Source of the DNA: Bradyrhizobium erythrophlei | Lineage (GTDB): Bacteria; Pseudomonadota; Alphaproteobacteria; Rhizobiales; Xanthobacteraceae | Reading direction: 5' to 3' | DNA: 64,000 nucleotides | NCBI RefSeq assembly: GCF_900129505.1 | Contig: NZ_LT670818.1 | Location: forward strand, 4,001,001 to 4,065,000 | Part shown: in pieces, positions 1 through 64,000 of the stretch | How positions within the stretch are numbered: position 1 is the stretch's first letter | Layout of the letters: each line of letters starts with the position of its first letter | Made by a program: the position numbers and the translations under genes | Notes under the pieces: model-generated | Told to the model about the DNA's origin: nothing | Databases searched by the model: none | Seen by the model: only the letters and a program-made list of their open reading frames with translations

Positions 1-107
1 CAACCGCCCCTGAGATTCGGCCCCAAGAGCCGACTGGGCAATTATTGCCTATGGGATGGTTTCGATATGGTTAACGAAGGTTAAGGGCCCGGACGAAACT
101 TGAATAT

Positions 108-143
108 CAAAAAAATCGGCTTCGCAGAACGAAGCCGATTTTG
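108..143 (-). terminator. Rho-independent terminator after sciP
   Basis: A 13-base perfect inverted repeat (AAAATCGGCTTCG at 112-124 and its complement at 130-142) with a 5-base loop is followed, on the minus strand, by a run of T. It lies about 30 bases beyond the stop of the minus-strand sciP gene, so it most likely ends that transcript. The A-rich other side would also let it work on plus-strand transcripts. Confidence 0.8.
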
Positions 144-171
144 ATCAAATACCAAAAGTTTTGAAGAGGGT

Positions 172-447
172 TTATTGGCGATATTGCTGGATGCGGGTAG
201 TGCGCAGTCCGGCAAGGCCGTGCTGATCGATGGAAAACTGCCAGGAAAGGAATTCGTCGACGGTCAGCGTGTAGCGGCTGCAGGCTTCCTCAAGGGAGAG
301 CAGACCGCCGCGCACTGCGGCCACGACTTCGGCTTTACGGCGAATAACCCACCGTTTGGTCCCGGGCGCGGGCAAATCCGCAATTGTTAACGGACTGCCG
401 TCGGGCCCGATGACGTATTTTACCCTCGGGCGATGGGGTTCTGTCAT
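172..447 (-). CDS. sciP: SciP-like CtrA inhibitor (DUF1153)
   Basis: This 91-residue protein matches the small DUF1153 family, whose Caulobacter member SciP binds the cell-cycle regulator CtrA and blocks transcription from CtrA promoters. Visible family features are the N-terminal RPRVKYVIGPDGSPLT stretch, the central KRWVIRRKAEVVAAV helix and the EEACSRYTLTVDEFLSWQ helix-turn-helix-like part. I chose the start at MTEPHRP because the family begins there. An in-frame ATG seven codons upstream (468) is possible. The neighbours are flagellar genes, which fits, because CtrA controls flagellar genes in alphaproteobacteria. The function in this organism is inferred from the family. Confidence 0.88.
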   Translation of the reverse strand: MTEPHRPRVKYVIGPDGSPLTIADLPAPGTKRWVIRRKAEVVAAVRGGLLSLEEACSRYTLTVDEFLSWQFSIDQHGLAGLRTTRIQQYRQ

Positions 448-739
448 GGCGTACTCACAAACTCTCAACCACTGAACTCACCGCAACAACCTACGCCCTG
501 CGGCTTAAAATTTGCCTAAGCCCAAGGCTCCAATGCAAATCTCCTTGGAATCGTCGTAATTTCTCGTGCCTCCCCTTGGAACCCTGAGCTAATTTTTCCT
601 GGATTGCGTCTAGAAATTGTGAATCCGCCGGTGGGTACGCAGCGGCCCGCCTCCGTTGCCTGCTGATCGCCAGGCGCAACGGGGCCGCTGAATATCGCGG
701 GAATGCCGGCTGCCGCAGCTTCCGCGACGGCCTGATCCG

Positions 740-1438
740 TCAGCTGGTGATGCTCTTGACCTGGCTGACCGTGTAATTCTGGCCGTTGATCGACAGCAGA
801 GGCGGCGATTGGGTGAGGTCGACCGAATTGACCACGCCCTGAATCTGCGTGGTTACGGCCACCGTATTGCCCGCGCTGTCGGCGGCGGTCGCGGTCAACT
901 TGTACTGGCCGTCCGGCCACTGCGTGCCGTCATTGCCTTTGCCGTCCCAGGCGAAGGTTTGATTCTGCCCGGCCTGGACGGAGTAGCTGTTGCTGTAGAC
1001 GGTCTGCCCGGTGCTGCTGGTGATGGAGATGCTGACGTTGGAGTTGGTGGGAACGCCGAGGCTCCAGGTGGCCGAGCTCTTGGTCAAAGCCGCGGTGCTG
1101 CCGTCGACCACCGCGGTCTTGCCGACGAAACCCAGCGCCTGGGTCGATTGGGCGGTCTGCTGCAGCGAGACCAGCGTGGTCAGCTGGTCGTTGGTCTTGA
1201 GCTGCTGCTCGACGCCTGCGAACTGCACGAGCTGCTGGGTGAACTGGTTGGTGTCCAAGGGATCCAGCGGGTTCTGATTCTGCAATTGCGTGGTCAGCAG
1301 GGACAGAAACGTCTGGAAATTTCCGGCGAGCGTGCTGCCGGCGGTCGAACTCAGAGACGAGGAACCGGAGGAAGATGAACTCGCTGGCGTCGTTCCCGAA
1401 ACGATCGGGCTGGCGGTAGTTGCTGCTGTTGCTGACAT
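740..1438 (-). CDS. flgD: Flagellar hook assembly protein FlgD
   Basis: The 232-residue product is the hook-capping scaffold that sits on the growing flagellar hook and lets FlgE subunits assemble. The conserved N-terminal block FLSLLTTQLQNQNPLDPLD followed by TNQFTQQLVQFAGVEQQ is diagnostic, and the C-terminal half carries the FlgD Ig-like/TUDOR region with FAWDGKGNDGTQWPDGQY. The N terminus is a low-complexity Ser/Thr-rich tail typical of the family. The start at 1438 has a GAGGAG ribosome site just upstream. A longer frame reaches 1495 but would overlap fliK. fliK ends 10 bases upstream, so the two are probably co-transcribed. Confidence 0.93.
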   Translation of the reverse strand: MSATAATTASPIVSGTTPASSSSSGSSSLSSTAGSTLAGNFQTFLSLLTTQLQNQNPLDPLDTNQFTQQLVQFAGVEQQLKTNDQLTTLVSLQQTAQSTQALGFVGKTAVVDGSTAALTKSSATWSLGVPTNSNVSISITSSTGQTVYSNSYSVQAGQNQTFAWDGKGNDGTQWPDGQYKLTATAADSAGNTVAVTTQIQGVVNSVDLTQSPPLLSINGQNYTVSQVKSITS

Positions 1439-1448
1439 ATCCGTCTCC

Positions 1449-3101
1449 TCAGACCCTGATGTCGACGCCGCTGCTCGATCCGAGCATGCGGCCATAGGTT
1501 CGTCCGGCGGTCACCGCCGGGATCGTGTCGTCTTCGCTGATCACCAGCCGCTGGGCGTTGCGGCCGCTGTCATTGCCGTTGTTCTGTCCGGAAGAGGACT
1601 GGTCGCGCAGGCTGAATTGCAGGCCGCTGTCGCCGGTCTTGAAGCCGGCATCGTCAAGCGCGCGCTGCAGCTGGGGCGCGTCCTGGCGCAACATCGACAG
1701 CGTTTCCGGCTTTTCGACCGTCAAATGCGAGGTCACCTGGCCGTTGTGATCGACGTCGATGCGGACATCGATGCGGCCGAGGTCGGCGGGATCGAGCCGG
1801 ATTTCGAAATGGCTCTTGCCGGCTGTTGCCGAGGCGGCAATTTCAACGGCAAGCCCGCTCAATGGCACCGGTGCATTGGTTGCCGCCGTGACGTTCAGTG
1901 CGGGCGCGGGAGCGGCAGCGGCCACCGCGGCGGGCAGCTGCGGCTGGATTGCGCCCGCCAGCTGGCTGCCGGAATCCAATGCATCGGTCGACGTCTGGGC
2001 CGCCGTCGCGTTGACCGGCGCATGGTCGTGGGTCGAGGCCGCAGAAACAGAGGCGGATGCCGCGTTGGCTTCGACCTTCGCCGCGTCGGCGCCGTCAGCA
2101 CCGGCTTGCGGTTTGGCATTAGCCGCCGCTGGCGTGGCATTTGTCTGTAGCGTCGAGCCGAGCGCGTCCGTCGTGGCCGGATCCGACTTGGCCGATTTGG
2201 TGTCCGGGGTCGCCGACGCCGTTCCCTTCGACTGTACGGCGCCGGGCGTCTTGAGCAGCGTGGCCTTCGGCGCCGCCGGCGCTGCCGCGGCAATCGCCGC
2301 GGACAATCCTGTATCCGCCGCCGTGGTCGCGTCGGCCTGTGTGGCTGGCTGCTTCGCCGTCGTGACGACGGACGTGGCTGCCGCCGCTTGAACGACGGTC
2401 TTGCCTGACATTGCGGCAGCGGCAGAGTTTGCAGTCGCCGATGCGCCATCTGCTGTGGCGGTGCCGGGATCGGCCTTGATCTGTGCCGGCGACGCGGCGG
2501 CCTGAGCTGCGGCGGCTGGAGCGCTGGCTGCTGCGATCGCCGCCGCCGCGATGGCAAGCGGCGCCGTCGGGTTGCCGGTTGCCGCCGGTGCAGCGGCAAC
2601 ATCCGTGGATGCGACGGTAACTTGGATCGCAACGGCGACCGGGTTCGGCGTCGTCGCAGATGGGATGCCTTGCTGGGCCGGTGTGGCCTGATCGGTTGCG
2701 GAAGCCTTGTCGGAAGACGGCTTGTCGGTCGTTTTGGCGCTACCGTCTTTCGAACTGTCGGACTTCGCCTTGGACCGCGGAGCTGGTGCCGTATTGGCAT
2801 CGGCGTTGGCGTTGGCGGTGCCGTCGGAAGCCCGTTGGGCGCTGGCGTTGCGGTCGTCGGAGGCGTTTTGTGCGGGCTGGTCGGCAGAGGTGTCGCGCGG
2901 CCGGCTGTTATCCTGGCTTGCCGTCGCGTCATCAGCCCTGCGCTGCGGCGGCGCCGGCGTGGCACCGGTGTCTGGGGGCAGGCTGGAATCGACCAGCGCC
3001 CCGAAACTATCGTTCAGCTGCGACGGGTCGGGCCGCGCGGGCTTCGGCTGCGTGGCCTGGAAAGACACGCTTGCTGCTGGATCTGACGTGACGTTGAACA
3101 C
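1449..3101 (-). CDS. fliK: Flagellar hook-length control protein FliK
   Basis: This 550-residue protein is mostly Ala/Ser/Thr/Asp-rich disordered sequence, as expected for the molecular-ruler part of FliK. The conserved Flg_hook domain is near the C terminus (about residues 415-500), with HFEIRLDPADLGRIDVRI and the following VTSHLTVEKPETLSMLRQD. FliK is secreted through the flagellar export gate and switches export from hook to filament subunits. The start codon is GTG at 3101. It is followed after 10 bases by flgD, the usual partner. The extreme composition creates long spurious frames on the opposite strand, which I leave out. Confidence 0.9.
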   Translation of the reverse strand: MFNVTSDPAASVSFQATQPKPARPDPSQLNDSFGALVDSSLPPDTGATPAPPQRRADDATASQDNSRPRDTSADQPAQNASDDRNASAQRASDGTANANADANTAPAPRSKAKSDSSKDGSAKTTDKPSSDKASATDQATPAQQGIPSATTPNPVAVAIQVTVASTDVAAAPAATGNPTAPLAIAAAAIAAASAPAAAAQAAASPAQIKADPGTATADGASATANSAAAAMSGKTVVQAAAATSVVTTAKQPATQADATTAADTGLSAAIAAAAPAAPKATLLKTPGAVQSKGTASATPDTKSAKSDPATTDALGSTLQTNATPAAANAKPQAGADGADAAKVEANAASASVSAASTHDHAPVNATAAQTSTDALDSGSQLAGAIQPQLPAAVAAAAPAPALNVTAATNAPVPLSGLAVEIAASATAGKSHFEIRLDPADLGRIDVRIDVDHNGQVTSHLTVEKPETLSMLRQDAPQLQRALDDAGFKTGDSGLQFSLRDQSSSGQNNGNDSGRNAQRLVISEDDTIPAVTAGRTYGRMLGSSSGVDIRV

Positions 3102-3468
3102 GGGGCGCAGCCTCTCACAAAAGGAACCTTCCAGAGATCAGCAAGGACCGGGCCACCGCGGTCCACAGAATATATCCATATATTTCAATTGCTTAAGGGG
3201 GTGTCAGGAATACTACGGAGCCGTGCGGGCGGGCGCCTTTTCTGCCCGGCGGCAAGTTTTGCCGTTTCGGGCCCGCAAAACGCCAGCGGCCATGATTGCC
3301 TGCCGGGAATACGGCCTATATTAGAGAGCGGCGCCTCGGCCGTTTCCGGCAAGGCCTGCTCGCCTTGCCGGAAACGTTCCTGGGCTTCTCTAATCGCAAA
3401 CGGGCTTTTTTCTCGCCGCGAGACGGCTGCCTGGTCGCGCGGGATTCGAACCCGCCGCGATCGCATCA
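3102..3468. other. Intergenic region between fliK and mnmA, hairpin-rich
   Basis: This 367-base gap separates divergent fliK and mnmA and should hold both promoters. I see no convincing ORF. It contains a perfect 15-base-stem hairpin (3341-3376), a second small hairpin around CGGCAAGTTTTGCCG (about 3250-3264), and just before mnmA a tRNA T-arm-like sequence on the minus strand (about 3436-3462). Confidence 0.6.
3341..3376. repeat. Perfect 15-bp stem hairpin in the mnmA leader
   Basis: CGTTTCCGGCAAGGC at 3341-3355 is exactly complementary to 3362-3376, with a 6-base loop. No long T run follows on either strand, so a simple intrinsic terminator is not clear. It lies about 95 bases upstream of the mnmA start and could be a leader structure, a REP-like palindrome or part of an unannotated small RNA. 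Confidence 0.6.
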
Positions 3469-4671
3469 ATGACCGGAACCATGCTCAACAGTCTGGATCT
3501 CAAGGGCCGTCCACAGGACACCAGGGTCGTCGTCGCGATGTCCGGCGGCGTCGACTCTTCGGTGACGGCTGCGCTGTTGAAGTCCGAAGGTTACGACGTC
3601 GTCGGCATCACCCTGCAGCTTTACGATCACGGCGCGGCCACTCACCGCAAGGGCGCCTGCTGCGCCGGGCAGGACATCCACGACGCCCGTAACGTCGCCG
3701 AGCGGATCGGCATCCCGCATTACGTGCTGGATTACGAGAACCGCTTTCGCGAGTCGGTGATCGACAATTTTGCCGACAGCTATGCATCGGGCGAGACGCC
3801 TGTGCCCTGCATCGAGTGCAACCGCTCGATCAAGTTTCGCGATCTGCTTTCGACCGCCCGCGAGCTCGGCGCCGCCGCGCTCGCCACCGGACACTATGTT
3901 GCTTCGCGCCGCCTCGCCGACGGATCGCGCGCGCTGGTCTGCGCGGCCGACGCCGACCGTGACCAGAGCTATTTCCTGTTCGCGACCACGCGTGAACAAC
4001 TCGATTATCTACGCTTTCCGCTCGGCGACATGACCAAGCCGCAGACGCGCGAACTGGCGCGGCGCTTTGGCCTTAACGTCGCGGACAAGCACGACAGCCA
4101 GGACATCTGCTTCGTGCCGACCGGGCGTTATACCGACATCATCGGCCGGTTGCGGCCGAACGCGATCGAGCCCGGGGACATCGTCGATCTCGACGGTCGC
4201 GTCATCGGCAGCCATCAGGGCATCGTGCATTTCACCGTCGGCCAGCGGCGCGGACTGGGCATCGCCTCCACGGCGCCGCTTTATGTGGTGCGTCTCGATG
4301 CGGCCAGCCGCCGCGTCGTGGTCGGTCCGCGCGAGGCGCTGCGGATGGATCGCATCACGCTGCGCGACATCAACTGGATCGGCGACGGCGCGCTCGATTC
4401 CGCGGTCGGCGAGGGGCTCGAGATCTTCGTGCGGGTGCGATCAACCCGCGCGCCGCAGCCGGCATGGCTGCGTGCCGCCGGCGGCGGCTACGAGGTCGAA
4501 CTCGTCGCCGGCGAGGAGGGCGTATCCCCCGGCCAGGCCTGCGTGTTCTACGACGCGCCGTCCGGCCAGGCCCGCGTGCTCGGCGGCGGATTCATCCAGA
4601 GCGCGGCGGCGAAGAGTGCGGTTGCCAACGGCCCCGCCCGGCGTCCGCTGGTCGAGGCCATGCGCGGCTAA
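3469..4671 (+). CDS. mnmA: tRNA-specific 2-thiouridylase MnmA
   Basis: MnmA puts the 2-thio group on the wobble uridine of Lys, Glu and Gln tRNAs, using ATP and sulfur relayed from IscS. The PP-loop ATP-binding motif SGGVDSS is at residues 25-31. The catalytic pair is visible as C114 in PCIEC and C214 in DICF. The length of 400 residues is normal for the alphaproteobacterial form. The frame opens at 3469; the ATG at residue 5 (3481) is an equally plausible start because the family often begins MLNSLDL. It is followed after 18 bases by a methyltransferase gene and may share a transcript with it. Confidence 0.95.
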
Positions 4672-4689
4672 GGTTTTCAGGGCGGGGGC

Positions 4690-5328
4690 ATGGCTGCAGA
4701 TATCGACCGCGCGGGGGTCGCAAAGGCTTATGGGCGCTGGGCGCCGGTCTACGATCTCGTGTTCGGCAAGGTTTTCGACGCCGGCCGTCAATCCACCATC
4801 GCGGAGGCCGACAGGATCGGCGGACGGATTCTCGATGTTGGCGTTGGCACCGGCCTTTCATTGTCGGACTATTCGCCGACCACGAAATTATGCGGCGTCG
4901 ATATTTCCGAGCCGATGCTGCGCAAGGCGCAAGCCCGCGTGCGGGCGCTCGGCCTCAAGAACGTCGAGACGCTTGCGGTGATGGACGCCAAGAGCCTCGC
5001 GTTCCCGGATTCGTTTTTCGACGCGGTGGTGGCGCAATATGTCATCACCGCGGTACCGGATCCGGAAAGAACGCTCGATGACTTCATCCGGGTGCTGAAA
5101 CCCGGCGGCGAACTCATCCTGGTCAATCACATCGGCGCCGAGAGCGGGCCGCGCCGCGTCTTCGAATTGGCGTTCGCGCCGCTGGCGCGGCGGCTCGGCT
5201 GGCGGCCGGAATTTCCCTGGGCACGGCTGGTCAACTGGGCCACCAAACATGGCGGCGTCACCCTGACCGAGCGCCGCCCAATGCCGCCGATGGGACATTT
5301 TTCACTGATCCGCTACCGCAAATCGTGA
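4690..5328 (+). CDS. Class I SAM methyltransferase, probable phospholipid N-methyltransferase
   Basis: The 212-residue protein has a standard Rossmann methyltransferase core: motif I LDVGVGTGLS (about residues 49-58), the acidic CGVDISEPML strand end, and the LKPGGELILVN motif (about 138-148). The N-terminal YGRWAPVYDLVFGKVF block resembles UbiE-like and Rhodobacter-type phosphatidylethanolamine methyltransferases, which make phosphatidylcholine. Bradyrhizobia are known to have several such enzymes, so I give no symbol. It starts 18 bases after mnmA with a GGGCGGGGG-like purine stretch upstream. Other class I substrates cannot be excluded. Confidence 0.8.
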   Translation: MAADIDRAGVAKAYGRWAPVYDLVFGKVFDAGRQSTIAEADRIGGRILDVGVGTGLSLSDYSPTTKLCGVDISEPMLRKAQARVRALGLKNVETLAVMDAKSLAFPDSFFDAVVAQYVITAVPDPERTLDDFIRVLKPGGELILVNHIGAESGPRRVFELAFAPLARRLGWRPEFPWARLVNWATKHGGVTLTERRPMPPMGHFSLIRYRKS

Positions 5329-5380
5329 AGCTCGACCTGTCCCGCGGGGAACTTGCACGCGCCCTGGCCGTTTTCAGGGG

Positions 5381-5740
5381 ATGCAGATCAAACAGTCACT
5401 TTATCTCGCTTGCGCGCTGATGGCTTCGCCCGGCGTTGCGGTCGCGCAGTCCCCGCCGACTCCGGCGACGCCGCCGGCCCAAACCGCGCCGCCCGCGCCC
5501 GCCGACAACTGCTCGCCGATGCAGCCGGTGCCGCCGCGCGGGACCATCGCGCCGGAGGGTTCGACCACGGGGCAGGCGGCCGAGTCGCTTGGTGACAGGC
5601 TGGCAAAGTCCGACGGCGTATTGTGCCCGCCAAGCGGCGTCGACCCGGAAATCCGTGCGCCGACCCCGGAGACCGGCAACACGCCGGTGATCCCGCCGCC
5701 CGGCAGCCCCGGCGGCGATCCCCGCGTGCGGCCGAAATAG
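5381..5740 (+). CDS. Small secreted proline-rich protein
   Basis: I do not recognise a named family. The 119-residue product begins with a clear Sec signal peptide (MQIKQSLYLACALMASPGVAVAQ, probable cleavage after AVA-Q near residue 23), so it is predicted to be periplasmic or extracellular. The mature part is rich in Pro, Ala and Thr, with a pair of Cys (CSPM, VLCPP) that could form a disulfide. The start is the first ATG, in front of the signal peptide. It sits alone between the methyltransferase gene and the tRNA. Confidence 0.72.
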   Translation: MQIKQSLYLACALMASPGVAVAQSPPTPATPPAQTAPPAPADNCSPMQPVPPRGTIAPEGSTTGQAAESLGDRLAKSDGVLCPPSGVDPEIRAPTPETGNTPVIPPPGSPGGDPRVRPK

Positions 5741-5779
5741 CCGCTGAGTACAAGTACTTGGCGGAGCGATGGGGTTTGC

Positions 5780-5809
5780 TTGACATGCCCAAGCCCTGCT
5801 TCTTATATG
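5780..5809 (+). promoter_or_regulatory. Probable sigma-70 promoter of the tRNA gene
   Basis: TTGACA at 5780-5785 is followed after 17-18 bases by TTATATG at 5803-5809, close to housekeeping consensus. It lies about 50 bases upstream of the tRNA 5' end with no gene in between. Confidence 0.65.
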
Positions 5810-5857
5810 CCGCGCGTTCGCGACCGCGGCAGTCAAGGCCGTGCCGTCGGATGCCGT

Positions 5858-5934
5858 GGCGGGGTAGCTCAGCTGGTTAGAGCACGGGAATCATAATCCT
5901 GGGGTCGGGGGTTCGAGTCCCTCTCCCGCTACCA
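5858..5934 (+). tRNA. tRNA with CAT anticodon (probably elongator tRNA-Met)
   Basis: A full cloverleaf can be folded: acceptor GGCGGGG with TCCCGCT, D-arm GCTC/GAGC, anticodon stem CGGGA/TCCTG around loop ATCATAA (anticodon CAT), T-arm with TTCGAGT, and an encoded CCA end. The CAT anticodon means elongator Met, or Ile if the C is modified to lysidine. The body looks like the elongator. Its last 16 bases are the attachment core of the genomic island, so the tRNA was kept intact by the insertion. Confidence 0.93.
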
Positions 5935-7495
5935 CTAGTCCCCCACCCACAGAACGCCTCAAGAACGGAGCGCCCAAAAGCTCCTGTAGGCGGCCTTTAA
6001 TCTCTACTTCAAAGCCCTTCACTCCGGGTTCCGCGTGCACCACGACGCTGTGAAGAAGCCGCCGCAGGGGCGCGATTAGTTCGGGCCGCTCGGCTGCCTC
6101 TTCGTCGTCTAACGCTTCACGCATTGCCGCAACGTCTTTCAGATAGTTCTTGATTGCGGCCGGGTGGATCGAAACCAACTTCCTCTTGTCGTCCGCTGCC
6201 ATGAGTTGTTCCGCGATGGAAGCCTTCTCAGCGTCCAAAGCTTGGGCCTTGGGAATGATGGCATCGGCAGGCAGGCCCTGTGCGATGGAGTCGACCAAAC
6301 GACCTAGCTCGCGCTTTATCTCCCCGAGACGGCGTTCAAGCTTTGCGCGGTCTTTGACGGCGCCACGGGCCAGCTGCGTGCGTTCGTCATTATATGCCGT
6401 CAGATAGACCTTGAAGTAATCGGCGTCCTTCAGCACCTCGCGCAACCCATCGAGAACGGCAGCTTCGATCTTGCGGCGATGAACCATGCGGCTATTCGTG
6501 CAGGACCCGCTCTCACGGTAGGTTGAACACTGCACGCGCGGTTCGCCACGATGAAGACCGACCGACCCCATGCCGCCGCCACACGTCGGGCAGCGGAGCA
6601 GGCCGCTCAGCAATCGCGCGACGCGATGCTTCGGCTTCGTGTGCGGTATGATGCGCCGCTTTGCCTGGACCGCCTCCCATGTCCCATCGTCGACAATGCG
6701 GAGATGCGGCGCGGCTGATCGCTTGTGCTGTGTAATGGGATTCGGTCGCGAAAGCCGTTTGCCGGTCTCCGGGTCTTTGACCATACGGACCTTGTTCCAG
6801 ACGATCTGCCCAACATAGATTTCGTTCAGGAGAATGCCGTTGCCGCGCTGAACGCTGCCGTAGATCGTCGAAGCGTTCCAGCGAATTCCGTGCGGCGGTT
6901 CGACCCCGTCGCCGTTCAAGCGGCCAGCGATGTCGCGAGCCGTGTAGCCATTGGCGAACTCCTTGAAGATGCGGCGAACGATCTTGGCCTGATCTTCGAC
7001 TATCTCAAGCTCGCCTGCGCGCCCGGCTATCGGTCGATAGCCGTAGGCTTTGCCGCCAGCATGCCTGCCGTCCCTAATAACGCCTTCCATACCGCGCCGC
7101 GTGTGCAGGACTAGGTTTTCGATAAACATCTCGCCCATCAACGCGCGTAACGCGCCGTCAATCTTGGTCACCTTGCCCGTGGCAGTGTGAATCGTGATGC
7201 CGAGAAATTCGAGGCTCTTGCGTGCGGTGTGCCAATCACCTTGGTCCCGCGAGATGCGGTCAATGTCTTCAGCCACAAGAACGTCGAAGCTCTTCGCTTC
7301 GGCTGCACGCATCATCTTCTGAAAGCCCGGCCGGTTCGCAGCCGACGTACCCGAGATAGCCCGATCATCGAATACCGCGACAACCTTCAGTCCTTCGCGG
7401 GCGCATAGCTCGCGACAAAGCGCAATCTGGTCTTCAATGGATTTATCGTTCTGGTTTTCAGAAGAGAAGCGGGCGTAGATAGCGGCGCGAAGCAT
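5891..7495 (-). CDS. Large serine recombinase (site-specific integrase)
   Basis: The 534-residue protein has the resolvase-type catalytic domain at its N terminus: YARFSSENQ with the probable nucleophile S11, then DDRAISGTSAANRPGFQKM and VLVAEDIDRISRD. A recombinase domain follows (GKAYGYRP, about residue 150 on), then a zinc ribbon (CPTCGGGM and a second Cys pair, CSTY and CTNS) and a coiled coil of about 370-430. It should integrate and excise the island by double-strand exchange through a 5'-phosphoserine link. Its 3' end runs across the attL core into the tRNA, so the last nine codons and the stop are host tRNA sequence. It overlaps the ATGA of the small upstream ORF. Confidence 0.92.
   Translation of the reverse strand: MLRAAIYARFSSENQNDKSIEDQIALCRELCAREGLKVVAVFDDRAISGTSAANRPGFQKMMRAAEAKSFDVLVAEDIDRISRDQGDWHTARKSLEFLGITIHTATGKVTKIDGALRALMGEMFIENLVLHTRRGMEGVIRDGRHAGGKAYGYRPIAGRAGELEIVEDQAKIVRRIFKEFANGYTARDIAGRLNGDGVEPPHGIRWNASTIYGSVQRGNGILLNEIYVGQIVWNKVRMVKDPETGKRLSRPNPITQHKRSAAPHLRIVDDGTWEAVQAKRRIIPHTKPKHRVARLLSGLLRCPTCGGGMGSVGLHRGEPRVQCSTYRESGSCTNSRMVHRRKIEAAVLDGLREVLKDADYFKVYLTAYNDERTQLARGAVKDRAKLERRLGEIKRELGRLVDSIAQGLPADAIIPKAQALDAEKASIAEQLMAADDKRKLVSIHPAAIKNYLKDVAAMREALDDEEAAERPELIAPLRRLLHSVVVHAEPGVKGFEVEIKGRLQELLGAPFLRRSVGGGLVVAGEGLEPPTPGL
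5919..5934 (+). repeat. Left attachment site (attL core) in the tRNA
   Basis: This is the 16-base tRNA 3' end, identical to 38141-38156 and 42036-42051. The flanking base differs on both sides (T versus G before, C versus A after), which defines the repeat exactly. Confidence 0.85.
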
Positions 7496-7701
7496 CAGTT
7501 CAACTTCCTAGATTGGGCCTCGTGATCTTGGCGCGCCGCGTACCTAGCCAAAGCCTCAACGAAGGCGACAATGTCGGGGTCAAGTGTACCCCGGCCGTTG
7601 CGCCTGGGTAAGCCCTGTGGGGCCGCCAAGACCCCTCCCGGTCCACAGGTATTCAGGCCTTTTGGGCCCGATTGAGATCCAGAGTGGGGAAAACTAGCCA
7701 T
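7495..7701 (-). CDS. Small ORF translationally coupled to the serine recombinase
   Basis: This 68-residue ORF has no assigned function. Its stop overlaps the recombinase ATG in an ATGA arrangement, which suggests coupled translation. The C-terminal half, DIVAFVEALARYAARQDHEA, looks like an amphipathic helix. Similar short helical ORFs often precede serine recombinases in rhizobial islands (from memory, not checked). The N-terminal Gly/Pro-rich part is less convincing, so the true start could be internal. Confidence 0.5.
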   Translation of the reverse strand: MASFPHSGSQSGPKGLNTCGPGGVLAAPQGLPRRNGRGTLDPDIVAFVEALARYAARQDHEAQSRKLN

Positions 7702-8341
7702 AGCGATTCACCAACGCCGAACAGCTCGCGGCTGCCCGGGAAGTTCGGAGGAAACAGTACGGCCCTAGCGGGAGACGCGCGGACCGCGCTTTTGCGGTTG
7801 CGTTGGTTTTGTTTTCCGCCCGAGCGAGAGATGCGTTCGGGTTCTGAGGTCAGGCTTATTCCGAAAGGTCCCGTTTCTGCAATTTAAAACACAGTCGGAC
7901 CTTTTGGACGGTCCGCGTCGGGGCGAACCGCGAGGCACCAAAGCCTTATCGCCCCTCAGGTCGGCGGGGGGGCAGCCGGGAAAAGTAGTCGAAAAAGCCA
8001 ATCTTTTTTGGCCCCATGGCTCAAAACGTTCGGCCATGTGTTGGAATATCGGAAGAGGGTAGCAACGGCTTTTAATTGCTCGATTGAGCCGAACTGTGTT
8101 TTTAATTGCCCGATTGAGCCGGACTATGTTTCTCTACTCAAGTTACGGGGCCAGCCGCTCCGAAGTTACCTCGCGCAAGCCGTAAGCTCTCGCGCCCCTA
8201 GGGGTTAAAAAGCGAGGCCGTCCCGCGAGCGTCCCGACGGGGAAATACCCGCGTCGGGCTGGTTCAGACAACCATCACACCTAACCGATCTTGACGGCAC
8301 TCGAAAGCTGCATGCTTTCGGCCGATGATGGAGCCACATCT
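7702..8341. other. Noncoding region between recombinase and AlpA-like gene
   Basis: I see no supported gene in this stretch of about 640 bases. It separates the leftward recombinase operon from the rightward replication operon, so it should carry divergent promoters and operators. Its clearest structure is the 30-base tandem duplication at 8071-8130. Confidence 0.55.
8071..8130 (+). repeat. Two tandem 30-bp repeats
   Basis: Two consecutive 30-base units begin TTTAATTGC and share CGATTGAGCC. They differ at four positions. They lie in the control region upstream of the AlpA-like and primase genes, where a paired protein-binding site would make sense. No protein-coding role is supported. Confidence 0.7.
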
Positions 8342-8584
8342 ATGTCTATCGATACCAACACGTCCACGTGCGATCTTATGTTCATGAGTGACATCCGTGC
8401 GCACTACGGGCGCACAGGCCGCCCGGCCTCGCGGAGTTTCATTTATGAAGCAGAAGCGCGGGGTGACATTCCGCCTTCAGCAAAGTTCGGCCATCAACGC
8501 GTATGGTCCCGCAAGGCCGTCCAGGCCAAGGACGCCGCGCGTTTCGGGGCCGCAATAACAGGCCACAAAGCGGCTGCCGCCTAA
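8342..8584 (+). CDS. AlpA/excisionase-like DNA-binding protein
   Basis: This 80-residue protein has a winged-helix/MerR-like core: SDIRAHYGRTGRPASRSFIYEAEARGDIPPS followed by the wing-like VWSRKAVQAKDAARF. That is the usual AlpA layout, in which the helix-turn-helix reads DNA and an R-W or V-W wing follows. AlpA proteins activate excision and replication genes of satellites and islands. I chose the ATG at 8342 because GGAG lies 8 bases upstream; a longer frame from 8291 has no such site. It is the first gene of the rightward replication module. Confidence 0.7.
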   Translation: MSIDTNTSTCDLMFMSDIRAHYGRTGRPASRSFIYEAEARGDIPPSAKFGHQRVWSRKAVQAKDAARFGAAITGHKAAAA

Positions 8585-8772
8585 CACCCCAAAATCCCGC
8601 GCCACGCCCTTCGCGCCACACCGCGCGAACAGCCCGACGTGCGCGCCACCACCGAGAGCGACGACTATGCCGAAGGTTTTACCCCTGACGCGGCAACGAG
8701 TAAGCCTCGCGCCCGCCAACACCACGACGCGCCTCGCGAACTAACGCATCTACCAACTTTGAGGACAGAAAC

Positions 8773-9135
8773 ATGACCACTTCCAACAATTCCGAGATTA
8801 TCGCGCTCTGCCTTCTCGTCGACTGCGACGGCGTCGCGCCGTACATCGCCTGCCGTGAGGACAGTGACGAACCGCAGCTATATGACGTTGACTATGACGC
8901 CATGTACGACGTCCAGGATTATGAGGCACGGGGTCTGAAGTCTCGCATCATTCCGATATTGCGTCACCGCAGCCGACATGGTCTCGACTTCGTTACAACC
9001 GGCGACTGCGCCGTCGCCCCGGCTGGCTTCAACGAGATAAAGGACGACGAACCGGCTTATGCCCCGTGGTGCTCCCGCGTGGATGCATGGTCTCGACTTC
9101 GTCCCCGGCGTGAAGAACCGAGGCGCCTGAGATGA
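8773..9135 (+). CDS. Hypothetical acidic protein of the replication module
   Basis: I do not recognise this 120-residue protein. The first 60 residues are acidic (DYDAMYDVQDYEARG), and the C terminus is basic (RPRREEPRRLR). It has a GAGGA ribosome site 7 bases before the ATG, and its TGA overlaps the next ATG (ATGA), so it is part of one operon with the primase. Codon use is sound over the whole frame. Confidence 0.65.
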   Translation: MTTSNNSEIIALCLLVDCDGVAPYIACREDSDEPQLYDVDYDAMYDVQDYEARGLKSRIIPILRHRSRHGLDFVTTGDCAVAPAGFNEIKDDEPAYAPWCSRVDAWSRLRPRREEPRRLR

Positions 9136-9347
9136 GCCTTGAACGCAAAATGCTGCGCATGCGCGCCCAACTTCTGAAGCACGCAAAATCGTTGCCTCAG
9201 ATTCCCTTCGACCAAGTGCAGAAGCCCGGCACCGTAACGCATGCGATTTTCGCGCACGATGCGGCATGTCGCGCCGCGCGAACGCATCGGCTTACGGATT
9301 GTAGCTGCGCCGCCGATGTTTCTTTTCACCGCGAACCGGCCGAGTGA
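9132..9347 (+). CDS. Hypothetical small protein upstream of primase
   Basis: This 71-residue ORF starts inside the stop of the previous gene and ends inside the GTG start of the primase gene, a four-base overlap on each side. That tight coupling is the main evidence that it is translated. The N terminus (MSLERKMLRMRAQLLKHAKSL) is a basic helix, and the C-terminal half has several His and Cys residues without a clear metal motif. No function can be given. Confidence 0.6.
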   Translation: MSLERKMLRMRAQLLKHAKSLPQIPFDQVQKPGTVTHAIFAHDAACRAARTHRLTDCSCAADVSFHREPAE

Positions 9348-11632
9348 GCATAATGACGACCAATGTAGTATGCTTGCCGGACAATACGAAGGCCCGAAGG
9401 CTGACTAACCGCGAAATCGCAGACGTGCTCGCCTCGGCTGGCGTGTATGTGTTTCAGACGATAGCTAAAACGCCGATCACGCCGCGATTCAATAGGGCTG
9501 ACGACGCGCTCACGGTAGCCGAGGTCGAAGAAGCCGTCGAAGAGTTCGAAACGAAGCACAAATACAAGCCGGTACAGGTTGGGGCCACGCGTGATCCCAA
9601 AAAGATCAAAAAGATGTACATGCGCAACATCGACGCCATGTGGTCGATCTCGTGCGGGCCGAGCAGGATTGTAGTTATAGACGCCGACCGAAAGGACGGT
9701 GGACCGGAAAAAATCGCAGCGCACTTCGAGAAGCATGGTCTGCCCGAAGGGTGCGTCGTCGTGCCGACTCAGAGCGGGGGCCGACACTACTATTTCAGCG
9801 ACCCCGATGGTAAGTTCACTAACAGCGCAGGACTTCTAAAAACGGATTACGGCTGCGACGTTCGCGGTAGGGGCGGTCAGTGCGTTGCGCCGGGCAGCAT
9901 TCGCGAGGACGGCAAGAGCTATGGCACTAGGAAGGATCTTCTGGCGCTTCGAGATGCGATACGCGACGGCACGCTGCCGCAGTTGCCCGATCATATCGTC
10001 GAGCTGATCGGCTCCGCTGGCGCAGCAAGCAAGAGCGTAACCGAGACCGAGCTGCTCCCCATCATCCAAGAGCTGCAAGAGACCGATTGGCCGGATCACG
10101 CCGATCTGTTCGATCCCGATCTCGGAACCTACGATCTCGAAGCGCTAAGGGCGAGCAACCCCGCGTTCGCCGAAGCGTACGACAACCCCGACAGCGATGT
10201 CTCCACCGGAAGGTGGGCGCTCGCGCAGGCAGTGTTGAAGAAGATCAGGATGCCCGTCACCCACCTCGCGGTGCTCTATGAGGGATGGGGCCACGCAGGC
10301 AACCAGACCGACGACGGCAAGGGCAGTGGCAACTACAATCTGCGCGACATCGCTCGCGAGTGGTACAAAAATCAAGGCGTGTACCAATCGGATGGCGCGG
10401 CGATGGGCGCTGTCGTCGACCCTGACGAAGAGTCCGAGCCGGAGCCGCGTGGCCTTCTATCATTCGCAGCGGACATCGCGCGCTTCACGGACCCCGAACA
10501 TATCATCGAGAACCTGTGCGCGCCCGGCCAGCTCGGCATGATCCACGGCGCGTCGAACGTCGGCAAAACCTTCGCGGTGATTCATTGCGGCGAAACGGTT
10601 GTCGCCGGAGACAAGTATTTCATTCGCAACGTCGAGCAGTCCGGCGTGCTCTATTGCTTCGGCGAAGGCCGCGAAGGCTTTCGCAACCGCCTCGCCGCCT
10701 ACCGCCGCCACCACAGCGGCCTAGACAACAAGGGTATGATTGTGCGCGACGGTATCCCGAACCTCGGCACGAAGCTCGCCAGGGCGATCAAGGAACTGTC
10801 CAAGGCGATTGACGAGTCGAACGAGATGTACGCCGAGCACGGCATGAAGCCGGTCAAGCTGGTGTTTCTAGACACGTTCGCCAAGGCGATAGCTGGGGCG
10901 CAAGAGAACGACACGTCGGTCGTGCAGCCGATCCTCAACGCGCTGCGCAAGCTGGCGCGCGACAAGGGCGTCTGCATCATACTGATACATCACAGCGGCA
11001 AAGACACGATGCTCGGCGCACGCGGTTCGAGCGCCATCATCGCCGACATGGATTTCAATCTTGAGATCGTCGACCACAACGAGGCGAAGAAGCGCAAAAT
11101 CAAAGGGGTCAACCCCGGCCAGCTTGCGATCATCTCGCCGAAGATGCGCGACGCCAATAAGAGCGGCATCCACGTCTTCAAGCTCGAAGAGGTCGAGCTA
11201 GGCCATAACAAATGGCACAACCCCGTCACGTCGATGGTTGTCACCCCCATCCTGCCGTCCGATGGCGCAGCCATGGGCGCTGTGACCGATGACGAAGAGC
11301 CCGCCGCGACTGCCGACGCCCTGACGGCCGATCAGAATCGCCAGGACGAGGCGAAGCGCCAAGCGTTGCTGGTCAAGGTGCGCGAGGCGATGTCAGGCGT
11401 GTCCAAGATCGTCGGCGCAGAGCTGCAAGCGCCGCTCGCCGAGATCGAGCGCAAGCTGAAGGTTCTCGACGATCTGAAAAAGGATAGCGGCACGAACTAC
11501 GCTCGCGAGCTGAAGCAGCTTCTATTCCGTGGCGAGCCCGCCGAGCTGCTCGACAATGGCTGGCTGAGATTCCAACCGGGCACCGGCCGCAAACCGAGTT
11601 GCCTGATCTTCACGCCCAAGAGGAACACATGA
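9344..11632 (+). CDS. Primase-polymerase / RepA-like helicase
   Basis: The 762-residue protein joins an N-terminal prim-pol domain to a RecA-fold ATPase. Prim-pol signs are D113-A-D115 (VVIDADRKDG) and H148 in SGGRHYYF, then the GCDVRGRGGQCVAPGS loop, as in bifunctional primase/polymerases of plasmids and phage satellites. The ATPase has Walker A GASNVGKT at 402-409, Walker B LVFLDTF with D510, and the IHHSGKD sensor, matching RepA-like AAA_25 helicases. It should start replication of the element. The start is GTG 9344 or ATG 9353. The linkers before and after the ATPase both contain SDGAAMGAV (from residues 349 and 639). Iterons follow about 0.3 kb downstream. Confidence 0.88.
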   Translation: MSIMTTNVVCLPDNTKARRLTNREIADVLASAGVYVFQTIAKTPITPRFNRADDALTVAEVEEAVEEFETKHKYKPVQVGATRDPKKIKKMYMRNIDAMWSISCGPSRIVVIDADRKDGGPEKIAAHFEKHGLPEGCVVVPTQSGGRHYYFSDPDGKFTNSAGLLKTDYGCDVRGRGGQCVAPGSIREDGKSYGTRKDLLALRDAIRDGTLPQLPDHIVELIGSAGAASKSVTETELLPIIQELQETDWPDHADLFDPDLGTYDLEALRASNPAFAEAYDNPDSDVSTGRWALAQAVLKKIRMPVTHLAVLYEGWGHAGNQTDDGKGSGNYNLRDIAREWYKNQGVYQSDGAAMGAVVDPDEESEPEPRGLLSFAADIARFTDPEHIIENLCAPGQLGMIHGASNVGKTFAVIHCGETVVAGDKYFIRNVEQSGVLYCFGEGREGFRNRLAAYRRHHSGLDNKGMIVRDGIPNLGTKLARAIKELSKAIDESNEMYAEHGMKPVKLVFLDTFAKAIAGAQENDTSVVQPILNALRKLARDKGVCIILIHHSGKDTMLGARGSSAIIADMDFNLEIVDHNEAKKRKIKGVNPGQLAIISPKMRDANKSGIHVFKLEEVELGHNKWHNPVTSMVVTPILPSDGAAMGAVTDDEEPAATADALTADQNRQDEAKRQALLVKVREAMSGVSKIVGAELQAPLAEIERKLKVLDDLKKDSGTNYARELKQLLFRGEPAELLDNGWLRFQPGTGRKPSCLIFTPKRNT

Positions 11633-11880
11633 CGGGGGCACCCGATTTTATACGCGGCGGCCAGGGCTATTGGAAGGTCCACAACGTGCCCCACGTTCGC
11701 AAGCTCGACGGCCAGCCCACAATGCTGACCGTTTGGAAATCCTTCTGTGCGAAGTGCGGAGGCCCGTTCGAGACGACCATCAGCGCCGCCGACGAGAGGG
11801 GTCCGCAGAACAGACGGTGCTTCGATCACCGCGCGCCGGGCAGGGCGGTCGAGCGTCGGAAACGGAAAAAGAAGAAATAG
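11629..11880 (+). CDS. Small Cys/His protein, last gene of the replication operon
   Basis: The ATG overlaps the primase stop (ATGA), giving an 83-residue product. The pattern CAKC, then after about 20 residues RRCFDH, could bind one zinc ion, so a zinc-ribbon-like DNA- or protein-binding role is possible. The tail RRKRKKKK is strongly basic and fits nucleic-acid contact. I do not recognise the family. A terminator follows directly. Confidence 0.65.
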   Translation: MTGAPDFIRGGQGYWKVHNVPHVRKLDGQPTMLTVWKSFCAKCGGPFETTISAADERGPQNRRCFDHRAPGRAVERRKRKKKK

Positions 11881-11881
11881 A

Positions 11882-11905
11882 GCCGCCTCCCGGCGGTTTT
11901 CTTTT
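11882..11905 (+). terminator. Rho-independent terminator of the replication operon
   Basis: CCGCC and GGCGG pair around a TCCC loop and are followed by TTTTCTTTT, two bases after the stop of the zinc-ribbon-like gene. Confidence 0.8.
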
Positions 11906-11947
11906 GGGTCGGAATCAGCCTGTTTCCGAGGCGTCCTAACAGCCCTT

Positions 11948-12231
11948 GATGAATTGAAGCCGTTGAAAACATAGGGGTTCTAGGTTTTCGCTTCAAACGC
12001 ATCAACGGTAAGCACGGATCGCGCGTACGGTTCGGGAGGGCTCGGCGACAGCGGTTTGAAGCGTTTGAAGCGATGGCTTGATGAATTGTAGTATTTGAAA
12101 TCATTTAGCTTTTAGCTTTTCGCTTCAAACGCTTCAAACTCATCAAAAATGGCTTTTCGGCTCCAACGCTTCAAACTCATCAAGCACCCCCCCTACAGAG
12201 TAGGGGGTGCTGGTGGAAGCGTTTTGAAGAG
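11948..12231. repeat. Iteron cluster, putative replication origin
   Basis: The 9-mer CGCTTCAAA (or its complement TTTGAAGCG) occurs exactly at 11989, 12055, 12064, 12121, 12130 and 12167, with degenerate copies nearby. Two direct copies at 12055-12072 and two inverted copies at 12121-12138 make an 18-base inverted repeat around an AT-rich 48-base spacer. A companion motif TTGATGA / TCATCAA recurs at about 11948, 12079, 12141 and 12177. A GC-rich hairpin follows at 12184-12210. Directly downstream of a primase-helicase operon, this is the usual place and shape of an iteron-type origin. Confidence 0.7.
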
Positions 12232-13067
12232 CCAAACGTCGGACAGTCTGAAAGTCGCAACGCCGCTCAGTTCGTTAGTATCGCTTGTGAAGAAGGTGGG
12301 GTGATAAAACACTTCGTTACCGGAGCAGCATGATCGACCCCCATGCTTTCACCAACCCGTAGCGCCTTCACGATCTGCTTTCGCTGCGCGGGTCTCAACG
12401 GGATGAAACACCCAACTGGATCATCTAAAATCTTTGGCGGGTAGCACCGAGCCTGCGCATGTTTTCAATGGCCCCGCAGCGCCCTTCTAACCGTCCTCTC
12501 ATGCGTTTGTTTGCGATGGATGGGGGGTTGGGGTCTGCTTGTGGCACGCGCCCCCTAAACCGCCCCCTTGCGCCCTTCGACCTTTCGTATGTAGCACCGT
12601 GCAATTTAACGCGCGGGTCCCTCCCGGCGGGGGGTGGCCCACCGGGGGCATTCGCCGCCCCCGAGAAATCGCACCACTTTATCGAAAATCGTGACTCTTG
12701 ATCGCGCGGCGGTTGGTCGAGTTATTGCTTCCCCAGACGGCCCATGCTGCCTCTATTCGCGATGCGCTCGTATAAACCCCATTCAGCTGTTGGCCTCCAC
12801 CGTTGATGGGTCATTCAGTCGGGCAGGGTTTGTAGTGCGGCCGTGTCGTCTCACCAGGTGCAGGTGATGGCTTTCGATGTTTGACGGGCATCTGACAGCT
12901 CATCTATCTATCGCGGGGTGAAGCCGCCGGCGCAATTGCGGACGGGGGAAATAAAGGCGACGCTAGGTGTCATTCCAAAATGCGCTAACAGGTTGCGACA
13001 ACCGAGGCGAGCCGATAAGATATATTCAATTCAGGCCTGCATTGCGGTTAAGCTTGTGTGGTGACCA
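12232..13067. other. Noncoding region after the iterons
   Basis: No supported gene is seen in about 840 bases. A stretch of about 65 codons is open on the minus strand near 12270-12460 (it contains a readable GCFIPLRPAQRKQIVKALRV segment) but lacks a start and may be a decayed gene. The part near 12600-12660 is very GC-rich with runs of G. The right end should hold the promoter of the MORN gene. Confidence 0.5.
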
Positions 13068-14897
13068 ATGATGCTGACTTTACGCGCGCTTGCATTCCCC
13101 ACTACCGTCGGTGTTTACCTCCTTCTTTCGTTTAGCCAGGTTTTCGCCGACGGTGCTTCGCTTCTCGCCGAAGGAGAGGTCGTCGAGACGGTATTGTCTG
13201 ATGCTATGCCCAATGAAGCTGGGAAATGGGTCACCAAAGTACAGCAAATATTCAATTCGGATTTGCAGAGGATTGAACGACGAGAATATGAGTATTTTGA
13301 TCCTATCCCAAGTCGTCAATTAGACGTCACCTGGTATCCAAAAGTCTTTAAGCTCGACAAAGCAGGCCGAATTACTGGCGTTGGTCGTTTAGTGTGGAGA
13401 GAGCGAAGCAGTTTGGTCTGGGACCCTAACGGTATTGTCGGTATCTTCGACGGAGAAATGCGACAGGGGCGTCCCAATGGCCAGGGCGAATGGATCTCCA
13501 ATGCGGGTCTCGTGTACGACGGCGCGTGGAAAGATGGGAGGCCCAACGGTTATGGGCGTCTGAAGCTGCCGAGCGGCGAAGAATATACGGGTGAACTTGC
13601 GAACGGAAAAGCTGAGGGTAAGGGCCGTGTGTTTGACGTAACGGGAGAAGTTTTCGAAGGAACGTTTTCTGGCGGCCTGCGCCACGGTCGAGGGACGAGT
13701 TATCTCCCGTCAGGTTTTTCATACAACAGTATTTGGGCTCGGGGCGTAGAAGAGCCGCTCTCTCGTCGTGTGCGGCTTGCGCAACTCGGTTCATCGGGAT
13801 TGGGCTCAGAAGATTTCCGCTTCGGCGTCACTGTTCAGGAAAAGCCGCGTTTGCGAGGAACAGTAGCTGACCCTGAAACCTTTGTGACGTATCATGCCTC
13901 GGTCGGCAAAGAGGTGAAGGTCGAGCCTGCCAACAAAGATCTTATGGCTATCTGGAAAGGGAACGGCGAGATTCAGACGGAGCCGGGTGACGAATTCCGC
14001 GACGGTTTGATCGGGTTTAACAAGAAATATATCGACTCTCTTCCGCCGACTTTTGTCTTGGAATTTCAGAACCGCTCTTCAAGTCCAATTGAAATTCGGT
14101 CGCTGAAACTAGATGTCGCAGAAAGCCGTACCGATCTCCAACCTGCTATTCAGATGATGGTTTCGGGCGACTACATTTGCCAAGGCGACACCTTCTCAGC
14201 TATGTACAAACTGCAGAATTTCGGTTGGTCACCGGCAAGAGGCGCCGAATTGCACTTCTCTTTTATTTCACCGGATCAAAAATCTGTGCCGCAGCCGCAG
14301 GTTACAAAGCCGATTGGAGATTTTGCTGGTAACAAAGAGGTCAACTTAGAAAGTGAATTGGCGCAAGCACACGTTAATGTGGCGCGGCTTAAGCAGTTAG
14401 CGAAGCGCGGTATCCCCTGTCCATCGGGTAGCTTGAATGCTTGCTTGGAAAACGCCCGGTCAAATCCGTTGTTTGGTACGCTCGGGCCAAAGCTCGGGCT
14501 AAATCAGAGCCAAATCGTTGTCAATGCTGCCGGATCTCTGCAATACAGTTGGGTAGATAGCCAAGGGAAAGAACACAATCGCTCGTCTCCTTTCAGGGTA
14601 GCTGTTGGGCTTGGGAAAATTGTCGAGCAGACGGAATGCGGAGAGGGACCTGCAATTCAACCAGTCAAAGTGGATTCAACGAAGCTAGATCTTGACAAGA
14701 CGAATTATACTATTCCTATCCAATTTGAACGAAAGATTGAAGCAAAGAAGATGGCTCGCTTCACGCTTCCGCTTGATGCAGTGAAGTCCTCAGAGCATTC
14801 TTTCCGCATCATTGCGAATCTCTCGGATGGACGTGAGATAACGTCGCTGCCAATTAGGCTTTTATATTACCGTCCAAAGCCTCTGGCGGAAAACTAG
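13068..14897 (+). CDS. Secreted MORN-repeat protein with large unknown C-terminal part
   Basis: The 609-residue product starts with a signal peptide (hydrophobic core to about residue 26, FADGA cleavage region), so it is exported. About residues 127-210 hold four MORN repeats (FDGEMRQGRPNGQGEW, YDGAWKDGRPNGYGRL, YTGELANGKAEGKGR, FEGTFSGGLRHGRGT). MORN repeats form beta-hairpin arrays that bind proteins or membranes. The remaining 400 residues look like beta-rich domains (IRSLKLDVAESRTDL, FRIIANLSDGREI) and I do not recognise them. Base composition is lower in GC than the backbone. The stop overlaps the convergent Memo-CapA gene by four bases. Either of two adjacent ATGs may start it. Confidence 0.8.
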   Translation: MMLTLRALAFPTTVGVYLLLSFSQVFADGASLLAEGEVVETVLSDAMPNEAGKWVTKVQQIFNSDLQRIERREYEYFDPIPSRQLDVTWYPKVFKLDKAGRITGVGRLVWRERSSLVWDPNGIVGIFDGEMRQGRPNGQGEWISNAGLVYDGAWKDGRPNGYGRLKLPSGEEYTGELANGKAEGKGRVFDVTGEVFEGTFSGGLRHGRGTSYLPSGFSYNSIWARGVEEPLSRRVRLAQLGSSGLGSEDFRFGVTVQEKPRLRGTVADPETFVTYHASVGKEVKVEPANKDLMAIWKGNGEIQTEPGDEFRDGLIGFNKKYIDSLPPTFVLEFQNRSSSPIEIRSLKLDVAESRTDLQPAIQMMVSGDYICQGDTFSAMYKLQNFGWSPARGAELHFSFISPDQKSVPQPQVTKPIGDFAGNKEVNLESELAQAHVNVARLKQLAKRGIPCPSGSLNACLENARSNPLFGTLGPKLGLNQSQIVVNAAGSLQYSWVDSQGKEHNRSSPFRVAVGLGKIVEQTECGEGPAIQPVKVDSTKLDLDKTNYTIPIQFERKIEAKKMARFTLPLDAVKSSEHSFRIIANLSDGREITSLPIRLLYYRPKPLAEN

Positions 14898-16609
14898 CGG
14901 TAAGGAGTTGGGTTAGCGGCAGCGCCCAGGTCGTAGAAATTAGGAATCGGTATCAACCGAGCAGCGAAGGTGCCTTGTTTAAATACGCGCAGCTCTAACA
15001 AAGCGCCGCTTCCACGTGGGCTTCGCTGATCAAATAAAAAATTTCCTAGTGAATAGACCATCAAAGATTGTCCGCTTCCAACCATAGCTAGGTTAGTGCT
15101 CGCCTGGTGGCTATGTGCACCTATCACCAAATCTATGCCGCAAGATGCAAGGCGTTCCGCAATGTCTTTTTCTTGCTGTCTCGGCGACGATACATATTCA
15201 GCCCCCCAATGCACCAGGGCAACGAGGGGTGGTGCAGCTACCACATTGCAAACCTTTTGGATGGAGCTCTTCAACGAGCTGCTATCGGGCGCTATAACAG
15301 CATAATTTTTGAAGTCGCCTGAGCCGACGAAGTTTAACGTCAGCAATCTGAATGCACCAAGGTCGGTAACGCCCATGTGGTGGAGTCCGCGAATATTTCT
15401 CCGACTCAACGCTTTTTCGCTTGCTGCCATGCCATCCGACCCAAGATCGAAGCTATGGTTGTTCGCCAACCCGGCTGCAGTTGCGTTGATCTCCTGCAGG
15501 ATCGGTCCTGCTAGCCTATCGTCCATTATATGACGCTCAGTGGGCACACCAATTGGTGGGTCATCGGAGATCACGCCCTCAAGGTTCACGACCATCGGGA
15601 GGCCATTCGTATGGTGTATTATCTCGCTGACGATAGTCGCTCTTGCAACAGAGTTAAAAAGCAATGGATTGAACCCGCGCCCGAGGAAGACGTCGCCGCC
15701 GAAGAACGTGGTCTGTTGATCTTTGTACATTAGCTGAGACAGATCAGCAGGATCTTTCGCGTAAGCAGTAACAACATAACTTGTCGAAGGTGCGTCGTGA
15801 TCCGTATATTCGGATGAATTCCTATTCGCTAACACTGCCGAGTGGCTGCCAAAAACATCGCGCTGCAGTCGCATCTGAACATACTGCGCCGCTTTTGAAT
15901 CGAGATGGTCCGCTTGACGTAGGTCCGCAATTATTTCGGGGTCACCTTGTGAAATGACGTTTAGTGTTTCTTGATCTCGAAATCGCGCGACCCTAGGCAG
16001 TAGGTAGTGAGAGTAGTCCGTGGATTGGACAATGAGTGTGCGAGGCGTAATGATTTGCGTGAGCAAATCAACAATCGCTTTCCATTGCGTTTCGTCCGCT
16101 TGAACCTGCAATGCTATTGGGACAATCGGTGTGTCAGGAAATACTGCCCGTAGAAAGGGCAGTACGGCAGTAATTCCATGCTCTTGCGAGAAAAGATCAG
16201 AATCGTCCACCAAATCCGACCTCTGTATCAGAAATGTAGCTGCTGCTACATCGGTGGATGTTGGCCCGAAGGCCGTCTCAAAGTCGCGCCGAGTAGTCGC
16301 AATGGGAAGGCGGCTCTTTCTGAAGTGGTCGGGGGAAATTACGACTATGTGGTCGTACTTGTTCCCCGCTGCTGCCCAGATCCCTCTCGCGATCAGATCC
16401 GCAGCGAGCAAATGATGTGGGACGGTAACGCCTGTGATCGGCAAGGGTGTCGAACGTGTTGGACGTTCTCTCTCCAGAGCATCGCTAAAGACAGAGGTAT
16501 CAGCCGGATTCCGAGGAAAGCGCTCGAGGACATCCGAAGCATTTGCAGCAGTATTTGCGATGCCGACAAATATTAAGGCCAGCACACCGGAGTACTTACT
16601 ACGTCTCAT
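14894..16609 (-). CDS. Exported Memo (AMMECR1-B)-like / CapA-like metallophosphatase fusion
   Basis: Two domains are joined. Residues about 57-285 look like the Memo/AmmeMemoRadiSam B family: VPHH at 63-66, SPDH at 92-95, EHGITAVLPFLRAVFPDTPIVPI from 143, and STDYSHY at 196-202, which include the metal-site histidines of that family. Residues about 300-560 are CapA/PGA-type calcineurin-like: GGDVFLGRG, NLEG at 342-345, NNHSFDLG at 383-390, HWGAEY at 467-472, GAHSHQ at 497-502 and SLGNFLFDQ. CapA proteins act in poly-gamma-glutamate export or polymer handling. The N-terminal hydrophobic stretch with ANA suggests export. I know of no standard fusion of this kind. The substrate is unknown. Confidence 0.8.
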   Translation of the reverse strand: MRRSKYSGVLALIFVGIANTAANASDVLERFPRNPADTSVFSDALERERPTRSTPLPITGVTVPHHLLAADLIARGIWAAAGNKYDHIVVISPDHFRKSRLPIATTRRDFETAFGPTSTDVAAATFLIQRSDLVDDSDLFSQEHGITAVLPFLRAVFPDTPIVPIALQVQADETQWKAIVDLLTQIITPRTLIVQSTDYSHYLLPRVARFRDQETLNVISQGDPEIIADLRQADHLDSKAAQYVQMRLQRDVFGSHSAVLANRNSSEYTDHDAPSTSYVVTAYAKDPADLSQLMYKDQQTTFFGGDVFLGRGFNPLLFNSVARATIVSEIIHHTNGLPMVVNLEGVISDDPPIGVPTERHIMDDRLAGPILQEINATAAGLANNHSFDLGSDGMAASEKALSRRNIRGLHHMGVTDLGAFRLLTLNFVGSGDFKNYAVIAPDSSSLKSSIQKVCNVVAAPPLVALVHWGAEYVSSPRQQEKDIAERLASCGIDLVIGAHSHQASTNLAMVGSGQSLMVYSLGNFLFDQRSPRGSGALLELRVFKQGTFAARLIPIPNFYDLGAAANPTPYR

Positions 16610-16691
16610 TGTTTCTTTCCCCGCACTGCCTTGCTGTCAAATTAGTGTGCTACTATAAGTAGCGTATCTGCACAGGGTTAGCTAGTTCGTG

Positions 16692-18686
16692 ATGAATTTG
16701 GACCTTACGCCACCGGGCGCTCCGATTGAACAGGAGCAAAAGGAAGCTACTGAGGCGCTGGACGCCGGGCGAGAAGCTTTAGACAGCGCAGCAGCAATTA
16801 GCTCGGCTCTCTGGCTGTCATATCTCTTTCTCTCTTTCTATCTCGCAATCGCCGTGGGGGCTGTGACGCATTCAGATCTGTTGTTCGAAAATGCAGTGAG
16901 GTTGCCATTTTTGAGCATAGAACTGCCCTTGGTTGCTTTTTTTGCAGTAACACCAATTTTGTTTTTAATTATGCATTTATACGTCCTCACGCATTTCGTA
17001 CTTCTTGACCAAAAAGCCCAGCGCTTCATTGAGGTGTTATACGAGCGGTTTCCAGCTGCAGGGCTACCGGGAATGACAGACGAAGAGTGTCGGGTAGCGC
17101 GCGAAAGAGTTCGCAAAGCGCTCTCCATGAATATCTTTATTCAGTTCATGGTGGGCCCGGACGGCGTTCGCAACGGCTATTTCGGAGCTCTATTAACGGC
17201 AATTGCGTGGATAACGCTGTTAGTATTGCCGCTGATACTGCTGCTTGGTTTGCAGATCCAGTTTTTGCCGTTTCATGAGACGTGGGTTACCTGGGAGCAC
17301 CGGTTTGTACTTGTAGTCGATATAGCATTCATATGGTGCTTTTGGGAGCAGATAGGGGGTAAACCACTCGTCGATGGAGGAGTTGGGACGAGCATTCGTT
17401 GGGGGCGGGCGCTATCGAGCCTTATTGTTTGTGTTGCGATCATTTGGTTTTCTTGGGCCGTTGCGACGTTCCCAAGTGAGTGGCAGGGAGCCGCAAGCCC
17501 TTCGTTTTTAAGAGCTGCGTTATTCGAAGGCCCGATTGATCCGAACACCCATCGACGCACGAGCATATGGACGAACAGTCTCGTGCTACCACGCCTTAAT
17601 ATATACGATCTCCTCAAGGTGGATGACCCGAAGAAGAGCGATTGGCGAAAGTATTTGCTATCTGTCCGCGGTCGCGACTTGCGTGGGGCGATTTTCGATG
17701 ACTCGTTTTTGGAGAGAACGGATGCGCGAGGAGCAGAGCTTCAGGGAGCATCATTCTCGGCGACCGATCTTCGATCTGTCTCGTTAAATGATGCACATCT
17801 CCAAGGGGCGGATTTGTCGAACGCGAACTTGGCTGGTGCGAGCGCGATCCGCGCTGAATTCGCGGGAGCTAGCTTAATCGGGGCGAATTTGCGCGGAGCT
17901 AACTTCTCGTTCGCGCGCTTGCAAGCTGCTAATCTTTCTTGGTCGATTTTAAACGGAAGTATATTCCAATCGGCCGATTTGCGAGCGGCTAAATTGTTTG
18001 GTGCGCAGATTCGTGGTGTGTCGTTTGTCGACGCTCAATTGCAGGGCGCCATTTTTGATGAGGCGAGGGGCTCCGTTGTTTCCCTTGATAGAGCACTGCT
18101 TTGGCGAGCATCGTTTCGAAAAACAACGTTGTCTCAGTTGTTCGGCTCACCCAAATGGCTGCCTTTACATATAGCCGGTGCTGCATGGGGGCCAAAAACT
18201 TACGAAGAGCTTGTAGGTGTCCTTGCTTCGGTACCAGCTGATCGAAGAGAACAGGCGCTGATCTTGGTGAAAGCTCTTGATTGTTCAAACTCGGGGCAAT
18301 CGGCCGCATGTGATCCATCGGTAGAGGCCTCAAGTGAGGTAGCGGGTTGGAAAAATCAGATCACGGGCTTGGTAGTTGCCGCACCAGTGTTTGAAAAGTC
18401 GCTAGCTGGGCAATACTCGGGGTTGATTTGCAATGGGGAGGGAGATGCTTCGGCAATTCTTCGGTCGTTGGCAAGGGCGGGAGTTCCACAGGCCGGTGGT
18501 AAGGCAAAGTTTGTTGGAATGTTAGCGACCGGACCGGAGGTTAATGGGCTGGTCAAGGAAATCCTTGACGAGAAAAAGTGTAAGATCGCCGCTCACCTCA
18601 GCGATGAAGATCGGTCGGCTCTGGCGACGCTACTGAGCGGTCAACATTTTACCGCCGACGGGCTAGAAGAGCCAGAGTTGAAGTGA
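16692..18686 (+). CDS. Membrane-anchored pentapeptide-repeat protein
   Basis: The 664-residue protein has several hydrophobic segments in its first 265 residues (about 40-58, 78-105, 165-190, 205-222, 242-262), then a long A(D/N)LxxA-type pentapeptide array at about 335-475 (LRGAIFDDSFLERTDARGAE, ADLSNANLAGASAIRAEF, ANLRGANFSFARLQAANLSW). Such arrays fold as a right-handed quadrilateral beta helix. The C-terminal 190 residues are unassigned. The ATG at 16692 directly follows a GTG at 16689; either may start it. It is divergent from Memo-CapA with an 80-base gap, so the two could share control. The membrane topology suggests that the array faces the cytoplasm or periplasm as a scaffold. Confidence 0.8.
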   Translation: MNLDLTPPGAPIEQEQKEATEALDAGREALDSAAAISSALWLSYLFLSFYLAIAVGAVTHSDLLFENAVRLPFLSIELPLVAFFAVTPILFLIMHLYVLTHFVLLDQKAQRFIEVLYERFPAAGLPGMTDEECRVARERVRKALSMNIFIQFMVGPDGVRNGYFGALLTAIAWITLLVLPLILLLGLQIQFLPFHETWVTWEHRFVLVVDIAFIWCFWEQIGGKPLVDGGVGTSIRWGRALSSLIVCVAIIWFSWAVATFPSEWQGAASPSFLRAALFEGPIDPNTHRRTSIWTNSLVLPRLNIYDLLKVDDPKKSDWRKYLLSVRGRDLRGAIFDDSFLERTDARGAELQGASFSATDLRSVSLNDAHLQGADLSNANLAGASAIRAEFAGASLIGANLRGANFSFARLQAANLSWSILNGSIFQSADLRAAKLFGAQIRGVSFVDAQLQGAIFDEARGSVVSLDRALLWRASFRKTTLSQLFGSPKWLPLHIAGAAWGPKTYEELVGVLASVPADRREQALILVKALDCSNSGQSAACDPSVEASSEVAGWKNQITGLVVAAPVFEKSLAGQYSGLICNGEGDASAILRSLARAGVPQAGGKAKFVGMLATGPEVNGLVKEILDEKKCKIAAHLSDEDRSALATLLSGQHFTADGLEEPELK

Positions 18687-18715
18687 AGGTCGCGATTGAT
18701 GCTAGCGGCTCTGAC

Positions 18716-18820
18716 CTAATTGTCTTCTCCCCGGAATTGGCTCCTTGTCGCGGCTTCAATCGCCAATACCGCGTCCCGTTTCTCTTCGAACATATGCCAG
18801 CGCGCATAGACCGCGTTCCT
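18716..18820 (-). pseudogene. Tyrosine-integrase 3'-end remnant (copy 1)
   Basis: Only the last 35 or so codons remain, reading NAVYARWHMFEEKRDAVLAI. The YARW box holds the catalytic tyrosine of tyrosine recombinases and matches the better-preserved remnant at 28883-29520. No upstream integrase domain is found, so it is a deletion scar. It lies 30 bases after the pentapeptide gene and probably marks the edge of an older insertion. Confidence 0.7.
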
Positions 18821-19123
18821 GCGCGGCTTGCCGACTGAACCGTCGGCTGAACTCCTCCTTGAGAGGATTCTGGCCAAAGTCGACACCCTTTGTGCGGAGC
18901 GCGACCGGCTCAAGAAGGACTTGCCGGGTCATACGATGTCTCAATCGACCAGTACGCGGAAAAAGGCTTTGGGGAATCGTGAGTTCTTTTTGAACAAGCC
19001 GCATGGGATTGGCGGTATTGGCAATGAAGACAAACTTTAATCACTGAGTAAATTGGAACGGCAGATAAAGGCACAAGTTATTCAAGCGCGGTCAATCTTG
19101 ACCTCAAATAAGGGTGTAACTAT
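18821..19123. other. Region between integrase scar and small ORF
   Basis: I see no sure gene here. A plus-strand frame from 18828 (70 codons, with LLLERILAKVDTLCAERDRL) has a coiled-coil look and could be a fragment of a larger gene, but it has no good ribosome site. Confidence 0.35.
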
Positions 19124-19339
19124 ATGCTCTCTATCAATCAAACTAACTTTGCCGATTATGTCGGCAGGACTATTCGCGCCCAAAAGGCCTCTGAGGTCTT
19201 GGAAGGTGTAGTACGTGGCCGCAGTAATGCTGTTGTGGCCGATAAGAATGGGAAACCTGTTCATCCGATAGAAATCGAAACCAAAACCGAGATCATGGCA
19301 GTCGTGCTCGATGACGGTTGGACTGTAACTCTGAACTAA
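19124..19339 (+). CDS. Small hypothetical protein
   Basis: The 71-residue ORF is followed five bases later by a strong terminator and preceded by an AAGGGTG purine stretch, which together support it as a real short gene. The sequence (VGRTIRAQKASEVLEGVVRG, KPVHPIEIETKTEIMAVVLD) suggests a small beta-rich fold with no export signal. I do not recognise the family. Confidence 0.6.
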   Translation: MLSINQTNFADYVGRTIRAQKASEVLEGVVRGRSNAVVADKNGKPVHPIEIETKTEIMAVVLDDGWTVTLN

Positions 19340-19343
19340 AGTG

Positions 19344-19375
19344 ATGGCCCCTTCGGGGGCCATTGCCTTTTGACC
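19344..19375 (+). terminator. Rho-independent terminator
   Basis: ATGGCCCC and GGGGCCAT form a stem closed by a TTCG tetraloop, followed by TGCCTTTTG. It ends the 19124-19339 transcript. Confidence 0.8.
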
Positions 19376-19452
19376 TTCGAGCAGCGCCGATACTTACCCT
19401 AGTTCCACGCCACTGATTGCGCAGTGGGGCCGCCTGTCCCCGGGCGAGAGAG

Positions 19453-20132
19453 TTAAGCTGTCAGGGCGGTCCGGCGTGATGTAATACGGACGCGTGCAAG
19501 CCGTGCCGCTCTATCTGCCCGAAATTGTGCTTCTGTAAGGAGCACTGTCAGTAAAGCCTTTTCGATGTCACCTTGATTGGCGATCAGGTCGTATCTTTCG
19601 CGGGACCAATCGGCTCCCGGTATGCTCGCCGGTTCGGGCAATTTTAGAAAGCCGGTGAGCGCCATTCTGTAGAGCAGTGGCGCATAGCCAAAGAGGTTTC
19701 GCTTCGAGCGTTTCACGATCAGACCGTTCGCGTCTACAGAGTTGCCGTGGAGAAAGTCATTTCTCACCCGATAAATTTCGCCGTATATCCAGCATCCCAG
19801 ATTGCGCCTGCTTCTCGATAGGTAGGGTATGAATTGTTTTCGCTTTGTCTGCTTGCCTCGCCAAGGGGTGTCGCCGAGTTTGTCGTATACATCCCACAGG
19901 CGAACTTGTCCTCTCCCGTGTGGGTCAGAATTTCGAAAGCGCTTACCTACAGACCGATGTTCCGTCCCAATGCGAAATTGGTAAGATCGGCGCCCGCTGG
20001 AATTTTGGATGCAGCAACAGCCATATTTAGGGATCTGAACCAGGCGCGGTCCGCCCATGTAGGCTTCTGCGAGCCGTAACGTATGCGCCACCGTTCCAAT
20101 AACGCCCCTAAGAGTGGGGCATCAGCGCTCAT
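19453..20132 (-). pseudogene. Broken HEPN-domain gene
   Basis: The downstream half reads as an open frame ending at 19453 and contains EIYRVRNDFLHGN, the R-x4-H motif of HEPN RNase-like domains. The upstream half is in another frame: from 20132 it reads ADRAWFRSLNMAVAASKIPAG and ALGRNIGL, then hits a TAG. Reading past the TAG continues with VSAFEILTHTGE, and only after a shift does it join LWDVYDKLGDTPW. So one nonsense codon and at least one frameshift separate two parts of one ancestral protein. Intact relatives may act in toxin or phage-defence settings. This copy is presumably dead. Confidence 0.65.
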
Positions 20133-20325
20133 GTGGTTGAATTCGAGCGGCGACAGAATAGGAGACGATTGCCCTTAGGCAATAGGAGGACGGGCGTCCA
20201 CTCGTGCATGATTATCAACCCCCGAAAGCTGGGTTATACCCTGGTTGAGATGGCCAAGAAGACTGCCCCTGTCGAATTCAGTGAAGATATTGCTCTCAGG
20301 GTGTGCGGCTTCATTTCAGAAGGCC

Positions 20326-21147
20326 CTAGGGGCCTTTCTGCCCATCAGTCTCTTTCCACACGTCGGGACCGCCAAAATACTTCTTTTTCCAAACATTCAG
20401 TTGTTGCAGGTAAATGGCCTTCGTCGTGAGCGTTCTCTCGTCTACGTCCTTGAAAGAGGCCGAGAAGACGGCGCCCGCATTGCAGATCATCTTGACCGCC
20501 TCGCCCATCCAGGCCTCGAAGTTCAACTCGCGATAGAACGGCCCTATTTCCCCCAGCATCTCGTTGACCGTCATTCTGAAGCCGCTTGGGGTCGCATGTG
20601 TGGCATAATGCGAAATGAGATCATAAATCTCCTTGCGCTTCCCCTCTTTGAAACCATCGCGTGAGTCGAGCGCGTTTCTAATCGCATTGGGACCGTACCT
20701 CCCTTTTAGTTCCTGTTGGCTCGCATTCTTCCACCCTGTGATCTGGTCCGGGCTGCTTCCCAGATAGTCGACAAGGAAGAACGTTTCGAGGAAGTCACGA
20801 AGAGATGAGAACGCGCTTTGATAGTACCCCGAGTAAGCTAGTTTGATCGAGGCGGCAGCCGTATTGAACAGTCTGATTCCGAGAAACTGCATCGTCAGTT
20901 CGTCGTCGCTCTTGTGCTGATACTCATGCAGGAGTGCCCATATCATATTCATCGCCTCTCGGATGATATGAATGTGGTCTCTCAGGTCGTCCCTGGATGC
21001 CACGAACTTTTGATGCTCGCCACGTAGTCGCTCCTCCTCCCGGTGAAGAGTTTCAAGATTGTCGGTAACTTTCAGTATGGCCACCGGCTGTTTCCGTTTG
21101 AAAAAACGCGCCAAATAAGCGCAGATTCGCATCTGCAAACGTTTCAT
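20326..21147 (-). CDS. Hypothetical helical protein
   Basis: I do not recognise this 273-residue protein. The N terminus is basic (MKRLQMRICAYLARFFKRK), followed by a coiled-coil-like segment (residues about 30-60, ETLHREEERLRGEHQKFVAS). The middle, AAASIKLAYSGYYQSAFSSLRDFLETFFLVDYLG, resembles helices seen in HEPN-like or abortive-infection-type proteins, but I cannot find an R-x4-H motif, so I do not assign it. A hairpin (20317-20340) sits over its stop codon and may help end transcription. It lies beside the broken HEPN gene and the restriction-modification genes. Confidence 0.65.
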   Translation of the reverse strand: MKRLQMRICAYLARFFKRKQPVAILKVTDNLETLHREEERLRGEHQKFVASRDDLRDHIHIIREAMNMIWALLHEYQHKSDDELTMQFLGIRLFNTAAASIKLAYSGYYQSAFSSLRDFLETFFLVDYLGSSPDQITGWKNASQQELKGRYGPNAIRNALDSRDGFKEGKRKEIYDLISHYATHATPSGFRMTVNEMLGEIGPFYRELNFEAWMGEAVKMICNAGAVFSASFKDVDERTLTTKAIYLQQLNVWKKKYFGGPDVWKETDGQKGP

Positions 21148-21255
21148 AGCATAAGCCGCGCGCTCGCGCTCTGGCCTGGCTCGCCATAACCCATCTTCGC
21201 AAATTCGTGTTGTGGCAAAAGTTCATCACGACTAGAATCCGAGCACAGGCGGAGG

Positions 21256-21310
21256 ATACGAACTGCGGGACCGCATGCTCCGAAAGGCGTGCGGTTCTTT
21301 CGTGTTGATG
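21256..21310 (+). repeat. 55-bp dispersed repeat, copy A
   Basis: This stretch is nearly identical (two differences seen) to 31209-31263. It contains an internal inverted repeat (ACCGCATGC with GCGTGCGGT) followed by TTCTTT, so it can fold as a terminator-like hairpin. A reading frame through it (ELRDRM, KACGSFVLM, AGE, GD) is conserved in both copies beyond the identical DNA. In this copy the frame stays open from 21275 to 21472. Confidence 0.7.
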
Positions 21311-21521
21311 CGGGCAGGCGAGTTGCCGGGTGATCCTGAAGTCGAAAAGCCTTACGGTCTCGCAGACGTGTTTGATTGGTATCGGGATTGCCCCGAGCAG
21401 ATCGAACGGGCGGTGATAGGCGCGCTTGAATCATCAGGACCTCGTCGCGCTCGGCTACTTTTAAATGGTTAACGATTTCTAAGGATGCTATCGCTAACCT
21501 CCCGCGTGTGGGGGATTAGTT

Positions 21522-23510
21522 ATGAACGAGTGGGGCTTTGCGGCGGAGGTAAGCAAGTGGTGGGAGAAGGCAGCCGCCGCTAATCCAGTTTGGCGCTTCA
21601 ATAAGGTGCATGTCGAGAAAGAGGTTCCGGGCGGTAGGCTGCGGAGCGACTTGGTTGTATTTGGCGATGCGCCTGCGCTTTGTGGCGAGATTCGCTTGCC
21701 GGATCACCAAAACTCTTCTCCGTTAGACTTCGACAATCTCAAGGACGCTGTAAACAAGGCGCAGTCTCACGGCTGCCGATGGGCCTTTACGTCGGACGCG
21801 AAATCGCTGTTTCTCATCGACACACTTCAAACCGGCTCGCTCATAACGAAGATCGTTCACAAGGAAGTCTTAGGCGACGCGTTCAAACGCGAGGACCTCG
21901 ACGATCCGCAGGTCTTGCAGAGAATCTCAAAGGCATGGATAAGCGCCTTTCATGATATAGCCCCCATCGTCGCCGGGATAACAAAGCCGGTCGGCATGGC
22001 GGCTGACGCCCTGTTTGTCGAAGCGCTCCGAGAGCTGATGTCCGCGCCTGTTGCGGCGATCCGCGACGCATTGCACGCGAAGCGATCTACCAACACCAAG
22101 TTTCAGAACGAACTCATTGAGTGGATGGTCGATGAACAAGGATGGGCGCATGATCCTTCGAGGTGGGAGGAAGAGATCAATCGCGCGGCTAAGTTGACTG
22201 CGTACGTATTTGTTACACGCTTGATGTTCTACGAAGCGCTACGCCGCTCTAAGCCCCAGCTTGGTCCCTTATCGTTTCCGCCGGAGCCGAATAACAGTAG
22301 CAAGCTCGCGGCTCAGATGCTGACGTTTCAGCTTGACGAAGCACGGCGGCTGTCGGGTGACTACGACACGCTGTTCTCTTGGGATCGCGTGTCAGAGTAC
22401 GCGCTGATAGCGGATGCTTGCGTGCCATTTTGGCGACGCATGATTCAGCACATAGAACATTTTGACCTCAGCACTATCGACCACGACATTCTAGGGCGCC
22501 TCTTCGAGCGGTTGATTGAGCCTCATGAACGTTACGAGTGGGGCCAGCATTACACCTCATCCGATGTTGTCGATCTGATGCTATCGTTTGCGCTGAAGAC
22601 CGGGGAAGGAAACGTACTCGACCCTGCGGTTGGCGGCGGGACATTCCTGGTTCGTGCCTATGTCAGGAAGAAAGCGTTGCAGCCGGGCAAGACTCATCAA
22701 CAACGCCTCGAAGAGCTTTTTGGGACCGATGTGTCTCGCTTCGCCGCGACCATTGCAACGGTCAATCTCGCAATCCGGCAATTGGAGTTTGAGAACAACT
22801 ATCCTCGAGTCGCAACAAAGAGCTTCTTTCGTACCGAACTCGGCGAGGAATTGATGCAGTTGCCGCTTCAATCGACATCTGCAAGCTTGCCGGTGAAGAG
22901 TCCGGTTACTCTTCCGCCTATGCGCGCCGTCGTGGGAAATCCGCCTTATGTGCGAATCCACAAGCTTGGCCGCGACCGGCAGATGGAGGCGGCAAGCATT
23001 CTCGGGCGAAGCGGTCTTGTGCGATCTCCGTCGAGAATGCCGAAGTCAGCAAACTACCATGTATACTTTTGGTTTCACGGTGCGAAATTTCTCGAACCGG
23101 GCGGTTATCTAGCGCTGTTAACTGCGGGCGAATGGCTGGATAGCGACTATGGGGTCGTGTTGCAGGAATGGCTTTTGAACAATTTTAAGATTGAAGCCTT
23201 CATCGAGAGCGGCGCTGAAGCCTGGTTCTCGGAAGCGCGAGTCGGAACAGTCGTGACTATAGCAAAGCAATGCTCTGACGAAGCGGAGCGCGAGGCTAAT
23301 TTGGTGCGGTTCATCACGCTTCGTCGAACACTTCGATCCTTAATCGGACTGCATGAATCCCTCGAAGCCCACATTGGTGCAGTTGACGGGCTTCGGGACA
23401 AAATATTGAATTTGTCCGGCGACGGGGAGTCCAATGATATGGATTGGAGCGTGGTGTCCCAGGCGGCGCTACGTTCACTAGGCAGCAAGATGACAGCTAA
23501 CGCGGAATGA
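21522..23510 (+). CDS. Eco57I-like N6-adenine DNA methyltransferase with possible N-terminal nuclease
   Basis: The 662-residue protein has the HYTSSDVVDLML segment, SAM-binding motif I DPAVGGGTF starting at D367, and catalytic motif IV NPPY at 473-476, which define an N6-adenine methyltransferase of the Eco57I/type IIG group. The N-terminal 100 residues (RSDLVVFGD, CGEIRLPD with D43, E56 and R58) resemble a PD-(D/E)xK nuclease fold with Arg in place of the usual Lys, so cleavage is uncertain. The following gene, 3-6 bases away, supplies the specificity part that is normally the C terminus of one long polypeptide. Confidence 0.82.
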   Translation: MNEWGFAAEVSKWWEKAAAANPVWRFNKVHVEKEVPGGRLRSDLVVFGDAPALCGEIRLPDHQNSSPLDFDNLKDAVNKAQSHGCRWAFTSDAKSLFLIDTLQTGSLITKIVHKEVLGDAFKREDLDDPQVLQRISKAWISAFHDIAPIVAGITKPVGMAADALFVEALRELMSAPVAAIRDALHAKRSTNTKFQNELIEWMVDEQGWAHDPSRWEEEINRAAKLTAYVFVTRLMFYEALRRSKPQLGPLSFPPEPNNSSKLAAQMLTFQLDEARRLSGDYDTLFSWDRVSEYALIADACVPFWRRMIQHIEHFDLSTIDHDILGRLFERLIEPHERYEWGQHYTSSDVVDLMLSFALKTGEGNVLDPAVGGGTFLVRAYVRKKALQPGKTHQQRLEELFGTDVSRFAATIATVNLAIRQLEFENNYPRVATKSFFRTELGEELMQLPLQSTSASLPVKSPVTLPPMRAVVGNPPYVRIHKLGRDRQMEAASILGRSGLVRSPSRMPKSANYHVYFWFHGAKFLEPGGYLALLTAGEWLDSDYGVVLQEWLLNNFKIEAFIESGAEAWFSEARVGTVVTIAKQCSDEAEREANLVRFITLRRTLRSLIGLHESLEAHIGAVDGLRDKILNLSGDGESNDMDWSVVSQAALRSLGSKMTANAE

Positions 23511-23516
23511 AATGTG

Positions 23517-25073
23517 ATGCGTGACAGCAAGCAGCCGACAAGCCTACTGTCTCCGGCCCATCCCCCCTACATTGGGGCGGCTTGGCGCGCACGCTTTTTG
23601 CGAGCGCCAAAGGTCGCATTGGAGTTGGCTGGGAGACCCGACTTTGTGGCCTTGAGCGAGGTTGCAACAATCAAACTTGGATTGAAGACAGGAGCCGATA
23701 GCTTTTTCTTTCTTGAGCGGATAGATGACTCCGGCGCGGGCAAACAACTGATTTCCCGGCGCGGACTAGTGACGGTTGAAGGGGCGGACGGCTGGCGCGG
23801 CGAAGTATCTGCCGCAGACCTGAAGGCAGCCGTTTTGAATCCGCATCAACTTTATTTAGGCGATGATAGGTCGTTCGCCACCCCTGACGTTCCGAAGCAC
23901 TATTACCTTTATCCCCGCCCTGGCAAATTGCGATACGGGTTGAATGAATATGTGAAGCTCGGCGAGTTAAAGGGAATCCACGCGGGCGAATTGGTGAAGA
24001 GTAACGCAAGTGATGTCGGCTGGTATCGACAAGCTCGAACGTTGGTCGCAAGTGAATGGGTGTTGCCCTACAATTCCGCGTACGACTACGGCGCTTGGCA
24101 TAATCCAAGCGGGGCGGTTCTCAACGGTCGTTTCGTCGGCGCAGAGCCGCTTGATCCTCAAGCGAGCGAGCTGCTAGGCGCGGTTTTGAATAGTACCTTC
24201 GCTGCAAGCGGAAGACTACTCGAAGGCGTCGCGACAGGCGTCGAAGGGGCGTTTGATGTTGGTCCGCCCGCTGCCCGTCGCGTCATGGTCCCTGACTTCA
24301 GGCGTTTCGGTGAAACTGCATCAAAGAAGGTCCAGAAGGTGTTTGCCGCTATCCGCAAGGGTGGAAGGATGCTGCCCGCTCCGTCGGCAAAAGGCCAAGT
24401 GGATCACCTCCGACGAGATTTAGATACTGCTCTGCTTCTCGGTATGGGTTTATCGGCGGGACAGGCAGCGGCAATGTTGGATAGTCTGTATTCGAGCTAT
24501 GGACGGTGGCGCGCGAACATCGAGCAAGTAGAGATGCAAATGCGGGCGAACAGGCGGCAAATGCACGCCACGGGCCAAGGCCGGGATCAAAAGCCTGCCG
24601 AGGTCGCTGGGAAACGCGTTTGGGAGGAAATAGAGCACGACATTCCTCTCTATCCAAAGAGCTTCCTATCGAAGAACGAAGTACTGGAGGTAGTAAATGT
24701 GCCATCAACAGCCAGCTTGTCAGAGACTGAGCCGCTTTTTGATGCGGGTGTGGTCCACCTGAAGAACAAGGCTATTGATCTAGGCTCTTACGACCGTGTT
24801 CGTTACGTCGCAATGCTGCGCACTCTCGGAATCGTTGGAAGCGTTGAAGTCCCGACTTCAGCGTCGAGAGCACGAGCGATCTGCGAGTTGTTTGAGAAGG
24901 ATCAGAAGCGTTTTGACGAGTTGGCGCTCCCTCAAGCAGCAAAGTACATTTCGGGCGCAGATGCTGTCGCAGAGGTGGTGGAGGCGGCGCGAAAGCACTG
25001 GTATTCAGCCAGCCGCAGGAGCGCTCTAGCCAAGCCCGAGGGTGAGAAGCGAGCTTCGAAGAAGCTCAACTGA
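23517..25073 (+). CDS. Specificity (target-recognition) partner of the methyltransferase
   Basis: The 518-residue product begins just after the methylase stop (GTG 23514 or ATG 23517). The part FVALSEVATIKLGLKTGADSFFFL and the later LLGAVLNSTFAASGRLLEGVATGVEGAFDVGP resemble target-recognition segments at the C terminus of Eco57I-like enzymes. The distal half has helices (RRDLDTALLLGMGLSAGQAAAMLDSLY) and a basic C terminus. I infer that the two products form one complex that recognises and modifies, and perhaps cuts, DNA. The short gap could be natural coupling or an old frameshift in a fused gene. Confidence 0.65.
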   Translation: MRDSKQPTSLLSPAHPPYIGAAWRARFLRAPKVALELAGRPDFVALSEVATIKLGLKTGADSFFFLERIDDSGAGKQLISRRGLVTVEGADGWRGEVSAADLKAAVLNPHQLYLGDDRSFATPDVPKHYYLYPRPGKLRYGLNEYVKLGELKGIHAGELVKSNASDVGWYRQARTLVASEWVLPYNSAYDYGAWHNPSGAVLNGRFVGAEPLDPQASELLGAVLNSTFAASGRLLEGVATGVEGAFDVGPPAARRVMVPDFRRFGETASKKVQKVFAAIRKGGRMLPAPSAKGQVDHLRRDLDTALLLGMGLSAGQAAAMLDSLYSSYGRWRANIEQVEMQMRANRRQMHATGQGRDQKPAEVAGKRVWEEIEHDIPLYPKSFLSKNEVLEVVNVPSTASLSETEPLFDAGVVHLKNKAIDLGSYDRVRYVAMLRTLGIVGSVEVPTSASRARAICELFEKDQKRFDELALPQAAKYISGADAVAEVVEAARKHWYSASRRSALAKPEGEKRASKKLN

Positions 25074-25075
25074 AT

Positions 25076-25593
25076 ATGAGACGAGCATTTGCTCTAGTGC
25101 TTTTGCTCGTCGCTCCCGCTAGTGCGGGCGTTTTCGCCGAGACGATAGGACGGGCAGTCGTGATTGACGGCGACACGTTAGAAATTCACGGCACCCGAAT
25201 GCGGCTCTGGGGAATTGACGCGCCTGAATCTTCTCAGCTCTGTCGCAACGATGAGAGCTTGCAATACCGATGCGGCGCGAAGGCCGCGAAACGCCTTCAT
25301 AGGGCGGCGGCCGGTTAATTGCTCACCCGTGAGCCTGGATCAATACGGGCGAACCGTTGCTAGGTGTTCGATTTGATGGCGTGGACGTTGCGGAGTGGTT
25401 GGTGCGCAATGGGCTCGCGCTCGATTGGCCGACGTACTCCAAGGGCAAGTACGATGCGGCACAGCGCGACGCTGAGCATGCGGGACGGGGGATATGGGAA
25501 GGCAGCTACGTCGAGCCGTGGCTATTTCGAGCGTGTATCAGGCAAGGCGGGAAGCCGGGCGACTGTTCGGACGATGCGAATTCGCATCCATGA
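25076..25593 (+). pseudogene. Thermonuclease (SNase-like) gene broken by frameshifts
   Basis: The first frame encodes a signal peptide and the SNase start: VIDGDTLEIHGTRMRLWGIDAPESSQLC, ending LHRAAAG and stop. A second frame continues with FIGRRPVNCSPVSLDQYGRTVARC (about 25296-25365). A third frame gives FDGVDVAEWLVRNGLALDWP and GRGIWEGSYVEPW to 25593. All three pieces are consecutive parts of a secreted Ca-dependent nuclease of about 170 residues, so two frameshifts have ruined it. The R and E catalytic region is split across the breaks. Confidence 0.8.
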
Positions 25594-25607
25594 TCGATCA
25601 AAGCCTA

Positions 25608-26126
25608 CTACTTTGACGTCGGGGGCGTCGGTGTTTCAGTGGTGGGGAAATATGTAAAGTCTCCGTGCTTTTCCAAAATCTCTATCCCTACAACCTTTAT
25701 TGCAACCCACGCCGCTTCACCCATTCTATAAATCTCCGCCGGGTCGATTTCAGATTTGTTTCCGAAAACTTTGTCACCAGTTGGCGTGCCTTTGCCGCGC
25801 ACCCATTTTTGCGTGTTGCTGTGAAATCCAATTGCGTCGTGAACTATGTGGTTTCGAAAATCCATGATTTCGTGGATTGTCCCGAATGCCGCTTTCAGGC
25901 CGGTCGCCTTTAGATCGATTCCGTTTGCAACCGCCGCTTCTTTCAAGAGTGCCGCCTTTGCGCCTCCGGCTGTCTTATTCAACAAAAAATGTGCCTGAGC
26001 TTGCGGCACTCCGGTGAGAACAGCCAAAGCTTGAATCATCGTATTTTCTATCATTCCAAGATCGAGGATGAAGTGCCCGATAGCTTGTTCGATGATCTGG
26101 CGCTCTGGATCAACAGGTTTGTTCAT
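25608..26126 (-). CDS. HEPN-like helical protein
   Basis: The 172-residue protein has FRNHIVHD at residues 90-97, giving R91 and H96 in the R-x4-H spacing of HEPN RNase-type domains, with preceding amphipathic helices (IGHFILDLGMIENTMIQALAVL) like those of Cthe_2314-type HEPN proteins. Such domains often serve in RNA cleavage by toxins or defence systems, but many are inactive. It lies convergently behind the ruined thermonuclease gene and has no obvious antitoxin neighbour. Confidence 0.6.
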   Translation of the reverse strand: MNKPVDPERQIIEQAIGHFILDLGMIENTMIQALAVLTGVPQAQAHFLLNKTAGGAKAALLKEAAVANGIDLKATGLKAAFGTIHEIMDFRNHIVHDAIGFHSNTQKWVRGKGTPTGDKVFGNKSEIDPAEIYRMGEAAWVAIKVVGIEILEKHGDFTYFPTTETPTPPTSK

Positions 26127-26242
26127 TTCGAAATCCTCGGATAAGTCTGGAAGTCACCCGGCGTTATCGCGCAGTCGGCTCGCGCGTAAGGGGCGAAAGC
26201 CTAATCGCGCCTTGCGCAGCCGCCACGGTCTATGAGAACATA

Positions 26243-26413
26243 ATGTCCAGCGGGACCACAGCACGGTGTGACGCCATGACGCCTGAAGAAGCTCTTCGCA
26301 ACATTTTAAAGCTCGTTGAGGGATCGGACGAGGTTGAAGATGCACACGCGCTGCAAATCCTCTTGCAGAGCATCAAGACTTTGGCCGAGAAGGGATTGGG
26401 TCGTTCGAACTGA
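26243..26413 (+). CDS. Small helical ORF
   Basis: A 56-codon frame starts at 26243 after GAGAA, with an alternative in-frame ATG at 26276. The product (TPEEALRNILKLVEGSDEVE, HALQILLQSIKTLAEKGLG) is predicted to be two amphipathic helices. A terminator hairpin follows 50 bases after the stop. Its short length and lack of a known family leave some doubt. Confidence 0.5.
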   Translation: MSSGTTARCDAMTPEEALRNILKLVEGSDEVEDAHALQILLQSIKTLAEKGLGRSN

Positions 26414-26462
26414 CGCTTCAAAGCTTCACGCTTGCTCGATTGATCTTGCGGTATGTGTTTGC

Positions 26463-26484
26463 GCCCCGCCAGCGGGGGTCTTTA
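26463..26484. terminator. Terminator-like hairpin between convergent small genes
   Basis: CCCCGC and GCGGGG pair around CA and are followed by TCTTT on the plus strand. It lies between the small plus-strand ORF and the minus-strand lipoprotein gene. Confidence 0.55.
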
Positions 26485-26787
26485 GTGATATTTCATTGCT
26501 TGATCGATAATCGTATAGCCTTTGTATGCCAGCGCCGCTGTGCACGGGTCGATTGGCTGACCAACGGCTGTTGCGGTAGCTATGTTGTCTTGGGCCATCT
26601 TGGCAGCTATCGACCACTTATAAAGCACGGGATATGCCATTGTCATGAATTCTTTATCAGTAGGGAATTTCTCGGTGCATGAAGCCATGGTATCGAAATT
26701 AGATGCGGGCTTATGGGCGCAACAAACGAGAAGAAGAGCGAGAGAAACAATTAAAGGACGCAACAACATCGCAATAATAAGCCGCAT
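26482..26787 (-). CDS. Small putative lipoprotein
   Basis: The 101-residue product has a charged then hydrophobic N terminus ending in LALLLVCCAHKPAS, a good lipobox with lipidated Cys at 22 or 23. The mature part has two more Cys (ASCTEKFP, IDPCTAALAY) that could pair. Location is predicted as membrane-attached in the periplasm. Small lipoproteins of this kind occur as lysis or entry-exclusion proteins in mobile DNA, but there is no specific evidence here. Confidence 0.6.
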   Translation of the reverse strand: MRLIIAMLLRPLIVSLALLLVCCAHKPASNFDTMASCTEKFPTDKEFMTMAYPVLYKWSIAAKMAQDNIATATAVGQPIDPCTAALAYKGYTIIDQAMKYH

Positions 26788-26900
26788 CAGAACGTTCCCC
26801 CAAAGCCCGAACAGTTATAGACATCAACCTGAAGCTGTGCGCAAGGGGCCGAAGGCTTTCACGCGCGGTGGCGGCCGGGCGGAGCAACAGAGGTTTTGGA

Positions 26901-27341
26901 ATGGGCGAGGTTTGGAGCACGATTGGCGTTTTTGCACTTGGAGGCGTTGGCTGGGTGGCTACGTCTTTCATCGGTAGTCCATTTCGTCAATTCTATGACT
27001 TACGGAGCGAGGTAATCCAAAAGAGCGTGCTCTACGCTAACGTCCGAGCCTCGGCAAAACAGGATCGCCCCGAATACAAGTCACATGTCGAGTTAGACGA
27101 TGCCGACCTGGATAGGCTGCGCAAGGCGCAAGAGGAATTTCGCGACCTCGCGGCGCGGATGCGGGCCTTTGCGTTGAACGAACCTTTTGCGGTGCGTCTT
27201 GTTAAGTGGTGCGGCTATGATCCTCTGAAGGCCAGTTCCGCACTTCTCGGCGTGTCGAATACAATCGACACTTATGGCTTGGATCGCGCCGCCGCAGCAA
27301 AAGCCCTTGAGAAGGTCTTGCATTTTCGGACTGTTGAATAG
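26901..27341 (+). CDS. Small membrane-anchored hypothetical protein
   Basis: From the ATG at 26901 the 146-residue product starts with one membrane segment (GEVWSTIGVFALGGVGWVAT), followed by a soluble helical part (LDDADLDRLRKAQEEFRDLAARMRAFA). I prefer this start to an upstream frame at 26868 because the membrane segment follows directly. No family is recognised. It is 58 bases upstream of a HEPN-domain gene on the same strand and may be co-expressed with it. Confidence 0.6.
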   Translation: MGEVWSTIGVFALGGVGWVATSFIGSPFRQFYDLRSEVIQKSVLYANVRASAKQDRPEYKSHVELDDADLDRLRKAQEEFRDLAARMRAFALNEPFAVRLVKWCGYDPLKASSALLGVSNTIDTYGLDRAAAAKALEKVLHFRTVE

Positions 27342-27399
27342 GGCGTGATGCAGAAGGGGACAGGCGCTCTGATCGCGAGCAAGCAACAGTGGGGCGGAA

Positions 27400-28374
27400 A
27401 TGTTTGAAGCGAAACAGCGGACGGTCGCAGACATTGCCACGATGTTCGCGACGGAAGACCCAGCTTTCAATTATTTCCATGCGGAGCTTTTTAGTTGTAT
27501 TCCGCCAGAGCCACAAAAGTTTTCCGAATTTATTTCCGCACTTCGCATCAAACGGGCAGCGTTCCCAAACTCGCACCCAGCGACGGCTGTTTTGGGGAAT
27601 TTAGCTAGTTGCGTTCCCCTTCAATCGAAGCAAGTGATGGCCGTGATGGACGACGGTCAATTAAAAATCCTTGCTCAACTATCCGAGCTGAAGCTCCCCG
27701 AGTGCAACTACTTCGCGCTGATTTCTCCCGTTGAAAACATTGACGGGCGCACAAGCTATGCAATGGGGATTGAATCAATAAATTTTATCAGATCGTTGAT
27801 CGCGTTGGCCTTCGGGAAACTGCCCTTTTATACCTGGGTCGCCGACTTCGATTTTAACGCAAACGGCGTGTTAGCGATGCGGGGAGACATTGTACGACTG
27901 CCTATGCATGGCGACCTCTTCAGAATTGTGGACGCGGCATTGATGAATGAAATCGCTGAGCGGCTTGCCGTGCAGCAGGCTGACTATCGAAAGCGTCTGC
28001 AACGGGCTTGCAACTTTTTTGATTCAGCGTTGGGCCAAAAAGACGAGGCATTTCGTTTCTCGTCGTATTGGATTGCGTTAGAAATCATCGTCGGGGGCAA
28101 AAGTGACGCGATCAGGTCGAAATTGTCAGTCGCGTATGGACAGCAAAATAAATCGTTCGCCAACGAGAATTTGTTTTTCAAGGAAATTGAAGGTATCCGC
28201 AACAACCTGATTCACAAGGGCGATTTTGGTCTACTGACCTCGTATCAGGAACGGCTCATGCAGTTATATTTTTGGGATATTGTAATTCACGAAATAGGAC
28301 TCAAGCCGCGCGGACTTGCGCTATTGTTTGCCAGAAGCGGTCTAGTGGCAGAAGAAAAGAACCGAGTCGTGTAG
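27400..28374 (+). CDS. Apea-like HEPN-domain protein
   Basis: The C-terminal third of this 324-residue protein has the Apea-like HEPN signature: FSSYWIALEIIVGG, then EIEGIRNNLIHKGDF with R267, N268 and H272 in the R-N-x3-H arrangement. The N-terminal 200 residues look like an alpha/beta domain that I do not recognise. Apea proteins occur next to or within bacterial conflict systems and may cut RNA. The upstream small membrane gene is the only likely partner. Confidence 0.72.
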   Translation: MFEAKQRTVADIATMFATEDPAFNYFHAELFSCIPPEPQKFSEFISALRIKRAAFPNSHPATAVLGNLASCVPLQSKQVMAVMDDGQLKILAQLSELKLPECNYFALISPVENIDGRTSYAMGIESINFIRSLIALAFGKLPFYTWVADFDFNANGVLAMRGDIVRLPMHGDLFRIVDAALMNEIAERLAVQQADYRKRLQRACNFFDSALGQKDEAFRFSSYWIALEIIVGGKSDAIRSKLSVAYGQQNKSFANENLFFKEIEGIRNNLIHKGDFGLLTSYQERLMQLYFWDIVIHEIGLKPRGLALLFARSGLVAEEKNRVV

Positions 28375-28473
28375 GCACGCTCAGGCCGCTAGCGCTTCGC
28401 CAACCGGCATCAACGCCGCCTAACGGCTTCGCGTGCTCTTTGGGGATGAGGCAGGGGGCGGTTAGAATCAATT

Positions 28474-28838
28474 TCATGAGCTGGATGACGGCGCGATGTT
28501 CGCTTCAGTCTTGGACCGCGCGGCTGTTTGTCGGGAGCTTCTCTTTGACTCTCGTAACGAAACGAGCATTCGACAGCGTCCGGTCGCAATAGTCCTCGCG
28601 CTCTCGCTGCATCCGTTCCTGAACTGCCTTGAAGTTCGCGACGCGCCGCGTGATCTCATCACGTTCCCGCCGGTGAACGGGCCATGGGCTCCAGCCGTGC
28701 AGGGCGAGGGGAATCAACAAACGCGCGCTCGACCAGCTTCAGCGGCACACAACGGGCTTAACGTTTGCGCCACCCACCGTCTTGACGATAGCCATCGTCT
28801 CTTCGATCAAAGCGTTAAGTTCGGCTTGCCATGTCATC
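28474..28838 (-). pseudogene. Remnants of the island-end module: 105-aa ORF plus tail of a membrane gene (copy A)
   Basis: From 28838 the frame begins MTWQAELNALIEETMA, as in the intact 105-residue ORFs at 37624-37941 and 41520-41837, then runs into a frameshift. The rest (RVANFKAVQERMQREREDYC) is in another frame. It joins a short segment QTAARSKTEANIAPSSSS, which matches the C terminus of the membrane protein at 41069-41503 (QTAAPSKTEASVASSSNSS). The gene order integrase, 105-aa ORF, membrane gene is thus the same here as at the island's right end. Confidence 0.75.
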
Positions 28839-28882
28839 GTAAACGATCCCCCGCTTAATTTGAACATGCGGGGGTTCTGCGG

Positions 28883-29520
28883 TCAAACCGGACCTGTGGA
28901 TAAGCTGCGAGCAACCTCCTTCTCGATTGCCAAAACCGATTCGCGCTTCTCTTCGAACATGTGCCAGCGCGCATAAACGCCAGTTACGCCCTTGTCGTTA
29001 TGGTTCAGAAGCGCCTTGACGAAATCAACCGGCAGCCGACCCGCCTGCACGATGGTTGCCGCCGTCCGCCGCAGATCATGGGGAGTGAAAGCTAATAGCT
29101 CATTGTCCGCCACGATGCGCCGGACAGCTTGGCTTAGCGAATGCCGTGACGCCCTCGAACTTGCTGCCAAACACCAGCTTATTGTCCGCACCGGGCGTTT
29201 CATCCTGGCTGGCCTTAAGCGCTTCGCCGATCAGTCGCACAGCGGTGGGCGATAGCGGGACCGTATGTTCAGCCTTCTTGTTCTTCGTGCGCGCGGCCGG
29301 AATGATCCAATGTGGCGCGGGGCCTTCGAGGTCGTGAAACTCGGAGCGCATCATGTCCGCGACGTTGGGCTGTCAGTAGGATGAGCCGCAGAGCCACGCT
29401 GATGGTCTCACGTAGCGTTCGCAGAGTTCGCCAAATGTCAGGGCCGTTTGCGCCTGCGCCGACCGAAGCGATTATCGCTCTTGTCCTCGGTCGGATCGAA
29501 CAGAAGCCTGTCAAACTCAG
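28883..29520 (-). pseudogene. Tyrosine-integrase pseudogene (copy A, best preserved)
   Basis: Three frames together give a catalytic domain. The first piece has ETISVALRLILLTAQR, with the first catalytic Arg. The second has LEGPAPHWIIPAARTKNKKAEHTVPLSP. The third, 29203 to 28883, has FTPHDLRRTAATIVQAG with H-x-x-R, then YARWHMFEEKRESVLAIEKE with the catalytic Tyr. At least two frameshifts and loss of the N-terminal DNA-binding half make it inactive. It sits directly upstream of the damaged 105-aa ORF, in the same order as at the two right ends of the island. Confidence 0.85.
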
Positions 29521-29677
29521 AATTAATCGCGCGTACTACCTGAAGATCGTAACGTTCGCGAGGCGGAGTGATAGGTATTGTTCACATTTGCAAGTTCAGC
29601 ATAAATGTAATTGGGGATAGCTTGATACTTAAAAGAAATCTGGTAGAAGGGCGCCTCACACAAATCAGGAGCAAGTA

Positions 29678-29851
29678 ATGGCGAAGAAAATTGCGCGTCG
29701 TGAATGGACCAAGGCTGACATGAAGGAGCTAAAGGCACACTCGAAGGCGCGTACCCCGGTAGTGAAGATTGCAAAGATGTCCAAGCGCACCATTGGCGCA
29801 TTGCGAGCAAAAGCTGTGACGATGGGCATTGGCCTCGGTCATCAGCGTTAA
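29678..29851 (+). CDS. Small SANT/Myb-like basic DNA-binding protein
   Basis: The 57-residue product (MAKKIARREWTKADMKELKA, then RTPVVKIAKMSKRTIGALRA) resembles small rhizobial proteins with one SANT-like helix-turn-helix: a W-T-x-x-D/E start, then a K-I-A helix and a recognition helix. AGGAG lies 7 bases before the ATG. It is highly basic and should bind DNA. It stands alone next to the integrase pseudogene. Confidence 0.7.
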   Translation: MAKKIARREWTKADMKELKAHSKARTPVVKIAKMSKRTIGALRAKAVTMGIGLGHQR

Positions 29852-29950
29852 GCCGCTTCAAACTCCGCATTTACCTCGGCATTTCGATTAAACAGGCGGA
29901 TCTGCCCTTCATTGGTAGCTTGGTCCGCCTTGTACGCTGAAGGCTGTATC

Positions 29951-30300
29951 TCAAACCACACCCGCATCAAGAGCCTGTCGCCAATGTCGGGCGATTCGTC
30001 CCAACACCTCTTTCACTTCCTCTTTTGGTATCAACCGCAATAGCGTTTTTTTATTAGCGTCCTTCTCCTTAAGCGTCGCTGAGACTTCCTCTATGATAAT
30101 CTCCCGGTGTCCTTCGGCACTCGCGCGCATTTTGTGGTCATTAATAAGTTCTGCCAGCTTCTAACCGCATGCGATTTGAGGTTGGCATAGTTGTTTCTGG
30201 TGCCAAGCGTCGCGCCTAGCTCAACCGACTGCTTAGGCTTGCCGTCCAACTGCCCATGATGGCGCGACGGTTACGGGCAGTGAAGTTGCACCAAAGCATT
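29951..30300 (-). pseudogene. Decayed unknown gene
   Basis: On the minus strand two consecutive frames read like one protein: GQLDGKPKQSVELGATLGTR and NNYANLKSHAVR, then after a shift near 30165 KLAELINDHKM and AEGHREIIIEEVSATLKEKD to a stop at 29951. No start is left. I cannot name the family. The helical, charged sequence suggests a nucleic-acid-associated protein. Confidence 0.45.
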
Positions 30301-30799
30301 ACGCGTGAGGTGCGCCCTACGGCTTATTTCGAGTCCCTTGTTAGCGCTGAGGGCGTCTCGCGCATAATGGTTACCGTCGTTCAGTTCGGCAGGCAATCGG
30401 AGTCTAGGTGATGGGGTGCTCGGAACGTATTCACTATGCGCCGCGTTCGGGCGCTACCTACGAAGCGCCGCTAGATAACTTAATTCCGGCTTTGATGAAG
30501 CTGCGGGATTGCGAGAACAGTCTACAGACGCTCATTCTGAACGACTCGTTGCCGGATATAATCCTGCTGGGCAGAGTCGCGTAAGCAGTACAGCCCGCGC
30601 GTCGCGGTCAAGACGCTCGTTAAGGGTTGCGATCCACTGTTTCTTGAACGCTGTCTTGGCAGCGCAAGGCGCGTGAACTGATGACGCGCTATGCGGAGGC
30701 CGAAAATGTCAGGTTTGTGAGGTGTGTCGGCTAACCCCCATTACGGCCAAATCGTGCGAAAGTATCGGAATTGAAGGCCAGCTTCTTGGGGGAGATTCT
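30301..30799. other. Degenerate region without a supported gene
   Basis: I see only short frames without ribosome sites. Small pieces look like gene debris. The last 100 bases should hold the promoter of the excisionase-like gene at 30800. Confidence 0.45.
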
Positions 30800-31165
30800 A
30801 TGTCGATTACGACCTTGCCGAACGACGATAAAGCGCGCTTAGCACGTGTCGGCCTAACGGGCCCCGACGCACCGCTTCCGCTAAGCGACGCATGCGAGAT
30901 CTATTTTTCTGGTCGTATCAGTGTGGCAACCCTCAAGGCAGAACAGAAGCGAGGCAACCTCGAAATCTACAAGATTGGAAGGCAATATTTTACTAGCTTC
31001 AACCAAATAAAAGTGATGATGGAGAAATGTCGCCTTCCAAGCGAGTCGCGTCGTGCGAACGCGCATGAAAGATTAACTGAAGAGGCGAAAGCGCGTGTTG
31101 CACTTGCTTCGGCACTATTGACGGCCAAGAAATTGAGAGCAGCTAGGAGAAAGAAGGTCGAATAA
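30800..31165 (+). CDS. Excisionase-like helix-turn-helix protein
   Basis: From the ATG at 30800, which has GGGGGAG just upstream, the 121-residue product contains PLPLSDACEIYFSGRISVAT, then AEQKRGNLEIYKIGRQYFTS. This is the first-helix, recognition-helix and wing pattern of AlpA/Xis-like DNA-binding proteins. The C-terminal third is a basic helix (ARVALASALLTAKKLRAARR). It would suit an old excision or regulatory function of one of the nested elements. A terminator-like hairpin in the 55-base repeat follows about 50 bases downstream. Confidence 0.65.
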   Translation: MSITTLPNDDKARLARVGLTGPDAPLPLSDACEIYFSGRISVATLKAEQKRGNLEIYKIGRQYFTSFNQIKVMMEKCRLPSESRRANAHERLTEEAKARVALASALLTAKKLRAARRKKVE

Positions 31166-31208
31166 GCACCAGGCGCTATCACGCCTTCAATTCGATCTCG
31201 GGTGAGGA

Positions 31209-31263
31209 ATACGAACTGCGGGACCGCATGCCCGGAAAGGCGTGCGGTTCTTTCGTGTTGATG
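31209..31263 (+). repeat. 55-bp dispersed repeat, copy B
   Basis: This is nearly identical to 21256-21310. The hairpin ACCGCATGCC / GGCGTGCGGT followed by TTCTTT may terminate the excisionase-like gene. The frame through it continues as KACGSFVLMVAGEKLGD and then YSLEDCLW, similar to copy A at the protein level but ending at a stop near 31370. Confidence 0.7.
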
Positions 31264-31399
31264 GTTGCGGGCGAGAAGCTGGGTGATACTGGAATCGAAT
31301 TGGTTTATAGTCTTGAGGACTGTCTTTGGATGGCTGTGGGACTGTCCGTGCCAAATCCAGCAGGCCGTGATTAGCGGGGCGGGTAACTCGTCAAAGCGA

Positions 31400-32125
31400 A
31401 TGGACGCACCAAGCCTCGACCCTAGTTGGCAGGAAATCGGTCAGCTTATGTTGGATAAGATCACAAAGATTGTCTCTATTGGAACGGTCGTTGGGCTTTA
31501 TCTAACGGCACTGTTCAACATCGGTTATTTTTATGTCGTCGGTTACCATTTCATTGGGCTCGTCGACATAAGCAATGTCGCGTACACGTTCGGCTTAGTG
31601 GTCTTTTTTCTGCTCGTGTTTTTGCTTCTTACCGGATTCGTATCGATACTGGCTGAACAACTGTATAAGGTTATCTTATTGCTCAGCGAAAAGGTCCGAA
31701 AGATTTTGGCGGCAATTCTCGCGGTGATTATGCTAACGGGAGTGCCTCTAGGTCTGTATTTTTGGGTTCTTGCAGTACCAGGACACTTCGCTAGCGGGCT
31801 GATAATCCCTCTCGCTGGGATTGCCGCCGGTGCTATCGCTTATGTCCAGTGGAAAAAGGGAACAGTTCCGGACTGGAAGCTCGTTGGTGTGTCTATTGTT
31901 TTTATAAGCTTTGGAACCATCGTTGTCGGCGGCCTGATCTCTAAGTTTCAAATTGCGAGCGTTGAAGTGCATTATGACATCATCACAAAAACCGGATCAT
32001 TTTCAGATGTTAGACTGGTCCGTTCCTCTTCAGCCGGAATAATTTTTTCTCAGCTTGGTCGAGTCATGTTTGTCCCAATGGGGGAGGTCAGATTCTTATC
32101 TGCCACGGGTAGCGAGATGAGGTGA
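31400..32125 (+). CDS. Integral membrane protein of unknown function
   Basis: The 241-residue product has about five hydrophobic segments (IVSIGTVVGLYLTALFNIGY, FGLVVFFLLVFLLLTGFVSI, ILAVIMLTGVPLGLYFWVLA, LIIPLAGIAAGAIAYV, VGVSIVFISFGTIVVGGLIS), followed by a soluble tail of about 60 residues. The start at 31400 is chosen because the coding bias and the membrane topology begin there; the frame is open from 31265. I do not recognise the family. Confidence 0.65.
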   Translation: MDAPSLDPSWQEIGQLMLDKITKIVSIGTVVGLYLTALFNIGYFYVVGYHFIGLVDISNVAYTFGLVVFFLLVFLLLTGFVSILAEQLYKVILLLSEKVRKILAAILAVIMLTGVPLGLYFWVLAVPGHFASGLIIPLAGIAAGAIAYVQWKKGTVPDWKLVGVSIVFISFGTIVVGGLISKFQIASVEVHYDIITKTGSFSDVRLVRSSSAGIIFSQLGRVMFVPMGEVRFLSATGSEMR

Positions 32126-32162
32126 TGGCTACCTTTGTGCCGGACAGTCTAGCGGGGAGGGA

Positions 32163-32378
32163 CTAGCCCGAGTAAGTTCTAAATCGCCCGTGCCGCACGC
32201 CGCGCAAATACCCGCGTGAGACGCTTGCCTCTATCTCGGCTTCCAAAAATTCATTCGCAACCAACAACGCCTTCACGGCTTCGCGCGCGTCACCACCGCA
32301 CACCGCGATTGCCTGATCTGCCGCCGCTTCTAATTGCTCCGCGCCAGATTGTGGAATAGGCGCGGGGCTTTGCGACAT
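32163..32378 (-). CDS. Small hypothetical protein (rhizobial helical family)
   Basis: The 71-residue product (AEQLEAAADQAIAVCGGDAR, then EAVKALLVANEFLEAEIEAS and GYLRGVRHGRF) resembles a small protein often seen in Bradyrhizobium genomes, to my recollection always unnamed. Two helices and a basic tail are expected. The in-frame ATG at 32393 is an alternative start. Confidence 0.65.
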   Translation of the reverse strand: MSQSPAPIPQSGAEQLEAAADQAIAVCGGDAREAVKALLVANEFLEAEIEASVSRGYLRGVRHGRFRTYSG

Positions 32379-32487
32379 TGAGCTACCCAGCATTGACAGC
32401 CGGCTCGGGATGTTCTCATTATGTTCTTATGGAGTCAAGGGGTCAGCACCGAACCTCTGACGAGGCGCGCCGGGTAGGATGATAGCA

Positions 32488-33105
32488 ATGGATTCAGATA
32501 AGAGTTTGGGCCGTATCGCGGTCGTGAAAGACCTAATGCACTTTTTCCATTTGCCCGGCGGAGAAACGCTCGGCAACCTCGCAGAGGAGAGAGCTAGAAA
32601 ACGAAAGCAGGAAGCGATTGATTCAATTGTTCAAGAGCTTGAAAAGGGCACTGACGTTGTATCTGCATTTGACGAGAAGGAAGTGCCAGAGTTTGTCGAC
32701 ATGGCGCTGAGACTAATAGATGCGATTGAAAAGGGCACCGCAAAGCGCAACCTACGTCTTCTCGCTCAAGTGATCGTAGGGCTAAAGAAGAACAGATTGT
32801 TTAAGTTCGATAATTTTCAAAAATGGGCGAATATCTTGGAGACATTGACCCGCGATGAGCTTCTGGTTTTAGGCAAAGCCTATGTCCTCATGCAACGCGA
32901 AGTTCACGTCTGGTCTTTGCTTGTCGAGGAGCTTGTACCAAACACGTTTCCGGCAAATGGAGAACTAGACGCAGTTTGCGCGGGCCTCTTGAGAACCGGG
33001 CTAATGTTGCCGGTGCCTGCATTGGGCAACTTGTCCTATCAGCCCGCAAAGGCACTCTTGGAACTTGGAAAATTAGCTCTGCTCGATCCCGGCAGTGATG
33101 AATAG
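32488..33105 (+). CDS. Hypothetical soluble helical protein
   Basis: The 205-residue product lacks signal peptide and membrane segments and appears mostly helical (NLAEERARKRKQEAIDSIVQ, FVDMALRLIDAIEKGTAKRN, NLRLLAQVIVGLKKNRL). I do not recognise the family. The ATG at 32488 has AGGA eight bases upstream; an ATG at 32479 is too close to that site. The next gene is convergent. Confidence 0.65.
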   Translation: MDSDKSLGRIAVVKDLMHFFHLPGGETLGNLAEERARKRKQEAIDSIVQELEKGTDVVSAFDEKEVPEFVDMALRLIDAIEKGTAKRNLRLLAQVIVGLKKNRLFKFDNFQKWANILETLTRDELLVLGKAYVLMQREVHVWSLLVEELVPNTFPANGELDAVCAGLLRTGLMLPVPALGNLSYQPAKALLELGKLALLDPGSDE

Positions 33106-33119
33106 CTCGCGTGGTGCAT

Positions 33120-33716
33120 TCAGGCCCACTTAGTGCCCCACAGCACGCAGATTTCGCGGAACGTGTCTGCGTACTCTGCCCTGAGCCTCTTGATTGCGGT
33201 TTCGACTTCGTCCCCGAGGCGTCCGCCGTCGCTAATGTTCAGGTAAACCAAAAGCACGGGTTTTGTTGGGTATTCTTTGTCAGCCTTCTTCTTAATGCTT
33301 TTTGCAAGTTCACTCGCGATTGTTTCTCCGAGGTACGGGTCAAAATGGCGAATGCCTTGTTGGTCGGCTCCGCAACGGTACTCGTCGCCGCGCTTTCTGG
33401 CTGGCTCCATAACTTCAGTCACTTCGATGTCGATTATTTCGTCCGCGCTCCGAAACTGCCCGTCGTTCAATCCCTCCCGCTGTCTGGCCAGCCGAACGGA
33501 TTGCACGGTGCGATGCTTAGTAAATTCAGCAATAGGAATCGCGTCGCGTAGAAAGCCCGCGTTGGCTTTGTTGAAAAGCGTGGATGACTTAACGAGAGGT
33601 GCGAAGTTCTCGACTTTGACCGCAAATTCTTTAGGTGTTTGCCAGCGTGCGAGAGCCTCTTGCGCTTCGTTCATCTCAGCATCAGAGGGCTCGCGCTCAG
33701 TGCAGTCCGTCGTCAT
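33120..33716 (-). CDS. Hypothetical protein
   Basis: The 198-residue product is not assigned. A central block, ADEIIDIEVTEVMEPARKRG followed by DEY, has alternating acidic residues that could belong to a nuclease-like fold, but I cannot line up a full active site. The C terminus VLLVYLNISDGGRLGDEVET is a strand-turn-helix. It is the third of three adjacent minus-strand genes with a HEPN-like gene and a membrane protein. Confidence 0.6.
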   Translation of the reverse strand: MTTDCTEREPSDAEMNEAQEALARWQTPKEFAVKVENFAPLVKSSTLFNKANAGFLRDAIPIAEFTKHRTVQSVRLARQREGLNDGQFRSADEIIDIEVTEVMEPARKRGDEYRCGADQQGIRHFDPYLGETIASELAKSIKKKADKEYPTKPVLLVYLNISDGGRLGDEVETAIKRLRAEYADTFREICVLWGTKWA

Positions 33717-33761
33717 ACGGTTGGCCTTTTGGCTGCTAGCCGAATATGCGGGGCTCGAATT

Positions 33762-34415
33762 TCAGGTAGTTCTATTAGCGAGTATCCGCTGAACCTCCTT
33801 GATCATGTTCGCCACATCCGTCTCGGAGAACCGGTCGTAATGACCATGCGCGGCGCTATTTCTAATGTCCGCAAGCGCAGTGATCTGCTTTTGCACCAGC
33901 TTGTTGTACACATCTGCTTTCGCTAGATCAGCGTTCATTTTGTCCAGCTTGCCGATAGGAAGAGCATTATCGACACACATCTCGCGCAAGCCAGCCTCCA
34001 GGACGACGCCCGCAGTAACAGCGGCGGCAGGGACGTAGCCGGACGATAGAAGTTCGCTCGCTTGCTCAAGCTCGCTATCGAACACTTCCGCTTGAACGAG
34101 AAGCTTTAGCGAATTCAGATAACCGCCTTCATAATCTTCCTTCGCCGCGTCAAGGACGGCGCGTAACTTTAGGAAAATTCCGTGATTAGTTAGGTACATG
34201 CTTGTCTTTTCGCACGCGACAAATTGCTTGAGATGCACGGACTCTGGCCCGCACACGGCTGAAAGCAGATGCCTCACTTTCACGCTCCAATTGATTAGTT
34301 GATTTTGATCGATGAAGTGGCCTTCGAGGGGCTGGCGTTCGAATCTCTTCGACGCTTCGATAGCGTCCGCCTGTTGACATAGTTCCTGAAATCGTCGCTT
34401 GAAGTTTTCGGCCAT
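33762..34415 (-). CDS. HEPN/DUF4145-like protein
   Basis: From the ATG at 34415 (AGGGAA upstream) the 217-residue product has AAVTAGVVLEAGLREMCVDN at about 131-150 and LADIRNSAAHGHYDRFSE, with R185 and H190 in R-x4-H spacing. This is the DUF4145/HEPN pattern found in several restriction- and defence-linked proteins. The frame extends to 34562, but that part overlaps the next gene and lacks a ribosome site. It is 45 bases upstream of the 33120-33716 gene on the same strand. Confidence 0.65.
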   Translation of the reverse strand: MAENFKRRFQELCQQADAIEASKRFERQPLEGHFIDQNQLINWSVKVRHLLSAVCGPESVHLKQFVACEKTSMYLTNHGIFLKLRAVLDAAKEDYEGGYLNSLKLLVQAEVFDSELEQASELLSSGYVPAAAVTAGVVLEAGLREMCVDNALPIGKLDKMNADLAKADVYNKLVQKQITALADIRNSAAHGHYDRFSETDVANMIKEVQRILANRTT

Positions 34416-34540
34416 CGTTGTTCCCTGGCTTGTTCGGTACTGTAGGCCGCGCTGCACGGGGCGTGAGGCCGGGTGATTATTCTGACGATGTAAAAATGGA
34501 CGTAGAAGGCGGTTTGCCCCGGCCCCAAGAGCCCGAAGTA

Positions 34541-35251
34541 TCAATCGTGGGCACCAGCGCAAAGCTGGTTATAGGTTTTTACGAATAACTGAGCTTGCTG
34601 CTGATTAGGAGAACCTTCAATCATCACTGCCGTGAGAGGGATTAAGAACACAAACGCCTTGTTACCGGAATAGCCTCCAAAGTCGTTCTTAGAATTTATC
34701 GTGCCACATACAACCGGCGTATAGTAGTCGTTCATTTTTCGATCTGAGTAGAGGCTCATGGGGCCGAAGGTGGCAGAGTCTGGATCACGGAGCTGCTGCT
34801 TAACCGCCATCTGCACCACATCCGGGCTGTATTTTACGTCGGCTGGATCGGGGCGCGTTTTCATAGACTTCAACTTTTCGGCTGCCGACGACTTCCCCTG
34901 CTGATCGGCGGCTTTTGCTCCGACAGCCATAGCTATTTTCAAATCATCAGGACTCATAGTCTTAGGCAGTTCGCCCCCGTGCTTTGCCGCGACCCCTGCT
35001 TCCATTGTCTTTTTGATCTGATCGCGCGAAGCGTCTGACGCCGCCTGCTGATCGGCAGTCTGGTTTAGAAGTTTGCGCGGTCCCGAAAAAACGGAAAGGC
35101 CGACTAGGCACCAAAAGACCACTACACCCCAGCCTGACACCCCGAACGGCTGCTTACGGGAGACGCGACGGATCGCCAGAACGGTGCCCCAAATCGCCAG
35201 TGCGAGGATGAGAACTGAAAAAGCGAGCATCCTCAAAACTAAAGAATCCAA
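34541..35251 (-). CDS. Membrane-anchored protein with a C-terminal extracytoplasmic domain
   Basis: The 236-residue product has two membrane segments (LRMLAFSVLILALAIWGTVL and WGVVVFWCLVGLSVFSG), a charged linker, and a C-terminal domain with VVQMAVKQQLRDPDSATFGP and YYTPVVCGTINSKNDFGGYS. The latter motif (a K-x-x-L-x-D-P-x-S-A-x-F phrase followed by CG-x-I/V-N) is common in small exported proteins of mobile DNA in proteobacteria. No enzymatic role is known to me. Confidence 0.7.
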   Translation of the reverse strand: MDSLVLRMLAFSVLILALAIWGTVLAIRRVSRKQPFGVSGWGVVVFWCLVGLSVFSGPRKLLNQTADQQAASDASRDQIKKTMEAGVAAKHGGELPKTMSPDDLKIAMAVGAKAADQQGKSSAAEKLKSMKTRPDPADVKYSPDVVQMAVKQQLRDPDSATFGPMSLYSDRKMNDYYTPVVCGTINSKNDFGGYSGNKAFVFLIPLTAVMIEGSPNQQQAQLFVKTYNQLCAGAHD

Positions 35252-35288
35252 AATAGTCCCCCCGGCTTTTTGCAGGCGACGCGGTTTG

Positions 35289-35615
35289 CTATTTGCAGGC
35301 GATTTCTAGATCGTCCGTATCGCGCAGCGTGTCGTCTTTTTCGTTCGCCTTCAAATTTACGAACTTCATGTTTACCCGTGGCGGCACCGCGAAGTCTACA
35401 TCCAGATACGCCGTTCCTAGCTTCATGGTGCTTTGGATGCGCTTCGCCGTAACGGCGCTCGTGATTAACGCTGAAACCAATACACCACCGCTTGTCGCCT
35501 TCGCGGCAATGGCGTTCACCTTCTGAATGTCGGCATTGCCGTTTGACTTCAGCCTCAGCCGCGCTTTCGGCGGCAATCCCCATGTGACTTTGAAGGTCGT
35601 CACTTCGTAATCCAT
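35289..35615 (-). CDS. Hypothetical small protein
   Basis: The 108-residue frame has reasonable composition (TTFKVTWGLPPKARLRLKSN, KLGTAYLDVDFAVPPRVNMK) and looks like a beta-rich soluble protein. No clear ribosome site is present upstream of 35615. A competing overlapping frame at 35239-35583 has a less natural sequence. I give moderate support only. Confidence 0.45.
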   Translation of the reverse strand: MDYEVTTFKVTWGLPPKARLRLKSNGNADIQKVNAIAAKATSGGVLVSALITSAVTAKRIQSTMKLGTAYLDVDFAVPPRVNMKFVNLKANEKDDTLRDTDDLEIACK

Positions 35616-35914
35616 CGCTTCAAGGATCGGCAGCGTTGAATAATTCCGGACGATTTGCCGCTAGAAGTGGCGGATTGCGTTACACGGTGCGCACCGCGCA
35701 TATTTTTATCGGAAAAAAACGGCTGGCGGCAGTTGGAAAATAAAACGAGCGCACACGAACCCTGTGCCGCTCAACTACTCACATTTGAAAGGGACAAGAT
35801 GTTTTTGCTGCACTGTCAAGTCCACTGACCAATCTCAATTTAGTTCTGCCATATAATCATAATGACTCTGACGCAAAGAAAAGAAATAGTGTTGTGGATA
35901 AGGGAGACGCTGAC
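35616..35914. other. AT-richer intergenic region
   Basis: About 300 bases show no gene. The right part is AT-rich (TATAATCATAATGA near 35855) and could hold the promoter of the small gene at 35915. Confidence 0.45.
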
Positions 35915-36118
35915 ATGAACGATTGCACGATAATGGAACTGCAGTGTTTGGAGCGGGCGAAAGTAGACCAGCTCAACAGAGGAAGATGGATTGCACAGGC
36001 AGAACGTTGGCACGAACTAGCGCGCGTTCAAAGTTCTTGGCGTCGTCAGAAGAAGCCCCTCCAGCAGGCGATGATGCATGCAGGGCCGATGGCAACGCAA
36101 CCGCGTCAGCAGAGCTAG
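35915..36118 (+). CDS. Small hypothetical protein
   Basis: The 67-residue product (LQCLERAKVDQLNRGRWIAQ, then AERWHELARVQSSW) has the AxxWxxLA helix phrase typical of many short Bradyrhizobium proteins. AAGGGAGA lies 10 bases before the ATG at 35915. The function is unknown. Confidence 0.55.
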   Translation: MNDCTIMELQCLERAKVDQLNRGRWIAQAERWHELARVQSSWRRQKKPLQQAMMHAGPMATQPRQQS

Positions 36119-36270
36119 CGCCCTTATAGCCGAGCGGAACTAACCGCCGGTCACTCGGTGTAAATCACCAACATCGCCAAACGTGTATGGCTCGCGATAG
36201 AAAACGATTGCGGCTTCCATTGCGAAGTTTGCGATGTGGCGGTGGACCCATAGGCGCCAACTAAGGCGGC

Positions 36271-36720
36271 TCATGCGGGGTCGGGAGCCAAGGCGTTTAG
36301 CTCGCCCACTTTACGTGCGGCGATTTCAATCCTTCCTCGCGTGATGGCACTTTTGGTATGAGCGACGGCAGCCCACGTCTCGCCGTCTCGCTGTATCGTT
36401 ATTGGCACTCTGGCATAATGACCATTTAGGCGGAGGCGCACTAACGCTACGAGTTCATCATCTCTCCGCTGTATCTTCTTGACAACAACGGTTTGCAAAA
36501 CCCACTCCCGGCCGCCCCTTTTCAGATGTAGGCCCGTTAAGGTTTCTTGTCTGTCCGGTGCCTGACATGGGCGAATTAACACGACGGGTCCTCTTTGCGG
36601 TGCCTTCCTGCCGTTACGCGGCTGAAACAGATTATTAATGGGTGAGGCACGAAGCGTGCCCTGTTTGCCTTCGTGTGGTCGCGAATTGGCCAGTCTTTGC
36701 CGCGAATATCTGCGAGTCAC
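36271..36720 (-). CDS. Hypothetical basic protein
   Basis: The 149-residue frame gives a basic N-terminal third (MTRRYSRQRLANSRPHEGKQ) and a more regular C-terminal part (WVLQTVVVKKIQRRDDELVA, LVRLRLNGHYARVPITIQRD) that reads like a small beta-barrel. No family is recognised. The true start may be internal because the N-terminal part is low in conserved features. Confidence 0.4.
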   Translation of the reverse strand: MTRRYSRQRLANSRPHEGKQGTLRASPINNLFQPRNGRKAPQRGPVVLIRPCQAPDRQETLTGLHLKRGGREWVLQTVVVKKIQRRDDELVALVRLRLNGHYARVPITIQRDGETWAAVAHTKSAITRGRIEIAARKVGELNALAPDPA

Positions 36721-36862
36721 GTTACCGTGCTGGTCCGTGACCCGGCACGGTCCTGCCTACCAGCCCCCAGCCCGAAGGCGGGACCGTGTTCTTTGGCCCA
36801 TCGTGACTGAACCTTGAGCCGTTGGCGGAGACTTACCTATCAGAGCAAGTCAGGAGGGTCCG

Positions 36863-36988
36863 ATGGCTCGCCACTGGCGCAAACCTTATCAGCCAAAGTC
36901 CCAATTCAACTCGGTTGCAGTTTGGACAATCAGCATGTGGGTAGTGCTGGCGACACTCGTGGTCATAGCTCGGCACGGTTACATTTAA
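36863..36988 (+). CDS. Very small single-pass membrane protein
   Basis: A 41-codon ORF has an ideal AGGAGG ribosome site 5 bases before its ATG. The product has a basic N terminus (MARHWRKPYQPKSQF) and one membrane segment (VAVWTISMWVVLATLVVIA). The perfect ribosome site and clean topology make it likely to be translated despite its size. Confidence 0.6.
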   Translation: MARHWRKPYQPKSQFNSVAVWTISMWVVLATLVVIARHGYI

Positions 36989-37136
36989 GGTTGGCTTGTA
37001 CCGGCAGCTTTACCGGCGTGTCGGTCTGCGATGAGATCGCCGATAACATCGAAGATCATCTGACAGGTGAACAGACCATGCGCCGCGTGGTCCGTTGCCA
37101 AAGCTGTCATGAAAGTGAGGCGCCAACTGAGGCGGC

Positions 37137-37319
37137 CTATTCCTGGGCAATGCGGCGCTGTTCACGCACGATCGCATTGTATCGGTCGATTTGGCCAGCA
37201 AGTCTTGACCAGCTAGAGGAGATATTTCTCAGAATCCCGGCTTGATCCTTGCTCTGCGCTAATTTCCCTAGGCGAAGACATTCCTCCGCCTGCTCTTTGC
37301 AATGTTTTGGGCTGTCCAT
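37137..37319 (-). CDS. Small hypothetical protein (Bradyrhizobium-type)
   Basis: From the ATG at 37319, after GGGAGAGAGG, the 60-residue product reads MDSPKHCKEQAEECLRLGKL, then SSWSRLAGQIDRYNA. This matches in style the many short E-C-L-R-L and S-W-x-R-L-A proteins of Bradyrhizobium. No function is known. Confidence 0.65.
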   Translation of the reverse strand: MDSPKHCKEQAEECLRLGKLAQSKDQAGILRNISSSWSRLAGQIDRYNAIVREQRRIAQE

Positions 37320-37623
37320 GGCCTCTCTCCCGGAGACATCTAGACATTTGGGAGTACCCCGAAATTGCCAGCTCATTCCGGTTCCCATTCATGATATGTT
37401 CGCTATTTTAAGGCGAATCTATGACATATCGTCAACTTATGAGTGCGCCTCTAAGCTAGGACAGGGCGAAATTCGGACAGCCGACTCCTCTAATTTGGAC
37501 ACAGGCCCTTTACGAACAGCATCAGGGGATCAAAGGAACGGACCAAGAAACGAGAACTTTCCAGAAACCCGGCTCGGGGCGGGGGGTGTTTCGGATGGGT
37601 CGTCCGCACTCCCGTTGCTTATC
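37320..37623. other. Intergenic region
   Basis: About 300 bases with no supported gene. An AT-rich stretch (TGATATGTTCGCTATTTT at about 37391) may be a promoter for the minus-strand small gene. Confidence 0.4.
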
Positions 37624-37941
37624 CTAGCTTGTCGGCAGTCTTTCTTTTACTCTCGCAACGAAACGAGCATTCGACAGCGTCTGCTCGCAATAGTCCGCGC
37701 GTTCCCGCTGCATCCGTTCCTGAACTGCCTTAAAGCTCGCGACGCGCCGCATGATCTCATCCCGCTCGGAGCCCGCCGACGACCAGTCCATGGGCTCCAG
37801 CCGGGCGGGGCGAGGGGACTCAGCAAACGCGCGGTCGACGATCTTGAGCGGCACAATGGGCTTAACGTTCGTGCCCTCCACGGCCTTGACGTGAGCCATC
37901 GTCTCTTCAATCAAAGCCGCAAGTTCAGCTTGCCATGTCAT
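37624..37941 (-). CDS. 105-aa island-end protein (copy B)
   Basis: The 105-residue product (MTWQAELAALIEETMAHVKA, KIVDRAFAESPRPARLEPMD, RRVASFKAVQERMQRERADY) is predicted to be two long helices separated by a proline-rich linker. A nearly identical gene lies at 41520-41837 and a broken one at 28505-28838. All three sit just after a tyrosine-integrase 3' end on the same strand, so it may be a partner of that integrase or part of its excision control. This is inference from linkage only. Confidence 0.65.
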   Translation of the reverse strand: MTWQAELAALIEETMAHVKAVEGTNVKPIVPLKIVDRAFAESPRPARLEPMDWSSAGSERDEIMRRVASFKAVQERMQRERADYCEQTLSNARFVARVKERLPTS

Positions 37942-37986
37942 TGAAATGCCCCCCGCGCGGAGCTTGGGCCCGTGCGGGTGCTGCGG

Positions 37987-38055
37987 TCAAACCGGACTGC
38001 GGAAAAAGCTGTGGGCAACCTCCCTCTCTATTGCCAAAACCGCTTCACGCTTCTC
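37987..38055 (-). pseudogene. Tyrosine-integrase 3'-end remnant (copy B)
   Basis: The last 22 codons (EKREAVLAIEREVAHSFFRS) match the end of the integrase pseudogene at 28883. Everything upstream of the EKR is replaced by unrelated sequence leading to the att repeat 85 bases away. Confidence 0.75.
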
Positions 38056-38140
38056 AGTGAAGGCGCTTTTCGCACTGGATCAGGCCGCTCGGTAAGTCTT
38101 TGAAAATAAACGCTCTAAACGGGTGGGGGACTGCATGTAG

Positions 38141-38156
38141 CCCTCTCCCGCTACCA
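38141..38156 (+). repeat. Right attachment site 1
   Basis: An exact copy of the tRNA 3' end (16 bases). No tRNA body precedes it, so it is an att scar and not a gene. It lies 85 bases from an integrase remnant. Confidence 0.85.
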
Positions 38157-38202
38157 ACGTTTTCAATCACTTAGCTTGTATCGAAAAAGCGCTAGTCATT
38201 GG

Positions 38203-38415
38203 CTAGACATCTGTGCGCACCCCAATAGTTTTGGGAAGGGCGGTACCAGATTTGAAGATCGCTATCCGGCGATCAAGTTGCCAGAGTTCGACATCATTGA
38301 CGTCAGCTAGTTGTTCGGCCCGCTCTCTTGCTGCCTGCTCGTCGGCACAATAAAGATTGGCCGCGCTTATAATGTGGCTGTGTTTATCCAAAAGGTAAGC
38401 CCGGTAGTGCAGCAT
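38203..38415 (-). CDS. Small hypothetical protein (Bradyrhizobium-type)
   Basis: The 70-residue product (MLHYRAYLLDKHSHIISAAN, then CADEQAARERAEQLADVNDV and ELWQLDRRIAIF) follows the pattern of a very common small Bradyrhizobium protein with a Y-R-A-Y-L start and an E-L-W-Q ending. A G-rich site precedes the ATG at 38415. The function is unknown. Confidence 0.7.
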   Translation of the reverse strand: MLHYRAYLLDKHSHIISAANLYCADEQAARERAEQLADVNDVELWQLDRRIAIFKSGTALPKTIGVRTDV

Positions 38416-38449
38416 CCCCACGCCCCCCAAGCGTCGAAAACAATACCAC

Positions 38450-38656
38450 TCACGCGGCGGCAATGCTGCTCCATCGCCAGCCATCCACCACAACGCGATC
38501 GGCATTGCATTCTTTGAAGTGAACGGTCAGTTCGGCCTCCGCTAAGCGCTCCCAGTACTCCGCTTCCGCGATAAGCCTCCCTCTCTTGGCAGGGTTGTAT
38601 GCAGCCTGTTGTCGACATAGCGAACCCATAGCGCGCAAGCGCCGAACCTTTTTCAT
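38450..38656 (-). CDS. Small hypothetical protein (Bradyrhizobium-type)
   Basis: The 68-residue product (MKKVRRLRAMGSLCRQQAAY, RRL-type then RLIAEAEYWERLAEAEL) is another common short rhizobial type. GGGGAGG lies 5 bases before the ATG at 38656, which fixes the start. It probably forms a unit with the gene at 38203-38415. Confidence 0.72.
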   Translation of the reverse strand: MKKVRRLRAMGSLCRQQAAYNPAKRGRLIAEAEYWERLAEAELTVHFKECNADRVVVDGWRWSSIAAA

Positions 38657-39546
38657 TGTCACCTCCCCAGCCTTGTTTTCCACAAGCTTATTCGTTCTCT
38701 TTGCTTCAGAGTTATTACTGTTATCCGACAGAACTATTTTTATTGGGCGCGGCTCTTAGAGCCGTTCGTGTTCCGACAATGGAACTCTTATCATTGATTT
38801 TGAGTCACCTTATTGATTCCAGACCCGCGCCAATAGTCGAGTTGGGAGCAGGGAAAACTTGGTTCAGTCCAACAGTCCGTGTTCAAACTAAGACGTATCA
38901 GTTACGAAGCAGATTAAATGCTCGTCACAGATCGGTAGGTGCGGGGAAGGCGAGCCAGTGAGACCAGTGCTTGGCAGCGCGAAGGCAAAAATTTCTTCCT
39001 TGCCAAAATCAAAACGGCTTAACTGAAATTGAGAAATTGCAAGATTCAACAGCGTGATTTGCCGCGCATGCTTCGCGTCTCACGCGACAAATCCATCCTC
39101 TCCGAGGAATTGACAAGATGGGCAAGCGCTTTGCCCTGGCCGTGTCGCCGCTCCCTCCTGCCCTTGGAAACCTATTGGCGGACAAAGCGTCGTTACATAT
39201 TTGAGAAAAACGCGGTGACAGATTACCTGCCTTCCAGTACGTGGATGCAAGCCCACCCCCTGCCTATTGTCCGGCTCTGTCGGGCGATAGGCAGGGGGGT
39301 GTCGGCAACGTCACCGATCAATAACCACGCAATCAGCACGACCGATCAGCGCATGCTGAAGGCAAAGACAAAAGAAAAAACAAACAAAACAACAAACGTC
39401 GGGCTGAAATGCTGCGGTAGCTGTCAAGCGAAGTCATTGCGACCTCTAGCAATTTTCTTCGGCGCCCCTGGATCGTGGATATGGGTACAGTGTCTAGGGG
39501 TGTGTGAAGGGAATATCCAAAAGGAGCAATTCCCCCGACCACCTAA
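38657..39546. other. Long region without a supported gene
   Basis: About 890 bases contain only weak frames without ribosome sites. The clearest object is a hairpin of about 20 base pairs at 39254-39301 (CACCCCCTGCCTAT with ATAGGCAGGGGGGTG). The region near 39360-39390 is A-rich. Confidence 0.5.
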
Positions 39547-39669
39547 CTAGAGCAGATGTGGCATAAGGGCGATACGTCCCCTTTCATAGCTTTCCCAAAC
39601 AGCGGGCGTTTCGGTAGGAAGTTCGTGGCCCCTTCCATAGCGCGGCAGACGGGTGTAGCTTTTGCTCAT
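39547..39669 (-). CDS. Possible very small protein
   Basis: A 40-codon frame from 39669 reads MSKSYTRLPRYGRGHELPTE, then AVWESYERGRIALMPHLL. It has no good ribosome site and no known family, so support is weak. Confidence 0.25.
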   Translation of the reverse strand: MSKSYTRLPRYGRGHELPTETPAVWESYERGRIALMPHLL

Positions 39670-39847
39670 TGAGCTGCCAACGGAACGTGCCGAAGTTCCG
39701 TGAGTTAATGGCGGCGTTGATGCCGACGGCAGGCTCACAGCACTTCTCACAATTTAAACTGCTTCTCCTCGCTGGCTCATCAGGTAGCCAATCAGGTAAT
39801 GCGCCCGCAAACCACTTGCGGCGCCCAACCACGCATGGAGGGATCCA

Positions 39848-40309
39848 ATGTTCCGCACAATTATCATCGGCGCGGTGTCGGCTCTTATGCTCTCAGCCGC
39901 CGCGTTCGCGCAGCAAGGGGGCACGGCCCAGGAGGCTCGGGCCATGCTCGACAAGGCGGTCGCCGCTGTAAAAACGGACCAGGCCGTGGCGGTGGCGATG
40001 TTCCTCAAGGGAGAGGGCGGGTTCTTGGACCGCGATCTTTATCCATTCTGTTTCAGAATCGCTGACGGGAAGACCCTCGCCAGTCCGAAGGCTGTTCCAG
40101 CTGGCACGGACGTTAGAACACTTAAGGACGCCACCGGCAACGCGTATGGTCTGGCAATCTACGCCGCGGCGCAGAAGCCGGAAGGTCAAATCACTGAGCT
40201 GCAGAGCTACATGTTTCCAAAGCCGGGCACCACCACGCCGACGTTTCCGAAGGTGAGCTTCGTAACCAAGGTCGGCGATCTGGGCTGCGGTGTCGGTTAT
40301 TACAAATGA
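39848..40309 (+). CDS. Secreted Cache-domain-like protein
   Basis: The 153-residue product has a signal peptide (MFRTIIIGAVSALMLSAAAFA, cleavage after AFA) and then an array like single Cache domains: AQEARAMLDKAVAAVKTDQA, FLKGEGGFLDRDLYPFCFRI, and a C-terminal KVSFVTKVGDLGCGVGYY. Cache folds bind small molecules. Here there is no attached signalling domain, so it would be a stand-alone periplasmic binder. GGAGGG precedes the ATG, and a strong terminator follows. Confidence 0.8.
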   Translation: MFRTIIIGAVSALMLSAAAFAQQGGTAQEARAMLDKAVAAVKTDQAVAVAMFLKGEGGFLDRDLYPFCFRIADGKTLASPKAVPAGTDVRTLKDATGNAYGLAIYAAAQKPEGQITELQSYMFPKPGTTTPTFPKVSFVTKVGDLGCGVGYYK

Positions 40310-40371
40310 ACGTTCCGAGCCCAAACGATCTCGTGGGGCGACGACCTATGTTGCCGAACCTTGACAATGAA

Positions 40372-40401
40372 CCCGCTCGGCTTCGGCTCGGCGGGTTTTT
40401 T
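40372..40401 (+). terminator. Rho-independent terminator
   Basis: CCCGC and GCGGG pair around TCGG-CTT-CGGCTCG-type inner sequence and are followed by six T. It ends the Cache-like gene transcript. Confidence 0.8.
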
Positions 40402-40587
40402 CTATCAACGCGACCGTCCTCATCGAGACCGTTACATTAGCCGATCCAAATTAAAGGGACCCGGTTGAAGTCGTTCGGCAGGACCGTGTTGAAGCCTTTG
40501 CGGCGGGCGCTGGGACTTAGCAAGGCGACTGTTTCCTCAATCGCCAAACGAGTGCAGTTGACACGACCGAAGTCGAAACGAGATCGG

Positions 40588-40905
40588 CTAGGGCCATTGC
40601 GCACCTTTGAAGCTAGCTAACGCATTCTCCGAATCCCACCGATGCAACAGATAGTTAATATTGCTCTCGTCGATCATGAATTTAATGGCGGAAACCGCGA
40701 AATATATTCCGAGCACGATACCGGAGGCCCAATATGTTTCGACGCCTGATTTCCACACGAAGAGCGAACCGAGGAAACTTAGCATTCCAGCCAGTTCGCA
40801 GAATTGTCGGCGACGCATCGTCTTTTTCAGATCGTCATCCCAAAGCTTATATAGCTCCGCAGGACTCCCCCCGTACTCACAGAGGTTTCGATGCGTCATC
40901 GCCAT
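40588..40905 (-). CDS. Small membrane protein
   Basis: The 105-residue product has two membrane segments (LAGMLSFLGSLFVW and ASGIVLGIYFAVSAIKFMI) after a cytoplasmic N terminus (GGSPAELYKLWDDDLKKTMR). No family is recognised. Confidence 0.55.
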   Translation of the reverse strand: MAMTHRNLCEYGGSPAELYKLWDDDLKKTMRRRQFCELAGMLSFLGSLFVWKSGVETYWASGIVLGIYFAVSAIKFMIDESNINYLLHRWDSENALASFKGAQWP

Positions 40906-41068
40906 GAACCGCCCCCGCTCAGCCCCGTCCTCAGTCGCGGTCGTTTCCGCGCTGGTTGCCCCAAAAGCCGGTGCAACCTAACAGGTTGAGTGGTTGCCCG
41001 CTAGGCGAGTTGCAACACTGCAACCGCCGTGATGGCTTCGCGCGCTCTTTGGGGATGCGCCACCGGAA

Positions 41069-41503
41069 TCAATTTGATGAGTTAGATGACGACGCGACGC
41101 TCGCTTCCGTTTTGGACGGCGCGGCTGTCTGCCCGCCGATTGGCTCCTGGTTCAAGTAGCGAAGAAACTCAGGGGCCAAGAGTTTGCTTCCAATCAGAAC
41201 GAAGGCATCCACAGCCGCAACCATAATTTTGATATCGATGCCCTTGGCGGAAGCCGCAACGAGAAAGGAAAACGCGACTAAGTAAAGTATGGTCACGAGC
41301 ATTAAGATGAGACCAAGAAAGCCTGTATCGATGCCCTCATCTTTTTCGTCAAAAAAGGCGCTGTGGCAGAAGAAGAGAACGATCACTCCGAACGTGATAA
41401 GGAATGCGGCCCCCAAACCTATTCCAAACCACTGCCAAGCCTGCTCCTGAAGGGGCTCGGATTGCAGAACGTTTGCCAAGGCGTCCATAATCGTCACCGC
41501 CAA
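41069..41503 (-). CDS. Small membrane protein of the island-end module
   Basis: The 144-residue product has three membrane segments (FGIGLGAAFLITFGVIVLFF, FLGLILMLVTILYLVAFSFL, IMVAAVDAFVLIGSKLL) and a Ser-rich tail (QTAAPSKTEASVASSSNSS). A degenerate copy of that tail occurs at about 28474-28530 beside the other integrase remnant, so the gene belongs to a recurrent integrase-linked cassette. It lies 17 bases beyond the 105-aa gene on the same strand. Confidence 0.65.
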   Translation of the reverse strand: MAVTIMDALANVLQSEPLQEQAWQWFGIGLGAAFLITFGVIVLFFCHSAFFDEKDEGIDTGFLGLILMLVTILYLVAFSFLVAASAKGIDIKIMVAAVDAFVLIGSKLLAPEFLRYLNQEPIGGQTAAPSKTEASVASSSNSSN

Positions 41504-41519
41504 TTTCCTTCAGGCGATT

Positions 41520-41837
41520 CTAACTTGTCGGCAGCCGTCCTTTGGCTGTCTCAACGATACGAGCATGTGACAACGTCCGCTCGCAATAGTCCTCGCGTTC
41601 CCACTGCATTCGTTCCTGAACTGCCTTAAAGTTCGCGACGCGCCGCTTGATCTCATCCCGCTCGGAGCCCGCCGACGACCAGGCCATGGGCTCCAGCCGG
41701 GCGGGGCGAGGGGACTCAGCAAACGCGCGGTCGACGATCTTGAGCGGCACAATGGGCTTAACGTTCGTGCCCTCCACGGCCTTGACGTGAGCCATCGTCT
41801 CTTCAATCAAAGCCGCAAGTTCAGCTTGCCATGTCAT
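41520..41837 (-). CDS. 105-aa island-end protein (copy C)
   Basis: This is a second intact copy of the gene at 37624-37941. The N-terminal halves are identical at protein level up to RLEPM. The C-terminal halves diverge (RRVANFKAVQERMQWEREDY, then SHARIVETAKGRLPTS). The near-identical part continues downstream through the integrase remnant to the att repeat. Confidence 0.65.
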   Translation of the reverse strand: MTWQAELAALIEETMAHVKAVEGTNVKPIVPLKIVDRAFAESPRPARLEPMAWSSAGSERDEIKRRVANFKAVQERMQWEREDYCERTLSHARIVETAKGRLPTS

Positions 41838-41882
41838 TGAAATGCCCCCCGCGCGGAGCTTGGGCCCGTGCGGGTGCTGCGG

Positions 41883-41951
41883 TCAAACCGGACTGCGGAA
41901 AAAGCTGTGGGCAACCTCCCTCTCTATTGCCAAAACCGCTTCACGCTTCTC
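41883..41951 (-). pseudogene. Tyrosine-integrase 3'-end remnant (copy C)
   Basis: This repeats the 22-codon integrase tail found at 37987-38055, with the same break point and the same following sequence up to the att repeat. Confidence 0.75.
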
Positions 41952-42035
41952 AGTGAAGGCGCTTTTCGCACTGGATCAGGCCGCTCGGTAAGTCTTTGAA
42001 AATAAACGCTCTAAACGGGTGGGGACTGCATGTAG

Positions 42036-42051
42036 CCCTCTCCCGCTACCA
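42036..42051 (+). repeat. Right attachment site 2 (outer island boundary)
   Basis: The third exact copy of the 16-base tRNA 3' end. To its right, gene content returns to ordinary metabolism and transport. Confidence 0.85.
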
Positions 42052-42065
42052 AATTCTAATGCCAG

Positions 42066-42284
42066 TCACCCGTGCGTGAAGTCGCCGGGTTTCAATCCCA
42101 GAGCTTGGACAGCTACCTCCGGAAGCGGTCCCCACGCTTCGACCGTTTCATTCGGGGCCATCATTGCCTCGACGATTGCCTTGGCCTTTGCCGGATCCTG
42201 TTCGGCCACATAATAGAGCGAGCGAACAGGTGAACCGCCTTCTAACGGTTCAGTTGTTACGAGGACAACCTGACCATTTGCCAT
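42066..42284 (-). CDS. Small hypothetical protein
   Basis: The 72-residue product (MANGQVVLVTTEPLEGGSPV, then YYVAEQDPAKAKAIVEAMMA) has GAGG just before the ATG at 42284. The sequence suggests a small alpha/beta fold. It is the first gene outside the island boundary. No function is known. Confidence 0.6.
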   Translation of the reverse strand: MANGQVVLVTTEPLEGGSPVRSLYYVAEQDPAKAKAIVEAMMAPNETVEAWGPLPEVAVQALGLKPGDFTHG

Positions 42285-42468
42285 GTCCTCATATACCACC
42301 GTCGCGATACCGTTTCCACGATCGTAACGACGACCTATGGACCGGCCGCTCCCGTCGTTCGCCTCCGACGCCCCCGAAGCGTCAAGAGCCTTGATCTATC
42401 AATGCCGCCGAATGATCGGCTAGAATATTTGAAAAATCACCCATAACTGACAACCAGGGAGAGCGACG

Positions 42469-42762
42469 ATGGCAACTTATGTTGTGCTTGCCAACTTCAC
42501 CGACCAAGGTGTCCGTAGCGCCAAGGACTCACCGAAGCGGGCAGAAGCCTTCAGGAAAATGGCCGAGACATTTGGAGTGACGGTGAAAGAGCTGTTCTGG
42601 ACGCAGGGACGGTATGATATTGTCACAATCCTCGATGCGCCGGATGAGTTTGCCGCCACGGCGCTCAACTTGAATCTGAGTGCCTTGGGCAACGTCCGCA
42701 CCGAGTCTTTGCGAGCGTTCTCGGCGGCGGACATGACCAAGATCGTCGGCAAGATGATCTGA
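42469..42762 (+). CDS. GYD-domain protein
   Basis: The 97-residue product is a full-length GYD protein: MATYVVLANFTDQGVRSAKD, then WTQGRYDIVTILDAPDEFAA with G-R-Y-D in place of the family G-x-Y-D, and ALGNVRTESLRAFSAADM. GYD proteins are small ferredoxin-like fold proteins of unclear role. GGGAGA precedes the ATG. Confidence 0.85.
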   Translation: MATYVVLANFTDQGVRSAKDSPKRAEAFRKMAETFGVTVKELFWTQGRYDIVTILDAPDEFAATALNLNLSALGNVRTESLRAFSAADMTKIVGKMI

Positions 42763-42931
42763 CCGTCGGGTCAGCACCGAGACCTGATATCTTCGCTACA
42801 GGAAGCTGGTTGACGCGTCGAAGACGCCAACCGAGCGCGTCAACCGCTGCGCAGGCTGATGCCCAAGGTCTTGACCCGCGCGATCGGAGAACCCAGTTGA
42901 TGCCGGCTCGCTGCAACTGGAGTGACTGAGG

Positions 42932-44152
42932 ATGAGTCCACCAGCCACCGATTTTATCGCGACCGAGGAGCGCTTTGGCGCCCGGAACTACGAGCCGCTC
43001 GGCGTCGTTCTGTCGCGCGGCGAGGGCGTCTGGGTGTGGGATACGCAAGGCAACCGGTATCTCGATTGCCTCTCCGCCTATTCGGCGGTGAATCAGGGTC
43101 ACTGCCATCCGAAGATCCTGGCTGCCATGGTGGAGCAGGCGGGCAGGCTGACGTTGACTTCCCGTGCCTTCCACAACGACCAACTGGCCCCCTTCTACGA
43201 GCAGATCGCGGAGCTGACCGGCTCCCACAAAGTATTGCCGATGAACAGCGGTGCCGAGGCGGTGGAGAGCGCGATCAAGTCCGTGCGCAAGTGGGGCTAC
43301 GAGGTGAAGGGCGTACCGGACGGGCTCGCCGAGATCATCGTCTGTGGCGACAACTTCCACGGACGCACCCTTGCTATCGTCGGCTTCAGCACCGATGCGG
43401 CAGCACGCGAGCATTTCGGGCCATTCGCGCCGGGATTCAGAATCATTCCCTTCGGCGACGCCAAGGCGCTGCAGGAGGCGATCACGCCGAACACGGTTGC
43501 CTTTCTTGTTGAGCCGATCCAGGGGGAGGCCGGCGTCATCATCCCACCATCAGGCTATTTCACCAGGGTACGCGAGCTCTGCACCGCGCACGACGTGATG
43601 CTGATCCTCGACGAGATCCAAACCGGGCTCGGCCGCACCGGCAAGCTGCTCGCCGAGCAGCACGATGGCATTGAGGCGGACGTGACGCTACTCGGCAAAG
43701 CGTTGTCTGGCGGCTTCTATCCGGTGTCGGCCGTTCTTTCGAACAACGCGGTGCTCGGTACCCTGAAACCCGGCCAGCACGGCTCGACCTTCGGCGGCAA
43801 CCCGCTCGCCTGTGCGGTGGCGCGGGCAGCCCTGCGGGTGCTTGTCGAGGAGGGGATGATTGAGAACGCAGCCGTTCAGGGCGCGCGCTTCCTCGATGGC
43901 CTCAGGAGCATCCGCGCCAATACGATTCGTGAGGTACGCGGACGCGGGCTGATGCTGGCGGTCGAGCTTCACCCGGAAGCAGGCGATGCACGTCGCTACT
44001 GTGAGGCGCTGCAGAGCAGAGGCATCCTTGCCAAGGACACCCATGGACACACGATCCGCATTGCCCCACCGCTTGTGATCACCAGCGACCAGGTCGACTG
44101 GGCGCTGGAGGAGATCGGAACCACGTTGAGGCAGGATTTATCATCTCGGTAA
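42932..44152 (+). CDS. rocD: Ornithine--oxo-acid aminotransferase (RocD-like)
   Basis: The 406-residue protein is a class III PLP aminotransferase. It has the [19 protein letters not shown] start, [13 protein letters not shown] phosphate-binding turn, [27 protein letters not shown], and [16 protein letters not shown] with PLP lysine K256. The N-terminal and active-site sequence matches ornithine delta-aminotransferase more closely than acetylornithine or GABA enzymes. It should convert ornithine and 2-oxoglutarate to glutamate semialdehyde and glutamate. No arginase or other rocD-type partner gene lies beside it here. Confidence 0.88.
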
Positions 44153-44337
44153 TTGAGCGAAGAAACAGATGACTGCTCACGCGGCGCAGCGTCGGTAGGA
44201 AAAGAGGGCGCTGGCTGTTGGAGCCCGGCGGGTGGGTGGTTTCCTTCCCGAGGGGTGAGGTGCATGCGCTCGTGACGCCATTGCTCCAAAGCGTTGAGTG
44301 AACGGGCGTCGACAAGGCCACCAACGGTTGTCCCCGC

Positions 44338-44982
44338 TCAAACCGCCTTCGCCTGATACGCCGCCAAAAACATCCGGGTCGCGCTTTTGACCACTTCGGC
44401 GATGCGCTCGGACGAAGGCGGCGGCGCGGCCTGGAAAATGAAGCGCAGGAACAGCGACGCCTGGCACATCTGCATGAATTGCGAGGCCGCGAGCTGGCAG
44501 TCGGGGATCGCAATCTCACCTGCCTGCACATGCGCTTCGAGATAGGCGGCGAAGCGGTTGATGGTTTTTTCCAGCACCTGCTCGTAATAGCGGCGGCCGA
44601 CCTCCGGCATCCGCTCGGCAATCGCCATCACGGTGCGGATCGCCGACCCGCCGCCCGGCCGGCATAGCAATTCGATATAGGCCTGGCCGAACTCGCGCAG
44701 TGTGGTGGGAACGTCGCGCTCGGGAGCGAAATTGAAAGCGACCTTTTGCTGGTCGAGCATTTCCTGCTCGACGATGGCTTCGAACAGCCGGCTCTTGTCG
44801 GCGAAATAGACGTAGAGGGTGCCCTTGGAGACCCCGGCGGCGCGCGCGATCTCGCCCATGCTGGCGCCGTCAAAACCCAGATCCATAAACACCTTGCTGG
44901 CTCCGGCGAGAATCTGCCGCCGCTTGGCGCTATCTTCGTCGCCAAGGACGTGGACCGTTGTGGTACGATTGGCTGCAACCAT
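44338..44982 (-). CDS. TetR-family repressor of the EmrAB-type pump
   Basis: From the ATG at 44982 the 214-residue protein has the TetR helix-turn-helix (KRRQILAGASKVFMDLGFDG, then MGEIARAAGVSKGTLYVYFA) at about residues 18-65 and an all-helical ligand domain. The frame is open to 45429, but that part overlaps the divergent pump gene. It is divergent from the HlyD gene with a perfect palindromic operator in between, so it most likely represses the pump and itself until a drug binds. Confidence 0.88.
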   Translation of the reverse strand: MVAANRTTTVHVLGDEDSAKRRQILAGASKVFMDLGFDGASMGEIARAAGVSKGTLYVYFADKSRLFEAIVEQEMLDQQKVAFNFAPERDVPTTLREFGQAYIELLCRPGGGSAIRTVMAIAERMPEVGRRYYEQVLEKTINRFAAYLEAHVQAGEIAIPDCQLAASQFMQMCQASLFLRFIFQAAPPPSSERIAEVVKSATRMFLAAYQAKAV

Positions 44983-45066
44983 TAGTTTAGCTTTTCTGGA
45001 AAGATTGCCGCTTCGGAAACGGCTCGGAAGGAACTGCCCTGTAGGGTTGTGGTATAGTAATGTAGC

Positions 45067-45087
45067 TTGACCGAACCGTTCGGTCAA
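45067..45087. promoter_or_regulatory. TetR operator palindrome
   Basis: A perfect inverted repeat has arms TTGACCGAAC and GTTCGGTCAA around a central C. It is in the gap between tetR and the HlyD gene, 80 bases from the pump start. Its size and symmetry fit a TetR dimer site. Confidence 0.82.
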
Positions 45088-45166
45088 TGCTAATTTGTAA
45101 ATCGGTGGTGCAGCGAGGCCTGTGTGGGCCCGGCTCGCAGCGCGAATTTGTAATGGGGAGGCCTTG

Positions 45167-46486
45167 ATGGCCGCAGCAAGAGACCAAGCCGCGCGTATCC
45201 TTCGCACCGAGCCGAATACGGCAGAGGGCGATGACGCCTCGCGCGACGCGGCGGCTCTTGCCGAGCAGCTTCGGGTCCATCTTTCGGACGAGACCGCGCG
45301 TCGCCACGCGGAGGCGCCAGTGAGCCCGGCCATCGAAAAGCCCGGCGTCGAGCACCCTGCCGCCGCCACGGGCGCTCCCGCTGCCACTGCGCCAAAACCG
45401 GGAAAACGCAAGCGGGTGCTGACCGGCATCGTCGTGCTGCTGGCGCTCGCCGCCGCGGCCTATGGCATCAATTATGTTCTGGTCGGACGCTTTTACGTCT
45501 CCACCGACGACGCCTATGTGCGCGCCAACAACACCACGCTCGGCGCGCGGGTGTCGGGACACATCGCCGCGATTCTTCCCGGCGACAACGCCGTGGTCCA
45601 CACCGGCGACGTGATCTTTCGGATCGACGATGGCGATTATCGCATCGCGGCGGATGCCGCGCGCACCAAGATCGCTACCCAGGAGGCGACCATCGAGCGC
45701 ATCGGCCGTCAGGTCACCGCCTTGCAAAGCGCGGTCGAGCAGGCGCAGGCCCAGTTCGTTTCCGCCCAGGCTGGCCTGAAGCGCGCCGATCTCGACTTCG
45801 ACCGTCAGCAGGCGTTGAGCGCCAAGGGGTTTGCCTCGCACGCGACCTATGAAGTGTCGGAAGCCGGGCGCGACCAGGGCCTGGCGGCGGTGAGGGCGGC
45901 GCAGGCCGCCTACGACGCCGCGCGCGACAATGTCGAAGTGACAAAGGCGCAGCAGGCTGAGGCCCGCGCGCAGCTTGCGGAATTGCAGACGTCGCTGGCC
46001 AAGGCCCAGCGCGACCTCGACTTCACCTCGGTGCGCGCGCCGGTCGACGGCACCTTCTCCAACCGCCTGGTCAATACCGGCGACTTCGTCGTGGTCGGGC
46101 AGCGGCTCGGCAATGTCGTGCCGCTCAACGATGTCTTCATCGACGCCAACTTCAAGGAAACGCAGCTCAAGCGCATCCGTCCGGGCCAGCCGGTGACTAT
46201 CTCGGTCGACGCCTACGGCCATCGCAAGTTCGCAGGCTTCGTCGACAGCATCTCGCCGGCGGCGGGCTCGGTGTTCACGCTGCTGCCGCCGGACAACGCC
46301 ACCGGTAACTTCACCAAGATCGTGCAGCGGCTGCCGGTGCGCGTGCGCGTGCCGAAGGATGTCGCCAAGCAGAACCTGTTACGCGCGGGCATGTCGGTCT
46401 ATGCGACCGTCGACACCCGCGAGGGCGCGGCCGACGCCGACAGCGAAGCCGATCTGGACTCGCCGACGATGATCCACCCGCAATAA
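45167..46486 (+). CDS. HlyD/EmrA-type membrane fusion protein
   Basis: The 439-residue protein has a long cytoplasmic N terminus, one membrane segment (VLTGIVVLLALAAAAYGINY), and the MFP core: FYVSTDDAYVRANNTTLGAR, VSGHIAAI, two coiled-coil arms, and TSVRAPVDGTFSNRLVNTGD. It would link the MFS pump to an outer-membrane channel. The start at 45167 has GGGGAGG upstream. The downstream MFS gene is 47 bases away, giving an EmrAB-like operon. Confidence 0.9.
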   Translation: MAAARDQAARILRTEPNTAEGDDASRDAAALAEQLRVHLSDETARRHAEAPVSPAIEKPGVEHPAAATGAPAATAPKPGKRKRVLTGIVVLLALAAAAYGINYVLVGRFYVSTDDAYVRANNTTLGARVSGHIAAILPGDNAVVHTGDVIFRIDDGDYRIAADAARTKIATQEATIERIGRQVTALQSAVEQAQAQFVSAQAGLKRADLDFDRQQALSAKGFASHATYEVSEAGRDQGLAAVRAAQAAYDAARDNVEVTKAQQAEARAQLAELQTSLAKAQRDLDFTSVRAPVDGTFSNRLVNTGDFVVVGQRLGNVVPLNDVFIDANFKETQLKRIRPGQPVTISVDAYGHRKFAGFVDSISPAAGSVFTLLPPDNATGNFTKIVQRLPVRVRVPKDVAKQNLLRAGMSVYATVDTREGAADADSEADLDSPTMIHPQ

Positions 46487-46533
46487 ATTTCCAGGACCTC
46501 GGGCGATGTGCCCGATTGTGAGCATCTGAGATC

Positions 46534-48120
46534 ATGGCCAACGCCACCACCGCCCCGCCTGCCATGATGGCCGCCCCCCCGGTGGCTTCCGAACGCATTC
46601 CGCCGCGCCGGCTGATCGCGTTTCTGATCATGGTCTTCGGCATGTTCATGTCGATCCTGGACATCCAGGTCGTCTCCGCGTCGCTCTCCGAAATCCAGGC
46701 GGGCCTGTCGGCGAGTTCGAGCGAGGTGTCATGGGTCCAGACCGCGTATCTGATCGCGGAAGTGATCGCGATCCCGCTGTCCGGATTCCTGTCGCGCGCG
46801 CTCGGCACGCGGATATTGTTTGCGATTTCGGCCGCCGGGTTCACCATCGCGAGCTTCCTGTGCGGGTTCGCCTCGTCGATCGAGCAGATGATCGTCTGGC
46901 GCGCGATCCAGGGGTTTTTGGGCGCGGGCATGATCCCGACGGTGTTCGCCTCGGCCTATACGGTCTTTCCACGTTCGAAATTCTATATCGTCGGCCCGAT
47001 CATCGGTCTGGTCGCAACGTTGGCGCCGACCATTGGCCCGACCGTTGGCGGATACATCACCGACGCGATGTCGTGGCACTGGCTGTTCTTCATCAATATC
47101 GTCCCCGGCATCGGCATCACCATCGGCGTGCTGGCGCTGGTCGACTTCGATCAGCCGAATTTCGCGCTGCTCGACCGTTTCGACTGGTGGGGCCTGATCT
47201 ACATGGCGGGCTTTCTGGGCGCGCTCGAATATGTGCTCGAGGAAGGACCGCAATATGAGTGGCTGCAGGACACGTCCGTCGCGGTCTGCGCCGCGGTTTG
47301 CGCGCTCTCGGCGATCGCCTTCTTCTACCGCGTGCTGACGGCGGACGAGCCGATCGTCGACATCCGCGCCTTCACCGACCGCAATTTCGCCATCGGCTGC
47401 CTGCTGTCATTCTGCATCGGCATCGGCCTTTACGGCCTGACCTATATCTACCCGCGCTACCTGTCGGAGGTGCGCGGCTACAGCGCGATGATGATTGGCG
47501 AAACCATGTTCGTTTCCGGCATCACCATGTTCCTCACCGCGCCGATCGTCGGGCGTCTGATGCTGCGGTTCGACATGCGGCTGATCATCGCCGCGGGCCT
47601 CGTCATCTTCGCGCTCGGCTCCTATCAGATGACCTGGATCACCCGCGACTACGATTTCTACGAGCTGCTGCTGCCGCAGGTTCTGCGCGGCATCGGCATG
47701 ATGTTCGCGATGGTGCCGACCAACAACATCGCGCTCGGGACCCTGGCTCCGGATCGGGTCAAGAACGCCTCCGGTCTGTTCAACCTGACGCGCAATCTCG
47801 GCGGCGCGGTCGGGCTTGCGCTCATCAACCAGGTGCTGAACGACCGCACCGACCTGCATATCGTCCGGTTGCAGGAGAGGGTGACCTGGGGCAACGCCAC
47901 CGCGACCGAAACGCTCAACATGTTCACCCAGCGGCTGCAGGGCATGGGTGACGCCGCGTTGATGGCGATGAAGCAGTTGACGCAGATCGTGCACCGCCAG
48001 GCGGTGGTGATGGGATATGGCGACGCCTTCTTCATGCTGACGGTGTTCTATCTCGGACTCTCCTTGCTGGTCATGCTGCTGAAAAAGCCGGTCTTGGCGT
48101 CGACCGAACCGGCGCACTAA
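46534..48120 (+). CDS. DHA2-family MFS drug efflux pump (EmrB-like)
   Basis: The 528-residue protein has about 14 membrane segments. The DHA2 motifs include FMSILDIQVVSASLSEIQ, WVQTAYLIAEVIAIPLSGFL, and GAGMIPTVFASAYTVFP with the R-x-x-Q-G in WRAIQGFLG. It pumps drugs against the proton gradient, with the adjacent HlyD protein spanning the periplasm. A terminator-like hairpin follows the stop. Confidence 0.92.
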   Translation: MANATTAPPAMMAAPPVASERIPPRRLIAFLIMVFGMFMSILDIQVVSASLSEIQAGLSASSSEVSWVQTAYLIAEVIAIPLSGFLSRALGTRILFAISAAGFTIASFLCGFASSIEQMIVWRAIQGFLGAGMIPTVFASAYTVFPRSKFYIVGPIIGLVATLAPTIGPTVGGYITDAMSWHWLFFINIVPGIGITIGVLALVDFDQPNFALLDRFDWWGLIYMAGFLGALEYVLEEGPQYEWLQDTSVAVCAAVCALSAIAFFYRVLTADEPIVDIRAFTDRNFAIGCLLSFCIGIGLYGLTYIYPRYLSEVRGYSAMMIGETMFVSGITMFLTAPIVGRLMLRFDMRLIIAAGLVIFALGSYQMTWITRDYDFYELLLPQVLRGIGMMFAMVPTNNIALGTLAPDRVKNASGLFNLTRNLGGAVGLALINQVLNDRTDLHIVRLQERVTWGNATATETLNMFTQRLQGMGDAALMAMKQLTQIVHRQAVVMGYGDAFFMLTVFYLGLSLLVMLLKKPVLASTEPAH

Positions 48121-48128
48121 AGCCTTTT

Positions 48129-48151
48129 CCGTTTCGATAGAATCGAAACGG
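48129..48151. repeat. Perfect hairpin after the MFS gene
   Basis: CCGTTTCGAT and ATCGAAACGG pair around AGA, followed by GGGCTCTAG and on the minus strand by AAAAGG. This GTTTCGAT/ATCGAAAC palindrome is of a type common between genes in Bradyrhizobiaceae, to my recollection. It may stop transcription. Confidence 0.65.
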
Positions 48152-48565
48152 GGCTCTAGATTCTTGATTTGACGCGTTTTCTTAACCCGAACCGGTCTCC
48201 ACTTCGCTTGAAAACGCTCTGACGGTTGCGAGGTTGCAAATCACAAGCGATGCATTTATAAGCACCATATTGTCGCTCGAACCGGGGAGGATTTGCATGA
48301 TTTCGTCATATTCGCAGATCGAACGCCCGCGTCCGATGCTCGTGCTGGACGTCCGTTCGGGCCCCGCATTTAAAAATTGGCGCGCGATCTGATCGTGCTC
48401 AAGCGGGCCACCTCCGTCAGCAGCGATCGGGCCTGACATCCCGGTCTCCCCAAGCTTCCCGGTAAGTCACTGATTTTTTTTTAACGACGCCCGCGCCCGG
48501 CCCGATGCCGTCCGCACGTCAAGCAATGGAGCCGGAGTGCGCGCCAGCCGCATCCGGATGACGCC
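48152..48565. other. Intergenic region before the ABC exporter
   Basis: About 410 bases without a convincing gene. A minus-strand frame of 85 codons (48182-48439) has no ribosome site. The region should hold the promoter of the ABC-MATE operon, but I see no clear operator. Confidence 0.45.
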
Positions 48566-50368
48566 ATGACCGCCTCTCGCGACAACCGCCCCGCCGCCAT
48601 CCGCGTGGTGCTGCCCTTCGTGTTCCGCCACTGGCTGAAGCAGCCGGCCGGCACCGCCATCATTGCCGGCGGCTTCCTGGGTGCCACCGTGGCCGATCTG
48701 TTCATGCCGGTATTCTCCGGCCATCTGGTCGACGCCATGACTTCGGGCGCTTCCGACCCGGCCGCGCGACGGGCGGCGGTCGCGGCTTTCGCCGCGATCG
48801 TCGCGCTCGGGCTTGCCTCGATGGTGCTGCGCCTGCTCGGATATCAGGCCATCGTGCCGTTCACGCTGCGCATCATGTCCGACGTGGCGCGCGGGGCCTT
48901 CATGCGGGTGCAGCGCTTCTCGACCGACTGGCACGCCAACAGCTTCGCCGGCTCGACCGTGCGCAAGATCACCCGCGGCATGTGGGCGCTTGATCTGCTC
49001 AACGACACCATCCTGATGGCGCTGTTGCCCTCGCTGGCGGTGCTCGTGGGATCGATGATTTTGCTCGGGCTGCACTGGCCGTCGCTCGGCTTGGTGATCG
49101 CCGTCGGTTCGGCGATCTACGTCCCGATGATCGTGCTGTTCTCGACGCGCTATGTGGCGCCGGCGGCACGGATCTCCAATGCCTGGGACACCCGGGTGGG
49201 CGGCACGCTGGCCGATGCGCTGACCTGCAACGCGGTGGTGAAATCGTTCGGCGCGGAGCTGCGCGAGGAAGCGCGGCTGGCCCGTGTCATCAGCCGCTGG
49301 CGCAGGCGCGTGCGGCGGACCTGGCTGCGTTACAACTACACCGCCGCCGCGCAGCTCTCGGTGCTGCTGTGCCTGCGCGCTGCCGTGATCGGCGGCGCCC
49401 TGCTGCTGTGGATCGCGGGTCGCGCCTCGCCTGGCGACGTCACCTATGTGCTGACCAGCTACTACATCATCCACGCCTATCTGCGCGACGTCGGCATGCA
49501 CATCAACAATCTGCAGCGTTCCGTGAACGACATGGAGGAGCTTGTCGCCATCCATGACGAGGCGATCGGCATTGCCGATGCGCCTGGCGCAAAACCGATC
49601 GACATCGAGGGCGGCCGCATCCAGTTCGAGGAAGTGACGTTCCATTACGGCGGCCACCGCGCGCCGCTGTATGACGGGCTGTCGGTGGACATCCGCGCCG
49701 GCGAACGCGTCGGCCTGGTCGGGCGCTCCGGATCGGGCAAGACCACATTCGTAAAACTGGTGCAGCGGCTTTACGACGTCTCCGGCGGCAGGATCCTGAT
49801 CGACGGCCAGGATATCGCGCAGGCGACGCAGCAATCGCTGCGCAGCCAGATCGCCATCGTGCAGCAGGAGCCGATCCTGTTTCACCGTTCGCTGGCGGAG
49901 AACATCGCCTATGGCCGGCCCGGCGCCTCCATGGCGGCGATCGAACAGGCGGCACGGCTTGCCAATGCGCATGAGTTCATCCTGCGGCTGCCGAAGGGCT
50001 ACGGCACGCTGGTCGGCGAACGCGGCGTCAAGCTGTCGGGCGGCGAGCGGCAGCGCGTCGCGCTGGCGCGCGCGTTCCTGGCCGACGCGCCGGTCCTGAT
50101 CCTCGACGAGGCGACGTCGAGCCTCGATTCCGAATCCGAAGCGCTGATCCAGCAGGCGATGGAACGGCTGATGAAGGGCCGCACCTCGATCGTGATCGCG
50201 CATCGGCTGTCGACGGTGCGCAGCCTCGACCGCATCCTGGTGTTCGACCGTGGCGAAATCGTCGAGCAGGGCAGCCATGCCGCGCTCGCGGTTCGTCCGG
50301 GCGGACTCTATCGCGGGCTGTTCGAGCGGCAGGCGACGGAATTCACATCGATCTCGGCGGCGGGGTGA
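48566..50368 (+). CDS. ABC exporter, fused permease and ATPase
   Basis: The 600-residue half-transporter has six membrane segments in its first 320 residues, then an ABC domain: Walker A GRSGSGKT at 386-393, signature LSGGERQRVALARAF, Walker B LILDEATSSLD, and the H-loop IAHRLSTV. It should work as a homodimer to export lipid, peptide or drug. The MATE gene follows after 10 bases. Very long minus-strand frames over it are composition artefacts. Confidence 0.92.
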   Translation: MTASRDNRPAAIRVVLPFVFRHWLKQPAGTAIIAGGFLGATVADLFMPVFSGHLVDAMTSGASDPAARRAAVAAFAAIVALGLASMVLRLLGYQAIVPFTLRIMSDVARGAFMRVQRFSTDWHANSFAGSTVRKITRGMWALDLLNDTILMALLPSLAVLVGSMILLGLHWPSLGLVIAVGSAIYVPMIVLFSTRYVAPAARISNAWDTRVGGTLADALTCNAVVKSFGAELREEARLARVISRWRRRVRRTWLRYNYTAAAQLSVLLCLRAAVIGGALLLWIAGRASPGDVTYVLTSYYIIHAYLRDVGMHINNLQRSVNDMEELVAIHDEAIGIADAPGAKPIDIEGGRIQFEEVTFHYGGHRAPLYDGLSVDIRAGERVGLVGRSGSGKTTFVKLVQRLYDVSGGRILIDGQDIAQATQQSLRSQIAIVQQEPILFHRSLAENIAYGRPGASMAAIEQAARLANAHEFILRLPKGYGTLVGERGVKLSGGERQRVALARAFLADAPVLILDEATSSLDSESEALIQQAMERLMKGRTSIVIAHRLSTVRSLDRILVFDRGEIVEQGSHAALAVRPGGLYRGLFERQATEFTSISAAG

Positions 50369-50378
50369 GGGCACCGGC

Positions 50379-51713
50379 ATGAAAGACCTCACGCAAGGCT
50401 CCATCGTCAGCCACATCCTGACCATGGCTCCCCCGATTTTCGCCGGCATGATCATGATGATGCTCTGCGGGCTGATCGATCTGTATTTCGTTTCCGGCCT
50501 CGGGGACGCCGCCGTCCCCGGCGTGGCGGCGGCCGGCAACGCCGGATTCCTCATCAACGCGCTGATGCAGGTGCTCAGCGTCGGAACAGTGGCGCTGATC
50601 GCGCATGCGGTGGGGCGCAAGGATCGCGCCGATGCCAATCTGGTGTTCAATCAGGCGCTCGGCCTGTCCGTGGCGTGCGCGCTGCTGACATGGATTGCCG
50701 GAACGGTCTTCGCGCGCAGCTACATGCGCGCGGTCGCTGCGGACGATGCCACGATCGAAGCGGACACAATCTATCTGATCTGGTTCATCCCGGCGCTGGC
50801 GCTGCAGTTCGCTTTCCTGGTGATGTCGTCCGCCTTGCGCGGCACCGGGATCGTGCGGCCGACCATGATCGTGCAGGCGGTCGCGGTCGGTATCAATATC
50901 GTGCTTGCTCCGGTTCTGATCGCGGGCTGGGGCACCGGTCGCGCCCTGGGCGTCGCCGGCGCGGGCCTTGCGAGTTCGATTGCGGTGCTCTTCGGCGTGG
51001 TGATGCTGTGGATGTATTTTCGCCGGCTGGAACGCTATGTCGGTGTCAATCGCCGGCTGTTGCGCCCGCAGCTCAGGGAGTGGAAACGCATCCTGAACAT
51101 CGGCCTGCCCGCCGGCGGCGAGTTCGCGATGATGTTCGCCAATATGGGCGTCATCTATTACGTCTTGCGGGATTTTGGCGCGGCGGCACAGGCGGGCTTT
51201 GGCATCGGATCGCGCGTGATGGGCCTCATTCAGGTGCCCGCGATGGCCATTGCGTTGGCGGCCGGACCCATCGCCGGCCAGAATTTCGGTGCCGGCAACA
51301 GCGTGCGCGTGAGGGAGACGTTCAGGAAGGTCGCGCTGATAGGAACCGCCTTGATGATCACCGTTACCATGGCTGCACAATGGAGGCCGGATCTGTTGCT
51401 GGGCGACCTTGCCAAAGACCCCGAGACGATGGCGGTTGCTGCGCTGTTCCTGCAGATGGTCTCCCTTAATCTCGTCGCACAGGGGTTGATCTTCGTGTGT
51501 TCAAGCATGTTTCAGGGCTTGGGCAACACCAGGCCGGTGCTGTTGAGCTCCGGCGCACGTCTGATCACCTACGCGATGCCGGTGATATGGCTGTCCGCGC
51601 AGTCGGGTTTTCGCATGGTGGACGTGTGGCGCCTGTCGATCGTAACGACGACGTTGCAGGCGGCATTGAGTTTGTGGTTGCTGCGCCTGGAGTTCAACAA
51701 GCGGCTGCGTTGA
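50379..51713 (+). CDS. MATE-family multidrug efflux protein
   Basis: The 444-residue protein has 12 expected membrane segments and MATE phrases (LTQGSIVSHILTMAPPIFAG, LMQVLSVGTVALIAHAVGRK, IAGQNFGAGNSVRVRETFRK). It exchanges Na+ or H+ for drugs. The start at 50379 has GAGGG upstream; a longer frame lies inside the ABC gene. Its TGA overlaps an ATG of a truncated MFS gene, and the DNA of its last eight or so codons also reads as MFS sequence in another frame. Confidence 0.88.
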   Translation: MKDLTQGSIVSHILTMAPPIFAGMIMMMLCGLIDLYFVSGLGDAAVPGVAAAGNAGFLINALMQVLSVGTVALIAHAVGRKDRADANLVFNQALGLSVACALLTWIAGTVFARSYMRAVAADDATIEADTIYLIWFIPALALQFAFLVMSSALRGTGIVRPTMIVQAVAVGINIVLAPVLIAGWGTGRALGVAGAGLASSIAVLFGVVMLWMYFRRLERYVGVNRRLLRPQLREWKRILNIGLPAGGEFAMMFANMGVIYYVLRDFGAAAQAGFGIGSRVMGLIQVPAMAIALAAGPIAGQNFGAGNSVRVRETFRKVALIGTALMITVTMAAQWRPDLLLGDLAKDPETMAVAALFLQMVSLNLVAQGLIFVCSSMFQGLGNTRPVLLSSGARLITYAMPVIWLSAQSGFRMVDVWRLSIVTTTLQAALSLWLLRLEFNKRLR

Positions 51714-52672
51714 TGGCTGGGCTTAAGGCAATTGTCCTCTGGTTTCCCAGAGATCGAGTAGCATTCGTCAACGGCTGCATGATCATGTTGGGCTCGTTCG
51801 GCGCCATCACGGCCACCGCGCCGACCGATTGGCTGCTGAATTGGATCGGCTGGCGGAGCCTGTTCGAAGTTCTGACGATCGCGACGCTTGTGGTTGCCGG
51901 GCTCATTTATTTTGCTGTGCCGAAGTCCGACGGGGGTTCCAAGAACTCCGTCTCTTCTGGCAAACCGCTTACTTTGCGTTGCATCTTTTCGGATCCGCGC
52001 TTCCTGAGAATTGCGCCTCTGTCTGCAACTTGCATCGGATCGTCCTGGGCAATGCATTCATTGTGGGCCGCATCCTGGCTCGCTGACGTCGAAGGATTCG
52101 ACCGGCAAGGCGTGATCAATCAGCTCTTCACGATGGCGATTGGAATCAGCCTTGGCGCATTGCTGATGGGGACGCTGGCGGATCGTCTGCGCAAACGTGG
52201 CATAGCGACCGAAGCTCTATTGGCAGTGTTCGGGGCGCTATTCATGCTGGCCGAACTCGCGCTAGTTCTGCGCGTGCCGCTCCCATGCATTCTGCCTTGG
52301 TCCGTCGTATCGGTAGTGGGAGCAGCGACCGTGCTGAGCTATGCGATCATAGCAGATTACTTTCCCATCGAAATCGCCGCGCGTGCCAATGGCGCGTTGA
52401 ACCTGCTGCATTTCGGCTGGGCGTTCACAGTCCAATATGGGATCGGACTAATCGTTAACCTATGGGCGTCTCAAGATGGGCACTATCCCATGATCGCTTA
52501 CCAGGCCGCGTTCGGTTTAAACCTCACAATTCAAGCGGCTGCATTGATCTGGTTCGCGCTGCCTTGGCTCAGAAACTTCGTCCCAGTTGCGAGATCGGAC
52601 GTCCAAGTTAGCTTTGCGTCTGCGACGGCTGAAGGATCTATACTTGAGCCCTCTCACGTAGTGGATTGGTGA
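51713..52672 (+). pseudogene. 5'-truncated MFS transporter fragment
   Basis: The frame gives 319 residues that begin in the middle of an MFS protein: ALMAGLKAIVLWFPRDRVAF, then IMLGSFGAITATAPTDWLLN is the region after membrane segment 4 in related proteins. Eight or so segments follow (LGALLMGTLADRLRKRG, VVSVVGAATVLSYAIIADYF). The first four segments are missing. The MFS-like reading continues a few codons upstream (GVQQAAALMAG, from about 51690) under the MATE 3' end, so a junction lies there. A translated protein is possible by ATGA coupling but should not transport. Confidence 0.7.
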
Positions 52673-52811
52673 GGCGGCGGGTCGGTTGGTTGGCGCGCGT
52701 GGACGTCACTAGTCTCTGATTGCTCGGTCAGGTTCTGTGATATAGGGGTCGGCAAAGCTCCGCGCGTTCACGCACTAATCCGTATCTTCTGCCATGGCAA
52801 TGTCCGCCTGC

Positions 52812-54568
52812 GGCCCAGGCCGTGTGGAAACGTTTTTCGTACCCCAATAACTGCAAGCAACCGGGCGTGACGGACCTCGACGCGACCGGCTGAGCCTATT
52901 TTTGCTGTATCGAGTCTGGAGTCAATCCGGGCGCAGCCTCGGGCCGTGCTGAGCGACCTTAGCGGTCTCACGGCGCGCACCATGACACGCTCTTCAAGCC
53001 CGGATCGCTGCGAGGAACGGTTTGATACCGACGATGTTCATCACGCGCGTGAGGTTGTAGGCGAGCACGTGCAGCGCCATCTCAGTCGCCACTTTGGGCA
53101 GCGTCTTCATCAAAAAGTGCGTCGCCCCCATCCGCATCTTCAGCGTGCCGAACGGATGCTCGACTGTCTCGCGGCGAGTACGCATCGCGTCCGGATTCTT
53201 GTCCAGGCGGGCCTGCACAGCATCGACAACGTGCTCGTGTTCCCAACGCGTGATGCGGCGTTGCGGTCCCTTCGTGCACTGAGCCTTCAGCGCGCAGGTC
53301 CGGCACGTGTTACTCCAATAGCGGTGCAGGACCAAAGCGGTGGATGAGCGTCTCACCGGCTAGACAAACGTAAATGTCCTCTTCGGCCACATGGCGGAAA
53401 TCCTGCTTGCCGAAGCGGCCTTCGGACTTTGCCTCCGATGTCTGCGGTTTTGGCAGCGTGACCGTGATGCCAGCCTCTTCGCATGCGAGGATCTCCTCGC
53501 CTTTGAAGTAGCCGCGATCGGCGAAGGCTTCGAGGTTTTCTGCCTCCAATGCCGCCTTCGCTTGGTTGGCCATGTTCCCAAGATGCGACTTGTCGGTGCC
53601 GACGTTGGTCACCTCATGCGCGACGATCAGATGGTTCGTCGTATCGACGGCCGCTTGTACGTTATAGCCGACCATCCCAGAGCCGCGCCCGCTGGTCGCC
53701 ATCGAGCGGGAATCAGGATCGGTGAAGGAGACCTGCTGATCGGGCGCTCACACCGCCCGGCATGGCAATCGGCGCCTTGAAGGGCAGCTGCGGTCCACCG
53801 GTTGTCGCGAAAGAACAATACCGACGGCAAGCATCTCCTTCTCAATCGCCTTGAGGCGCTTGACCTCCTCTTCGAGCTTGATCAGCTTCTCCTTGAGCCG
53901 CGTGGTCCTGGCCACAAGCTCCTCCGACGGCACCTCACCGGCAGCTGTCTGGCAATCGGCTGTGTCAAGTTGGCTCAGATAGCGCGCAACGCTCTCCTCG
54001 ATCTGCGCCAGACGCCGCTCCTCTTTCCCTTCGTGAAGTTGTTGTCGCGCGAGTTAACCGCCTTGAACTTGCTGCCGTCGATCGCAACGCTCGCTTTCGC
54101 CAGCAGACCCATCTTGCGGCACAAGGCAACGAATTGCGCGCAGACCTTCTTGATGGCGGGGCCGTTGTCTTTGCGGAAATCGGCGATGGTTTTGTGATCC
54201 GGAACGAGCCGTCCCGTCAGCCACATCACTTCCAGATTGCGGCCAGCCTCACGCTCCAGCCGCCGGCTCGATTGGACCCGGTTGAGATAGCCATAGATAT
54301 AAAGCTTGAGCATCGCCGAAGGATGATACGCGGGCCGGCCGGTCGCCGCCGGGTTGACGCCATCGAACCCCAGCTCGCGCAGTTCCAGCGCATCGACGAA
54401 CACATCGACCGCGCGAACAGGATTGCTCTCGTCCACCCAATCATCAAGGCATTCCGGTAACAGTGTCGTCTGCTGGCGATCCGCCCCTTGAACGAAACCC
54501 TTCATCATCCCCCCCGCGATTCAGCAAGGGAATCATGGCATCGGTCAGGTTTTCACACAGTCTGGACC
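52812..54568 (-). mobile_element. Decayed IS1182-like insertion sequence
   Basis: Imperfect terminal inverted repeats of 20 bases are seen: GGCCCAGGCCGTGTGGAAAC at 52812-52831 and GTTTTCACACAGTCTGGACC at 54549-54568 (16 of 20 positions match after inversion). Between them are four minus-strand frames that add up to an IS1182-type transposase. The element lies between the truncated MFS gene and the kinase gene, whose stop is 58 bases from the right end. Confidence 0.75.
52994..54508 (-). pseudogene. IS1182-type transposase, frameshifted
   Basis: In order from 54508: MMKGFVQGADRQQTTLLPEC and HPSAMLKLYIYGYLNRVQSS, with D in ASVAIDGSKFKAV; then a coiled-coil piece (KEKLIKLEEEVKRLKAIEKE); then GYNVQAAVDTTNHLIVAHEV and LEAFADRGYFKGEEI with the second D; then RRETVEHPFGTLKMRMGATH with the catalytic E. 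The DDE triad is thus distributed over three frames. At least three frameshifts make it inactive. Confidence 0.85.
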
Positions 54569-54625
54569 CAGAGCTGAACTCGCGGCCGAGCCTCCTGTTC
54601 TTTTGGACGGCTTGCGGGCGCAACC

Positions 54626-57600
54626 TTACGACGCCGTGTCTGCACTTACCGGCAGGGTGAACTGAAACGTGGCACCGTGGGGTAGGTTTGCCGTGGCCCA
54701 TAGCCGGCCACCGTGGCCTTGCATGATCGAACGGCAGATCGAGAGTCCCATCCCCATGCCGCTGGATTTGGTGGTGAAGAAGGGGTTGAACAACCGGCCC
54801 GCATTCTCGGCGGAGATCCCGGTGCCGCAATCCGTCACGCTTAGGATCACCTGGCGTGTCTCGTCCTGGCCTGATCGGATCACCAGTTTGCGCGACCGAT
54901 CCGTGACCGATTGCATCGCTTCAATGCCATTCATCACCAGGTTGATAATCACCTGCTGAAGTTGAACTCGATCACCCAGGACCATGGGGAGAGGGGACGC
55001 CAACTCCGTTCGCAACAACACCTGGTGGCTGATCAACTCACGGTGCACCAGCGCGATGGTCTCCCTGACGACGTCATTGACATCGAGTGGTACCATTTCA
55101 ACGTCGGATTTTTTCGCCAGCGCCCGGACGCGCTGGATCACCTCACTCGCCCGATTGCCGTCGCTTATTACCCATTCCACCGAGCGGCGCGCCGCGTCCA
55201 GGTCGGGAACTGCCCGATTAAGCCAGCGCAGACTGGCCTCTGCGTTGGCGACGACGGCAGCGAGCGGCTGGTTCACCTCATGGGCGATCGAGGCTGTCAG
55301 TTCGCCCAGCGACGTCACGCGCGTTACGCGTGCGAGCTCCATCTGGGCATCGAGCAGGCGCTGTTCGCTGGCGCGCAGCTTCTCTTCCGCCCGCTTGCGC
55401 TCGGTGATGTCGTTGAAAAGGATTCCGACGCGTCTGCGGCTCGCGTCTTCGACCCGGAAGGCGTAAACGTCATACCAGCGTCCGAGTTGTTTGGCTTCAT
55501 TTTCGAAGCGCATCGGCTCGCCCGTGAGGGCGATCCTGCCGTAAATGTCGAACCAATGTTCTTCGTGCTGTGGCGCGATCTCGCGCATCCGTCTGCCGGC
55601 GGCATTCTTGATTCCCGTCTGCCGTTCAAACGACGGGCTGATTTGCAAAAACCGATAATCGACCGGCTTTTCGTTCTGGTCGAACAAAACTTCAATCGTG
55701 CAAAAGCCCTCGTCAATCGATTCGAACAACATGCGGTAGTTCTGTTCCGACTCGCGCAATTCCACCTCGGCCCGTTTTCGCTCGGTCATGTCGAGCACGA
55801 AAGCGACGCCTTCATCTCGGTTCCAATCGAAAATCGCGCGGGCGACCACAACCGGCACGCGGCCGCCGTCTTTGCGAAAGTACTCCTTTTCGCAGGGTCG
55901 GACGCTTCCAGTCGTATTGAGCTCTGCAAAGGCCTGATCGTCGACATCGCGCCATTCGGCCGGCGTCAGCTCCGTCCATCGCAGCGAGGTGAGATCCTCC
56001 CGGGTATATCCGACGATATCGAGAAAGGCCTGGTTGGCTTCGATGATCCGGCCGTGAACATCCCAGATCACAATCCCGACGATGTTCGAGTCGACCAGAC
56101 GGCGGATCCGGGCCTCCCGCTCCCCGAGATCGCCGTAGAGACGGGCGTTCTCGAGCGAAATCGCCGCTTGTGACGCCAGCATCTTCAGGACCGAGATCCG
56201 GGCGGGCGTGAACACGTGCGATGCCAAATTGTTCTCCAGATAGAGCACGCCGATCAGCTTGGACTGTTTCACCAGCGGCATACAGAGGACCGACCGAGCA
56301 CGCTTCTGGCAGATGTACTCATCTGTCGAGAACGGATCCTGCGCCGAGGCGTCATCAAGGATCACGCTCTCCCGTGTCCGGATCACGGTGTGGAGCACAG
56401 CTTCGGGAAGCTCGGCCGGCGACGGGGCCGCGTCGCGAAGCGTGACCTCAACCCGGCCGCGGCCGGTCGTCGCTTCCGCCGCGATCTTTGGCTCGTCGGC
56501 CGGGAACAGGATGAGCAGCCCACGCGCAGCACCGGCATGTTCGACTACAATTCGCAGCAGCGTCTTGATGAGTTCAGCGAGGACGATCTCCCCGGACACC
56601 GCCTGCGCGGCCTTGAGCACCGTCCCGACATCCAGCCGCTCGACGGGCGCGCCAATGGTAGTAGTGGGAGATGCAGGCACTGGTGCGTCTCGGAGATGCG
56701 GATGAAGCCTTTCGAGTTGCCGCACCTTGCCGTCGGCTCCCCAACGCAGATATCCGTGGCGGGCGTCCTGCAAATACACACGGGCAATCTTCTCGAAGCC
56801 ATGCGCCGCGTAGAAGCGGGAAGCGAGTTCATTGGCGAGCGCCTCATTGTGAACAAAGCCGTTGGCGCGCGCCGAGCGGATGGCCTGTTCGTAGAGGCGT
56901 TCGGCATCGAACTTCCGGCCTTCGAGGCGCGCGATCTCGGCGCCGATCAGCGCGACGCGGTTCTCGAAATTATCTGGGCAACTTGCCGCCCAGAGCTGGA
57001 GTTGCCTCTGATGCGTAGCGACAGCGTCCAGGCGCTGCTGCCGCTCGCCGGTTGGTGCGGAATCGCAGGAGGCGGCTTGAGACAGTGCGCCGAAGAAATG
57101 GTATTCCGCCGTTTCGAGCTGTGACACCGAGGTCCACAACAACCGTTGTGCTCTCGACCAGGCCTCGATGGCCGACGCATAGTCGCCGGCAAAGAAGCGC
57201 GCCTGGAGCTTGCGGATCCAGTACCAGCACTCGACGAACGCCAAATCCGGATTTTCTGAAAAGCGGCGCTCGATCCGGGACTCATCAAACTGCTCATCGT
57301 CGAAGGAGCCGAATGTCGGCGTCAAGCCGCGCAGCGTGCGGATCAGCCCGAGTTGGGGGGCGATGGAGTCAATGACAAACCCGAACCGCGCCTTCTGCGC
57401 GAACGCGAGGCCGCGCTCGGCTTCGCGTTCCACCTCGGCAAGCGGATCGCCCGCGGCGAGAAGGTTCGCGTTCAATTGGTTGCCGCAGTAGGCGGCGTAA
57501 GTGAGGTCGCCGAGCTTGTTTGCTGCCTCGAACGCGCGGTGCACCAGATCGCGGCCGGCGCGGACGTGTCGGATCCAGGGCACAACGCCATATCCAAAGT

Positions 57601-60505
57601 CCATATAGGTCCTGGCCTGGAAGCGCGTCAGTCCGCGTCTTTCGACCAGGTCATAGCCGAGCTGACCGAAGCGATATACGGCCGCCTGATAGTCGCCGAA
57701 GCGCGCGCGGGCTATCATGGATAGCCAGACATAGGCGCTGCACGAAGCGGCGCAGTTGCCGCGCTCGAGGCTGAGATTGACTCCCCGGCAGGTGATCAAG
57801 GCAAGCAGGTTCGCATCCGTATAGAATGCAGGCACCCCGATCTTGGCGAGAACGTCCAGCGTCGCAAGCGATGCCGGGTCGCTCATCAAAGGCAGATCGA
57901 TTAGAGACTCGATCGGGCGCCCCCCGAGCTGCGACCAGATCCGTTCGTATTCGCGTCGCGTTTCCTCTTCCGTCGGATGCGGTGACCAGTCGATGCCCAG
58001 ATGCCGGAGGTAGTCGAGGCCGACGGCGATGGCGCGGCTGCCCTGATCGAGGGTCGTGTACAGATCCACGCGCAAGCACGCGACCGTGGCTCGTTCAACG
58101 GTAGTTGCGGCTCGGGTGGATATCGCCGCCAGGCGCTGCTCCGCTTCCGTCAGCGCGCCGGTGAGGAACTCGCATTCGCCCCGGTTCAGCTCCAGCGCGA
58201 AGGCGAGCTCATACCGGCGTTCCCACGAGTCTTCCGGCAGCAGGGTCGCTCCGGTGATGAGATATGTGAGCGCGGATGCGTAGGCGGCTGAGGCCTTGGC
58301 GCGCTGGCCCGCAAGCAGATTGAACTCTGCCAGCTGCTCACGCTCATCGCGTGACGTGATCAAAGCGGCGCCGCGGTTGAGCTGATTGACGATTTCGAAG
58401 ATGGCCTCTTTGCGTTTCTCTGGAGGGGTATGCGCCGCGAGCAGCCGTCCGACGCGCAGGTGCGCCTCGGCGCGCAACCTTTCCGGTATGAGGGAATAGG
58501 CGGCTTCCTGCACTCGGTCGTGGGTGAACTTGTATGAGCTCCCCGAATGTTCGACCAGCTCCAGACGAACGGCGTTCCAGAGGTCCGAACGGACGTCCGC
58601 GTTCGATTTCCCGAGAACGATCGAAAGCATCGTGATCTCGGCGGCGTTGCCGAGGCAGGCGAGCTGCTGCAACGCCGCCTGGGTCTCGACGGGCAGGCGG
58701 GTCAACTTCCCGACCATAAGGTCCACCACATTGTCGGTGTACCCTTTGGCGTGAAGGCGATCGAGTTCCCAGCGCCAGCGCGCCGCGTCGTGATCGAATC
58801 GGAGCAGCCCTTCTTCGGCGAGCGCAGAAACAAACTGAATCGCGAAGAACGGATTGCCGCCGGTTTTCTCGTGTACCAGTCGGGCCAGCGGGGCAGCACC
58901 GCCCGGCGTGCACCCAAGTGTATCCTCAATGAGCCGGCTCAGGTCTTCGCGGGCCAGCGGCGCAAGACTGATCTCCTGCACGCGCGCTCCTGCCTTGCGG
59001 ATAACATCGAGCGTACGCAGAAGCGGGTGCGCCGGACTGATCTCGTTGTCGCGGTAGGCGCCGACCAGCAGCAGGTGCCGCACCTCCGGGTTGGTCACCA
59101 GATGTGCGAGGAGGTCGAGCGTTGCGGCATCGAGCCACTGCAAATCGTCAAGGAACAGCGCGAGCGGGTGCTCCTTGCGCGCGAACACGCCGAGGAAGCC
59201 CCGGAACACCAACTGGAAGCGGTTCTGCGCGTCCTGCGGCGGCAGCTCCGCGACCGGGGGCTGTTTCCCGATCACGAGCTCCAGCTCGGGAACGAGGTTG
59301 ACCATGAGTTGACCATTCGGGCCCAGCGCATCGATCAGGGCGTCCCGCCAGCGGGCAAGCTCTTCCTCGCTCTGGCTGAGCAGCGAGCGGACCAGGCTCT
59401 GGAAGGCTTGGCCCACCGTCGCGTACGGGATGTCGCGCTTGTACTGGTCGAACTTGCCAGAGGCGAACAGGCCGCGCGGCGGCACCAGCGCCTTGTGGAG
59501 TTCGTTCACCACCGAGGACTTGCCGATACCGGAATAGCCGGACACCAGTACGAGTTCCAGGGTGCCGGTCGCCACGACCCGATCGAAGGACGCGAGCAGC
59601 GCCTCGATCTCGCGCTCCCGGCCGTAGAGCTTCTCCGGGATCCGCAGCCGGTCGGAGGCATCGTGCGCGCCCAGCGCAAACGGCTCGATCCGTCCCTGGG
59701 ACTCCCATGCCGCAAGACAGCGCCGCAGATCGGCCTCGACACCGGCGGCGGTCTGGTAGCGCTCCTCGGCGGTCTTGGCGAGGAGCTTCATCACGATTGC
59801 CGAGAGCGCGATCGGGACGTCCGCGACCCGCTCGTGGGGCGGCACCGGTTGCCGCGCGATATGGCAGTGCACCCACTCCATCGGATCGGCAGCCGTGAAG
59901 GGAAGCTGTGCCGTCAACATTTCATAGAAGGTGACACCCAGGGCATAGAGATCACTGCGGGAGTCCACCGAGCGGTTCATCCTGCCGGTCTGTTCCGGCG
60001 CCATGTAGGCAAGCGTGCCGGCGATCACCGCCGGCGGCGCGGGGATTTGGTGCTCGCGCGGCAGACGCGAGGCAACGCCGAATCCCGTCAGCCACACGCC
60101 GCCGCTTGCAGTGTCCGCCAGGATATTTGCCGGCTTGATGTCCTTATGAATCAGACCTCGCTCATGCATCCGGAGCAGCGCCCCCGCGAGAGGGATCGCG
60201 ATGCGCAGGAACTGCGGTACGCCCAGTGGCCGGCCAAGCAGTCGATCGACCGGCGCTCCACCGGGATCCTTGAGTACCAGCGTCAAGCGGTCCTTGTAGC
60301 GCGTCAGCGCGACCGAACGCGCCGCCCAGTCGGCATCAAGTTCGGCTTTGAGCGCATATTCGTGTTCGAGCCGCTCGACGCTACCGGGCGAGGTTTCTTC
60401 TGCGGCAACGAGCAGGATCGGCGCCAAGCCGTTGCCGGAGCCCCGGTAGAGAGCGATGTCTCCCTCCCGCAGCGGCGAGAAAACGTAGCTCGAGAATTCC
60501 TGCAC
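54626..60505 (-). CDS. Ser/Thr kinase-like / AAA ATPase / GAF-PAS histidine kinase
   Basis: The 1959-residue product (GTG start at 60505) joins a eukaryotic-type kinase domain (about 1-270), an AAA ATPase with Walker [10 protein letters not shown] near residue 320-330, a long helical repeat region (about 700-1270), a GAF domain (about 1310-1470), two PAS domains (about 1480-1720), and a histidine kinase core with phospho-His H1742 (HEVNQPL), N-box [11 protein letters not shown] and G-box GMGMGLSI. The kinase has HKDIKPAN with D122, but GFG at 141-143 replaces DFG, as I recall for this family. No response regulator is adjacent in the window. Confidence 0.9.
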
Positions 60506-60776
60506 GAGGGCCTCCTGCCAGGAGGACTACTCTAGTCGTTGATTAGGTTACATTTGCTCTCATCCGTCAATCCAAAGACAGACGCCGAAAAAAGCGATCG
60601 TATCAGGATCGGTGCCATATTACGGCTGGACGATGACGAGAACCGCGCCGGCCTTTTGCTAAAACCGAGATGCCTTGTCGAGGAGGAGCGTGCCGACATG
60701 ACTTCCGTTCCTGGCACGAAACGGTCATTGCGGTGCCGCCGCCGGATGTCCGTTATGATGATATCGAGACAAAAGA
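60506..60776. other. Intergenic region between kinase and MarR gene
   Basis: This gap of about 270 bases has weak frames on both strands but no ribosome site or family. It should carry the kinase promoter. Confidence 0.4.
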
Positions 60777-61283
60777 TCACTCGGACGTCACCTCGGGATT
60801 GATTCCAAGCTTCTTGCGGGCGGTAAAAGCGTCGAGAAATTCCTGAGAGGCGACTTGATCCGCCAAGCTTCGCAGCTTCTCGGCCGAGACTGGCCCTAAG
60901 ACAGTTTCCACGCGGCGGTTCGCCGCTGCCCACAGCAGGTACGCCTCCCGGAGCCGGGCCTTGCCCAAGCGGGTCAGAATGCCCCGCTTCGTGCGCCGGT
61001 CCTGGGGGTCTTGCCGCAGTTCAACCAGCCCGTCCCTAACGAGCGGCCGCAGCGCGTGCGTTAGCGCCGAGATTCCAATTGCTAACCGCTCCGCCAAATC
61101 CTGCAGCGTCGGCCCTTGCTGACCGCGGGCCAGTTCACTGATCTGCGCGAGCACACCGGCCTGCGTGGCCTTTAGTCCAATCGGGGCAAGCGCCTCATCA
61201 TACAGTTGGCCGAGGCGACGCGCCGCTCGGCGCAATGCGTTGTTCGTACAAGAAAAATCGGCCGGCACAGCGATCGCCTCCAT
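60777..61283 (-). CDS. MarR-family transcriptional regulator
   Basis: The 168-residue protein has the MarR winged helix: LKATQAGVLAQISELARGQQ, LQDLAERLAIGISALTHALR, then DGLVELRQDPQDRRTKRGIL with the D-x-R-x-K/R wing. It is divergent from the SDR gene with a 134-base gap that should contain a shared operator. It probably represses that gene and itself. Confidence 0.87.
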   Translation of the reverse strand: MEAIAVPADFSCTNNALRRAARRLGQLYDEALAPIGLKATQAGVLAQISELARGQQGPTLQDLAERLAIGISALTHALRPLVRDGLVELRQDPQDRRTKRGILTRLGKARLREAYLLWAAANRRVETVLGPVSAEKLRSLADQVASQEFLDAFTARKKLGINPEVTSE

Positions 61284-61417
61284 GCCCTGTCATCCAGATC
61301 GACCGCTGGACGACCACGCTTCTTTCCCATGCGTGTAAAATATAGTTGAGCACTGTACCATTGAAAAGGGGTTAAGCTCGCCCAAATAGTTTAGGGCTCA
61401 ACCAATGGAGAACCCCC

Positions 61418-62221
61418 ATGTCTGTGGCCAGTTTCAAGAAAATCGCAGTCGTTACCGGAGCGTCCTCAGGTATCGGCGCCGTTTATGCCGACCGCCTCGC
61501 CGCCCGGGGCTACCATCTCATCCTCGTGGCGCGACGCGCCGACCGCTTGGAAGCCCTCTCGAAGAAGATTTTGAAGACCTATGCTGGCGCCAACGTTGAG
61601 GTGATGGCCGCTGACCTCGCGAAGGAATCCGACCTTATCCGTGTCGAAAAGGTCCTCGCAACGAACCCGGCAGTGCGCATCCTCGTAAACAATGCCGGAC
61701 TTGCCAGGCTTGCGCCGATTGCGCAGGCGCCCGTGCAACAATCCCTGGCCCAGATAGCGCTGAATATCACTTCGGTAACGCGCCTCACTCATGCTGTTCT
61801 TCCGGCACTGCTGTCGAGAAATGACGGAGTGATCGTCAACATCGCCTCCGTGTTAGCGATCCATTCGCTCCCGGTCAGCTCCGTGTACAGCGGGACCAAG
61901 GCGTTTGTGCTGAACTTCAGCCGAGGCCTTCAAGACGAACTGGTCGGGACTGGCGTAAAGGTCCAGGTGGTCCTTCCCGCCTCGACAGCAACCGAAATTT
62001 GGGATGCATCTGGCGTTCCGCTGTCAGCCTTGGACCAGGACACCGTGATGTCGGCGGAGAATCTGGTGGACGCCGCTCTGTCCGGCCTCGACAAGGGTGA
62101 AGCCATCACATGGCCCACTGTGGCGGACGCGAGCCTTTGGGACAAGTACGACGCCGCCCGTTCGACGCTGTTCGCCGCCACCCAGACCAACAAGCCGGCC
62201 GCGCGCTACAACGCAATATGA
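61418..62221 (+). CDS. Short-chain dehydrogenase/reductase
   Basis: The 267-residue protein is a classical SDR: TGASSGIG cofactor loop at 14-21, LVNNAG near residue 90, catalytic Tyr and Lys in YSGTK, and the N-A-S-V strand. R39/R40 after strand 2 (VARRADR) suggests NADP(H). The substrate is unknown. It is divergent from a MarR gene, a common layout for inducible reductases. Confidence 0.9.
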   Translation: MSVASFKKIAVVTGASSGIGAVYADRLAARGYHLILVARRADRLEALSKKILKTYAGANVEVMAADLAKESDLIRVEKVLATNPAVRILVNNAGLARLAPIAQAPVQQSLAQIALNITSVTRLTHAVLPALLSRNDGVIVNIASVLAIHSLPVSSVYSGTKAFVLNFSRGLQDELVGTGVKVQVVLPASTATEIWDASGVPLSALDQDTVMSAENLVDAALSGLDKGEAITWPTVADASLWDKYDAARSTLFAATQTNKPAARYNAI

Positions 62222-62413
62222 CATCGCTCACGGAGCGCAAGACGCTTCTGCTTTGGTCAAACTCTCGAGAGTTGTTGCGATGAGCGACGAATCTTCTACG
62301 AGCCTCTCGACCGCAAAAAGCGGATCGAGTGGTCACGAATTACTACAGTCTATCGAGGGACGCCGTCGGCGCCAGAGGGGACACAAGTTCTGGCGCTTTC
62401 GCTGCTTAAGGAA

Positions 62414-63259
62414 ATGAGGTCGACGCCGACGACCCGCGCCGTCACTTTCATTCAACATCAGGATAACATCGTGCCGTTCACTCACCTGGACATCGGCGGT
62501 CCCGTCGCCACGCTCAGCCTCGATCATGCCGGCGGCAACCGGATCAACTTCGATATGCGAGTTGAGCTAAGGGAGGCTTTTCAACGAATAGAAGAGAGCC
62601 CGGCACGGGCTCTCCTTATCCGGGGCGAAGGCGGCGACTTCTGTCTTGGCGGGGATATACGTGACTGGCCAGGCGCTCCCGCGGAGTTCCTGCGGCCAAA
62701 GATACAGGTGTTCGCCGAAGCGCTGGACCATCTAAAACGCCTGCCGATTCCAACCATCGCTGCTGTGCAGGGCGGATGCATCGGCGGTGGGTTCGAACTC
62801 GCGTTGAGCTGCGATCTGATCCTCGCCGCAAGGTCCGCCCGTTTCGTATTTCCGGAAGCGCGTGTCGGCATCGTGACTCTGCAGGGCGGCATGATGCAAA
62901 TCGCCGAGCGTGTCGGCAGCGCGAAAGCCGCCGAGATGGTGTTCCGTTCCGAGCCGGCGACTGCCGAACAGATGCTGCAGTGGAACGTGGTCAACTGGAT
63001 CGTAGACGACGCCGAGCTCGAGTCGCAAGCCGCCGCGCTGGCGACCCGGCTCGCCGAGGGACCGACAAAAGCGTTCGCTGCGACCAAGGCGCTCTGGCGC
63101 ATGCAGGCGGAGGAGGGCGTGAAGGCCGCCAAGGCGAAGCTCTACGACCTTTCGATACCGCTTTTCGAGACCGAGGATGCGCGGACAGCCCTGCGCGCTG
63201 CCGCCGAGGCGATCAATTCGGGCAAGCCGTTCCCCAAGGCGACTTTTGCCGGCAAGTAA
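62414..63259 (+). CDS. Enoyl-CoA hydratase/isomerase family protein
   Basis: The 281-residue crotonase-fold protein has the oxyanion-hole segment GEGGDFCLGGDIRDWP and the second oxyanion block VQGGCIGGGFELALSCDLIL. The usual catalytic Glu position appears as FVFPEARVGIVTLQGGM, with E in PEAR. It should act on a CoA thioester. The start may be the GTG at 62471 (AGGA upstream), which would remove 19 poorly conserved residues. A downstream aldo/keto reductase gene is convergent. Confidence 0.85.
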   Translation: MRSTPTTRAVTFIQHQDNIVPFTHLDIGGPVATLSLDHAGGNRINFDMRVELREAFQRIEESPARALLIRGEGGDFCLGGDIRDWPGAPAEFLRPKIQVFAEALDHLKRLPIPTIAAVQGGCIGGGFELALSCDLILAARSARFVFPEARVGIVTLQGGMMQIAERVGSAKAAEMVFRSEPATAEQMLQWNVVNWIVDDAELESQAAALATRLAEGPTKAFAATKALWRMQAEEGVKAAKAKLYDLSIPLFETEDARTALRAAAEAINSGKPFPKATFAGK

Positions 63260-63300
63260 ACCCGGCGGCGAGATGCCTGATGTGCCTTCTTGGACCTCTA

Positions 63301-64000
63301 TCAGGTAGGGAATGGATTTCTCTCCGCAAATCCTTCCTGGTGCCAATAAGGATAGGTCGGGATGACCCGGCTGGCCTTATCCAGGCGCTGAACTTGATCG
63401 GGCGTCAGCGCCCAGCCAATGGCTCCGAAATTTTCCGACAGTTGCGTTTCGTTGCGCGCGCCGATGATGAGGCTCGCGACGGTGGGACGTTGAAGGAGCC
63501 AATTGAGTGCGATCTGAGTCACCGATTTCCCTGTCTCGCTGGCGATCTCATCGATCGCCTCGATGATGGTGAAGAGATGCCCGTCCTCCACGAAAGGACC
63601 GTCTCCGGGCCTCAGGCCGCGCCGGCTGCGCTGAGGCACGGATACGCCCCGCCGGATCTTGCCGGTGAGGCGCCCGGACGCCAAGGGGCTCCAGACGATC
63701 GCGCTGACCCCCTGGTCGAGCCCGAGGGGCATGAGTTCACTTTCGTATTCGCGGTTGGCCAGCGAATAATAGGCCTGATGCGCGACATGGCGTGGCAAAT
63801 TGTAACGCTCCGCCACCGCCAGCGACTTCATCAGATGCCAGCCCGAAAAGTTCGAGCAGCCCACATAGCGGATCTTGCCGGCGCGAACGAGATCGTCGAG
63901 GGCACTCAAGGTCTCCTCAATCGGCGTCCTGGCGTCGAAGCCGTGAAGCTGAAAAATATCGATATAGTCAGTCCGCAGGCGCTTGAGGGCTTTCTCGCAA
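63301..64000 (-). CDS. Aldo/keto reductase, cut by the window edge
   Basis: The visible 232 codons run to the edge of the window without a stop and continue upstream. Seen are LKRLRTDYIDIFQLHGFDAR, KIRYVGCSNFSGWHL, HQAYYSLANREYESELMPLG, WSPLASGRLTGKIRRG, ALNWLLQRPTVASLIIGARN and the C-terminal PYWHQEGFAERN. This is the C-terminal two thirds of an NADPH-dependent aldo/keto reductase barrel. The D-Y-K-H catalytic residues are mostly in the missing part. Confidence 0.88.
   Translation of the reverse strand, partial: CEKALKRLRTDYIDIFQLHGFDARTPIEETLSALDDLVRAGKIRYVGCSNFSGWHLMKSLAVAERYNLPRHVAHQAYYSLANREYESELMPLGLDQGVSAIVWSPLASGRLTGKIRRGVSVPQRSRRGLRPGDGPFVEDGHLFTIIEAIDEIASETGKSVTQIALNWLLQRPTVASLIIGARNETQLSENFGAIGWALTPDQVQRLDKASRVIPTYPYWHQEGFAERNPFPT

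Follow-up and report, generated by a model that had tools for sequence, protein, structure and literature searches.

The window analysed here, a stretch of 64,000 nucleotides from the chromosome of a soil bacterium of the genus Bradyrhizobium, contains a 32.2-kb mobile element that is bounded by 16-bp copies of the 3' end of a tRNA-Met gene and whose att cores are accompanied, at both ends, by inverted 12-bp arms. The features concerned (with forward, +, or reverse, -, strand) are the following:

5858-5934, +: tRNA-Met(CAT) (ARAGORN, Rfam), into which the element is integrated; the final 16 bases form the att core
5919-5934, +: left att core CCCTCTCCCGCTACCA, followed by CT and the arm AGTCCCCCACCC
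5891-7495, -: large serine recombinase (Pfam Resolvase/Recombinase/Zn_ribbon); C-terminal codons inside the tRNA gene
7495-7701, -: 68-aa ORF upstream of the integrase; homologue in contig L026 76% identical
8342-8584, +: AlpA/excisionase-like HTH ORF (alternative start 8291); homologues in L010 and L015
8773-9135, +: 120-aa ORF that opens the coupled series
9132-9347, +: 71-aa ORF, ATGA-coupled
9344-11632, +: prim-pol, RecA-type helicase and C-terminal domain (primpol), putative initiator
11629-11880, +: 83-aa zinc-ribbon-like ORF, ATGA-coupled; Zn_ribbon_Nudix (0.018) its sole match
11879-11900, +: intrinsic terminator, GC stem and T-run
11989-11998, +: outer iteron
12054-12073, -: left iteron cluster, two iterons forming the left arm of a 20-bp inverted repeat
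12074-12119, no strand: AT-rich spacer (AT 0.73 versus 0.43 for the region), candidate melting site
12120-12139, +: right iteron cluster, two iterons forming the right arm of the inverted repeat
12167-12176, +: third right iteron
21522-25073, +: cargo, N6/Eco57I-type DNA methylase and an adjacent ORF without family; likely restriction or defence
33762-34562, -: cargo, HEPN-like protein (weak Pfam matches, below cut-off)
38141-38156, +: right att core and right end of the element; 5' of it the arm GGGTGGGGGACT and 8 bases
38157-42051, no strand: 3.9-kb piece with a third att core at its end, a probable remnant of a related element

The recombinase gene runs into the 3' part of the tRNA-Met gene, in keeping with the serine recombinase at a tRNA that a first-pass annotation of this DNA had reported, and a tRNA-Met lies at or over that end of the integrase at 24 of the 30 integrase loci of the genus, the present one included. 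Among the best-matching of 60 genomes searched (its own genome included), the left flank can be aligned up to the tRNA 3' end at every one of the 29 loci outside that genome; in none of 19 genomes searched is the element's right flank listed beside that tRNA-Met, and an exact empty site was not found there. From the att repeats alone we infer that the island would be able to excise.

The ORF at 8342-8584 (or from 8291) has no good match of its own (best phrog_2790, E 0.32); its homologues in L015 (52% identical) and L010 (40%) match Phage_AlpA (0.012) and HTH_17 (3e-4), both below the Pfam cut-offs, and phrog_66 (excisionase/regulator) at 4.6e-4. The label 'AlpA-like' is thus weak but reasonable, and the upstream regulator that had been proposed stands through these sub-threshold matches of its homologues and not through any match of the ORF itself. 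The next four ORFs (8773-9135, 9132-9347, 9344-11632 and 11629-11880) overlap successively by ATGA, GTGA and ATGA, and these start/stop overlaps make translational coupling plausible, as had been claimed for 8773-11880. No homologue of the 120-aa ORF is listed among 17 loci compared; homologues of the 71-aa ORF (39-52% identity) adjoin the primpol gene in L010, L013 and L015.

The 762-aa product of ORF 9344-11632 matches Pfam Prim-Pol (1.2e-21) and AAA_25 (4.4e-27), and residues D113, D115, S144, H148, D172, K408 and D510, which we take to be the archaeo-eukaryotic primase (AEP) catalytic and helicase ATPase residues, are invariant across 24 aligned prim-pol/helicase sequences. The solved structures nearest to its helicase domain are the 'REGULATORY PROTEIN REPA' entries 1g8y, 1nlf and 1olo, which represent RSF1010 RepA. 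Everything sought in a prim-pol initiator with an iteron origin--AEP catalytic residues, helicase ATPase residues and iterons past the gene--was found. A tblastn search with primpol hit 650 phage records and 19 of plasmids, but no match spanned 80% of the query. Close protein matches are P0001, 98% identical and located on a 10-kb metagenome contig, and P0002-P0003, at about 60%.

The coupled genes end, as proposed, at a GC stem and T-run (11879-11900); since a scan found 10 terminator-like sites versus 6.2 in shuffles, this assignment rests on its place and its stem. Beyond it the sequence CGCTTCAAAC occurs six times (+ strand at 11989, 12121, 12130 and 12167; - strand at 12054 and 12063), which agrees with the six exact copies of a 9-mer described earlier, while no 9-mer exceeded four copies in 200 Markov-resampled versions of the 1.1-kb region. 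Four of the six repeats build the inverted repeat (12054-12073 and 12120-12139), which is perfect (z = -5.3 as folded DNA) and measures 20 bp instead of the 18 bp originally given, around a spacer that is, as had been noted, AT-rich (73% versus 43% regionally). Because each arm consists of two overlapping repeats, the repeats and the inverted repeat constitute a single feature.

Immediately past the primpol gene, the window and 11 of 15 relatives (12 of the 16 loci) have two repeat clusters in opposite orientation on either side of a short spacer, compared with 1 of 1600 resampled sequences and 0 of 14 upstream controls, by a test whose thresholds were chosen after the repeats had been seen. 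The four remaining loci are L012, with clusters of 5 and 1; L013, with 220 bp left to the contig end; L014, with 553 bp left to the contig end and no split; and L025, which is full length and shows nothing above chance. (Dropped before this count were L017 and L018, which match L025 at 100% over 12.6 kb and at 99.99% over 21.0 kb respectively, and L154, a 100% match to L015 over 13.0 kb; left out were other loci of the same contigs, namely L020-L022, L144, L147, L149-L153 and L169-L173, and partial or distant matches, namely L002, L009/L016, L030-L035, L145, L146 and L155-L168; the locus comparison covers neither L038-L041 nor L074-L078.) That such repeats belong to the present module alone is rejected because these 11 relatives share opposed clusters past the same gene; and the lack of conservation that the first-pass annotation had named as grounds for giving up its reading was not observed, position and architecture being kept while the sequence varies. 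Its proposal of a replication module whose origin consists of iterons is upheld by primpol together with opposed iterons in a conserved arrangement. A conserved spacer motif was also sought: the best, AGGAAAA, occurs in 7 of 14 spacers versus at most 6 in 100 shuffles, which is unconvincing. The doubled iteron was found within the genus in the present genome only (1 of 257); used as a probe, it returned 8 viral stretches, all with a single doubled copy and none with an opposed array, and primpol was absent from the stretches as fetched.

Iteron sequences vary among loci in a manner that tracks the C-terminal ~120 residues of the primpol protein, from about residue 640 to the end: over 14 loci (L014 and L025 having no usable split iterons), iteron similarity correlates with C-terminal identity (r 0.53, equalled in 0 of 5000 permutations) and not with identity over residues 101-375 (r 0.02, 1954 of 5000). 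This correlation is carried by two groups of loci: it falls to 0.20 (388 of 3000) or 0.28 (188 of 3000) for the 12 loci that pass the architecture test once both groups are thinned. Moreover, because the C-terminal codons adjoin the origin, hitch-hiking could yield such a correlation without binding. Two closely related viral contigs, L023 and L024, differ by one exchanged block of ~700 bp over the C-terminus and the iterons, where their identity is 54-82%, compared with 90-99% before it and 94-100% directly behind it; they diverge in further downstream stretches too, so the block is not unique. Taken together, these sequence comparisons make it seem that the C-terminal end of primpol reads the repeats of its own origin.

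A phrog_15-type terminase lies on the same record as the primpol module in 9 of the 15 distinct relatives (L011, L012, L015, L019, L023 and L025-L028), 7 of which have the origin architecture; the module is therefore not specific to satellites. These phage-type records share the prim-pol family with the element and differ from it in their terminase. One of them is L026, which has a 76% identical integrase, a terminase and a portal profile, and whose integrase end matches the tRNA-Met 3' end and arm over 64 bp (94% identity) in a stretch without a complete tRNA. Such a relative is what would be expected if the element were a decayed prophage, its structural genes replaced by cargo and its replication module a relic, as is the tyrosine-integrase fragment inside the element, a sign of other decay. 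Yet the terminase and portal that define a prophage were not found: the element has no phrog_15, phrog_2 or phrog_21 match, and tblastn with the ORFs of 80 aa or more from 12 loci of relatives gave no terminase or portal trace. The replication genes and the iterons are intact, as are the catalytic residues, and a 34.6-kb island of the same genus (G191), at the same tRNA-Met site with the same arms, keeps the order integrase, HTH, small ORF, primpol with different cargo (a full Zorya set), though its integrase is split across two frames. Decay from a prophage is consequently an improbable account.

The size and cargo of the element are typical of islands, and replicating mobilizable islands are known (SGI1), as would suit an integrative mobilizable element that moves by conjugation, helped in trans, and that keeps its replicon for maintenance only. 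Against this, a Pfam scan of 27 island ORFs, which covered part of the shorter ones, shows neither a coupling protein nor a relaxase (which defines ICEs and IMEs, with or without a type IV secretion system), and this reading appears quite unlikely.

Gram-negative phage-inducible chromosomal islands (PICIs) such as EcCICFT073 have an AlpA-like regulator, a primase-helicase gene and two iteron sets flanking an AT-rich region (PMC6092414). To that extent the likeness to PICIs in order and content that had been pointed out is confirmed: integrase, regulator (a weak assignment) and replication module follow one another as they do in PICIs, an AT-rich region is flanked by iterons to its left and right, and no structural genes were found. 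A true satellite--induced by a helper, replicating by its own module and packaged in helper capsids--would account for this layout and for the missing terminase and portal families, which were likewise not found in the G191 island with its defence cargo; and a phrog_2-type terminase match in a 706-aa open frame elsewhere in the genome (G000:C1:3083679, E 1.6e-26) makes a resident prophage possible. The first-pass annotation also saw no capsid or packaging genes: none, nor any structural gene, occurs among 10 cargo ORFs scanned with PHROGs. This lack also speaks against a satellite, as does the fact that no helper is known. PICIs, however, are about 12-15 kb in contrast to 32.2 kb here and 34.6 kb in G191; the element has a serine integrase and an RSF1010-RepA-type helicase; and its att sequence recurs at the integrase of the terminase-bearing L026, which hints that the site, unlike those of PICIs, is also used by prophages. 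A true satellite is for these reasons unlikely, and of the 'satellite-like' label the PICI-like layout and the lack of terminase and portal survive, while the size, the terminase-bearing relatives and the want of a helper tell against it.

The SCCmec iteron origin lies just past the helicase gene and is bound by the helicase C-terminal domain, according to PMC7581432. The element resembles SCCmec, so far as described there, in combining serine recombinase, primase and helicase, an iteron origin past the helicase gene and a cargo island; it differs in its recombinase (CcrB 118 bits versus an NCBIfam cut-off of 900), in its tRNA site and in the fusion of primase and helicase. SaPI and SCC initiators are described with DUF927 or Primase_Cterm/D5 domains, unlike the RSF1010-RepA-type helicase here.

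The helicase domain is likened to RSF1010, where replication roles belong to RepA, RepB' and RepC, whereas in the element primase, helicase and presumed iteron binding occupy one chain. Rather than a new kind, the element seems to be an uncommon relation of the satellite and cassette elements already known, and its replication machinery appears to be one that elsewhere is seen mainly in phages. The segment probably forms the end, responsible for integration and replication, of a 32.2-kb mobile cargo island that lies in tRNA-Met of the Bradyrhizobium chromosome and carries a phage-type replicon. On this cargo-island reading, the serine recombinase would cut the island out as a circle, with the HTH protein governing excision or expression; the C-terminal ~120 residues of primpol would bind the iterons; the AT-rich spacer would melt, the fused helicase load and the prim-pol domain prime. 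Additional circular copies would aid survival of the island after excision or its pick-up for transfer. The replication module has probably been traded with temperate phages, the C-terminus and origin travelling as one specificity cassette.

It is conceivable, though a long shot, that the 30-35 kb capsid-less, defence-carrying tRNA-Met islands are parasites of sibling prophages: with attachment site and replication chassis in common and the C-terminus-plus-origin cassette different, island and phage could replicate together, no single initiator being contested between them, and the island could be carried in particles of its sibling. In any case, a shared attachment sequence and a shared type of replicon here connect capsid-less defence islands with the genomes of phages.

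Nearly the same helicase body occurs with different C-termini and different iterons, so that origin recognition can be studied as a natural experiment, using short oligonucleotides and the proteins as they occur in nature. In the O/ori system of lambdoid phages, initiator and origin are swapped together as a specificity unit; that initiator is unrelated to primpol, and its iterons lie inside the gene, whereas those of the element lie past it.

The replication module, which resides in a single-contig genome of 9.18 Mb, is a phage-type replicon within a mobile island that carries defence-like cargo. The gene set described in the first-pass annotation is indeed present: an HTH ORF is followed by four overlapping ORFs (8773-11880), a terminator and repeats. 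The principal features are:

5891-7495 (-), serine recombinase gene (the integrase)
8342-8584, AlpA/excisionase-like ORF (the HTH ORF)
9132-9347, 71-aa ORF (the small ORF)
9344-11632 (+), 762-aa primpol ORF
11989-12176, iterons (short repeats past the primpol gene)

Primpol has a Prim-Pol domain at its N-terminus and an AAA_25 domain. D113/D115 (DxD), S144/H148, D172 and the Walker residues K408 and D510 do not vary across 24 aligned sequences, and are presumed here to have catalytic roles. The helicase part has its nearest solved relative in REPA (1g8y; E 1.7e-10), the helicase of RSF1010. Two tandem 30-bp repeats, 90% alike, precede the HTH gene (8070-8129) and are a possible operator.

The primpol family is rare, occurring in 8/265 genus genomes (the window's own included) and in 8/391 genomes of a family sample, five of these being genus carriers. 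The comparison set consisted of 16 distinct primpol loci, that is, the window's own (W) and 15 relatives (L010-L015, L019, L023-L029 and L148). The best repeated 9-mer of each locus was sought downstream of primpol, over 1.1 kb after its stop codon, or over 220 bp in L013 and 553 bp in L014. A locus passed if this 9-mer occurred at least six times and formed opposed clusters, each of two or more copies, around 20-60 bp of spacer. By this test, which was not blind because its thresholds were fixed after the repeats had already been inspected, origin architecture of this kind was found in 12 of the 16 loci, namely W and 11 of the 15 relatives; among controls it was found in 1 of 1600 Markov-resampled sequences and in none of 14 upstream regions. 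Failing loci were L012 (clusters of 5 and 1), L013 (clusters of 1 and 4, at a contig end), L014 (repeats without opposed clusters, at a contig end) and L025 (no repeat above chance). The spacer is richer in AT than its region in all 14 loci that have one, though in L024 by a margin of 0.01. The iterons themselves vary by locus: CGCTTCAAA in W, ACTGGCGGA in L027, GACCGTGCA in L026 and ATTCCTTCC in L029.

This variation follows the primpol C-terminus. Over 14 loci (L014 and L025 excluded), iterons are more alike where residues 640-762 are more identical (r 0.53; 0/5000 permutations); the correlation is weak for the helicase (r 0.24; 119/5000) and absent for residues 101-375 (r 0.02; 1954/5000). 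The C-terminal correlation persists with the helicase controlled for (0.49; 0/5000). Among the 12 passing loci, C-terminal identity and iteron similarity correlate less closely, at 0.20-0.28, once the two groups with similar iterons are thinned. L015 and L027 are 20% identical in the helicase and 57% in the C-terminus (iterons AGTGGCGGA and ACTGGCGGA), whereas L026 and L148 are 73-81% identical across helicase bins and 17-19% in the C-terminus (iterons GACCGTGCA and AAAGTGCCG); both pairs are read as C-terminus swaps. Between L023 and L024, a block of ~700 bp at 54-82% identity spans the final ~100 codons together with the iterons, with flanks at 90-99% before it and 94-100% directly after; farther downstream these loci diverge again (a 100-column window at 66% and ~400 columns at 41-61%). 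Because the C-terminal codons adjoin the origin, the two could travel jointly without binding. In SaPI Rep and SCC Cch2, according to PMC7581432, C-terminal domains act on iterons past their own genes.

The island's limits are given by attachment sequences. The 16 bases at the 3' end of tRNA-Met (5919-5934) occur twice more, at 38141-38156 and 42036-42051. The arm AGTCCCCCACCC follows the tRNA copy of this core; ahead of the two right-hand copies stand GGGTGGGGGACT and GGGTGGGGACT, the (near) reverse complement of that arm. Such an arrangement would be expected if a serine-integrase element with a symmetric attP had integrated here. Core copies and inverted arms delimit a 32.2-kb element and a 3.9-kb probable remnant. 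GC content is 0.49-0.62 over the element versus 0.58-0.70 in six 1-kb bins on its left side. The remnant (38157-42051) has the third core at its end; at the DNA level its ORF at 41520-41837 shares 94% identity with 37624-37941, and hence related elements probably once stood in tandem here. The integrase family is common, occurring in 71/265 genus genomes at E<=1e-100 (own counted); in 24 of 30 integrase loci examined (own counted), a tRNA-Met lies at, or overlaps, the end of the integrase gene. The reading frame of the integrase runs across the att core (5891-5934 and 38120-38156), and therefore the protein's C-terminal residues differ: LEPPTPGL in the integrated state, YMQSPTRLERLFSKTYRAA... 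in the excised one, a change that might switch integrase activity. A tyrosine-integrase gene fragment also lies in the element (28922-29406); its identity to the integrase encoded by viral contig L027 reaches 87% over a stretch of 76 aa.

The primpol relatives are mostly phage-like. In 9/15 of them, the record that holds primpol also carries a phrog_15-type terminase, detected either by the phrog_15 profile (L019, L023, L025, L026, L027 and L028; in L025 ~47 kb from primpol) or by homology to the L026 terminase (L011, L012 and L015). Past primpol, L026 encodes a Neck1/tail-completion protein, small and large terminase subunits, a portal and a head-tail adaptor. Of the six other relatives, the profile search covered L010 (in G191, below), L013, L014 and L029; L024 and L148 are records of 5.9 and 13.4 kb. 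Neither phrog_15 nor phrog_2 matches the L029 record (24.6 kb), and no terminase profile matches the contigs of L013 and L014, both at contig ends. The L026 integrase shares 76% identity with that of the window, and 64 bp at its end match the 3' part of tRNA-Met plus arm at 94% identity. No complete tRNA is detected on L026 by ARAGORN, so the claim here is confined to an attachment sequence common to both. Two loci filed as Phycicoccus jejuensis (L017) and Streptomyces iakyrus (L018) are 100% and 99.99% identical to L025, a 63-kb IMG/VR contig, and their sequences probably represent one phage contaminating both assemblies.

In a profile search of the window's genome, no phrog_15, phrog_2 or phrog_21 match fell within the element; outside it there were one weak phrog_15 match and two phrog_2 matches (one at E 1.6e-26), and phrog_21 matched nowhere in this genome. 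Likewise, when ORFs of 80 aa or longer taken from the loci of 12 relatives were compared with 5900-42100 by tblastn, no trace of a terminase or portal appeared; outside the integrase and primpol genes, the matches were the HTH ORF, a 114-aa L026 ORF, tyrosine-integrase pieces and a few unnamed L027 ORFs. The phrog_2 terminase match at E 1.6e-26 (G000:C1:3083679-3085079, outside the window) lies in a 706-aa open frame, possibly of a resident prophage and candidate helper.

By analogy, the module would operate like the replication modules of phage-inducible chromosomal islands (PICIs) and SCC. The earlier likening to PICIs holds for the replication module; the island itself falls outside PICI size and probably lacks att exclusivity, and its recombinase is below the Ccr cut-off of SCC. 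Neither this origin family nor these islands were found in the open-licence papers searched, which does not prove them unpublished.

A sister island occurs within the genus in G191 (G191:C1:7638485-7673080; loci L010, L036 and L037), a 34.6-kb element at the same tRNA whose ends carry the window's arms and, at both, a core allele differing by 1 base. Its integrase (78-82% identity) is split over two overlapping frames; identities to the window are 40% for the HTH ORF, 52% for the small ORF and 41% for primpol. G191 yields no phrog_15 match and a single phrog_2 match, outside the island. Unlike the window's, its cargo (9 proteins scanned) comprises ZorA, ZorB, ZorC and ZorD, an Orf5/HEC-06-like protein (PADLOC) and part of a type I specificity subunit. 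Another genome, G196 (L072/L073), has a 78% integrase within a short interval (~4.5 kb) flanked by att-like copies; genes of the DUF3363 and T4SS coupling-protein types are close to, yet outside, that interval.
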